Assembly (NCBI RefSeq): GCF_900609055.1
Contig: NZ_UXAW01000080.1
Span: 1 to 34,508, forward strand
Direction: 5' to 3'
Source: Pseudogemmobacter humi
GTDB lineage: Bacteria > Pseudomonadota > Alphaproteobacteria > Rhodobacterales > Rhodobacteraceae
Length of the DNA: 34,508 nt
Shown: one piece after another, positions 1 through 34,508 of the stretch
Position numbering within the stretch: position 1 is the first letter of the stretch
Layout: each line of letters begins with the position of its first letter
Translations under genes and position numbers: made by a program
The notes under the pieces: model-generated
Databases searched by the model: none
What the model was told of the DNA's origin: nothing
The model's input: only the letters and a program-made list of their open reading frames with translations

Positions 1-2
1 GG

Positions 3-60
3 GCTCTTCGGCCCTCACGGGCCTCTTCGCTTGCGATGACGCCCGTGAGGGCGGAAGAGC
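3..60. repeat. Long hairpin repeat, family H, copy 1
   Basis: A nested dyad. Outer arms are GCTCTTC (3-9) and GAAGAGC (54-60), middle arms CCCTCACGGGC (12-22) and GCCCGTGAGGG (41-51), and an inner TCGC/GCGA pair sits at 27-36. A second copy lies at 18582-18649. Its middle stem carries a C-to-G change matched by G-to-C in the other arm, so base pairing is conserved rather than sequence. It lies 21 nt beyond the stop of the minus-strand reading frame that ends at 82, which suits a transcript-end structure. No T-run follows it on either strand. Confidence 0.7.
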
Positions 61-81
61 GGCGGGCTGGGCAACGGACTC

Positions 82-504
82 TCACGACCCATGCGGCCGG
101 AGCGGCGCGCGCCCCAAACACCAGCCACCGCAATCCGCTGTGAGGACGCCCATCACCGACCAGAGGGTGAACCGCAGACCGTCTCCGGCGCCGCAGGACA
201 GGATCGTGGAATCGCCGTGACCGTTGAATGAGCGGCACCAGAGCACGAGATTCCAATCGCTGGTCAGCAGGTTCGGCACATCCGCATAACTCGCAGGGCG
301 CAGCATAGCGCTCTCGCCGCCTTCGCAGCGGCGCAAAACGAGGCCCCGGCCTCCTGGCTCGGGGGTCGATCCGCATCAGGTCGGGATCCGCGCAGGCGCC
401 GCGCCCACCCGTTCGTAAAGACAGGTGAAACAGCCGGTATCCGGGCGCTGTGGCCCGGCCATTCCGGCCGCGGGCAGACAAGCGAAGAGCAACGCGATGA
501 GCAT
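82..504 (-). pseudogene. Small secreted-protein frame interrupted by in-frame TGA
   Basis: One continuous minus-strand frame of 141 codons runs from ATG (502-504) to TGA (82-84), but has an internal TGA at 376-378 after codon 42. The first part starts like a signal peptide (MLIALLFACLPAAGMAG) and continues with a CxxC (GCFTC). The second part holds five more Cys and is rich in Trp and Gly. Third positions are mostly G/C in both halves, though less strictly than in the neighbouring genes. I do not recognise a family. Possible readings are a recent nonsense mutation, two separate small genes, or less likely a recoded UGA. A CCCC/GGGG-based hairpin follows the TGA by about 12 nt. The gene lies downstream of the ccm operon on the same strand, and the H hairpin follows its end. 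Confidence 0.35.
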
Positions 505-634
505 GGCCGGGCACTTGCTCCGCCCTCGCAGAAAGCGAGCGGGCCATGCTCGCCCCGACCGTCAGCAGCAGGCAAGACTGGCTCCCCGGCGCCTCATCGC
601 GCCGCCTGCTTCAGGGATCGGGCTACACGCAGAC

Positions 635-656
635 AGCCCCGGCCAAAGCGCCGGGC
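635..656 (-). terminator. Candidate terminator after ccmG
   Basis: On the minus strand, 17 nt after the ccmG stop, an imperfect GC-rich hairpin pairs AGCCCGGC with GCC-GGGGCT (one bulged G) around a short CTTT-containing loop. It is not followed by a T-run, so termination here would be weak or factor-dependent. Confidence 0.35.
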
Positions 657-673
657 TCTCCCCATGCGCCGCG

Positions 674-1207
674 TCAGTTCAGCGCCGCTTCCAGCGCGGG
701 GATGAAGCGGGCCTCATAATCGGTGCCGACCAGCGGGCCGGTGAATTTGAACAAAACCCTGCCGTCGCCCGCGACGATGAAGGTCTCGGGCGGGGCCGAC
801 ACGCCCCATTCCACCCGATTGCGCCCATCGGGATCGGTGGCGATGGCGAAGAACGGATTGCCGGCGCCCTCCAGATAGGAAAGCGCGTCGGCCTCCTTGT
901 CCATCATGTTCACCCCGGCCACCCGGATGCCCTTGTCGGCCATCGCCTGCAACACCGGATGCTCGGCGCGGCAGGGCGGGCACCAGGAGGCCCAGAAATT
1001 CACCACCGTCACCTCACCCGCGCGCAGGTCTTCCGCGCTCAGCAGCGGCGTGCCCGGCAGCGCCGTCGCGGGCAGCACCGGGGCGGGGCGGCCGACAAAG
1101 GTCGAGGGCAGCTCGCCCGGATTGTCGCGCTGCATCCCCACCCAGAACAGCACCGCCAGCCCCGCGAACAGCACCGGCGGCAGCGCGATCAGCCATTTAC
1201 CGGACAT
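674..1207 (-). CDS. ccmG: CcmG/DsbE thiol:disulfide interchange protein
   Basis: This is a periplasmic thioredoxin-like reductase, anchored by one N-terminal membrane segment (about residues 5-23), that keeps the apocytochrome c CXXCH cysteines (or CcmH) reduced before haem attachment. The sequence shows the thioredoxin core FWASWCPPC with active-site Cys76 and Cys79, and the cis-proline region GVSAPPETF (about 135-143) in which Ala replaces the usual Gly. The length of 177 aa is normal for CcmG. The start codon overlaps the end of ccmD by 11 nt, so the two are translationally coupled. It is the last gene of the ccmCDG group. The genes ccmE, ccmF and ccmH are not in this window. Confidence 0.95.
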   Translation of the reverse strand: MSGKWLIALPPVLFAGLAVLFWVGMQRDNPGELPSTFVGRPAPVLPATALPGTPLLSAEDLRAGEVTVVNFWASWCPPCRAEHPVLQAMADKGIRVAGVNMMDKEADALSYLEGAGNPFFAIATDPDGRNRVEWGVSAPPETFIVAGDGRVLFKFTGPLVGTDYEARFIPALEAALN

Positions 1208-1361
1208 CCGTCTTCTCCAGCCGCGCCTCGGCCTCGGCCAAAGCCTGCTTCACCCGTGCCCGCTGCCAGAGCGTGAACCCGACCAGGCCCGCCAGCAACA
1301 GCGCCGTCGCGCCATAAGAGCCCAGCACCGCGAAAGCGTATTTGCCCAGATCCGGCATCAT
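1197..1361 (-). CDS. ccmD: CcmD haem exporter protein
   Basis: A 54-aa single-span membrane protein that helps release haem-loaded CcmE from the CcmABC complex. It begins MMPDLGKYAFAVLGSYG, has one hydrophobic helix (about residues 11-31: VLGSYGATALLLAGLVGFTLW) and then a basic/acidic amphipathic tail, the usual CcmD layout of a short N-terminus, one TM and a charged C-terminus. The first of two adjacent ATGs (1359-1361) overlaps the ccmC stop as ATGA, and the gene's end overlaps the ccmG start. Sequence is weakly conserved in this family, so the call rests on size, topology and position between ccmC and ccmG. Confidence 0.9.
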   Translation of the reverse strand: MMPDLGKYAFAVLGSYGATALLLAGLVGFTLWQRARVKQALAEAEARLEKTDVR

Positions 1362-2089
1362 CCCATCCTCTCCCGCGCGAGCAGCGCCCCCAGACGGCGC
1401 GCGCGGATCCAGATCCGGGTCCGCACCAGCACCATGACCACGAAGAACAGCACGAATCCGGCGATACAGACCACCAGGGGGACGTAATAGGCCGCGTCCA
1501 GCGGGTCGCTTTCGCCCACCTTCAGGATGGTGCTGTCCTGGTGCAGGCCCTGGTTCCAGAACTTCACCGCATAGCGCGACAGCACCGCGAAGACCGAGCC
1601 GACCATGCACAAAACGCTGGTCAGGTCGGCGGCGGTGTCGGGATCCTCGATCGCCGACCACAAGGCGATATAGCCGAGGTAGAACAGCAACAGGATCAGG
1701 AACGAGGTCAGCCGCGGATCCCATTCCCACCAGGTGTTCCACATCGGCTGGCCCCAGAGCGCGCCGGTCACCAGCGCGATCAGGGTGAACACCAGCCCCG
1801 CCGGCGCCGCCGCCCGCGCCGCCAGCGCCGAGACATGGTGGCGGCGGATCACCCAGATCAGCGAGGCGACCAGCATCATCACCCAGGCGTTGATCGCCAT
1901 CATCGCGGCGGGCACATGCAGGAACAGGATCTTGACGGTCGATCCCTGTTTGTAATCCTCGGGCGTGAAGAAGAAGCCCCAGACCAGGCCCAGGCTCAAA
2001 GTCAGGGCGGCAAGGCCCGTCAGCCAGGGCAGAACCCGGCCCGAGACCTGCATGAACTTCTTGGGGTTGGCATATTCCCAGATCGACAT
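1358..2089 (-). CDS. ccmC: CcmC haem export/handling protein
   Basis: A membrane protein of the cytochrome c maturation (system I) complex that binds haem at the periplasmic face and presents it to CcmE. At 243 aa it has the six-helix layout and the tryptophan-rich WWEWDPR motif (residues 120-126, within GQPMWNTWWEWDPR). The two conserved axial-ligand histidines are visible as His58 (LFLHVPAA) and His183 (NQGLHQ). It is ATGA-coupled to ccmD. A 61-nt gap separates it from ccmB, larger than the other junctions in the cluster, and that gap may hold a separate promoter. Confidence 0.96.
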   Translation of the reverse strand: MSIWEYANPKKFMQVSGRVLPWLTGLAALTLSLGLVWGFFFTPEDYKQGSTVKILFLHVPAAMMAINAWVMMLVASLIWVIRRHHVSALAARAAAPAGLVFTLIALVTGALWGQPMWNTWWEWDPRLTSFLILLLFYLGYIALWSAIEDPDTAADLTSVLCMVGSVFAVLSRYAVKFWNQGLHQDSTILKVGESDPLDAAYYVPLVVCIAGFVLFFVVMVLVRTRIWIRARRLGALLARERMG

Positions 2090-2117
2090 GGCGTTCCGCT
2101 GTTTTCCCTTGGGCTGC

Positions 2118-2145
2118 TATATAGCGCAACCGTCTGTAAGATGAA
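2118..2145 (-). promoter_or_regulatory. Possible internal promoter for ccmCDG
   Basis: In the 61-nt gap between ccmB and ccmC the minus strand has a TATATA box at 2118-2123, inside the palindrome GCTATATAGC (2116-2125). A weak -35-like TTCATC lies 16 nt upstream (2140-2145). Such an A/T-rich hexamer stands out in this GC-rich cluster. The -35 match is poor, so this is tentative. Confidence 0.3.
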
Positions 2146-2150
2146 CTGAT

Positions 2151-2807
2151 TCAGCGCAAGTTGACACGGATTGCCGCAGCCGCCGCGAACGGAAGCAGCG
2201 CCGCCGATCCGGTGGTGATCGCCGCGAGCAGCGCCAGCGGCACCCCGGTCGCCGCCCCTTCAGCGCCGCGCCGCACCACCTCGGCGCCGAAGATCAGCGT
2301 CGGAACGTAGAGCGGCAACACCAAGAGCGACAGGAGAAGCCCGCCGCGCCGCACCCCCACCGTCAGCGCCGCGCCGAAAGCGCCGATGACGGAAAGCGCG
2401 GGCGTGCCGACGACCAGCGACAGCACCAGCCAGGGGTAACCCTGCGCGGGCAGGTTCAACAGAACCGCCAGAACCGGCGACAGGATCGTCAGCGCGAGCC
2501 CCGTCACCAGCCAATGCGCGAAAGCCTTCATCGCCACCGCGCCCTCCAGCGGCAAGGGGGCAGTCGCCAGCAGATCAAGGCTGCCGTCCTCGAAATCGAG
2601 GGCAAAAATGCGGTCGAGGCTGAGAAGGCAGGCGAGCAGCGCGCCGACCCAGAGGATGCCGGGCGCGATCCGGGCGAGGATCCCGCCCTCGGGACCGACG
2701 CCGAGCGGCACCAGCACCGCGACCAGCAGGAAGAAGGCAAGCCCGAGGCCGAAGCCGCCGCCGGCACGGAAGGCGAGTTTCAGATCGCGGATCAGAAGCG
2801 CATTCAT
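2151..2807 (-). CDS. ccmB: CcmB haem exporter permease
   Basis: The membrane subunit of the CcmABCD ABC-type complex, in which CcmA's ATP hydrolysis releases holo-CcmE from CcmC. The 218-aa protein is almost entirely hydrophobic, with about six TM helices: segments near 20-35, 45-63, 95-120, 127-150, 157-173 and 188-210. It opens with the short cytoplasmic stretch MNALLIRDLKLAFR that is typical of CcmB. The start ATG overlaps the ccmA stop (ATGA), so subunits A and B are translationally coupled. Length is normal. Confidence 0.95.
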   Translation of the reverse strand: MNALLIRDLKLAFRAGGGFGLGLAFFLLVAVLVPLGVGPEGGILARIAPGILWVGALLACLLSLDRIFALDFEDGSLDLLATAPLPLEGAVAMKAFAHWLVTGLALTILSPVLAVLLNLPAQGYPWLVLSLVVGTPALSVIGAFGAALTVGVRRGGLLLSLLVLPLYVPTLIFGAEVVRRGAEGAATGVPLALLAAITTGSAALLPFAAAAAIRVNLR

Positions 2808-3445
2808 GCGATGGCCTCGGCGAAAGGATCGTCGAAACCGGCGGCGACCGAGGGCCGGGCCTCGGCGCGGAACGGGTCCAGCTCCAGAACCCGCGCCTCG
2901 GAAAGGCCGAGGTCGATATGGGTGGCGATCAGCGCCGAGCCGCCCGCCGCCAGATGCCCGCGCACCACCCGCGCAAACAGCCCGACCGATTGCTGATCGA
3001 GCGAGACGGTGGGCTCATCGAGCAGCCAGACCGGCCGCCCCGTCACCAGCATCCGCGCAAGGCCGAGCCGGCGCTTCTGCCCGGCCGAAAGCTGCGCCGC
3101 GCGCCGCTCGCGCAGCCGCATCAGGTCCATCGCCTCCAGAGCCTGCTCCAGCCGGTCGCGCCCGAGGCCATGAACCGCGGCCCAGAAGGCCAGATTCTCG
3201 GTCACCGTCAGCGCGGATTTCAGCCCGTCGGCGTGGCTGGCGTAGGCGAGACTTTCAGGCGGGGCCGAGACATGGCCCGCCGCGGGCGGTTGCAGCCCGG
3301 CGACGGTGCGCAAAAGCGTGGTCTTGCCCACCCCGTTCGAGCCGCGCAGGATCAGCGCCTCGCCGGGAGAGAGCGTAAAGCTCATGCCCTCCAGCACGAC
3401 CAGCCCGCCGCGCGACACCGCCAGATCCGAGATCACCAGTTCCAT
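2804..3445 (-). CDS. ccmA: CcmA haem exporter ATP-binding protein
   Basis: The cytoplasmic ATPase of the CcmABCD complex. The sequence shows Walker A GSNGVGKTT (residues 35-43), the ABC signature LSAGQKRRL (119-127), Walker B VWLLDEP (139-145) and a switch histidine in IATHIDLGL. The 213-aa length is typical for CcmA. It is first of the ccm genes here. Upstream on the same strand lies a pair of 22-bp palindromes and then the Mth938 gene, so transcription may enter from the yajC-secDF operon and be modulated at those palindromes. Confidence 0.96.
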   Translation of the reverse strand: MELVISDLAVSRGGLVVLEGMSFTLSPGEALILRGSNGVGKTTLLRTVAGLQPPAAGHVSAPPESLAYASHADGLKSALTVTENLAFWAAVHGLGRDRLEQALEAMDLMRLRERRAAQLSAGQKRRLGLARMLVTGRPVWLLDEPTVSLDQQSVGLFARVVRGHLAAGGSALIATHIDLGLSEARVLELDPFRAEARPSVAAGFDDPFAEAIA

Positions 3446-3476
3446 GGCATTGCCTTAACGCATTCACCCGCCGGAA

Positions 3477-3520
3477 CAAATTCCTTCGAAGGAATTTGCA
3501 AAAATCTTCGAAGATTTTTG
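3477..3520. repeat. Two back-to-back 22-bp perfect palindromes, copy A
   Basis: The first palindrome (3477-3498) has arm CAAATTCCTTC followed by its exact reverse complement. The second (3499-3520) abuts it with arm CAAAAATCTTC and its exact reverse complement. The pair begins 2 nt after the Mth938 stop codon on the minus strand and ends about 30 nt before ccmA. The same two-palindrome design recurs after soxB at 29518-29561 with other bases. As RNA it would form two adjacent hairpins. It is A/T-rich against a GC-rich background and lacks a T-run. Confidence 0.85.
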
Positions 3521-3522
3521 CC

Positions 3523-3879
3523 TCATCCCACCGGCAGAAGCGCCGCGGCGATCCGCCGTCCTTCCGAGAGCAGCACGTTATAGGTGCGGCAGGCGGCCGG
3601 AGAGGACATCGGCTCGACCCCGATTCCCGCGGCTTCCAGCGCCTCGCGGAAGGCCGCGGGCGGATGGGCGATATCCTTGCCCATGCCCAGAAGCAGCACG
3701 TCGATCCGGCCGTCCAGCGACAGGATCGACGCGCTGTCTTCAAGCCCGCCCCAGGGGCCGGCATCCCAGGGGGTGATCAGGCTCGCGCCGCGCAGCACAT
3801 GCTCACTGACGCGGAAGAAGCCGGGCCCGTAGCCCGCAATGGGCTGGGCCTGGCCATAGCTGATCTCGGTCAGCCGCAT
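3523..3879 (-). CDS. Mth938-domain (DUF498/NDUFAF3-like) protein
   Basis: A 118-aa protein of the Mth938-like fold, the family that includes mitochondrial complex I assembly factor NDUFAF3. Its bacterial function is not established. Family features seen are an N-terminal ISYGQAQPIAGYGPGFFRV strand region, a central DVLLLGMGKD segment (about 60-69), and a C-terminal GVEPMSSPAACRTYNVLLSEGRRIAAALLPVG region that matches the fold's usual typical TxxACxTYNxLxxEGRxVAAAL pattern. The gene begins only 6 nt after secF, so it is cotranscribed with yajC-secD-secF. This arrangement is common in Rhodobacterales. It ends at the tandem palindromes. Confidence 0.85.
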   Translation of the reverse strand: MRLTEISYGQAQPIAGYGPGFFRVSEHVLRGASLITPWDAGPWGGLEDSASILSLDGRIDVLLLGMGKDIAHPPAAFREALEAAGIGVEPMSSPAACRTYNVLLSEGRRIAAALLPVG

Positions 3880-3885
3880 CGCGGC

Positions 3886-4857
3886 TTACGCCTCGACATC
3901 GGCGAATTCGCTGCCGCCCGTCTTCTTGGGCTTGTCGCCGCGGTCCACGCCCAGATAAAGCACGATGTTTTTCGCCATATAGAGCGTCGACCAGGTGCCC
4001 AGAAGCACCCCCAGCACCATGGCGAAGACGAAGCCGCGGATCACGTCGCCGCCCCAGACCAGCAGCACGATCAGCACAAGCAGCGTCGAGGAAGCGGTCA
4101 TCACCGTGCGCGAGAGCGTCTCGTTGGTGGTGAGGTTCATCATCTCGCGCAGGGGCATGCTCTTGTATTTGGCCAGATTCTCGCGCAGCCGGTCGAAGAT
4201 CACCACCGTGTCGTTGACCGAATAGCCCAAGATCGTCAGCAGCGCCGCGACGATGGACAGATCGAAGCGCAACTGGAACAGCGCGAAGATCCCCACCGTC
4301 ACGATCACGTCATGCAACAGCGCGGCGACGCAGCCCACCGCCATCTGCCATTCGAACCGCATCCAGATATAGACGAGGATCGCCGCCGATCCTGCCGCCA
4401 CCGCGAGAACCGCCTTCCAGATCAGCTCGTTCGAGACCTTGGGGCCGACCGATTCCACCGCCGCGAAGACCACCGCCGGATCGACCGCCTGCAAGGCCGC
4501 CTCGACCTCGGCGATCATCTCCGGGGTGACCGCCTCTTCGCCCTCGCGCGCACCGATCCTGACCTGGGCCACATGCTGATCGGGACGGAAGGCCGGGTCG
4601 CGGACCTCCGAAATCGAGACATCGCCCAGGTTCAGCGCCGCCAGCGCCTCGCGATAGACGCCGACATCGACCTGGCTGGACGATTCGGTGCGGATCGTGG
4701 TGCCGCCCTTGAAGTCGACGCCGAAGTTCAGGCCCATCACCGCCACCAGGACCAGCGAGGCGAGGATCATGAAGATCGAAACGCCGAAGGTGACGATCTG
4801 ATAGCGGAAAAAGTCGAAGCTGGTCTTTTCGGGGACGAGTTTCAGACGCCATGCCAT
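3886..4857 (-). CDS. secF: SecF protein translocase subunit
   Basis: An inner-membrane subunit of the SecDF-YajC complex, which uses the proton gradient to pull preproteins out on the periplasmic side of SecYEG. The 323-aa protein has TM1 at about 20-43, the family motif GLNFGVDFKGGT (42-53), a small periplasmic domain (about 55-155) and five more C-terminal TM segments with the NDTVVIFDRLREN motif that mediates RND-type coupling. It follows secD by 15 nt and precedes the Mth938 gene by 6 nt. Length and motifs are standard. Confidence 0.97.
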   Translation of the reverse strand: MAWRLKLVPEKTSFDFFRYQIVTFGVSIFMILASLVLVAVMGLNFGVDFKGGTTIRTESSSQVDVGVYREALAALNLGDVSISEVRDPAFRPDQHVAQVRIGAREGEEAVTPEMIAEVEAALQAVDPAVVFAAVESVGPKVSNELIWKAVLAVAAGSAAILVYIWMRFEWQMAVGCVAALLHDVIVTVGIFALFQLRFDLSIVAALLTILGYSVNDTVVIFDRLRENLAKYKSMPLREMMNLTTNETLSRTVMTASSTLLVLIVLLVWGGDVIRGFVFAMVLGVLLGTWSTLYMAKNIVLYLGVDRGDKPKKTGGSEFADVEA

Positions 4858-4872
4858 GACTGCATTCTCCCC

Positions 4873-6540
4873 TTACACCACGATCGTCTTCGGACGTCTG
4901 CGGTTCATATAAAGCTCGATCACCAGCCGCGTCACATAGACGGCGGTGAACATCGAGGTGATGACGCCCAGCGTGAAGGTCACCGCAAAGCCCCGGACCG
5001 GACCCGAGCCGATCCAGAACATGATGAAGCCGGTGATCAGCGCGGTGATATTGGCGTCCATGATCGCCGAGAAGGCGCGCTCGAACCCGGCCTGACAGGC
5101 ACGGTGCGGGGACGCGCCCTCGCGCAGCTCATCGCGTATTCGCTCGAAGATCAGCACGTTGGCGTCGATCGCCATCCCCATGGTCAGCACGATCCCGGCG
5201 ATACCCGGCAGGGTCAGCGTGGCGCCGATGGCGGACAAAAGCGCGACCAGGATGATCACGTTCAGAACCAGCGCGACATTCGCGAACCAGCCGAACATGC
5301 CGTATGAGGCCACCATATAGACCAGAACCGCGATCATGCCGATGATCGCGGCCTTCTTGCCGGCCTCGATCGAATCCGCGCCCAGTTCCGGGCCGATGGT
5401 CCGCTCTTCCAGGAATTCCATCCTGGCGGGCAGCGCCCCCGCGCGCAAAAGCACCGCGAGTTCGGTGGTTTCCTCGACGGTGAACTGGCCGGTGATGATC
5501 CCCGCGCCGCCGGCGATATGGGTCTGGATCTGCGGCGCCGAGATCACCTCGTTGTCGAGCACGATGGCGAAGAGCTTGCCGATGTTGTTGGCGGTATAAT
5601 CGCCGAACCGCCGCCCGCCCGAGGAATCGAAGCGGAAGCTCACCGCCGGGCGCTGGCGGTCATCAAAAGCGGGCTGGCTGTCGACCAGCTGCTCGCCGGT
5701 GACGACCGGGGTTTCCTCGACGATATAGTAAAGCCCCTGCTGATTGCGCGCCGGCAGCAGCAGATTGCGCGGCCCCGGGTTGGCGCCCGGGTCGGTGGTC
5801 GTTGAAACCACCGGATGGAAGGTCAGCTTCGCGGTGGTGCCGATCAGCGATTTCAGCTCTGCCGCCGAGCCGATCCCCGGCACCTGGATCAGGATCCGGT
5901 CGCTGCCCTGGCGCAGGATGGTGGGCTCGCGCGTGCCGGCCTGGTCCACCCGGTTGCGGATGATCTCAAGGCTTTGCTGCATGGTGCGGTCGTCGGTCGC
6001 GGTCTTTTCCGCATCGGTCAGCCGGATCACGATATCGGCGCCTTCGGCCGAGACGGTGATGTCCGAGGCCCCTGCCCCGGTCAGCGTCATCACCGGCGTC
6101 GCCAGTTTCTGCACCGCCGCCAGCGCCGCCTGGATGTTTTCCGGGTTCGAGATGGTGATCCGAAGCGTATCCTCGGGGGACGGCGCACGGCGCACGGCGC
6201 CCACCTGATCGCGGATGTCGCGCAAAGCGTCGCGCGCCTCGGGCCAGTAGCCGTCCATCCGCACCTTGTAGACGTCTTCGACCTGGACCTGCGCCAGCAG
6301 ATGCGCGCCGCCCCTCAGATCGAGCCCGAGCGGCATCAGCGCCGAGGGCAGCCAGTCGGGCCAGAGCGTCAGATCGGCGGCCTGTTCCGCCGTGGCCACG
6401 CCATCGGCCTTTTGCACTGCGGCCGCGGCATCGTTATGGGTTTCCACCCGGGAATAGAAGGCGTTCGGCAGGGCCGCGATCATGCCCCAGAGGCAGACCA
6501 GCAGGATGAGAACACGTTTCCAGGTCGCTGTCGGCGTCAT
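4873..6540 (-). CDS. secD: SecD protein translocase subunit
   Basis: The partner of SecF in the proton-driven SecDF complex. The 555-aa product has TM1 near residues 8-25, the diagnostic LGLDLRGG motif (71-78), a large periplasmic P1 domain, and a C-terminal RND-type membrane domain starting around 380 with DANVLIFERIRDE, equivalent to SecF's NDTVVIFDRLREN. It is separate from secF, not fused, as in most proteobacteria. It lies 82 nt downstream of yajC on the minus strand in the usual yajC-secD-secF order. Confidence 0.97.
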   Translation of the reverse strand: MTPTATWKRVLILLVCLWGMIAALPNAFYSRVETHNDAAAAVQKADGVATAEQAADLTLWPDWLPSALMPLGLDLRGGAHLLAQVQVEDVYKVRMDGYWPEARDALRDIRDQVGAVRRAPSPEDTLRITISNPENIQAALAAVQKLATPVMTLTGAGASDITVSAEGADIVIRLTDAEKTATDDRTMQQSLEIIRNRVDQAGTREPTILRQGSDRILIQVPGIGSAAELKSLIGTTAKLTFHPVVSTTTDPGANPGPRNLLLPARNQQGLYYIVEETPVVTGEQLVDSQPAFDDRQRPAVSFRFDSSGGRRFGDYTANNIGKLFAIVLDNEVISAPQIQTHIAGGAGIITGQFTVEETTELAVLLRAGALPARMEFLEERTIGPELGADSIEAGKKAAIIGMIAVLVYMVASYGMFGWFANVALVLNVIILVALLSAIGATLTLPGIAGIVLTMGMAIDANVLIFERIRDELREGASPHRACQAGFERAFSAIMDANITALITGFIMFWIGSGPVRGFAVTFTLGVITSMFTAVYVTRLVIELYMNRRRPKTIVV

Positions 6541-6622
6541 GTCTGCCTCTGACTTTGATATCGTCCGGTCCCCGCCGGGAACCGGGCCGGATCGGGCCCC
6601 GTCGCCGGGGCAAGGCCGGGGC

Positions 6623-6952
6623 TCAGGCCGAAGCCGCCTCGGTCTTGTTCAGCACCTGGGTGATCGTGTGGCGCACCACCTTGACCTTGACGCCCTCGGC
6701 GATCTCGACCTCGACCATGCCGTCTTCCTGGACCTTGGTGACCTTGCCGACGATCCCGCCCTGGGTGACGACCTGATCGCCGCGGCGCAGGGCCTCGACC
6801 ATGGCGCGGTGTTCCTTCGCCTTCTTCTGCTGCGGCCGGATCATCAGGAAATACATGATCGCGAAGATCAGGATCAGCGGCAGGAACGAGGCGATGGCGG
6901 AACTTGCGCCGCCGGAACCGGCAGCCTGGGCGAAAGCGGGGGTGACGAACAT
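6623..6952 (-). CDS. yajC: YajC preprotein translocase subunit
   Basis: A small single-span accessory subunit of SecDF. The ATG at 6950-6952 gives 109 aa: a short Ala/Gly-rich N-terminus, one TM helix (about 21-38, SFLPLILIFAIMYFLMI), the signature RPQQKKAKEH just after it, then a cytoplasmic beta domain with GDQVVTQGGIVGKV. A much longer in-frame extension upstream is low-complexity Arg-rich and was not used, because the ATG start matches normal YajC length. It is the first gene of the operon. The 232-nt region to serS should hold its promoter. Confidence 0.95.
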   Translation of the reverse strand: MFVTPAFAQAAGSGGASSAIASFLPLILIFAIMYFLMIRPQQKKAKEHRAMVEALRRGDQVVTQGGIVGKVTKVQEDGMVEVEIAEGVKVKVVRHTITQVLNKTEAASA

Positions 6953-7027
6953 GCGGGGTCTCTCCTGCGTGTGACTGGTTGGGGCGGCGGCGGCCGGGGC
7001 CCGCGCTTCCCGGATGAGTGGCCATGT

Positions 7028-7045
7028 AAGCGGTTTTTGCCGCTT
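7028..7045. other. Hairpin in the yajC/serS divergent region
   Basis: A perfect 6-bp inverted repeat AAGCGG (7028-7033) and CCGCTT (7040-7045) flanks TTTTTG. It lies in the 232-nt region between the divergent yajC and serS starts. It could be an operator or a leader hairpin. I found no clear promoter hexamers beside it. Confidence 0.3.
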
Positions 7046-7184
7046 GCGCCAGAGGAACCGCGACGGAAAGCCCGGCAAGCCACGCGGGCGTGAGGCGCTT
7101 CGCGCCCTTTTCCCGCCGCGCGGCATCTGGCATAAGCGCGCCGAAGCGAAAAAGACCCGCCAGAGCGAGAGAGCGAGACCAGCC

Positions 7185-8477
7185 ATGCACGACATCCGCA
7201 TGATCCGCGAAAACCCGGCCGCCTTCGACGCCGCGCTGTCGCGCCGCGGCCTCGCGCCGCTGTCGCCCGCGCTTCTGGCACTGGATGAGAGCCGCCGCGC
7301 GAAGATCCTCGCCGCCGAGACCGCCCAGGCCGAGCAGAACCGCGCCTCGAAAGAGGTCGGCGCCGCGAAGGCCCGCGGTGACGATGCCGAATTCGAGCGC
7401 CTGCGCGCGCTGGTGGCCGAGAAAAAGGCCGAGATCGCCCGGCTGACCCTTGAGGCCGATGCCGAGGACCGCGCGCTGAAGGATCAGCTCGCCACCGTGC
7501 CGAACCTGCCGCTCGCCGAGGTGCCGGAAGGCGCCGACGAGGACGGGAATGTCGAGATCCGTCGCTGGGGCGAGCCGCGCGCGCTCTCTTTCGCGCCGCG
7601 CGAGCATTTCGACATTCCGGGCGTGAAGCCCGGGATGGATTTCGAGACCGCGGCCAAACTTTCCGGCGCGCGTTTCGTGGTGCTGAAAGGCGCGGTGATC
7701 CGGCTGCACCGGGCGCTGGCGCAGTTCATGCTCGACACCCATGTAGAGGAACACGGGCTGACCGAGGTCTGGACTCCGGTTCTGGTGAAATCCGAGGCGA
7801 TGTTCGGCACCAACCAACTGCCGAAATTCGCCGAGGACAGCTATCAGACCACCAACGGCTGGTGGCTGATTCCGACCTCGGAGGTCACGCTGACGAACAG
7901 CGCCGCGGGCGAGATCCTTGATGAGCGCGCGCTTCCGGTCCGCATGACCGCCCATACCCAGTGCTTCCGCTCCGAGGCCGGATCGGCGGGCAAGGACACC
8001 ACCGGGATGCTGCGCCAGCACCAGTTCGAAAAGGTCGAGATGGTGACGCTCTGCACCCCCGAAACCGCGCTGGCCGAGCATGAGCGCATGACCGCCCAGG
8101 CCGAAGCGATCCTGCAAAAGCTGGGCCTGCCCTACCGCGTCGTGCTGCTCTGCACCGGCGACATGGGTTTCGGCGCGCAAAAGACCCATGATCTGGAAGT
8201 CTGGCTGCCGGGGCAGAACCGCTACCGCGAAATCTCCTCGGTCTCGACCTGCGGCCAGTTCCAGGCCCGGCGGATGAACGCGCGCTACCGCCCCGAGGGC
8301 GGCGGCAAGCCCGAGTTCCTCGCCACGCTGAACGGCTCGGGCCTCGCGGTCGGCCGCACCCTGATCGCGGTGCTGGAAAACGGTCAGCAGGAGGACGGCT
8401 CGGTCGAAATCCCCGCGGCGCTGCACGGCTACCTCGGTGGCAAAACCCGCATCAGCTCTGACGGCGCGCTGGTCTGA
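7185..8477 (+). CDS. serS: Seryl-tRNA synthetase
   Basis: A class II aminoacyl-tRNA synthetase that charges tRNA-Ser. The ATG at 7185 gives 430 aa, starting [22 protein letters not shown], the conserved SerRS N-terminus. Further upstream in frame the sequence is not family-like. Residues about 30-100 form the Ala/Glu/Arg-rich antiparallel coiled-coil arm that contacts the tRNA long variable arm. The catalytic core shows motif 2 FRSEAG (261-266, with downstream [13 protein letters not shown]) and motif 3 GSGLAVGRT (384-392). A purine-rich GAGAGAGCGAGA stretch lies upstream of the start. A GC hairpin follows the stop. A tRNA-Ser gene is also in this window, at its far end. Confidence 0.98.
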
Positions 8478-8489
8478 GGAAAAGAGCAA

Positions 8490-8506
8490 GGGCCGGTTCC
8501 CGGCCC
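8490..8506 (+). terminator. Hairpin after serS
   Basis: A perfect 7-bp stem GGGCCGG (8490-8496) / CCGGCCC (8500-8506) with a TTC triloop begins 13 nt after the serS stop. No T-run follows. The TTC triloop resembles the second hairpin of the modular 3' element seen elsewhere in the window. Confidence 0.5.
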
Positions 8507-8583
8507 CTCGCCTGCTACGCATAGATGGTTGCGCAAGAGGAAAGCCAGAGTCCCGCCCGCCCGGCCGGCCGGCACAAAAGAGG

Positions 8584-8722
8584 TCCGCGCCTTGCGGCGC
8601 GGATGCCTCCGGCGGGGATATTTAGAGACAGAAAATGATCGAAGGCGTCTCGCCTCATTTTCTGTCTGAAAATATCCCGAGGGGTGAGCCGCCGAAGGCG
8701 GCGAGGGGGCGAGCAGCCCCCT
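8584..8722. repeat. Modular 3' element, two facing copies between serS and der
   Basis: On the minus strand, 4 nt after the der stop, comes module A (GGGGGC/GCCCCC hairpin, about 8706-8722). Module B follows (GCCGCC-TTC-GGCGGC hairpin, about 8689-8703), then a tail ending in GGGATATTTTCAGACAGAAAA (8655-8678). On the plus strand, facing it, a TCCGCGCC/GGCGCGGA hairpin (8584-8603) is followed by a near-identical tail GGGATATTTAGAGACAGAAAA (8615-8638). The two 24-nt tails are inverted repeats with 2 mismatches around a 16-nt loop that itself holds GGCG/CGCC. This suits a bidirectional terminator or stabiliser for the convergent pair. Confidence 0.8.
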
Positions 8723-8725
8723 TTC

Positions 8726-10192
8726 TTACTTCTTCACCTGCTTGCCGGTGTGTTTCCTCAGCCGCGATGGCGTGTGGAATTTGCGCTCTTTGAACGGGTT
8801 CTGCTCGCCCTGACCGCGCAGGAAGATCCTGATCGGCGTCCCGGGCATGTCGAAATGGTCGCGCAAGCCGTTGACCAGATAGCGTTTGTAGCTTTCCGGC
8901 AACTCCTCGGGGCGCGAGCATTTGATCACGAAGCCCGGCGGGCGGGTCTTGGCCTGGGTGATGTAGCGCAGCTTGATGCGGTGGCCGCCGGGAGCGGGCG
9001 GCGGATGGGCCTCGGTCATCGCCGAGAGCCAGGAGTTCAGCCGCGCCGTCGGCACCCGGCGGTTCCAGGTGGCATGGGCGCGCAGGATGGCGTCGTGGAG
9101 CCGGTCCATGCCGCGCCCGGTCTTACCCGAGACGGTGACCAGCGGCGCGCCGCGCAGCTGCGGCAGGAGGCGCTCGAACATCTCCTTGAGTTCCGCCAAC
9201 TTCTCCTGGCGCTCGCTCTCCAGATCCCATTTGTTGACCGCCACCACTACCGCGCGGCCCTCGGTCTCGGCGAAATCGGCGATGCGCAGGTCCTGGGTCT
9301 CGAAGGGGATCTCCACGTCGAGCAGAACCACCACCACCTCGGCGAATCGGACCGCGCGCAGCCCGTCGGCGACCGAGAGCTTTTCCAGCTTGTCGGTGAC
9401 GCGGGCCTTCTTGCGCATCCCGGCGGTGTCCCAGATCCGCACCGGCGTGCCCATCCAGTCGGCCCTGACCGAGATCGCATCGCGGGTGATCCCCGCCTCG
9501 GGGCCGGTCAGCATCCGGTCCTGGCCGAGGATGCGGTTCACCAGCGTCGATTTCCCGGCATTGGGCCGGCCGATCACCGCGATTTGCAGGGGCTTCACGG
9601 CCGAGGGGCGCCAGGCTTCCTCGTCGTCTTCCTCCTCGCTGTCCTCGGGGATGTCGAGGTCGGTCAGCGGCAGGGTCTCGGCCTCGCGTTCGGCGAATTC
9701 GTCGCCCAGAGGGCGCAGCATGTGGTAGAGGTCGTCCATCCCCTCGCCGTGCTCGGCGGAAAGCCGGACCGGCTCGCCAAGGCCGAGGCTGTAGGCTTCC
9801 AGCGCGCCGGATTCGCCCGCGCGGCCCTCGGCCTTGTTCACCCCGAGAATCACCCGGGCGTTTTTCTTCCTGAGAATATCGGCGAAGGTCTCGTCCGAGG
9901 GCGTCACCCCCACCCGGCCGTCGATCAGGAACAGGCAGATATCGGCCATTTCGACCGCGCGCTCGGTCAGGCGGCGCATGCGGCCCTGGAGGCTGTCGTC
10001 GGTGATTTCCTCAAGCCCTGCGGTGTCGATCACGGTGAAACGCAGATCGAACAGCCGCGCGTCGCCCTCGCGCAGGTCGCGCGTCACCCCGGGCTGGTCG
10101 TCGACCAGCGCCAGCTTCTTCCCCACCAGCCGGTTGAAAAGCGTGGATTTGCCGACATTGGGACGGCCGACGATGGCGAGGGTAAAGCTCAT
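8726..10192 (-). CDS. der: Ribosome biogenesis GTPase Der (EngA)
   Basis: An essential double-GTPase needed for 50S subunit maturation. The 488-aa protein has two consecutive G domains with P-loops GRPNVGKS (9-16) and GRPNAGKS (208-215), each followed by DTAG and NKxD-type motifs (VNKAEG and VNKWDLE). An acidic linker (about 165-193, with a run of Glu/Asp) joins them, and a C-terminal KH-like domain ends in a basic tail (KHTGKQVKK). The first domain's G4 motif reads NKAE rather than NKxD, which is usual in Der. It is the last gene of the yfgM-like/bamB/der operon and ends at the modular 3' element. Confidence 0.97.
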
Positions 10193-10238
10193 GGCGCAAC
10201 AGTTCTCCTGAAGCCAGCGGCCTTACACGCGAAAGCGT

Positions 10239-11567
10239 TCAGCGGAAAGCCAGAAGTTGGCCGTTGTTCGACACAACATAGAGCGTGCCACCCGCAACCG
10301 CGGGCTGGCTGGCCGCGCCGCCGGGGATCTCAGTTGTCGCGACCAGGGTGCCGTCGGTGGGCGAAAAGCCCCTGAGCACGCCGTCGCCCGAGGCGACCCA
10401 GAGCCGCCCGCCGGCCAGCACCGGGCCGTAATGGGCGGTGATGTCCTTGCGCTTGCGGACTTTCTCGGCGGTGTAATAGGGCAGATCGACCGCCCAGATC
10501 ACCGCGCCCGTCGCGGCATCGAGCCGCGCCAGCCGCGCCTCGTCGGAGACGAGGAACACCGATCCCCCCGCCACCGCGAGCGGCCCGAGCGCACCTTCCT
10601 CGGCCGACCAGATCCGCTCGCCCGAGGCCGTGTCGAGCGCAACGGTGCGCCCGGCGGCCGTGCCGGTGTAGAGCCGGTCGCCCACCAGCGCCGCGTCGCC
10701 GGTCACGTCCTGGGCCTCGCCATAGGCGATGCCGGGGCGGCGGCCCGCGATGGATTCCTGCCAGACTTTGGTGCCGCCGCCAATCTTCAGCACCGCGATC
10801 AGATCGCCCGCGCCCGAGGGGAAGATCACCGCACGCTCGCCCACCGTGGGCGCCGCCGCGCCGAGATAGCCCGCGAGGCCAGGGGTTCCGGTCACATGCC
10901 AGACCACCTTGCCGTCGGCCGCATTCAGCGCCCAGGCCGCGCCGTCGCGGCCGGTGGCATAGACCACGCCATCCGCCACCGCGGGGGCGCCATGAACCGG
11001 CGCATCCATGCGCTGGCGCCATGCCACTGCGCCGGAGGCCGCGTCCAGCGCGACGATCTCGCCGTAAGCGGTGCTGACGTAGAGCCGCCCGCCCTCGGCG
11101 GCGAGCCCGCCGCCCGAAACCCGCCCGCCGCGGTCGGTGGTGGGCGTGAGGTCGGCCTGCCACAGCAGCGCGCCCGAGGCAGACACCGCCGAGACCACCA
11201 TCGCCGCATCCAGCGCGAAGGCGCGGCCACCCGCCACCACCGGCGCGGCCGCGATGCGGGCGCGGCGCGACGAGCCCTCGCCCACCGATGTCGCCCAGAT
11301 CAGCCGGGGCGCGGCCGAGAGCGCGGCATGGGGCGCGTGGTGGCGGGCATTGCCGCCGCGCTGCGCCCATTCGGCATTCTGCTGCTGCCCGGGCAGGCTG
11401 ATCGCGGCCGAGCCGCGCACAGCAGCCGCATCGCGCGAGGAGGATCCCTCCAGCACGTCGCGCACGTCGATCCGTTCGCCCGAGAGGATCACCTCGCGCT
11501 CGCCGCAAGCGCCAAGCAGCGCCAGTCCCAGAGCCGCACCCGTCAGCCAGCCGATCCGCCGTTCCAT
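10239..11567 (-). CDS. bamB: BamB-like outer-membrane assembly lipoprotein
   Basis: A PQQ-type beta-propeller lipoprotein of the BAM complex that supports insertion of outer-membrane beta-barrels. The 442-aa product has a lipoprotein signal with lipobox LLGAC (Cys21), then repeated blades with patterns such as VVAGGRAFALDA, LYVSTAYGEIVALDAASGAVAWR, VVYATGRDGAAWALNAADGKVVW and LWVASGDGVLRGFSPTDG. Each blade has the Trp-docking GxxxWxxx type of ending. The E. coli gene order bamB-der is kept here, with a YfgM-like gene immediately upstream. I infer the BamB role from domain and context. Other PQQ-propeller lipoproteins would look similar. Confidence 0.88.
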   Translation of the reverse strand: MERRIGWLTGAALGLALLGACGEREVILSGERIDVRDVLEGSSSRDAAAVRGSAAISLPGQQQNAEWAQRGGNARHHAPHAALSAAPRLIWATSVGEGSSRRARIAAAPVVAGGRAFALDAAMVVSAVSASGALLWQADLTPTTDRGGRVSGGGLAAEGGRLYVSTAYGEIVALDAASGAVAWRQRMDAPVHGAPAVADGVVYATGRDGAAWALNAADGKVVWHVTGTPGLAGYLGAAAPTVGERAVIFPSGAGDLIAVLKIGGGTKVWQESIAGRRPGIAYGEAQDVTGDAALVGDRLYTGTAAGRTVALDTASGERIWSAEEGALGPLAVAGGSVFLVSDEARLARLDAATGAVIWAVDLPYYTAEKVRKRKDITAHYGPVLAGGRLWVASGDGVLRGFSPTDGTLVATTEIPGGAASQPAVAGGTLYVVSNNGQLLAFR

Positions 11568-11617
11568 GTCCAGGTCCTGCCCCTTCCGTCTTCTTCGCTC
11601 TGGCCGCCGCGCGGGCG

Positions 11618-12316
11618 TCAGTCTTCCTGTTCTTCCGCCGCGGGCGCCGCCGCCTCTGCCCCGGCCGAAGCCGGAACCGCAGGCGCGCCGCCGAGCGCGG
11701 TGACCACCTGGCCCGCGCGCGCGCGCAGGCTGGCGCCGGCATCCTCGGCCGTGGTCAGCGCCACCAGCGCCTGGATGGCCCCGGCGCTGTCGCCTTCCTC
11801 GATCAGAAGGTAGGCAAGCTGTTCCGCCGCCAGCGCCCGGTAGGGCCGGCCCGCGCCCGCGATACCCTCAAGCGACGCGCGCCGTTCGGCCAGCGGCATA
11901 TCCGCTCCGGCCACCCCGACCCGGCGCAGAATCGCCAGATCGCGCCAGGCCGGCGCCAGCGTCGTATCGGCGATCACCGCATCCAGCGCGGCGAGCGTGG
12001 CCTCGCGGTCCTCGCCCGGGTCCGAGGCCGCGATCAGATCGCGGATCACCACCTGGGTTCCGGTCGCGGGCACCGCGGCCAGCGCCTCGCGCCGCGCCTC
12101 GGGCGAGCCGGTGTCGAGCGCGTCGATCAGCGCATCGCCGAAGCCCTCGGCCCGTGCCGCCTCGCGCGCCTTCGACCATTGCGTGAAGGCGGTGCCGCCG
12201 ACGATCACCAGGATCACCACGCCGCCGATCCAGCCGTAACGGCGGAACAGCCCATAGAGCCGGTCGCGGCGCAGTTCTTCGCTGACTTCGTCGATGAAGC
12301 TGTCGGGATTGCTCAC
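11618..12316 (-). CDS. YfgM-like membrane-anchored TPR protein
   Basis: A 232-aa protein with a short cytoplasmic N-terminus (SFIDEVSEELRRDRLYGLFRRYG), one TM helix (about 28-45, GWIGGVVILVIVGGTAF) and an Ala-rich periplasmic TPR-like domain (ARAEGFGDALIDALDTG..., LAILRRVGVAG, YRALAAEQLAYLLIEEGDSAGAIQALVAL). The C-terminus is Ala/Pro/Glu low-complexity. E. coli YfgM sits between hisS and bamB, is linked to SecYEG and periplasmic chaperones, and has this topology. The position just upstream of bamB supports the call. Its function in alphaproteobacteria is inferred. Confidence 0.75.
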   Translation of the reverse strand: MSNPDSFIDEVSEELRRDRLYGLFRRYGWIGGVVILVIVGGTAFTQWSKAREAARAEGFGDALIDALDTGSPEARREALAAVPATGTQVVIRDLIAASDPGEDREATLAALDAVIADTTLAPAWRDLAILRRVGVAGADMPLAERRASLEGIAGAGRPYRALAAEQLAYLLIEEGDSAGAIQALVALTTAEDAGASLRARAGQVVTALGGAPAVPASAGAEAAAPAAEEQED

Positions 12317-12357
12317 GGGCCGGGGCCTTCCTGCCTTTGGTCTTTGTCTCGCCTCGT

Positions 12358-12385
12358 CTTACAGGGATTCCCGCCGGATTGCCAA
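12358..12385 (-). promoter_or_regulatory. Candidate promoter of yfgM-like/bamB/der
   Basis: On the minus strand a -35-like TTGGCA (12380-12385) is separated by 16 nt from a -10-like TGTAAG (12358-12363). It ends about 41 nt before the start of the YfgM-like gene and lies in the only non-coding stretch upstream of this operon. The -35 is good. The -10 matches the consensus at four of six positions. Confidence 0.4.
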
Positions 12386-12423
12386 GTCCCGGCCGGCGGG
12401 CTCAGACGAAAGCCGCGCGGGCC

Positions 12424-15400
12424 TCACAGCCCCTCCAGCCTTTCGCGATACAGCGCGATCCGGTCGCGATAAGGGCCGTCGGGCATCCGTCCCCCGGCCT
12501 CAAGCGCCTCCAGCACGCCGATTGCCTCCTGCAACAGAAGCGAGCCGTCCTGATAATAGAAACTGGCGCGGTAAAGTCCGTCGGCCAGTTCCACGAGATT
12601 CATCGCATCTTCCGGCCGGGTGCCGGCGATCCAGCGCATGATCGCCAGCGACTGCTCCTCGATCGGGCGGCCCTGCTCGTAATTGCCTTCAAAATACCAG
12701 CTGTCCGCCAGGTGGCGCAAAGCATAGCCGAGGTTGCGCTGGTCATCGGGCGAATCCGGCACCTGGCCCGCGATCCAGCGGCGCAGGGCGATACCGGCCT
12801 CCAGCTCCACCCGCGCAGCCGGATAATCCTGCATCGCCAACAGCACCTCGCCGGCCTTTTCCAGCGCAAAAGCGTAGTCGCGCGCGGCGGGAACGCTCCA
12901 GGGATCCTCCGAGGAGATCGCATAGGCCAGCGCCGCCATGTCGCGATAGGCCCGCAGCGCCGAGGCCAGATCCCCGGCGGCGAAAAAGGCCTGGCCCAGC
13001 CGGTTCGCGGCACTCACCCGCTCGCCCGGCACCAGCGGATCGAGCGGGCGCATCGCTGCGATCTGTTCCATCAGGCTGACCGAACGCTGGCCGAGCGGCA
13101 CCGCGGCGGCGGCCTCGTTCAGCGCCACCAGCGCCCCGATCTGCAGGTTCAGCGCCCCCGCCAGTTCACGCATCGACAGGTGATCCGCGGGCATTTCCGC
13201 AAGCAGCGCCTCGCGGATCGCAATCGCCTCGTCGAGATAGCCGCGCGCGGTGGCGGCATCGCCGAGGCCCAGATACAGATCGCCGATATCGACCAGCGAA
13301 GCGGCCACGTCGCGGCGGTATTGCGCCACGCGCGGGTCGCTTTCCACAAGGCTGCGGCGCAGGTCGAGCGCCTGCTGAAACAGCGCCAGCGCCGCGTCGT
13401 AATCGCCCATCCCCATCGAGGCCAGCGCCATCTTGCCATAGGCCACCGCCAGATCGCGCTGGCGCGGCAGATTGCCGGGGTCGATGGCCACCATCGCCTC
13501 GCGCAGCTCGCGGCTTTTGCCGAAGGCCTCCAGCGCGCCCGCGGGATCGCCCTCTTTCATGTGCAATTCGCCGAATTTCTCCCAGGAGTTCGACAGATCG
13601 CGCAGCCAGACCGCATTCTGCGGGTCGAGTTCGCTCAGGCTTTCGCGCAGGCCCTGCGAATGCTGATAGGCCATCATCGCCGAGCCGACATCGCCCATCC
13701 CCAGATGGATATCGCCGATCCGCTCCCAGGCGACCGAGGAATCGCGCCGCCGCCGCGTGTTGCCGGGGTCGAGTTCGGCCAGTTCCTCGCGGATCCTGAG
13801 CGCCTCGTTGTAGATCGCCAGCGCGGTGTCGTAATCGGCTTCGGCGAACATCATGTCGCCAAGCCGCTCCAGGCTGACCGAAAGATCGCGGCGCAGGTCC
13901 TGGTCGTCGGGGAAACGGTCCACCAGCCGCTGCGTCAGCTCCAGCGAAACGTCGAAGGCGGCGCGGGCGCTCTCGTAATCGCCCATGGCGGCATGGACAT
14001 CGCCGATCCGCTCATGGGTGTAGGAAACGTCGCGGAGCGCGGTCACGCTTTCGGGGTCGAGGTCGAGCAGCAGCAGGAAGATCTCGCGCGCCTCCTCATG
14101 CGAGACCAGCGCCGCCTGGTAATCGGCCAGCAGATAGCGCACAAGGCCGTGGCTGTTCGACAGCAGCGCCGCCTCGCGCATCAGATCGGTATCGTCGGGC
14201 GCCTGCGAGCGCAGCGCCAGTGCCGCCTCATAGGCGCGGATATAGCTGTCCTCGGCCTCGCGCAGATGGCCCTGCTGGATCATCACCTCGCCCACCGCCT
14301 GGCGTGCCCAGATCAGCTCGCGCTGCCAGCCGGTGTCTTCGGGCTCGGCCCGCGACATCGCCTCAAGGAAATCGACCTGCGAGAGATAAGCCCCGAGCGC
14401 GCCGTAGCTGTTCCCGGCCACCTGATAGAGATCGCCCAGATCCCCCATCGCCACGGCATAGGCCAGTTTCGCCTCGCGGTCGGGCAGATCGGCGCGGATC
14501 CCGGTGTAAAGCTCGGCCGCGAGGGTCAGATCGCCGATCGCCAGGTCGTAGCGCAGGGCGGTGCGCGCGACATTGGCGTTCATGATATGGGTCGAAGCCT
14601 CGGACAGGGTGCGGATGATATTCGTCTCGCGCGTCGCCACCCGCGCCTGCGCGTCGATCCCGGCGGCCTCGGTCAGCAGTTCGCGCGCGCCCTCCTGCGA
14701 GCCGAGCGCCGCAAGCTCCTCGGCCTTCGCCCGCAGATCGGCCACCCGCGGATCGTCGGAGGCGTATTTCATCAGATCCGACTGGAAGGCCATATAGGCC
14801 CGCGCCGCCTCTTCCAGCTTGCCGCGGCGGTCTTCGGCGGGGGCGGATTTCAGATTGCCCGAGATCATCGCGCGGTAGAGCGGCGCCAGCGGGATGTCGT
14901 TCACCGCCGCCATCTGCTCAACCTCGGCGCGCAATTCGGGGGTGAATTCCGACATCGCCAGCAGCAGAAGCTCGCGTTCGGGCAGATCGCCCTTGCCGGT
15001 GATATAGAGGAGCCGCGGCAGGCCGCTTTCGATATAGGGCAGCTGACGCCCGCGCGAGCGGTCGTAGACATCCTGCTGCACCAGCGTCAGCGCCGATTTC
15101 AGTTCCACCCCTTTGGTGGCGAAATGGCGCAAAAGCGCGGCGGTGAAGGGCGAGTTCTTCCCGGTCCCGTCCGAGGCGGTCTCGCCCGGGGCGGCGGCGA
15201 AGGCGAAGACCACCCCGTCGGCGCGACCGATCCGGCCAAGGCCGGGAACGGGCTTCGCCGCCTCGGGCGGGTCGTCCGCCAGCGCCACCGCGCCGCGCCC
15301 GTCGGGGTCGGGCGTGCCCTGCCCCGCGAAAGGATCGTCGCGACAGGCGTCGAGCAGGAAGACCGCATTCGCCGAAACCGCGGCAAGCGTCTCCTGCACC

Positions 15401-15783
15401 TCCGAGAGCGGCAGCGCCGAACCCGTCAGCCCCGCGACCGATTTCGCCTCGGCATCGGTCGGCAGAAGGTAGTTCACCCCGTCGATCGCCACGCCATGGC
15501 CGGCGTAGAACACCAGCGCCAGATCGGCCCCCGCCCCGTCCTCGCGGAAATCCTCCAGCGCGCGGCGCATCCGCCGCAGATCGCGGTCGGTCTCGGTCCA
15601 GACCTCGAAGCCGAGGGCCTTGAGCATATCCTCCATCGCCCGGGCATCGTTCACCGGATTGGAGAGCGGGCGCAGGTGGCGGTAATCCTCGGTGGCGAGG
15701 ATCAGGGCGACGCGCTTCTCGGCCATGGCCGCGGCGGCCTGACCGAAAAGAAACACAGCGACAAAGAGAAAGCGGCGAAACAT
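12424..15783 (-). CDS. Secreted caspase-family protein with TPR-like repeat array
   Basis: With ATG at 15781-15783 this gives 1119 aa starting with a Sec signal peptide (MFRRFLFVAVFLFGQAAAAMA). Residues about 23-250 form a peptidase C14 (metacaspase/caspase-fold) domain: KRVALILATEDY, the catalytic-His strand LVFYAGHG (His96) and the catalytic-Cys strand VFLLDACRDD (Cys147), so the dyad is intact. A linker runs to about 400. From about residue 450 to the end come roughly ten degenerate TPR-like units of about 50 residues with the pattern RRDLS-S-ERIGD...GDY..A...Y...L.LRE.L...DP.N. A longer in-frame start (1163 aa) puts 44 basic residues before the signal peptide, so it was not used. Substrate and role are unknown. 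Signal peptide and repeats suggest a periplasmic protease or scaffold that binds partners through the repeats. Confidence 0.85.
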   Translation of the reverse strand: MFRRFLFVAVFLFGQAAAAMAEKRVALILATEDYRHLRPLSNPVNDARAMEDMLKALGFEVWTETDRDLRRMRRALEDFREDGAGADLALVFYAGHGVAIDGVNYLLPTDAEAKSVAGLTGSALPLSEVQETLAAVSANAVFLLDACRDDPFAGQGTPDPDGRGAVALADDPPEAAKPVPGLGRIGRADGVVFAFAAAPGETASDGTGKNSPFTAALLRHFATKGVELKSALTLVQQDVYDRSRGRQLPYIESGLPRLLYITGKGDLPERELLLLAMSEFTPELRAEVEQMAAVNDIPLAPLYRAMISGNLKSAPAEDRRGKLEEAARAYMAFQSDLMKYASDDPRVADLRAKAEELAALGSQEGARELLTEAAGIDAQARVATRETNIIRTLSEASTHIMNANVARTALRYDLAIGDLTLAAELYTGIRADLPDREAKLAYAVAMGDLGDLYQVAGNSYGALGAYLSQVDFLEAMSRAEPEDTGWQRELIWARQAVGEVMIQQGHLREAEDSYIRAYEAALALRSQAPDDTDLMREAALLSNSHGLVRYLLADYQAALVSHEEAREIFLLLLDLDPESVTALRDVSYTHERIGDVHAAMGDYESARAAFDVSLELTQRLVDRFPDDQDLRRDLSVSLERLGDMMFAEADYDTALAIYNEALRIREELAELDPGNTRRRRDSSVAWERIGDIHLGMGDVGSAMMAYQHSQGLRESLSELDPQNAVWLRDLSNSWEKFGELHMKEGDPAGALEAFGKSRELREAMVAIDPGNLPRQRDLAVAYGKMALASMGMGDYDAALALFQQALDLRRSLVESDPRVAQYRRDVAASLVDIGDLYLGLGDAATARGYLDEAIAIREALLAEMPADHLSMRELAGALNLQIGALVALNEAAAAVPLGQRSVSLMEQIAAMRPLDPLVPGERVSAANRLGQAFFAAGDLASALRAYRDMAALAYAISSEDPWSVPAARDYAFALEKAGEVLLAMQDYPAARVELEAGIALRRWIAGQVPDSPDDQRNLGYALRHLADSWYFEGNYEQGRPIEEQSLAIMRWIAGTRPEDAMNLVELADGLYRASFYYQDGSLLLQEAIGVLEALEAGGRMPDGPYRDRIALYRERLEGL

Positions 15784-15881
15784 CGCAAAGACCCGGGCTC
15801 TGCCCGCCAGTCTCGCTGCGCCGCCCGGGGGCGTCAAAGGGAAAATACCCCGCCCCCGTGCGGAGAACCCGACCTCGCAAA

Positions 15882-15994
15882 GGGGGCGCAGCCCCCTCGC
15901 GCCTGCGGCGCTCACCCCCGGGGTATTTATATCAGGATGAAAGCATACGACCCCATCCCCGCTCTTATGCTTTCACCCTGATCCAAATACCCCC
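15882..15994. repeat. Modular 3' element with long inverted repeat (copy 2)
   Basis: On the plus strand: module A GGGGGC-GCA-GCCCCC (15882-15896), module B GCGCC-TGC-GGCGC (15899-15911), then the tail GGGGTATTT...CAGGATGAAAGCATA (15920-15947). An inverted tail follows (15966-15993) with only 3 mismatches, and next to it GCCGGAGGC. The tail arms are 28 nt long with an 18-nt loop. Both neighbouring genes (caspase protein and ABC exporter) are on the minus strand, so this copy is not between convergent genes. A separate partial tail (GAAAATACCCCGCC, about 15841-15854) lies nearer the caspase gene start. Confidence 0.75.
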
Positions 15995-16185
15995 GCCGGA
16001 GGCATCCGCCGCGTTCCACAGACGACCGGTCCGGCAGGAACGCGGACTCTCACCCCCCCCTGGCGAGCGGGCGGCGCCCTTTCGGCCCCGGCCAACCGCC
16101 CGGCGAAGACGCATGCTACACCTGATCCGGATCCTTCCGCCGGACGGGATCAGGCGAGCGGACCCGCAGGCGCGGGCCCATGCCG
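15995..16185. other. Gene-free stretch with two hairpins
   Basis: This is the middle of the 454-nt gene-free region between the caspase-family gene and the ABC exporter. It holds a 9-bp inverted repeat CCGCGTTCC (16009-16017) / GGAACGCGG (16037-16045), and an 8-bp inverted repeat CCTGATCC (16121-16128) / GGATCAGG (16147-16154) around TCC/GGA. I see no convincing reading frame, RNA gene or promoter in the rest. Confidence 0.5.
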
Positions 16186-16229
16186 TTCATCCTGCCGCAA
16201 TATCCCCGCCCTCGGGCCGACGCCGGCCC
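16186..16229 (-). repeat. Modular 3' element after the ABC exporter (copy 6)
   Basis: On the minus strand, directly after the exporter stop codon, a GGGCCG/CGGCCC hairpin (16214-16229, 4-nt loop) is followed by a GGGGATATT tail, 4 nt and CAGGATGAA (16186-16206). This is module B plus tail. Module A is absent. The position right at a stop codon matches the copies after der and DUF1289. Confidence 0.65.
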
Positions 16230-16237
16230 AAGGGTGC

Positions 16238-18121
16238 TCAGGCCGCCTCTTCCTCTTCGGCGCGCTGCTGCGCCCACATCGCGGCATAGCGGGCGCTGCG
16301 GGCCAGCAACTCCTCATGGGTGCCGCTCTCGATCACCCGCCCGGCCTCCATCACCAGGATCAGATCGGCCTCGGCGATGGTCGACAGCCGGTGCGCGATG
16401 GTGATCACGCTGCGGCCCTGGCCCATTTCGCGCAGCGACTCCTGGATCGAGCGTTCGGTCTGGGTGTCGAGCGCCGAGGTCGCCTCGTCGAGAATCAGGA
16501 TCGGCGGGTTCTTCAGGATGGTGCGCGCGATTCCCACCCGCTGTTTCTCGCCGCCCGAGAGTTTCAGCCCGCGCTCGCCCACCATCGTCTCATAGCCCTC
16601 GGGCAGGCTTTCGATGAAATCGTGGATCTTCGCGGCCCGGGCGGCGGCGATGACCGCGGCATCGGTGGCATCCTCGCGGCCATAGGCGATGTTGTAGCGG
16701 ATGGTGTCGTTGAACAGCACCGTATCCTGCGGCACCACGCCGATCGCCTCATGGAGCGAGCTTTGCGTCACCTCGCGGATGTCCTGGCCGTCGATGCGGA
16801 TGCTGCCGCCGGTCACGTCGTAGAAACGGAACAACAGCCGCGCCACGGTGGATTTCCCCGAGCCGGAATGGCCGACCAGCGCCAGCGTCTGGCCCGGCTC
16901 CACCCGGAAGCTCACGCCTTTCAGGATCTCGCGCGAGGGATCGTAAGAGAAGCGCACCGCATCGAACTCGATCCCGCCGCCCTGCACAGCCAGCGGCTCT
17001 GCCCCGGGCGCGTCAGTCACTTCGGCGGGCTGCGACAAGAGGCCGAACATCTGCCCCATATCGACCAGGGCCTGGCGGATCTCGCGGTAGACGGTGCCGA
17101 GGAAGCCCAGAGGCATGGTGATCTGGATCATATAGGCGTTGACCATGACGAAATCGCCCACCGTCAGCCGCCCGGCCTGCACCCCCGCCGCCGCCATCAC
17201 CATCACCGCCACAAGGCCGAGGGTGATGATCAGCGTCTGGCCGATGTTGAGCGCCGAGAGCGAGAGCCCGGTCTTCACCGCCGCCGCCTCGTAGAGACGC
17301 ATCGCACCGTCGTAGCGCGCCGCCTCGCGCGCTTCGGCGTTGAAATATTTGACGGTTTCATAGTTCAGCAGGCTGTCGACCGCCTTCTGGTTGGCGTCGG
17401 TGTCCTGGTCGTTCATCTCCTGGCGGATCTTCACCCGCCATTCGGTGACCTTGAAGGTAAACCAGACATAGATCGCGATGGTCACCGCCACCACCGCCGC
17501 GTAACTCCAGCCGAAGGCGAAGGCGAAGATCAGCGTGATCAGCGTGAGTTCGAGGATCAGCGGCCCGATGGAAAACAGCAGGAAGCGCAGGAGGAACTCG
17601 ACCCCCTTCACGCCGCGCTCGATGATGCGCGAGAGGCCGCCGGTGCGGCGCGAGATGTGATAGCGCATGCTGAGGCGGTGGATATGGCTGAAGGTATCGA
17701 GCGCGAGGCGGCGCAGCGCGCGCTGGCCGACGCGGACGAAAACCGCATCGCGCAATTCCTGGAACGCCACCGCGCCGAGCCGGGCGAGACCATAGGCCAC
17801 CACAAGGCCGATGGCGCCGATGGCCATGACCCGCGCAGGATCGGTTGCGCCCTCGCCGGTCAGCGCATCCACCGCCAGCTTGTAGAACCAGGGCGTGATC
17901 ACCGAGACCACCTTGGCCACCATCAGGAACAGCATGGCGATCACCACGCGCCGGCGCACCCAGGCCTGGTCGCGGGGCCAGAGATGCGGCAGCACGCGGG
18001 CGATGGTCTGCCAGCCGCTGGCGGCGGGCTCGGGGCCGGGCCGCGTGGATCCGGGGGTCGATGCGGGGGGAGATTCGGGGACGGCGCCGTTCGCGGGCAG
18101 GGACTCGTCAGGGCGGGGCAT
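16238..18121 (-). CDS. Atm1/ABCB7-type ABC exporter (fused permease-ATPase)
   Basis: A 627-aa half-transporter of the Atm1/HMT1 class, working as a homodimer in the inner membrane. After a Pro-rich N-terminus (1-36) come six TM helices (about 57-345). Atm1-like markers are RRTGGLSRIIERGVKG (158-173), LLNYETVKYFNAE (251-263) and VNAYMIQITMPLGFLGTVYREIRQ (327-350). The ATPase domain has Walker A GHSGSGKST (417-425), signature LSGGEKQR (521-528), Walker B ILILDEATSALD (541-552) and H-loop AHRLS (576-580). Atm1 proteins move glutathione-based thiol compounds, and bacterial members can confer heavy-metal tolerance. It is divergent from an ArsR-family gene with a palindrome between them, so control by that regulator is likely. 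Substrate is unproven. Confidence 0.92.
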   Translation of the reverse strand: MPRPDESLPANGAVPESPPASTPGSTRPGPEPAASGWQTIARVLPHLWPRDQAWVRRRVVIAMLFLMVAKVVSVITPWFYKLAVDALTGEGATDPARVMAIGAIGLVVAYGLARLGAVAFQELRDAVFVRVGQRALRRLALDTFSHIHRLSMRYHISRRTGGLSRIIERGVKGVEFLLRFLLFSIGPLILELTLITLIFAFAFGWSYAAVVAVTIAIYVWFTFKVTEWRVKIRQEMNDQDTDANQKAVDSLLNYETVKYFNAEAREAARYDGAMRLYEAAAVKTGLSLSALNIGQTLIITLGLVAVMVMAAAGVQAGRLTVGDFVMVNAYMIQITMPLGFLGTVYREIRQALVDMGQMFGLLSQPAEVTDAPGAEPLAVQGGGIEFDAVRFSYDPSREILKGVSFRVEPGQTLALVGHSGSGKSTVARLLFRFYDVTGGSIRIDGQDIREVTQSSLHEAIGVVPQDTVLFNDTIRYNIAYGREDATDAAVIAAARAAKIHDFIESLPEGYETMVGERGLKLSGGEKQRVGIARTILKNPPILILDEATSALDTQTERSIQESLREMGQGRSVITIAHRLSTIAEADLILVMEAGRVIESGTHEELLARSARYAAMWAQQRAEEEEAA

Positions 18122-18158
18122 GAGGTTCTTTCGGAAGATGGCGGCCGGAGGGGAAGGC

Positions 18159-18187
18159 TTGCTTTCCCGGCCCGGCGGGGCTATCCA
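18159..18187 (+). promoter_or_regulatory. Candidate arsR-family gene promoter
   Basis: TTGCTT (18159-18164), a 17-nt spacer and TATCCA (18182-18187) lie just upstream of the palindromic operator candidate. Transcription would start inside that palindrome, which fits autorepression. The -10 is a weak match. Confidence 0.35.
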
Positions 18188-18190
18188 TAT

Positions 18191-18214
18191 TTCAAGAGTT
18201 CATGAATAGTTGAA
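18191..18214. promoter_or_regulatory. Palindromic operator candidate for the ArsR-type regulator
   Basis: The 24-bp dyad has the form TTCAA-N3-TTCA|TGAA-N3-TTGAA, with 9 of 12 positions symmetrical. It ends 2 nt before the regulator's ATG and overlaps its Shine-Dalgarno-like GAAGG. ArsR/SmtB repressors typically bind imperfect 12-2-12-type A/T-rich dyads in such divergent spacers. Bound protein here would block the regulator's own transcription and possibly that of the exporter, whose start lies 69 nt away. Confidence 0.7.
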
Positions 18215-18216
18215 GG

Positions 18217-18573
18217 ATGGACCGGAGTAAAGCCCTCGCCGCACTGTCCGCCCTCGCCCACGGCGACCGGCTGGACCTGGTCCGCCTGCTGTTCGCGGCC
18301 GGTGCCGGAGGCATGGCGGCGGGAGAGATCGCCCGCACGCTCGGGCTGTCGGCGTCGCGGCTGTCGTTCCATCTGGCGCAGCTGGAACAGGCGGGGCTGA
18401 TCGGCTCGCGCCGGGTCGCGCGCAACGTGATCTATGCGGTGGACGCGCAGGGCCTTGGCGCCACGATCCGTTACCTGCTGAACGACTGCTGCGGCGAGGA
18501 TCCCGAGGTGATCGCCTGCTGCCGCGGCTGCGGCGCGGGCGAAGCGGAAGCGGCGGATCGGGACCGCGGCTGA
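18217..18573 (+). CDS. ArsR/SmtB-family metal(loid)-type regulator, Cys-rich tail
   Basis: A 118-aa winged-helix repressor. The helix-turn-helix spans about residues 34-58 (AGEIARTLGLSASRLSFHLAQLEQAGL), followed by the wing (IGSRRVARNVIYAVD). The C-terminus has five cysteines, Cys91-Cys92 and Cys101-Cys102-x2-Cys105, in LLNDCCGEDPEVIACCRGC. Paired C-terminal Cys of this kind recall the As(III) site of the AfArsR-type repressors (NCC...P...C), but the gap to the third Cys is longer here. The usual alpha-3 CVC-type site is absent. It is divergent from an Atm1-type exporter with a shared operator candidate. A metalloid, heavy-metal or thiol signal is inferred, not shown. Confidence 0.85.
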   Translation: MDRSKALAALSALAHGDRLDLVRLLFAAGAGGMAAGEIARTLGLSASRLSFHLAQLEQAGLIGSRRVARNVIYAVDAQGLGATIRYLLNDCCGEDPEVIACCRGCGAGEAEAADRDRG

Positions 18574-18581
18574 CCCTGCAT

Positions 18582-18649
18582 GGGCCGCTCATCGGCCCTG
18601 ACGGGCCTCTTCGCTCAGCGATGACGCCCGTCAGGGCGGAAGAGCGCCC
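18582..18649. repeat. Long hairpin repeat, family H, copy 2
   Basis: A nested dyad matching the copy at 3-60. Outer GGGC/GCCC and GCTC/GAGC pairs flank middle arms CCCTGACGGGC (18596-18606) and GCCCGTCAGGG (18626-18636), with an inner TCGC/GCGA pair. Relative to copy 1 one base pair in the middle stem is swapped on both sides. It fills the 82-nt gap between the convergent ArsR-family and LysM genes, so it can act for both strands as a 3'-end structure. Confidence 0.75.
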
Positions 18650-18655
18650 GGCGCA

Positions 18656-20014
18656 TCAGCGTCCCGGGATGGTGAAGACCTGGCCGGGATAGATCAGATC
18701 GGGGTCTCGGATGCGGTCGCGGTTGGCCTCCCACAGCTGGACATAGAGGATCCCTTCTCCCAGTTCGCCCCGCGCGATGGCCCAGAGCGTATGGCCGGGC
18801 TGCACCGTGATCGTGACCGGCGGCCCCATCGCGGGCGCCGCGGTCGCGACAGAATCCCCGGCGGGGACGGAGAGCGTGTCCTCCACAGCGGCAGGCGGCG
18901 GCGCGATGGCCGCAATCCCTGCCCCGGTCGCGGCGGTTTCCTGCGCGGCGGGCGTCTCGTCCGTTGCGGCAGCAAGTGCCTCGGGCGTCTCGCGCCGGAA
19001 CGGGGTTTCGAACCGGCCCGTCACCTTGCCAGCCTCGTCGATCTGATCCACCCGCAAGCTATAGAGCCCCGGCGCCACGGCATCGAGCGCCGCGAGCCAT
19101 TTGCCGTCTGCCCCGACCCTCGCCTCGCCGCCCGCGGGAGCATTGTCGAGATAGAGCCGGACCCAGGCCCCCGGCGTCCCGCTGCCGCCGATCTGCACGA
19201 GGCCTGGCGCGGGATAGGTGATGGTCTCGACCGCCACCGGCAGCAGCGCAGATGCGGCCCCGTTCAGCGCGACGGCCCCCTCCTCACCGATCATCAGCGC
19301 CACGGATTTCTCCTCCGCCGCGGGCACCGCGCTGTCGGGCGGCGCATCTGCCGCTACGGTTTCGTCAGGCACGGCGGCAGCAGGCGGCGGTCCTGCGATC
19401 GGGCCGAGCGCCACCACCTGATCCGGGCGGATCCGCCGCCCGTCGGCCAGTTCCATCTCCAGCATCATCAGCGAGGGGGCGGGATCGGGCGCAAGCGTTG
19501 TGACCAGCGCGAATTCGCCGCCCGGGGTGACGGTCGTCTCCGCCACCGCGACCCCGTCGATCAGGATCCCGACCCGCGCGCCCGGCTCGCCCCGCCCGGC
19601 GATCGTGGCATGTCCCCCGGGGGTGACGAGCCAGGTGGTGATCAGCGGTCCGGCGGTCTCCGGCACAGGCTCAGCCAGGGGTTCGGGCGAAAGACCCGCT
19701 GGCAGAGGGATTTCGGCCCCCCCCGCGGCAGCCGGATCCTGCGCGGCGGGGACGGCAGGAGAAATTCCGGCTTCCGCAGCGGCGGGTGTTTCGGCCCCCG
19801 CTTCCTGCCCGGACGGCGCGGAACTGCCTTCCGGCACGGCGCCGTCCGCCGGGATTTCGGCAGCCCCCGGCGTGCCGGCAACCAGCCTCTGCGCGGGCGG
19901 ACCCTCCACAACTCCGGGCCGCAGCAACAGCCAGGCGGCCAGAACCGCCCCGGCGGCGGCCACCGCCACAATCCCCCCGCGCGCACCCGCGCCGATCGCC
20001 ATCCAGGCCCTCAT
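18656..20014 (-). CDS. LysM-domain membrane-anchored envelope protein
   Basis: Starting at ATG 20012-20014, which is preceded by a good Shine-Dalgarno (GGGGAAGG), the product is 452 aa. One TM segment (about 11-31) is followed by a long Ala/Pro/Glu-rich spacer. Two bacterial Ig-like beta domains come next (about 125-185, with [18 protein letters not shown] and WLVTPGG; and about 268-350, with [19 protein letters not shown]). A second low-complexity region leads to a C-terminal LysM motif (about 403-451: [18 protein letters not shown] ... [13 protein letters not shown]) that binds peptidoglycan. It is likely a periplasmic cell-wall-associated protein of unknown role. It converges on the ArsR-family gene and is divergent from the LOG gene. 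Confidence 0.85.
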
Positions 20015-20161
20015 CGCCTTCCCCTTTCCGGCCGGTCGCCGTCCCGGCCGGTCTTCGCCGCAGCCACCGCCAAACGCCCGGTTTCCCATCGCATCGCTGC
20101 GGCTTTTCGCTTAAGAAAACCCCGATATCGCCCCCGCTGGCAACCGAATTCAGGAGTTCCC

Positions 20162-20764
20162 ATGCAGCTTCCCTCGATCTGCGTCTTCTGCGGCTCGCGC
20201 CCCGGAACCAACCCGGCCCATGCCGCAGCCGCCCGCGCCTTCGGCGAGACCATCGCCCGCGAGGGCTGGCGGCTGGTCTACGGCGCGGGCGACGTCGGGC
20301 TGATGGGCGAGGTGGCACGCGCCGCCCAGGGCGCGGGCGCCCCCGCGCTCGGGGTGATCCCGGTGCATCTTCTGGGGCTGGAGAAAGGCAAACGCGACCT
20401 GACCACCTTCGTGATCACCGAGGACATGCACGAGCGCAAGAAGGTCATGTTCATGAACTCCGACGCGGTGGTGGTGCTGCCCGGGGGCGCGGGCAGCCTC
20501 GACGAATTCTTCGAGGTGCTGACCTGGGCGCAGATCGGGCTGCACGGCAAACCGATCTTCCTGCTGGACATCGGGGGCTACTGGCGGCCGCTGACCGCGC
20601 TGATCGACCATGTGATCGCCGAGGGCTTCGCCGCGCCCTCGCTCAATGACCTGTTCCGCAGTGTGGACAGCGTGGACGAACTGACCGCCGCGCTGCGCGA
20701 CTACCTTGCCGAAGGCCCGCAAAGCCGCTTCATCCGCCCGGTGCCGGACCAGCCCCGCGGCTGA
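20162..20764 (+). CDS. LOG-family (TIGR00730) Rossmann-fold protein
   Basis: A 200-aa protein of the LOG/TIGR00730 family, whose characterised members are cytokinin riboside 5'-monophosphate phosphoribohydrolases that cleave N-glycosidic bonds of nucleoside monophosphates. Seen are the N-terminal SICVFCGSRPG, VYGAGDVGLMGEVA (39-52), the catalytic-region ERKKVMFMNSDAVVVLPGG (91-109), and PGGAGSLDEFFE, in which Ser replaces the Thr of the usual PGGxGTxxE. The substitution is conservative and the active-site Arg and Glu are kept. The ATG is preceded by CAGGAG. The true substrate in bacteria is often unknown, so a plain nucleotide-salvage role is equally possible. Confidence 0.9.
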   Translation: MQLPSICVFCGSRPGTNPAHAAAARAFGETIAREGWRLVYGAGDVGLMGEVARAAQGAGAPALGVIPVHLLGLEKGKRDLTTFVITEDMHERKKVMFMNSDAVVVLPGGAGSLDEFFEVLTWAQIGLHGKPIFLLDIGGYWRPLTALIDHVIAEGFAAPSLNDLFRSVDSVDELTAALRDYLAEGPQSRFIRPVPDQPRG

Positions 20765-20806
20765 AGCCCCCTTTTCAGCGTCCGCTTCTTGCGGCAAGCC
20801 GGGAAA

Positions 20807-20905
20807 GGGGGCCCTGCCCCCGTCTCCTTCGGAGACTCCCCCGGGGTATTTCGGTCAGGATGAAAGAGCTTTTCATCCTGATACAAATACCCCCGCCGGA
20901 GGCGT
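20807..20905. repeat. Modular 3' element with facing tails (copy 3)
   Basis: It begins 42 nt after the LOG gene stop. Module A is GGGGGC-CCT-GCCCCC (20807-20821) and module B GTCTCC-TTC-GGAGAC (20822-20836). The tail GGGGTATTT...TCAGGATGAAA (20843-20865) is met by a facing tail (20871-20893, 3 mismatches) and a short GCC-TCC-GGC hairpin at the far side. The loop between tails is only 5 nt. It lies in the gap between the convergent LOG and TraB/GumN genes. Confidence 0.8.
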
Positions 20906-20968
20906 CCTGTGGCAGCGAGAAGCGCTCGGGCGGGCAGGAGAGCCGGCCCGCGTCACGTGCTGCCGGAG

Positions 20969-21072
20969 CTCACCTTGCCGCAAGTATCCCGCCCGGAGGC
21001 GGTGAAAGTGCGACGCAAGCCCTTTTCATCTGTCCTCAGATATTCCCGGCGCCGGACGACGGGGCGCGGCTG
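20969..21072 (-). repeat. Degraded modular 3' elements after the TraB/GumN gene
   Basis: On the minus strand right after the traB-like stop, CCGGCGCCGG is followed by GAATATCTGAGGACAGATGAA (about 21022-21058). Further along, GCCTCCGGGCGGGATACTT with GCAAGGTGA (about 20972-21003) resembles another tail. Both diverge from the other copies and look like eroded members. Together with copy 3 they fill the 308-nt gap before the LOG gene, in which I see no gene. Confidence 0.45.
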
Positions 21073-22128
21073 TCAGGGCCTCTCGCCGGGAAGCGTCACG
21101 CGCTCTGCCCGGTAGCCCGCGTCGCGCAGCATGGCCACCAGCCCCAGATCACCCGGCAGATGCGAGGCGCCGACCGCGACCAGCGCGCCGCCCTCGTCGA
21201 GCAGCGGGCGCAAAGCATCCATCCACATCGCATTGCGCTCGATCAGCAGATAGCCGTTCGCCAGCGCCTCGGTTTCGCGCCCGCGCGCCTCGCCGAGGGT
21301 GTTGCGCAGCCATTCCGAGGACCAGGCGTCGAGAAGGCCGATCCGCCCCTCGCGGTAAAGCGCGAAGCTGGTCTCGCGCACGCCCTTCTCCACCGATTCC
21401 GGCCCCAGATAAAGCGCATAGGACAGCACCGCCGCCCGCGCCGCCGCCGCGCGGTGCGGCTCGTTGAGCTGATCGCCGAATTCCCAGGGCTTTTGCAGCC
21501 CCGTCACCTGCGCACCGCCGAGCCAGGCCTGCTGCGCGATGTAATAATCCTGCCCGGGCAGAAAGCCGGACAGGTAATCCGCGCAGGGATCGGCGAGCAG
21601 CAGGCTGAGAACGCCCGCATCGGTCATCTGCGGCAGGTAATCGCGCATCCAGCCGAAGGTTTCGGCACGCTGGTAGATATAATCGCGCCAGGGCTGCGGG
21701 ATATCGGTGCGCGGATCGGGCTCGGCCGGAAAGGGCAGCCACATCCAGTTCTGGTCGTAGCTGCGGCGCAATTCCGCCGGGCTGTCGGCAAGAGGATCGA
21801 ATTCCAGCGCCACCACCCGCGCCGCGGCGATCACCTCGCGCAAGGCGTCCGGCAGATCGAGAATCGCCGGATCCGGCACGTGATACGTGCCCCAGAGATG
21901 CGACACCTCGCCCCCGGCCGCGGTGATCCGCCACAGCTTGCCGGTGCCGTTCGGTATCTGTGCCGCCGCGGCCTCCCAGCGGGCCTCGGCCCCGGGCGTC
22001 AGGATGTTGCGGTCGATCACCGCTTCGCCCACCAGGCAGGCCTCGGGGGTGAACCAGTCCTGCGCCGCCAGCGGCAGCGGGGCGCCGAGAAGCGCGGCGA
22101 GGATCGGCGCGGACAGCCGCAGGCGCAT
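21073..22128 (-). CDS. TraB/GumN-family protein
   Basis: A 351-aa secreted or periplasmic protein with a signal peptide (about 1-22, ending LPLAAQ). It has the family's N-terminal hallmark GKLWRITAAGGEVSHLWGTYHVPDP, in which GTYHVPDP (80-87) matches the GTxH motif, then a conserved Glu in VVALEFDP. The C-terminal box VAVGASHLPGDLGLVAMLRDAGYRAERV has the second G-x-x-H motif. These GTxH and G..H boxes are proposed metal-binding/protease-like sites of the TraB/Tiki fold. The bacterial role is not known. The ATG is preceded by CGGAG. Confidence 0.85.
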   Translation of the reverse strand: MRLRLSAPILAALLGAPLPLAAQDWFTPEACLVGEAVIDRNILTPGAEARWEAAAAQIPNGTGKLWRITAAGGEVSHLWGTYHVPDPAILDLPDALREVIAAARVVALEFDPLADSPAELRRSYDQNWMWLPFPAEPDPRTDIPQPWRDYIYQRAETFGWMRDYLPQMTDAGVLSLLLADPCADYLSGFLPGQDYYIAQQAWLGGAQVTGLQKPWEFGDQLNEPHRAAAARAAVLSYALYLGPESVEKGVRETSFALYREGRIGLLDAWSSEWLRNTLGEARGRETEALANGYLLIERNAMWMDALRPLLDEGGALVAVGASHLPGDLGLVAMLRDAGYRAERVTLPGERP

Positions 22129-22156
22129 CGGGAAACTCCGGCAGAGGTTAAGACAA

Positions 22157-22184
22157 GGCCCCGCGCGCCGGGGCGCACGGGGCC
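22157..22184 (-). terminator. Terminator after sodB
   Basis: A GC-rich hairpin with arms GGCCCCG (22157-22163) and CGGGGCC (22178-22184) and further GCGC pairing inside lies 37 nt beyond the sodB stop. On the minus strand it is followed by TTGTCTT, a weak U-rich tract, and it precedes the TraB/GumN gene. Confidence 0.55.
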
Positions 22185-22221
22185 GTTTTGCCCGGACCGG
22201 GCCGAAACCCGGAACCCGGCC

Positions 22222-22824
22222 TCAGAGCCGCGCGGCGACCGCTTCCCAGTTCACCAGCTTGTCGAGGAAGTTGGTCAGGTAAGCCGGGCGCTTGTTGCGG
22301 AAGTCGATGTAATAGCTGTGCTCCCAGACATCGCAGCCCAGAAGCGCGGTCTGGCCGAAGCAGAGCGGGTTCACGCCGTTCTCGGTCTTCGTGACCTTCA
22401 GGCTGCCGTCCTTGTCCTTCACGAGCCAGGCCCAGCCCGAGCCGAACTGGCCTGCGCCGGCGGCCGAGAATTCCTCTTTGAACTTGTCGACCGAACCGAA
22501 GGCCTCGGTCAGCGCCTTGTCCAGCGCGCCCGGGATCTTCTTGCCCTCGCCCGGTCCCATCACTTCCCAGAACAGGTTGTGATTCCAGTGCTGCGAGGCG
22601 TTGTTGAAGATGCCGTTTTGCGCCACGGCGCCAGCCTGATAAGTGCCCTTGACGATCTCTTCGAGGGATTTGTTCTCCCATTCGGTGCCGGCGATCAGCT
22701 TGTTGCCGTTGTCGACATAGGCCTTGTGATGCAGGTCGTGATGGTATTCCAGCGTCTCTTTCGACATGCCGAGCGGCGCGAGGGCGTCATGGGCATAGGG
22801 AAGATCGGGAAGGGTGAAAGCCAT
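22222..22824 (-). CDS. sodB: Iron-type superoxide dismutase
   Basis: This enzyme converts superoxide to hydrogen peroxide and oxygen. The ATG at 22822-22824 gives 200 aa and has a strong AGGAG upstream. The 217-aa in-frame extension lacks family similarity. Metal ligands expected from the fold are His28 (LEYHHDLHH), His82 (WNHNLFW), Asp165 and His169 (DVWEHSYY). The second-shell Gln is in the Fe-SOD position (Gln78, ASQHWNH), and the Mn-SOD position is Gly (TENGVNP), so this is the Fe or cambialistic type. No signal peptide is seen, so it is cytoplasmic. A promoter with an unusual overlapping palindrome lies upstream. Confidence 0.96.
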   Translation of the reverse strand: MAFTLPDLPYAHDALAPLGMSKETLEYHHDLHHKAYVDNGNKLIAGTEWENKSLEEIVKGTYQAGAVAQNGIFNNASQHWNHNLFWEVMGPGEGKKIPGALDKALTEAFGSVDKFKEEFSAAGAGQFGSGWAWLVKDKDGSLKVTKTENGVNPLCFGQTALLGCDVWEHSYYIDFRNKRPAYLTNFLDKLVNWEAVAARL

Positions 22825-22861
22825 CGGAAGAACTCCTGTCCGGGAATTTGCGCTACCATGG

Positions 22862-22895
22862 GAATAAGGGCTCAACCGTCGGGAAGGTCAAGCCC
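22862..22895 (-). promoter_or_regulatory. sodB promoter with overlapping palindrome
   Basis: On the minus strand a -35 TTGACC (22886-22891), an 18-nt spacer and a -10 TTATTC (22862-22867) lie about 38 nt upstream of the sodB ATG. The spacer and -35 are covered by a 28-bp dyad with arms GGGCTNNACC and GGTNNAGCCC (22868-22895) around 8 nt. A dyad filling a slightly long spacer is the layout of MerR-family-controlled promoters, but other repressors could use it. Confidence 0.5.
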
Positions 22896-22956
22896 GGCAA
22901 AGAGATGCCAGCCGCGGCGGCAGGTCCTGGCCGATGGAGCAAGGACAGGCCCGCCC

Positions 22957-22974
22957 AACCGGCGGAGCCGGCTT
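22957..22974 (-). terminator. Hairpin after the FkbM gene
   Basis: A perfect short hairpin AACCGGC-GGA-GCCGGCTT-like dyad (stem CCGGC/GCCGG extended by AA/TT) begins 10 nt after the methyltransferase stop on the minus strand. It has a 3-nt loop and no T-run. It could end the FkbM transcript before the sodB promoter. Confidence 0.45.
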
Positions 22975-22983
22975 ACGCAGGTT

Positions 22984-23859
22984 TCAAAGGGCTTTCAGCG
23001 CCTCGGGCATGGCATCGACATAGGCGGCGGGCAGGTCCCCGGCCACCCTGCCCCGGCGCACAAGCTCGTCCAGGAGATGCAGCACCAGCGAATGGCTTTG
23101 AAACACCGCCGCCGCCAGCAGCGCCAGATGCGCGATCTGATCATCGGCGAATGCGGCGATCTTCGTCAGATCGCGGATGTAAACCGCATCGCCGTCGACC
23201 AGCTGATCCGACACCCGCCGCGGCCTGAGCCGCGACTTCTGTGAATTGGCAAGCGGACGGGAGGTGCCCGAGAGGAATTTGTGCAGCGTAAAGCCCTGAC
23301 GGCGCAACTCGTTGTCCACCCCGCCCATCATCGGCTCGTTCCGGTAGAGCCGGTGATAGCGCAGCTCGACAATCACGCAGACCGCCCGCTCCAGCACCTT
23401 TTCCGCGCCGGCGAAGACGAGGTTCTCGCCGCCCTGGATGTCGATCTTCATCAGATCGAACCCGGGCAGATCCGCCAGCGCGTCGAGCGCCACCGTCTCC
23501 ATCGCGATCTCCTCCTCGACTTTGGACCATCGCGGGCCGCCGACCAGCCGCATCGCCGCGGCATCCGGCTCGAAGATCGAGGTCAGGCCCGAACTGCGGC
23601 AGATGCGCAGCGTCGCCGGGCTGCCATCGCCCACCGCATGCGGGAAATAGATCTCATCCCCGGATTTCGTTTCAAGAAGCGCTGCGAAAGCCGAGGGCTG
23701 CGGCTCGAACCCCACCACGCGGCAGTTGCCGGATTTCAGCAGATCCGCATAGGGCGGCACATTGACCGGATTGGCCCCCACGTCGACGATGGTGGTCTTG
23801 CGCGGGAAGGACAGCTCCCGCAGCAGAAATCGCACGGTTTCAGGCAGATCGCCGGGCAT
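22984..23859 (-). CDS. FkbM-family SAM-dependent methyltransferase
   Basis: A 291-aa protein with the Rossmann SAM site TTIVDVGANPVNVPPYADLL (VDVGAN at 25-30) and the acidic post-I residue in VVGFEPQPSAF (Glu52). The FkbM family's DLMKIDIQGGENLVFAGAEKVL block is followed by VCVIVELRYHRLY. FkbM proteins O-methylate sugars or polyketides, and the substrate cannot be told here. No glycan cluster surrounds it. The chosen ATG has GAGGAAACC before it, and longer in-frame extensions run through the upstream gene in another frame. The Leu/Ala-rich helical C-terminus (about 225-291) is beyond the usual catalytic core. It lies 80 nt downstream of a small secreted-protein gene. Confidence 0.85.
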   Translation of the reverse strand: MPGDLPETVRFLLRELSFPRKTTIVDVGANPVNVPPYADLLKSGNCRVVGFEPQPSAFAALLETKSGDEIYFPHAVGDGSPATLRICRSSGLTSIFEPDAAAMRLVGGPRWSKVEEEIAMETVALDALADLPGFDLMKIDIQGGENLVFAGAEKVLERAVCVIVELRYHRLYRNEPMMGGVDNELRRQGFTLHKFLSGTSRPLANSQKSRLRPRRVSDQLVDGDAVYIRDLTKIAAFADDQIAHLALLAAAVFQSHSLVLHLLDELVRRGRVAGDLPAAYVDAMPEALKAL

Positions 23860-23939
23860 GGTTTCCTCGTGCCAGGGGCGCCGGAAGACGGCGCGGAAAA
23901 CGGGCGGCGGCGCGCAGCCGCCTGCGGCGCGGGTCGCGC

Positions 23940-24362
23940 TCAGAGCTGTGCACAGGGGCCCGAGACGGTGCGGGCGGGCGGGTAATCCCAGCCATCGACC
24001 CAGCCGGTGACGGTGATGGTTTTTCCGGTCGCATCGAATCCCGCCTTGTAGGCGAAGCGGGCGGTGCGCGCGCCCTGGTGCTCGGCAAGCCTGACCTTCC
24101 AGCGCATGCCGATCACGCCGTCTTTCACCGCCAGCCTCACGGGGACGAAATCGCCGCTGATGTCGGTGATCTGCGGATCGCTGACCCAGGCCTCGCCGCG
24201 CGCGCCGTCCCACAGGATCAGCAGCGAGCCCGAGAAGAACGCGGTCTTGTCGTTGACCGGCGCAAGATCGCATTTCCACAGGCTGCCCCCTGCCAGCGCG
24301 GGCAAGGTGCAGGACAAGACGCTGGACAAGGCGAGAAGACCGGCCGCGGCAATGCGTTTCAT
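23940..24362 (-). CDS. Small secreted protein, paralogue A
   Basis: A 140-aa protein with a clear signal peptide (MKRIAAAGLLALSSVLSCTLPALA). The mature part is beta-rich: WKCDLAP, LLILWDGARGEAWVSDPQI, MRWKVRL, ARFAYKAGFDATGKTITVTGW and a final GPC. It has two cysteines outside the signal peptide (Cys31 and Cys137), which could form a disulfide. Its neighbour at 24580-24999 shares the CDL, DP-I, W-V, TG-I-V-GW--G-D and G-C landmarks in the same order and is nearly equal in length, so the two are tandem paralogues. I do not recognise a named family. The general plan (small, secreted, beta, disulfide-closed) resembles periplasmic inhibitor or binding proteins. Confidence 0.7.
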   Translation of the reverse strand: MKRIAAAGLLALSSVLSCTLPALAGGSLWKCDLAPVNDKTAFFSGSLLILWDGARGEAWVSDPQITDISGDFVPVRLAVKDGVIGMRWKVRLAEHQGARTARFAYKAGFDATGKTITVTGWVDGWDYPPARTVSGPCAQL

Positions 24363-24579
24363 GAAAGATCCCGTTCAACCTGTCAGGCCCGGCGAAACCC
24401 GCCGCACGGCACAGGAAGACAGGTTCCGCCCCCGCCCGTCAAGAGCCCCGGGACACCCCGGGGGCCGCCCCTGCACGGCCCCGGCCGCCGGTTTCACGAA
24501 TCAACGGGGGCCGTGGGGTATTCGGATCAGAAGAAGGCAGCGCGAGCCTTGTGCAGCACAGCCCGCGCCGTACGGCGGT

Positions 24580-24999
24580 TCAGCCGCCGGGCTTTTCGGC
24601 CCTGCACTGGCCATAGACCACCGTGGGGGTGTTGTCATATCCATGCGGCCAGCCCCGGACCGAAATCCGGCCGGTCTCCGGTGTCAGGCTGGCGATATAT
24701 TCGACCTTCGCCTTGCGGCTGGCCTGGGCGGGAAGATTCGCCACCGTCCAGTTCAGCGTGATCCTGTCACCCTTGCGCCCGACTTTCGCCGGAAGCGGCT
24801 CCTCGTAGATGGACGCGATCAGCGGGTCGTAAACTATAGCGACCCCCGCATCGGAATCGAGCACGATGATCAGCGGCGTCGCGCTGAAGGACGCGCCCGG
24901 CGGCGCCTTCAGATCGCAGCGAAGCACCTGCCCGTCTGCATGGGCGAAAGTCGCGACAAGCGACGCGGCAAGAAAACTGCCGAAAAAGAGATGGCGCAA
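24580..24999 (-). CDS. Small secreted protein, paralogue B (TTG start)
   Basis: The best start is TTG at 24997-24999, because a near-perfect Shine-Dalgarno GGAGG sits 6 nt upstream and the product then opens with a signal peptide (RHLFFGSFLAASLVATFAHA). The in-frame ATG 11 codons earlier lacks this. The product is 139 aa, matching paralogue A (140 aa). The mature part has LRCDLKAP, LIIVLDSDAGVAIVYDPLI, ITLNWTVANL, AKVEYIASLTPETGRISVRGW and a final YGQC, with cysteines 28 and 132 in the same places as in A. Function is unknown. The 217-nt gap to paralogue A has only a weak trace of a modular-element tail (about 24511-24536). Confidence 0.7.
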   Translation of the reverse strand: MRHLFFGSFLAASLVATFAHADGQVLRCDLKAPPGASFSATPLIIVLDSDAGVAIVYDPLIASIYEEPLPAKVGRKGDRITLNWTVANLPAQASRKAKVEYIASLTPETGRISVRGWPHGYDNTPTVVYGQCRAEKPGG

Positions 25000-25024
25000 A
25001 ATATCCTCCGGGGAATCGCAGTGA

Positions 25025-25040
25025 CAGAACAATCGTTCTG
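25025..25040. promoter_or_regulatory. Small perfect hairpin upstream of paralogue B
   Basis: CAGAAC (25025-25030) and GTTCTG (25035-25040) form a 6-bp inverted repeat around 4 nt, 26 nt upstream of the TTG start on the minus strand and downstream of soxG. It could be an operator or a transcript-end hairpin. Confidence 0.3.
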
Positions 25041-25095
25041 CCGATCTGAAACCGGCCGGCGCGCCGTGGCAAGCCCGCCGGGCCGATTTTTGCGC

Positions 25096-25641
25096 TCAGA
25101 TCTCGCTGCCCGGCAGTGCGGAATGGGTCAAAAGGCCCATCACATAGCCCGCGACCGAGCGGAAGCAGACGACGGTATAGCCGCCCTCGCCCGCCCAGAA
25201 CGCCGCCGCCACCTGGCCAAGGCGCGAGCGGCGCAGCTCTTCCCCCACCGTATCCATATCGGCGGGCGAGAGCTTGCGCAGCACCTGGTCGGCCTTTTCG
25301 CCCTCGATGCGGAACACCGCGCGGGCGTCCGAGACATCGGCGGCAAGGTGATGGGTGCCCGCAAGCCCGCCTTCCAGCGCCGCCATCGCGGCCGCAACGC
25401 CGTGATAGGGCAGGATCAGCAGATATTCGTCCGGGCTCATCCAGCCGCAGCTCATGCCGCCCTGATGGGTGATCCGGCGCGGCTGCGGCAGATCGCAGCC
25501 GCTGGCCGCCTTCACCGCTTCCGCAAGCCCCGGAGTGCCGGGTTTCGCGCGCAGGGTGATCATGCCGACCGGGCCGATCTCGCGCACACGGACGAAGCCC
25601 TCGCTCTGGGCGCCGTTCAGCGCCGCAACCGGATCAGACAT
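25096..25641 (-). CDS. soxG: Sarcosine oxidase gamma subunit
   Basis: The gamma subunit of heterotetrameric sarcosine oxidase, a small subunit related to part of the GcvT/aminomethyltransferase fold. The ATG at 25639-25641 gives 181 aa (MSDPVAALNGAQSEGFV...). Family-like segments include VGMITLRAKPG, CGWMSPDEYLLIL (103-115 region), the DVSDARAVFRIEGEKADQVLRKLSPADM block and FRSVAGYVMGLLTHSALPGSEI at the end. Its start overlaps the end of soxA by 8 nt, so the two are translationally coupled. It is the last gene of the operon. Confidence 0.93.
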   Translation of the reverse strand: MSDPVAALNGAQSEGFVRVREIGPVGMITLRAKPGTPGLAEAVKAASGCDLPQPRRITHQGGMSCGWMSPDEYLLILPYHGVAAAMAALEGGLAGTHHLAADVSDARAVFRIEGEKADQVLRKLSPADMDTVGEELRRSRLGQVAAAFWAGEGGYTVVCFRSVAGYVMGLLTHSALPGSEI

Positions 25642-28600
25642 TCTGTTTCTCCCCTTCCGGGTCATAGAAGACCGGGCTGACGACTTTGGCCGAAACACCG
25701 GCGCCGCCGCTGGCCGAGGTGAACTCCACCACCTCGCCCATCCGCGCCGGGCCGTTCTTCAGGAGGCCCATGGCGATGCCGCGCTTCAGCGTGGGCGAGT
25801 AATAGGTCGAGGTGATCCGGCCCTGGGCATTGCGGAAGCCGTATTCGTTGCTGCCCGGCGCGGTGACATAGGCGCCATCCGGGATCACCGATCCGTCCAG
25901 TGCCTCGAAGCCGACCAGTTTCCAGCGATCATTCGAGGCAAGGAAGCTCCGCTGCTGGCCGCGTTTGCCGAGGAAGTCTTCCTTCTTCTTCGACACCGCC
26001 CAGTCGAGGTTCAGGTCCTGCGGGATCACCGTGCCGTCGGTCTCGTCACCGATCATGATGAAGCCCTTTTCGGCGCGCAGCACGTGCAGCCCCTCGGTGC
26101 CGTAGGGCATGGCACCAAGATCGGCGCCGAGCCGGTGGCAGAGCTCCCAGAAGGCCGCGCCATGGCTCGCGGGAACCGCGATCTCGTAGCTGAGCTCACC
26201 CGAGAAGCTGATCCGGTGCACCCGGACCGGGAAGCCGCCAAGCGTGCCCTCGGCGAAAGTCATGAAGGGGATCGCCTCTTTCGAGACATCCATCCCGCCC
26301 ATCTTCTCCAGCAGTTTGCGCGCATTCGGGCCGACCACGGCGACCTGGGCATATTGCTCGGTCAGATTGGCGGTATAGACCTGCCAGTCCCACCATTCGC
26401 ATTGCAGCCAGTCTTCCATCCAGCCGTGGATCCGGTCCGCGCCGCCCGAGGTGGTGTGGCAGAGCCAGGAATCCTCGGTCAGCCGCACCACCACACCGTC
26501 GTCGGACAGGAAGCCCTGTTCGTTGCACATCAGGCCATAGCGGCATTTGCCGATCGGCAGGCTGCTCATGACGTTGGTGTAGAGCATGTCGAGGAATTTC
26601 CCCGCATCCGGCCCTTTGACGAGGATCTTGCCCAGCGTCGAGGCGTCGAGGATGCCGAGCCGCTCGCGGGTGTTCGTCACCTCGCGGTTGACGGCCTGTT
26701 CATGGGTCTCCCCGGCGCGCGGATAGCAATAGGGGCGCTGCCAGAGGCCGACGGGCTCCATATAGGCGCCCTGCGACAGGTGCCAGTCGTGCATCGGCGT
26801 GCGGCGCAGGGGCTGGAAGATGTCGCCCCTCGCCTCGCCCGCCAGCGCGCCGATGGTGACGGGCGTATAGGGCGGGCGGAAGGTGGTGGTGCCGACCGCG
26901 GGAATATCCGCGCCAAGCGCGCCCGACAGCACGGCAAGGCCGTTGATGTTCGACAGTTTCCCCTGATCGGTCGCCATGCCGAGCGTGGTGTAACGCTTGG
27001 TATGTTCGACCGAGACATAGCCCTCGCGCGCGGCGAGCTGCACGTCCGAGACCTTCACGTCGTTCTGCCAGTCGAGCCACATCTTCGACTTCAGCGCGGG
27101 CCCCGCCCCTTCGGGCATGATCCAGACCGGCAGAAGATCACCCTCTGCCACGCTGTCGGCCTGCGCCGCAGCCACAGAAGGCGCCTCACGGCCAAGCGCG
27201 GCCAGCGCCGCGCCGGCGGCCTCGGCCGCGTCGGAGAGCGCATCGGCGGCAGCCAGCGCGCCGTTCGCGGCCCCGGCCGGGTAAACCATGGCGGTGCCGT
27301 CCAGCGTCAGCGGCGGGCGGTTCCTGTCGGGGCGGAACATGGCTGCCTTGCGGTCCCAGTCCAGCTTGCCGCCGCAATGGCTCCACAGATGGACCACCGG
27401 CGACCAGCCGCCGGACATGGCGACCGCATCGCAGGCGATCTCTTCCAGCGCGGCGCCCTCGCCGGTGACGAGGCCGATGGCGACGCCGGTGACGAATTTC
27501 TTCCCCTTGACCTTGACCACGCCGCGGCCGGTTTCGACCCGGATCCCCATGGCGCGCACCCGCTCGGGCAATTCGCCGGTGACCTGGGCGCGGGCGTCGA
27601 TCACAGCGGCGACCACCAGCCCGGCCTCTTTCAGCGCGATGGCGGTGCGGTAGGCGTCGTCATTGTTGGTGACGACCACGGTACGGTCACCCGGCGAGAC
27701 GGCGAAATTCACCACGTAATCGCGCATGGCCGAGGCCAGCATGACGCCCGGGATGTCGTTCCCGGCAAAGGACAGCGGCCGTTCCAGCGCCCCGGTGGCC
27801 GAGACGATACGGCCCGCGCGGATGCGCCAGAGGCGTTTGCGCGGACGGCCATCGCCCGGGGTGTGATCGGCGATACGTTCCTCGGCCAGCACATAGCCGT
27901 GGTCGTAGACGCCCGAAACCATGGTGCGGGCGCGAAGCGTGACATTCTTCATGCCATCAAGGGCTTGCAGCGCGGATTTCACCCAGTCATCCGCGGATTT
28001 TCCGTCGATGACATCGCCATCGACCGGCGCGCGGCCGCCCCAGTGCGGGGTCTGTTCCAGCACCAGAACCCTCAACCCGGAGGCCCCGGCGACCAGCGCC
28101 GCCTGAAGCCCGGCGATGCCGCCCCCGGCGATCAGCACGTCGCAATGGCCGTAGGTGTATTCGTAGCGGTCGGCATCCGGCTCGGTCGGCGCCTTTCCGA
28201 GGCCTGCCGAGCGGCGGATGATCGGCTCGAACAGATGTTTCCAGGCCGGGCGCGGATGGATGAAGGTCTTGTAGTAGAAGCCCGCCGGCAGGAAGCGGTA
28301 GAGCTTGTCATTCACCGCCCCGATGTCGAATTCGAGGCTGGGCCAGTGGTTCTGGCTGGTCGAGGTCAGCCCGTCGAACAGTTCCGTCGTGGTGACGCGC
28401 TGGTTCGGCTCGAACCGCGCGCCTTCGCCAAGCCCCACCAGAGCGTTCGGCTCTTCCGGCCCCGAGGCCATGATGCCGCGCGGGCGGTGGTATTTGAACG
28501 ACCGCCCCACCAGGGTCTGGCCGTTCGCCAAGAGCGCCGAGGCGAGCGTGTCGCCGCGGCAGCCCCGCATCCTCTTGCCGTTGAAGGTGAATTCAACCCC

Positions 28601-28648
28601 GGCCGCCCTGTCGATCAGGCGCCCGCCCGTTCCAAGCCGCGCGCTCAT
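25634..28648 (-). CDS. soxA: Sarcosine oxidase alpha subunit
   Basis: The 1004-aa alpha subunit of the tetrameric enzyme that oxidatively demethylates sarcosine to glycine. The alpha chain binds NAD and takes the methylene group onto tetrahydrofolate. An N-terminal 2Fe-2S-ferredoxin-like fold (about 10-100: FTFNGKRMRGCRGDTLASALLANG) is followed by an NAD-binding domain with GGGIAG (175-180) and WGGR. From about residue 600 a GcvT-like folate domain follows (YGLMCNEQGFLSDDGVVVRL, FSGELSYEIAVP, GLHVLRAEKGFIMIGDETDGTVIPQDLNLDWAVS). The ATG overlaps the soxD stop by 4 nt. An upstream in-frame extension overlaps soxD and was rejected. Confidence 0.97.
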   Translation of the reverse strand: MSARLGTGGRLIDRAAGVEFTFNGKRMRGCRGDTLASALLANGQTLVGRSFKYHRPRGIMASGPEEPNALVGLGEGARFEPNQRVTTTELFDGLTSTSQNHWPSLEFDIGAVNDKLYRFLPAGFYYKTFIHPRPAWKHLFEPIIRRSAGLGKAPTEPDADRYEYTYGHCDVLIAGGGIAGLQAALVAGASGLRVLVLEQTPHWGGRAPVDGDVIDGKSADDWVKSALQALDGMKNVTLRARTMVSGVYDHGYVLAEERIADHTPGDGRPRKRLWRIRAGRIVSATGALERPLSFAGNDIPGVMLASAMRDYVVNFAVSPGDRTVVVTNNDDAYRTAIALKEAGLVVAAVIDARAQVTGELPERVRAMGIRVETGRGVVKVKGKKFVTGVAIGLVTGEGAALEEIACDAVAMSGGWSPVVHLWSHCGGKLDWDRKAAMFRPDRNRPPLTLDGTAMVYPAGAANGALAAADALSDAAEAAGAALAALGREAPSVAAAQADSVAEGDLLPVWIMPEGAGPALKSKMWLDWQNDVKVSDVQLAAREGYVSVEHTKRYTTLGMATDQGKLSNINGLAVLSGALGADIPAVGTTTFRPPYTPVTIGALAGEARGDIFQPLRRTPMHDWHLSQGAYMEPVGLWQRPYCYPRAGETHEQAVNREVTNTRERLGILDASTLGKILVKGPDAGKFLDMLYTNVMSSLPIGKCRYGLMCNEQGFLSDDGVVVRLTEDSWLCHTTSGGADRIHGWMEDWLQCEWWDWQVYTANLTEQYAQVAVVGPNARKLLEKMGGMDVSKEAIPFMTFAEGTLGGFPVRVHRISFSGELSYEIAVPASHGAAFWELCHRLGADLGAMPYGTEGLHVLRAEKGFIMIGDETDGTVIPQDLNLDWAVSKKKEDFLGKRGQQRSFLASNDRWKLVGFEALDGSVIPDGAYVTAPGSNEYGFRNAQGRITSTYYSPTLKRGIAMGLLKNGPARMGEVVEFTSASGGAGVSAKVVSPVFYDPEGEKQNV

Positions 28649-28968
28649 TTCCAGCCCTTCCAGTCCGGCCGTCTGGCCTTGATCTTCGCGATGAGTTCGG
28701 CCGGCGGCTCGGTGGTCTGGGCAGGATAGGTGCCAAAGACTTCGAGCGTCGCCGTGCAGCGGGCGGCGAGAAACCACTTGCCGCAGCCATAAGCGTGACG
28801 CCAGCGTTCAAAATGGACGCCCTTCGGGTTTTGCCGGGCGAACATATAGGTCTCGAAATCCTCGTCCGTCGAGCCGGGTCCGAAGCGCTTCAGATGCGCC
28901 TCGCCCCCCGGGGACAGTTCGGTTTCCTCGGCCTTCACCCCACAGCAGGGGCATTCAAGGATCAGCAT
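28645..28968 (-). CDS. soxD: Sarcosine oxidase delta subunit
   Basis: The 107-aa zinc-binding small subunit of heterotetrameric sarcosine oxidase. The ATG at 28966-28968 gives MLILECPCCG at the N-terminus. The expected Zn ligands from the family (two N-terminal Cys, a His and a Cys) are seen as Cys6, Cys9, His58 and Cys62 (RHAYGCGKWF). The sequence between, with ETELSPGGEAHLKRFGPGSTDEDFETYMFARQNPKG, is typical of SoxD. The stop overlaps the soxA start. Upstream, 18 nt from the ATG, lies a strong hairpin with a T-run. Confidence 0.95.
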   Translation of the reverse strand: MLILECPCCGVKAEETELSPGGEAHLKRFGPGSTDEDFETYMFARQNPKGVHFERWRHAYGCGKWFLAARCTATLEVFGTYPAQTTEPPAELIAKIKARRPDWKGWK

Positions 28969-28985
28969 GCGGGCCTCGCAACGGC

Positions 28986-29015
28986 AAAAAGCCAGGGGGC
29001 GCAAAGCCCCCCGGC
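28986..29015 (-). terminator. Intrinsic terminator inside the sox operon
   Basis: Minus strand: a GC-rich stem GGC-c-GGGGGC / GCCCCC-t-GGC with a 5-nt loop (28991-29015) runs straight into TTTTT (28986-28990). This is the most classical Rho-independent terminator in the window. It lies between the proline-rich gene (stop at 29053) and soxD (start at 28968), leaving only 17 nt before the soxD ATG. Confidence 0.7.
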
Positions 29016-29052
29016 CAGCAGGTCAGGGAAAGATGTGACGGTCTGCGCGCGG

Positions 29053-29367
29053 TCAGTCGGCCGGCGCAGGGACGGGTTCAGGTGCGGCTTCCGGCCCGGC
29101 CGGAACCATGGGGTCGACGCCCGGAATGGCGCCCGAAGGCTCGGCTGCCGGGTCAGCGGCAGGAGCTGGCACCGCCGGGACGGTTTCGACCGGCGTTGCA
29201 GGCGTGGGCGGGGAGTCGCTGAAAGCGTAGATCGCGACGATGATGGCCAGCACAACGACGCCGATGGCGACGATGAGTCCTGGCCCGGTGCTGACGCGAC
29301 GTTCCACCGGCGGCTGCCGGAATTCAGCGGCGCGCGGCGGCGCCGGGCGGTCGGGGTCATATGCCAT
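29053..29367 (-). CDS. Proline/alanine-rich single-span membrane protein
   Basis: A 104-aa protein starting at ATG 29365-29367, which has a GGAG about 9 nt upstream. It has a proline/arginine-rich N-terminus (MAYDPDRPAPPRAAEFRQPPVERRVS), one TM helix (about 30-50, GLIVAIGVVVLAIIVAIYAF), and a C-terminal half made almost only of Ala, Pro, Val, Glu and Asp, which would be extended. Positive charges before the helix predict a cytoplasmic N-terminus and periplasmic tail. I do not recognise a family. It sits between soxB and soxD in the sarcosine oxidase operon but is not an enzyme subunit by sequence. A terminator hairpin follows it. Confidence 0.7.
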   Translation of the reverse strand: MAYDPDRPAPPRAAEFRQPPVERRVSTGPGLIVAIGVVVLAIIVAIYAFSDSPPTPATPVETVPAVPAPAADPAAEPSGAIPGVDPMVPAGPEAAPEPVPAPAD

Positions 29368-29517
29368 TGGATCGTCTCCGTTCCTGTTGCGGACGGAGGA
29401 GAAACCACGGCAGGCCGGCACAGGTTCCGGCTGTCCTGGCCAGCGGCCAGGTTTCGCCGGTTCGCCGCCGGTCCCTGCGCGAAATCCCGCGCGGACCGCG
29501 GCCCACCCGCGGCGCGG

Positions 29518-29561
29518 CAATTTTCTTCAAAGAAAATTGCAAATTCCTTTGAAGGAATTTG
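29518..29561. repeat. Two back-to-back 22-bp palindromes, copy B
   Basis: 29518-29539 has arms CAATTTTCTT and AAGAAAATTG around CA. 29540-29561 has arms CAAATTCCTT and AAGGAATTTG around TG. They abut exactly as in copy A (3477-3520). The pair lies 17 nt after the soxB stop on the minus strand, within the 211-nt gap before the proline-rich gene. One palindrome is almost the same as in copy A. The other is different but keeps full pairing. Confidence 0.85.
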
Positions 29562-29578
29562 AGCCGTCGCGCGGGTCA

Positions 29579-30826
29579 TCAGTGTGCCACCCCTGCGGCG
29601 ACGCTTTCGTCGATGAACCGGCCCTCTTTGAAGCGCCACATGTCGAATTCCGCCGCCAGCGGCCCGGGCTCGCCCTTCGCCACCAGTTCCGCCATCGCCC
29701 AGCCCGAGCCGGGGATCGCCTTGAATCCCCCGGTGCCCCAGCCGCAGTTGATGAAGCAATTCCCGAGCGGCGTCTTCGAGATCAGCGGCGAGCGGTCGCC
29801 GGTCATGTCGACGATCCCGCCCCATTGCCGCAGCATCTTGAGCCGCGAGATCACCGGGAAGGTCTCGACCAGGGCGCGGAGCGTTTCCTCGATGTGATGG
29901 AAAGAACCGCGCTGCGTGTAGTTGTTGAACCCGTCGGTGCCGCCGCCGATCACCAGCTCGCCCTTGTCGGACTGGCTGATGTAGCCGTGGACGGTGTTCG
30001 CCATCACCACGATGTCGATGCACGGCTTGATCGGCTCGGACACCAGCGCCTGGAGCGCGATGGATTCGATCGGCAGCCGGAAGCCCGCCATTTCAGCCAG
30101 CACGCCGGAATGACCGGCGACGACGATCCCCAGCTTCTTGCAGCCGATCTCGCCTCTGGTGGTCTCCACCCCGGTGACGACGCCGTTCGCCGAACGCACC
30201 GCGGTGACTTCGCAGTTCTGGATGATGTCCATCCCCATGTCGGAGCAGGCGCGGGCATAGCCCCAGGCCACCGCGTCATGGCGCGCGGTGCCGCCCCTTG
30301 CCTGATACTGCCCGCCCAGCACCGGATAGCGCGGGCCGTGCAGATTGATCATCGGCACCAGCTTCTTCACCTGTTCGGGCGTGACCCATTCGGTCGCCAC
30401 GCCTTGCAGCTGGTTCGCATGCACCGTGCGCTTGTAGCCCCGCACCTCGTGATGGGTCTGCGCCAGCATCAGCAGGCCGCGTGGGCTGAACATGATGTTG
30501 TAGTTCAGATCCTGGCTCAGCGTCTCATAGAGCGCGCGGGCCTTCTCGAAGATCGCCGAGGACGGATCCTGGAGATAGTTCGAGCGGATGATGGTCGTAT
30601 TGCGACCCGTGTTGCCGCCGCCGAGCCAGCCCTTCTCGATCACCGCGACATTGGTGATGCCGAAATTCTTGCCGAGGTAATAGGCGGTGGCAAGGCCATG
30701 GCCGCCGGCGCCGACGATGATGACATCGTATTGCTTCTTCGGCTCCGGGCTGCGCCAGGCTTTCTCCCAGCCGCTGTGAAAGCGCAAAGCCTCGCGGGCG
30801 ATGGCAAAAACCGAATAGCGTCTCAT
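29579..30826 (-). CDS. soxB: Sarcosine oxidase beta subunit
   Basis: The 415-aa flavoprotein catalytic subunit, a DAO/MSOX-type fold, that oxidises sarcosine and passes electrons between FAD and the FMN held between alpha and beta. The FAD-binding motif VIIVGAGGHGLATAYYL lies at about 35-51, followed by IEKGWLGGGNTGRNTTIIRSNY. The histidine in GTARHDAVAWGYA (His183) is in the region where this family links FMN covalently. GWGTGGFKAIPGSGWAMAELVA is the conserved C-terminal FAD block. The start at 30824-30826 (MRRYSVF) matches family N-termini. The longer in-frame extension is basic and unlike the family. It is first gene of the sox operon and divergent from ccmI across 260 nt. Confidence 0.96.
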   Translation of the reverse strand: MRRYSVFAIAREALRFHSGWEKAWRSPEPKKQYDVIIVGAGGHGLATAYYLGKNFGITNVAVIEKGWLGGGNTGRNTTIIRSNYLQDPSSAIFEKARALYETLSQDLNYNIMFSPRGLLMLAQTHHEVRGYKRTVHANQLQGVATEWVTPEQVKKLVPMINLHGPRYPVLGGQYQARGGTARHDAVAWGYARACSDMGMDIIQNCEVTAVRSANGVVTGVETTRGEIGCKKLGIVVAGHSGVLAEMAGFRLPIESIALQALVSEPIKPCIDIVVMANTVHGYISQSDKGELVIGGGTDGFNNYTQRGSFHHIEETLRALVETFPVISRLKMLRQWGGIVDMTGDRSPLISKTPLGNCFINCGWGTGGFKAIPGSGWAMAELVAKGEPGPLAAEFDMWRFKEGRFIDESVAAGVAH

Positions 30827-31086
30827 CAGGATTCTCCGCCGGGACTGTCCGCCGCTCATGGGCCCGCCGACTCGGGCGCGCCCGGTTTGCCGGCCGGATC
30901 GTTTTGCTTCGGGATGCAGTTTCATCCCCGCCTTTGCGCGGCACAATCGGGAAAATTGCGACATGACGACATGGCCGTGCGGCTTCGCGGCCCGGCTGCG
31001 GCGATTGGCGCGCGGCGGAAGACCTTTTGCCCGGGCCGCGAAACCATTACATCGGGCGGCGGAAGAGCTTTGCGCAAAGGCAGGAC

Positions 31087-32334
31087 ATGACCTTCATCGG
31101 CGATTCTCCCGGCTTCTGGCTTGTCGCGATCTGTCTGGCGGCGGGGGTGGCGGGGCTTCTGATCCTCAGCCTGCTGGCAGCGCGCGGCCGCAGCGGCGAG
31201 GCCCCGGCGCTGGCGCATGACGTCGCGCTCTATCGCGACCAGATCGCCGGGATCGAACGCGATGAGGCGCGCGGCACCCTTGCCCCCTCCGAGGCGAAAC
31301 GGCTGAAGACCGAGGTCGCGCGGCGCCTGCTGGAGGCCGACCGCCGTGCGGCGCGCACCGGGGGCGGCGAACGCCCCGCGCGCGGCGCGCTGATCCTGCC
31401 CGCCCTGGCCATCCTTGCCGCGGTGGGCGGCGGGATCGGCATCTATCTCCGGCTCGGCCAGCCGGGGCTGCCCGACCTTCCGCTGGCCAGCCGCATCGCC
31501 GAGGCGGATGCCCGTATCGCAGGCCGCCAGTCGCAGGCAGGCTTCGTGGCCAGCCTGCCCCCCGTTCCCGCAATGCCCGTCGAGCCGGAATTCGCCGCGC
31601 TGATGGACAAGCTGCGCGCCGCGGTCGACCCTGCCGTGTCGCAGGATCTGACCGGCCTCGCGCTTCTCGCGCGCAACGAGGCGGCGCTTGGGAATTTCGG
31701 CCCCGCGCGCGCCGCGCAGGAGCGGCTGATCGCGGTGAAAGGCCCGACCGACGCGGCCGCGGATCACGTCTTTCTGGCCGAGATCCTGATCCGTGAGGCC
31801 GGCGCCTATGTCTCGCCCGAGGCCGAGGCCGCCCTGCGCGCGGCGCTGGCGATCGAGCCGCAGAACGGCGCCGCGCTCTATTATTACGGGCTGATGTTCG
31901 CGCAAGGGGGGCGCTTCGACCGCGCCTTCGCGCTCTGGCAGCCGCTGATGAACCGCACCGCGCCGGATGCGCCCTGGGCCGCGATCCTGCGCGAACAGAT
32001 CGCCGAGGTCGCCATGCTGGCCGGGGTGGACTATCAGCCCCCCCCTGCCCCGGCGCTGCCCGGCCCCGATGCCGCGGCACTGGCGGCGGCGGCGGATCTG
32101 GCGCCCGAAGACCGGGCCGCGATGGTCGAAGGCATGGTGGCGCAGCTTTCGCAAAGACTGGCGACCGAGGGTGGCCCGGCAGAGGAATGGGCGCGGCTGA
32201 TCCGCTCGCTCGGGGTGCTGGGGCGCGAGGCCGAGGCGCGCGAAATCCTCGCGGAGGCGCGGTCGCGCTTCACCGCCGCCGAAGACCTTGCCCTGATCGG
32301 GGCTGCCGCCACTGACGCGGGCCTCGCGGAATGA
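31087..32334 (+). CDS. ccmI: CcmI cytochrome c biogenesis chaperone
   Basis: The apocytochrome c chaperone of system I, called CcmI (CycH). The ATG at 31087 gives 415 aa. Topology is two TM helices (about 10-31 and 101-120) enclosing a cytoplasmic loop with a leucine-zipper-like segment ([32 protein letters not shown]), then a large periplasmic TPR domain (about 150-415; [26 protein letters not shown] is the clearest unit). This plan matches Rhodobacter-type CcmI. It is unlinked to ccmABCDG, which lies 28 kb away in this window. The stop overlaps the ruvX start (ATGA). Confidence 0.93.
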
Positions 32335-32816
32335 TCTGCGCAACCATCGGCGATTTCGCCCTGGAACTGCCGCCCTTCGGCGCCGTCGCCGGGCTGGACC
32401 TCGGGACCAGGACCATCGGCGTCGCGCTCTCCGATCTGCGCCGTTCGGTGGCCACCCCCGCCCTGGTGATCCGGCGCGAGAAATTCACCCTCGACGCGGC
32501 GCAGCTTCTGACGCTGCTGACGGCGCGCGAGGCGAAGGGGATCGTGCTCGGCCTGCCGCTGAACATGGACGGCAGCGAGGGCCCGCGCGCCCAATCGACC
32601 CGCGCCTTCGCCCGCAATCTGGAGAAGCTGACCCCCCTTCCCATCGCCTTCTGGGACGAGCGGCTGTCGACCGTGGCGGCGGAACGCGCGCTGCTGGAGG
32701 CGGATGCGTCGCGAAAGCGTCGCAAAGAGGTTATCGACGCGGTGGCGGCCGGTTATATCCTTCAGGGCGCGCTGGATCGGCTGGCGCAGATCGGGCGGGA
32801 GGATAGCCGCGGGTGA
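32331..32816 (+). CDS. ruvX: RuvX/YqgF pre-16S rRNA processing nuclease
   Basis: A 161-aa RNase H-fold nuclease of the YqgF/RuvX family, implicated in 16S rRNA 5'-end maturation and also called a Holliday junction resolvase-like protein. The catalytic acidic residues seen are Asp23 ([15 protein letters not shown]), Glu110 (FWDERLST) and Asp136 ([12 protein letters not shown]). [12 protein letters not shown] (70-81) is the other family hallmark. It is coupled to ccmI by an ATGA overlap and to the DUF1289 gene by a GTGA overlap. Confidence 0.95.
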
Positions 32817-33052
32817 AAGACGACCTCTGGCAACGCGACGAAATCGAAAGCCCCTGCGTGAAGATCTGCGTCATCCACCCCGATGCGCAGATCTGCGTCG
32901 GCTGCCACCGCAGCCGCGCCGAGATCGCCGCCTGGTCGCAGATGACGCCAGAGGCGCGGCGCGGGATCATGATGGACCTGCCCTCGCGCGCGGGGCGGCT
33001 GGTGCAGCGCCGCGGCGGCCGGGCCGGAAGGCTCGGGCGCGGCGAGGGCTGA
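32813..33052 (+). CDS. DUF1289 small Cys-rich protein
   Basis: A 79-aa protein using GTG (32813) as start, overlapping the ruvX stop. It has the DUF1289 four-cysteine pattern [22 protein letters not shown]: Cys15, Cys19, Cys28 and Cys31, probably a metal site, followed by the typical [17 protein letters not shown] helix. The C-terminus is Arg/Gly-rich. DUF1289 proteins are widespread in proteobacteria and of unknown function. Translational coupling puts it in the ccmI-ruvX unit. A modular 3' element starts 10 nt after its stop. Confidence 0.88.
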
Positions 33053-33061
33053 AACCGGGCC

Positions 33062-33120
33062 GGGGGCCAGCCCCCGTCGCGTTCCGCGACTCCCCCGGGA
33101 TATTTTCAGACAGAAAATGG
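33062..33120 (+). repeat. One-sided modular 3' element (copy 4)
   Basis: Module A is GGGGGC-CA-GCCCCC (33062-33075), module B GTCGCG-TTC-CGCGAC (33076-33090), and the tail CCCCCGGGATATTTTCAGAC runs on into AGAAAATGG (33092-33120). There is no facing tail. Straight after it the base composition drops, so the copy marks the end of the GC-rich core before the mobile segment. Confidence 0.8.
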
Positions 33121-33142
33121 GGCGATGTCTGCTCTGATCGTT

Positions 33143-33496
33143 TCAGTCTCTGAATAGCCTCAATGGAGGGTCTGGAGGAAGGAGGGTCTGGAGGAAAATA
33201 AGATAACCAGCTGTAATTGCTAAAAATATATCTGGAAGCTGTTCTTTTGTGTTACAGTTTTGTGCATCAGGTGATACACGGATTTTGTCTCCTAACTCCG
33301 GCGCTTGAGCAAGCGGACGCCCAGTCAAACCACAGCGCTTCGGCAGCTCGGGATGCGACAGCAAGTTCGCTGTTTGCCACAGACCTGGCCATTTGATTGC
33401 GACGTCAGAGGTAGTGACCCTACCCCACCCAAGTCGATACAATGAGCCCATGGCGGCCATCGGCCGAGTCCCTTTAATGTCTGCTTCGCGGCCCAT
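33143..33496 (-). CDS. Hypothetical protein in A+T-richer segment
   Basis: A minus-strand frame of 117 codons from ATG 33494-33496. The open frame extends about 20 codons further upstream without an ATG (...VEGSVRQNKILDRA). The product has no signal peptide and no motif I know, and contains a hydrophobic stretch (DIFLAITAGYLIFLQTLL) near the end. Codon use is unlike the GC-rich core, with many A/T third positions. A 16-bp tandem duplication (33165-33196) lies within its 3' part. It could be an accessory gene, the remnant of one, or a chance frame. Confidence 0.25.
   Translation of the reverse strand: MGREADIKGTRPMAAMGSLYRLGWGRVTTSDVAIKWPGLWQTANLLSHPELPKRCGLTGRPLAQAPELGDKIRVSPDAQNCNTKEQLPDIFLAITAGYLIFLQTLLPPDPPLRLFRD
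33165..33196. repeat. Perfect 16-bp tandem duplication
   Basis: GGAGGGTCTGGAGGAA occurs twice head to tail with no spacer (33165-33180 and 33181-33196). It lies just beyond the modular 3' element, at the start of the A+T-richer segment, and looks like a slippage or junction scar. Confidence 0.8.
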
Positions 33497-33757
33497 TGCC
33501 CTGTCCAGAATTTTGTTCTGTCGAACAGAGCCTTCAACGATCGTCCTTACGAAGTCTCTCTGCTAAGAATCTTCGTGTCACGCACCGCAATAATTTGAGT
33601 CGCGCTACCCGGGGCCCCTTAATCTCATCAACCTGCCGCAGGCGTCCGGGGGCAGCCGGCCTCTTCCGGGCTTCTGCAATTCTTCTGTCTCATGCCAGTG
33701 GGGCCTCTCTCCCCGAGGGTTTTCTGACCGCCCGTACGACGCGGCGAAACTTCGGCC

Positions 33758-33785
33758 TTGAAGAGCGGCCCGGGCTGCGTATAGA
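33758..33785 (+). promoter_or_regulatory. Promoter of tRNA-Ser
   Basis: TTGAAG (33758-33763), a 16-nt spacer and TATAGA (33780-33785) lie 11 nt upstream of the mature tRNA 5' end. Spacing and position fit a sigma-70-type promoter. The stretch from 33497 to here holds no other feature I can support. Confidence 0.55.
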
Positions 33786-33796
33786 CAGCCCCTCAC

Positions 33797-33886
33797 GGAC
33801 AGTTGGCCGAGTGGTCGAAGGCGCACGCCTGGAAAGTGTGTAGGCGGGGAACCGTCTCGAGGGTTCGAATCCCTCACTGTCCGCCA
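33797..33886 (+). tRNA. tRNA-Ser (anticodon GGA)
   Basis: A 90-nt class II tRNA. The acceptor stem GGACAGT (33797-33803) pairs with ACTGTCC (33876-33882), followed by discriminator G and an encoded CCA (33884-33886). A D-arm TGGCCGAGTGG, anticodon loop CTGGAAA giving GGA (reads UCC/UCU), a long variable arm, and the T arm GAGGGTTCGAATCCCTC are all present. Its 3' end is a typical integration site for islands, and mobile DNA follows it directly. Confidence 0.97.
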
Positions 33887-33975
33887 TATGCCACTGAAAT
33901 CATTGGATAATTTCGCATATACGGCGATATACCCGCCAACCAACCCGCCATCTATTTTGCGATTGGGCGCTTGTG

Positions 33976-34018
33976 GCGTGACACGAATTTTTGCAGTGCA
34001 TGACACGAATACTTGCAG
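33976..34018. repeat. Direct repeats, 22-bp period
   Basis: Two 21-nt units GCRTGACACGAATNNTTGCAG lie at 33976-33996 and 33998-34018, one base apart, differing at three positions. Paired repeats with a two-helix-turn period are typical of transposase or recombinase binding sites at an element end, or of a plasmid/phage iteron. No complete partner element is in the window. Confidence 0.7.
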
Positions 34019-34048
34019 CAGCGCGATTTCGTGAAACCGGGGTGTGAA

Positions 34049-34064
34049 GGGGCGTTTAAGCCCC
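34049..34064. terminator. Small hairpin beyond the methylase remnant
   Basis: GGGGC and GCCCC form a 5-bp stem around GTTTAA, 57 nt past the methylase stop on the minus strand. No T-run follows, so a terminator role is weakly supported. Confidence 0.3.
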
Positions 34065-34121
34065 GATTGAGCGAGCCGTGCTGGGAATCACCGGTCCCCA
34101 AGCTTCGAGGGCGTTGCGAAT

Positions 34122-34436
34122 CTAGGCCAAGCCTCCACCGTCCCGAAGAAAGCCTGGAACGCGTAGGCCCTTCGAGACGATCACCAGTTCCGAGCCGAGC
34201 CGCTTGGTTTGCACAGAGTATTGAATACCCAGCCTGAATACCCTGCGCGCATGATACAGATGCTCGATCTCGGGACAGTCATCATAGGTCGTCACCCAGT
34301 GACGCTGCAGCGAAAGGACTTCCTTCGCAAGATGGGCATGGTCGTCGGCCTGATAATAGCTCGTGTACAGATCTGCTCCCCGGCGGAAGTAGGGCGGATC
34401 GATGCAGAAGTGAGCTACTCCCCGGAAATCGGACAG
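34122..34436 (-). pseudogene. C-terminal remnant of a D12-class DNA adenine methylase, cut by an IS
   Basis: A start-less minus-strand frame of 105 codons runs from the IS boundary (34436) to TAG (34122-34124). It begins LSDFRGVAHFCIDPPYFRRG. DPPY is the catalytic motif IV of N6-adenine methyltransferases, and the following GADLYTSYY, HWVTTYDDCPEIEHLYHARR and TKRLGSELVIVSKG segments match the C-terminal half of Dam/D12-class enzymes. The N-terminal part with the SAM motif is missing, and the frame meets the first base of the IS-like element exactly, so the gene was interrupted by insertion. The other half may lie beyond the element, outside this window. Codon use is less GC-biased than in the core genes, which suggests phage or island origin. 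Confidence 0.75.
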
Positions 34437-34463
34437 TGACGGAAGCTACGATCTGACGTTTGC

Positions 34464-34487
34464 TGGTCTCCAATGACGAGGAGATCA
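34464..34487 (+). promoter_or_regulatory. Stem-loop over the transposase ribosome-binding site
   Basis: TGGTCTCC (34464-34471) pairs with GGAGATCA (34480-34487), with one G-T pair, around 8 nt. The Shine-Dalgarno-like GGAG lies in the 3' arm just upstream of the ATG at 34491. Such a hairpin would hide the site in transcripts that read in from outside, a known way IS elements limit transposase synthesis. Confidence 0.5.
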
Positions 34488-34490
34488 GGA

Positions 34491-34508
34491 ATGCGGAAAC
34501 GCAGGAAC
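34491..34508 (+). CDS. Transposase OrfA, first codons only
   Basis: ATG at 34491 starts MRKRRN before the window ends. IS3-family OrfA proteins often begin with such a basic stretch followed by a helix-turn-helix. With six codons visible the family call depends on the upstream element end and stem-loop. Confidence 0.5.

Follow-up and report, generated by a model that had tools for sequence, protein, structure and literature searches.

The DNA analysed here, a window of 34,508 nucleotides from Pseudogemmobacter humi, carries at five places the halves of a single inverted element, in which a type I half faces a type II half across a palindrome. The element has a defined anatomy, lies at gene ends, keeps its stems paired, occurs throughout the order Rhodobacterales and bears different words at conserved sites of close relatives; it is apparently a gene-end element that is order-wide in Rhodobacterales and so far undescribed. 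We lean slightly towards the view that it represents a REP/BIME-like family that occupies the niche of a 3'-end RNA hairpin and is homogenised by a putative copying process.

Structure of the element

Copies were defined by sequence patterns and by orthologous alignments. In the type I half, hairpin A (GGGGGC-N-GCCCCC) is followed by a variable hairpin B and by CCCCCGGGRTATTT, and the type II half consists of GCCTCCGGCGGGGRTATTT, often with its own hairpin 5' of it. Both half-types continue with 2-5 free bases and a tail word, and the palindrome between facing halves ends in a short tip word. Two tail words are in use: the first, GACAGAAAATG, is preceded by GGATATTT in 19 of 19 listed halves, and the second, TCAGGRTGAA, mostly by GGGTATTT. 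The copies of the window are the following.

20807..20821 (plus strand): hairpin A of a type I half, GGGGGCCCTGCCCCC; from sequence and fold
20822..20836 (plus strand): hairpin B, GTCTCC-TTC-GGAGAC; from sequence, stem analysis and fold
20838..20851 (plus strand): type I core, CCCCCGGGGTATTT; from sequence
20855..20866 (plus strand): tail word TCAGGATGAAAG, this genome's own form of word 2; from sequence and word counts
20869..20903 (minus strand): type II half with word, TATTT core and GCCTCCGGCGGGGG, palindromic partner of the plus-strand half; from sequence and fold
8584..8637 (plus strand): type II half with variable hairpin, GCCTCCGGC, core GGGGATATTT and word GACAGAAAATG, downstream of serS
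8655..8722 (minus strand): type I half with A, B (GCCGCC-TTC-GGCGGC), a core with one change and word, off the 3' end of der
15882..15943 (plus strand): type I half with A, B (GCGCC-TGC-GGCGC), CCCCCGGGGTATTT and word TCAGGATGAAAG
15970..16003 (minus strand): type II half facing 15882..15943, with GCCTCCGGCGGGGGTATTT and word TCAGGGTGAAAG
16186..16229 (minus strand): decayed half with hairpin, GGGGATATTG and CGGCAGGATGAAC, directly after the stop of an ABC transporter gene
33062..33119 (plus strand): single type I half with A, B (GTCGCG-TTC-CGCGAC), CCCCCGGGATATTT and word GACAGAAAATG

At the first of these places, CGG separates the core, which ends at 20851, from the tail word TCAGGATGAAAG. 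The stretches 8584-8722 and 15882-16003 are complete inverted pairs, the plus-strand half at 15882..15943 being antisense to both neighbouring genes, and the half at 33062 lies 9 nt past the stop of a gene called at 32813-33052. A sequence-only reading of the window had seen one ordered plan of hairpins and tail shared by five places, and this description stands except at 16186-16229, which follows the plan only in part: TATTG replaces TATTT there, with the hairpin still present. The same reading reported no T-run, and indeed none longer than four T occurs in the window copies. Folding of 20807-20903 yields A and B, then a long hairpin in the centre and a small one at the end, and for 20803-20907 none of 200 shuffles was as stable (z = -5.1). 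The fold of 33060-33119 is less extreme (z = -2.4; 5 of 200 shuffles as stable), and this half prefers an alternative in which the C run of the core pairs with the 5' arm of A. An Rfam scan of the window gave a tRNA as its sole match above the gathering score and none at the element.

The own-genome sample comprised 823,685 bases (about 824 kb), made up of the window and 40 stretches from five contigs. Within it, 59 GGGRTATTT sites were listed, nearly all of them inside one composite element, and a relaxed definition yielded 56 halves, 31 of type I and 25 of type II. The element is present both as inverted I/II' pairs and as single halves; wherever facing halves lie less than 100 nt apart, type I is joined with II' (11 of 11 in a manual tally of the 824 kb). 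Over the own genome, exact CCCCCGGGRTATTT occurs 76 times vs 0 for the reversed pattern, and word-bearing halves number 273.

Two further observations concern the same DNA. A second repeat, CCTCTTCGC..GCGATGACGCCYGTNAGGGCGGAAGAGCG, is found in the window at 33-67 and 18618-18652 and on own contigs C117 (65431), C84 (110410) and C81 (49955); these five, of which three lie between convergent genes, are the copies in the 824 kb, to which one partial match is added, and the two hairpins of the repeat show matching changes (TGAC/GTCA, TTAC/GTAA, TCAC/GTGA). In addition, window positions 12424-15726 encode a large protein with a sub-cut-off match to an EACC1-type caspase domain.

Position at gene ends and relation to terminators

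Genes were called with a simple codon-model caller of our own, which is unpublished. By these calls, none of the 56 halves in 824 kb lies inside a gene, and the 55 with neighbours on both sides occupy 21 convergent, 33 tandem and 1 divergent gap, where gaps above 40 nt were available as 76 convergent, 256 tandem and 104 divergent (436 in total) and the halves of a pair are non-independent. Copies had been thought to start shortly after stop codons, and hairpin A does begin 0-78 nt past the stop, with a median of 15, in the 20 type I halves that have a same-strand gene upstream; in a 21st such half the pattern used recognised no hairpin A. In five own-genome halves (C101 23823, C117 98914, C117 110425, C84 148091 and C84 171764) the word reaches the stop codon of the opposing gene or comes within a few bases of it, the element thereby filling the gap. 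The distribution along the chromosome is uneven, in that own contig C101 has about 230 kb (24-253 kb) without a word-bearing copy between flanks rich in copies. This stretch was considered as a genomic island, a reading that its ordinary base composition and its core genes (sucC, malate synthase) do not support. On contig C2 of a relative (G004; genomes of the genus are numbered G000, the own genome, to G012), the interval from about 86 kb to 1.02 Mb likewise holds only a handful of elements, which are denser on either side.

Termination had been among the functions proposed for the element, and for this role the indirect evidence is divided. The own genome speaks for it, since a T-run terminator stands at 1 of 54 element-bearing gene ends vs 38 of 311 others. 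However, this exclusion is absent in five relatives (7 of 40 element-bearing ends vs 55 of 383 others) and reversed at the convergent ends of G004 (2 of 8 with the element vs 0 of 30 others, p = 0.040), and exclusion of canonical terminators as a property of the element was rejected as confined to the own genome. By eye, an ordinary hairpin and T-run stand at several orthologous gene ends that lack the element. A loose terminator scan of 15000-34508 returned 20 sites vs 11.4 in shuffles and picked out the type II core at 20903-20889 (minus strand) and 15865-15848 beside an element; because it flags that core, weak intrinsic termination may take place at type II halves. Hairpins placed right after the stop codon could form a stable 3' structure in the transcript, which may protect mRNA ends and/or aid the end of transcription, in both directions at convergent pairs, and such a role would keep copies at gene ends and maintain their stems. 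We infer that a 3'-end RNA role of this kind, whether in termination or stabilisation, is slightly more likely than not. An element that defined mRNA 3' ends would go some way to accounting for the ends of G+C-rich genes that lack a T-run terminator.

Pairing of the stems

Hairpin A is present in 64 of 65 distinct type I upstream stretches from all genomes sampled, and 51 of these 64 have a B segment of at least 10 nt, the other 13 having none. A stem of 5 bp or more without mismatch forms in 44 of the 51 B segments, and the 5' stem strands of the 51 copies comprise 33 different sequences; the copies are partly orthologous and to that extent non-independent; the statement that B stems are unlike yet pair is thus upheld. 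Base shuffles are outdone by 41 of 51 segments at 5% and by 29 of 51 at 1%. Since B stems close on a triloop, a reading of the loop as a UNCG tetraloop was dropped. The loops are mostly TTC (15), TGC (11) and TTT (5), and among the 12 commonest loops listed the only reverse type is AAA (3). At orthologous loci of G001, G007 and G012, 32 hairpin comparisons with 217 pairs, partly overlapping because some loci enter in either direction or with several genome pairs, gave double compensatory changes at three loci (CG to TA, GC to TA and CG to GC), two in type I B stems (G012/G007) and one in the hairpin at the serS end (G007/G001). Single-sided breaks in otherwise intact hairpins are equal in number to these double changes (three); two more breaks are at stem ends, and one decayed copy holds three single-sided breaks and two G-T pairs.

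Compensation in the stems is therefore real, as seen both in pairing across copies and in double changes at orthologous loci. However, quasipalindrome (palindrome-templated) correction of DNA can create compensatory changes as well. The earlier conclusion that the stems reflect selection on RNA structure went too far, because correction at the DNA level predicts the same outcome, and the strand energies conflict: over 45 distinct B segments, the sense strand is preferred 21 to 8 by RNA energies, whereas DNA energies prefer the opposite strand 29 to 3. The asymmetry of the B loop is ambiguous, fitting RNA and DNA about equally. It had also been laid down beforehand that the element would be only a mobile or neutral repeat if copies showed no bias to gene 3' ends and the B stems no excess of compensatory changes. 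The proposal survived on both counts, because the bias and the compensatory pairing were both found; nevertheless, the bias by itself leaves a mobile repeat standing, since REP-type repeats share it.

Distribution

The CCCCCGGGRTATTT core occurs in 267 of 390 Rhodobacterales genomes and 113 of 139 genera, with a control of 0 in every row, at patchy counts that range from 0 to 91 copies in a genome. All 12 other members of the genus that were sampled have it, as do 20 of 40 genomes in a mixed sample (own genome included), where the sole match outside the family is a stray without the element. Elements with other words are found in Pseudotabrizicola, Gemmobacter, Defluviimonas and Sinirhodobacter, among others. 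In the surroundings of der, 16 of 80 loci have at least one match to a loose pattern, a few of these being coding by eye. Among 72,556 plasmid records, 9 matched (E up to 0.01), on Paracoccus and Antarctobacter plasmids. Of three plasmid records inspected for their annotation, two are almost unannotated, and in the third the Antarctobacter copy lies between two same-strand genes, close to the 3' end of one; no match was found among 50,697 phage records. None of the titles and abstracts listed from open-licence PMC papers describes the element. Rhodobacterales are well studied, and an apparently undescribed element is thus carried by Rhodobacter, by Paracoccus and by a relative of the roseobacters, among others.

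Species dialects of the tail words

Word 1 was counted in 13 genomes of the genus with TATTTN{3,6}CAGAAAATG and TATTTN{3,6}CAGATGAA. The resulting AAAATG/ATGAA counts are 101/0 in G000, 97/5 in G001, 9/35 in G002, 7/37 in G003, 0/128 in G004, 2/61 in G005, 42/7 in G006, 2/121 in G007, 0/71 in G008, 0/36 in G009, 0/3 in G010, 11/38 in G011 and 27/101 in G012, with reversed controls of 0 save one match in G006 for the second form. The dominant form makes up 78-100% of the two in the 12 genomes with more than 10 copies, and the minor form exceeds 10% in 5 of 13 (G002, G003, G006, G011 and G012). The second word, as CAGGRTGAA, is found 172 times in the own genome and 0 to 2 times in each of the other 12, and CAAGAGGAA occurs once in the own genome, 94 times in G004, 83 in G001, 59 in G010, 16 in G012 and 0 to 13 in the others. 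There is, then, one dominant tip word per species, and it is unlike between close relatives, which suggests that many scattered copies have been rewritten together.

The two words differ in how strictly they are bound to the element. Over the 824 kb, all 20 copies of word 1 lie within it, behind TATTT, and none is free. Word 2, taken as a 10-mer, is free in 22 of 62 cases vs about 1.2 expected from composition; 15 of these 22 are in genes, without a core, and 7 are intergenic, 3 of the 7 beside a partner word. In its longer form, CAGGRTGAAAG, it is free in only 3 of 33. The genic copies of free word 2 may be plain codon usage, as the opposite strand reads TTC AYC CTG.

Different words at conserved sites

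Among G001, G007 and G012, median protein identity is 96.8-98.0%, and G001 and G012 share about 95% nucleotide identity. A different word was seen in G001 at three loci, one single half and two pairs, in a comparison from which several rows were left out as coding matches. The core and outer hairpins are retained at these loci, the spacers are retained at some arms and altered at others, and in both pairs the loop is unlike too. First-word loci that are unchanged in G001 (38002, 95843 and 126880) have a changed core or an atypical context, and second-word loci vary. From the AAAATG copies of G012, 26 of 27 halves at 22 loci were taken, of which 10 could be aligned to G007 and 12 had no usable counterpart. 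The word differs at eight of these loci (L243, L244, L245, L246, L247, L253, L260 and L261), a rate biased by the choice of G007 stretches near ATGAA copies. At L254 the AAAATG word is common to G012 and a decayed G007 copy, and at L259 the G007 copy is decayed. Where G007 and G012 have the same word, as in three pairs, the loops are nearly identical; in the close pairs whose words are unlike, so are the loops. Flank identity at the eight changed loci is 90.7-95.1% against a background of 89.5-95.5%, and local import of foreign DNA was rejected as the cause of word change on account of these ordinary flanks. Import from a G001-like strain may nonetheless lie behind it.

The serS/der pair is kept over genus-level divergence, and a half whose spacer is the uncommon ATAG stands before one gene start that is common to G000, G007 and G012. 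Copies can also be missing. In the serS/der gap, where G007 and G012 carry the element, contig C108 of G001 holds some 600 nt of different DNA, with vestiges of the two halves at either end of it. At G001 C31:46132 two stop codons are 65 nt apart, whereas in G007 and G012 they directly adjoin (TGATCA); this one empty site shows no clear target duplication.

A model of spread and homogenisation and its alternatives

These data allow the construction of a model in which a family of REP/BIME type has settled in the 3'-end hairpin niche. A copying or repair process would act on the hairpin tip, by ectopic conversion or by recombination between copies, and such homogenisation of the tip, proceeding without a RAYT transposase, would leave the majority of copies in a genome with the same word. 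Homogenisation by copying or repair at the tip would account for the dialects. A copying enzyme was sought as PF01797 (Y1_Tnp, the RAYT domain), with none found in the 13 genus genomes; 6 of 40 relatives matched, none of them in the genus, and the controls of this search matched in 5 of 14 named genomes. REPs with a cognate RAYT were therefore rejected for the genus, and something else must spread or homogenise the repeats. Conversion itself meets a difficulty. Among 58 sampled flanks, only one exact duplicate was found (two C84 loci), the other long matches being mostly the partner word by eye, and shared loops thus give no demonstration of ectopic gene conversion. Copies that agree in word but each have a loop of their own argue against simple conversion, because converted copies should share their loops, and this is the most puzzling point of the analysis. 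Also weighing against the model are the single-sided stem breaks, as many as the double changes, the five genomes with a minor word form above 10%, the 230 kb with core genes but no word-bearing copy, and the terminator result of G004.

An unlikely extension of the model is that of genome-wide rewriting, in which a putative factor replaces word and loop at about 100 sites and the dialect is a species-specific 3'-end signal read in trans. Were this true, a species would change its dialect within a few per cent of divergence, its outer hairpins and positions persisting. A word change at about 95% nucleotide identity makes the concerted evolution of dispersed repeats directly testable.

We hold it improbable that the element is a true 3'-end RNA element, acting as a terminator or processing site, with a trans-acting factor that recognises its tip word; as the factor changes, selection would rewrite the word of each functional copy. 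The tip word is kept even in single halves, where its pairing partner is absent, and the spacers of the two arms are often unlike each other while their words agree, both of which fit such a factor, as does the persistence of the serS/der and ATAG sites over genus-level divergence. Further, the G001 copies with a switched word have an intact core, and the three unswitched ones are without an intact core or the usual context. However, a near-complete change at about 100 sites between genomes as close as G001 and G012 is fast for site-by-site selection, selection on the word leaves the difference in loops unexplained, and no candidate factor was found.

Doubtful, too, is a neutral or selfish MITE-like repeat that tolerates only gaps downstream of genes, its stems persisting as palindromes in the DNA through quasipalindrome correction or a putative transposase. 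The presence/absence difference at the 65-nt site of G001, the patchy core counts across the order and the common loop TTC, which reads GAA on the other strand, the one that DNA folding parameters favour (29 vs 3), would all suit a repeat of this kind. However, the avoidance of divergent gaps (1 of 55) exceeds what avoidance of genes alone predicts, the one empty site shows no evident target duplication, a modular build with variable hairpins and half-elements is not that of a MITE, and a Y1 transposase, the only type covered by the search, is absent from 13 of 13 genus genomes. A DNA uptake sequence (DUS) system, in which gene ends carry inverted pairs of a species-specific word as they do in Neisseriaceae, is very improbable: species dialects of a short word and inverted pairs are common to DUS and the element, and word 2 as a 10-mer is free in 22 of 62 cases, also in genes, but in the 824 kb word 1 was not found free and the element has no copies in genes, its conserved unit is long and composite, and genic word 2 lacks the core, is rarely free in its longer form and possibly reflects codon usage.

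Comparison with known systems

Intrinsic terminators resemble the element in having a G+C-rich hairpin shortly past the stop codon, and the loose scan flags the type II core at 20903-20889 as terminator-like; unlike them, it has TATTT in place of a real U-tract and extra conserved sequence beyond. The Rhodobacterales motifs HRC-8-4, uORFC-8-2 and SAM/SAH are tied to ccoP/ccoG, cysS and metK (PMC8632094, PMC2864571), and although they share the order, each belongs to one gene or operon and none is a dispersed gene-end repeat. For the DUS of Neisseriaceae and Pasteurellaceae, dialects between relatives and inverted pairs at terminators are described (PMC3630211), features that recur here as species dialects and inverted pairs linked to gene ends, whereas in the 824 kb word 1 of the element was not found free and genes contain no copies, and the build is composite. 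The closest likeness is to the REP/BIME (PU) sequences of enterobacteria and pseudomonads, short palindromic repeats between genes that number more than 100 per genome, occur singly or as inverted pairs of two types and are of species-typical sequence. In E. coli, REP comprises two unit types, Y and Z. The element similarly consists of intergenic palindromes in dozens to hundreds per genome (76 exact cores) that form inverted pairs of two unit types (11 of 11). REPs with a RAYT have a GTAG/GTGG-type 5' tetranucleotide (PMC2817692), and no such tetranucleotide was seen by eye in the printed copies of the element. The element thus differs from REP/BIME in being without a GTAG-type foot and without a Y1/RAYT gene in the genus, and in having consecutive hairpins, of which B is variable, together with a separate tip word that differs at conserved sites.
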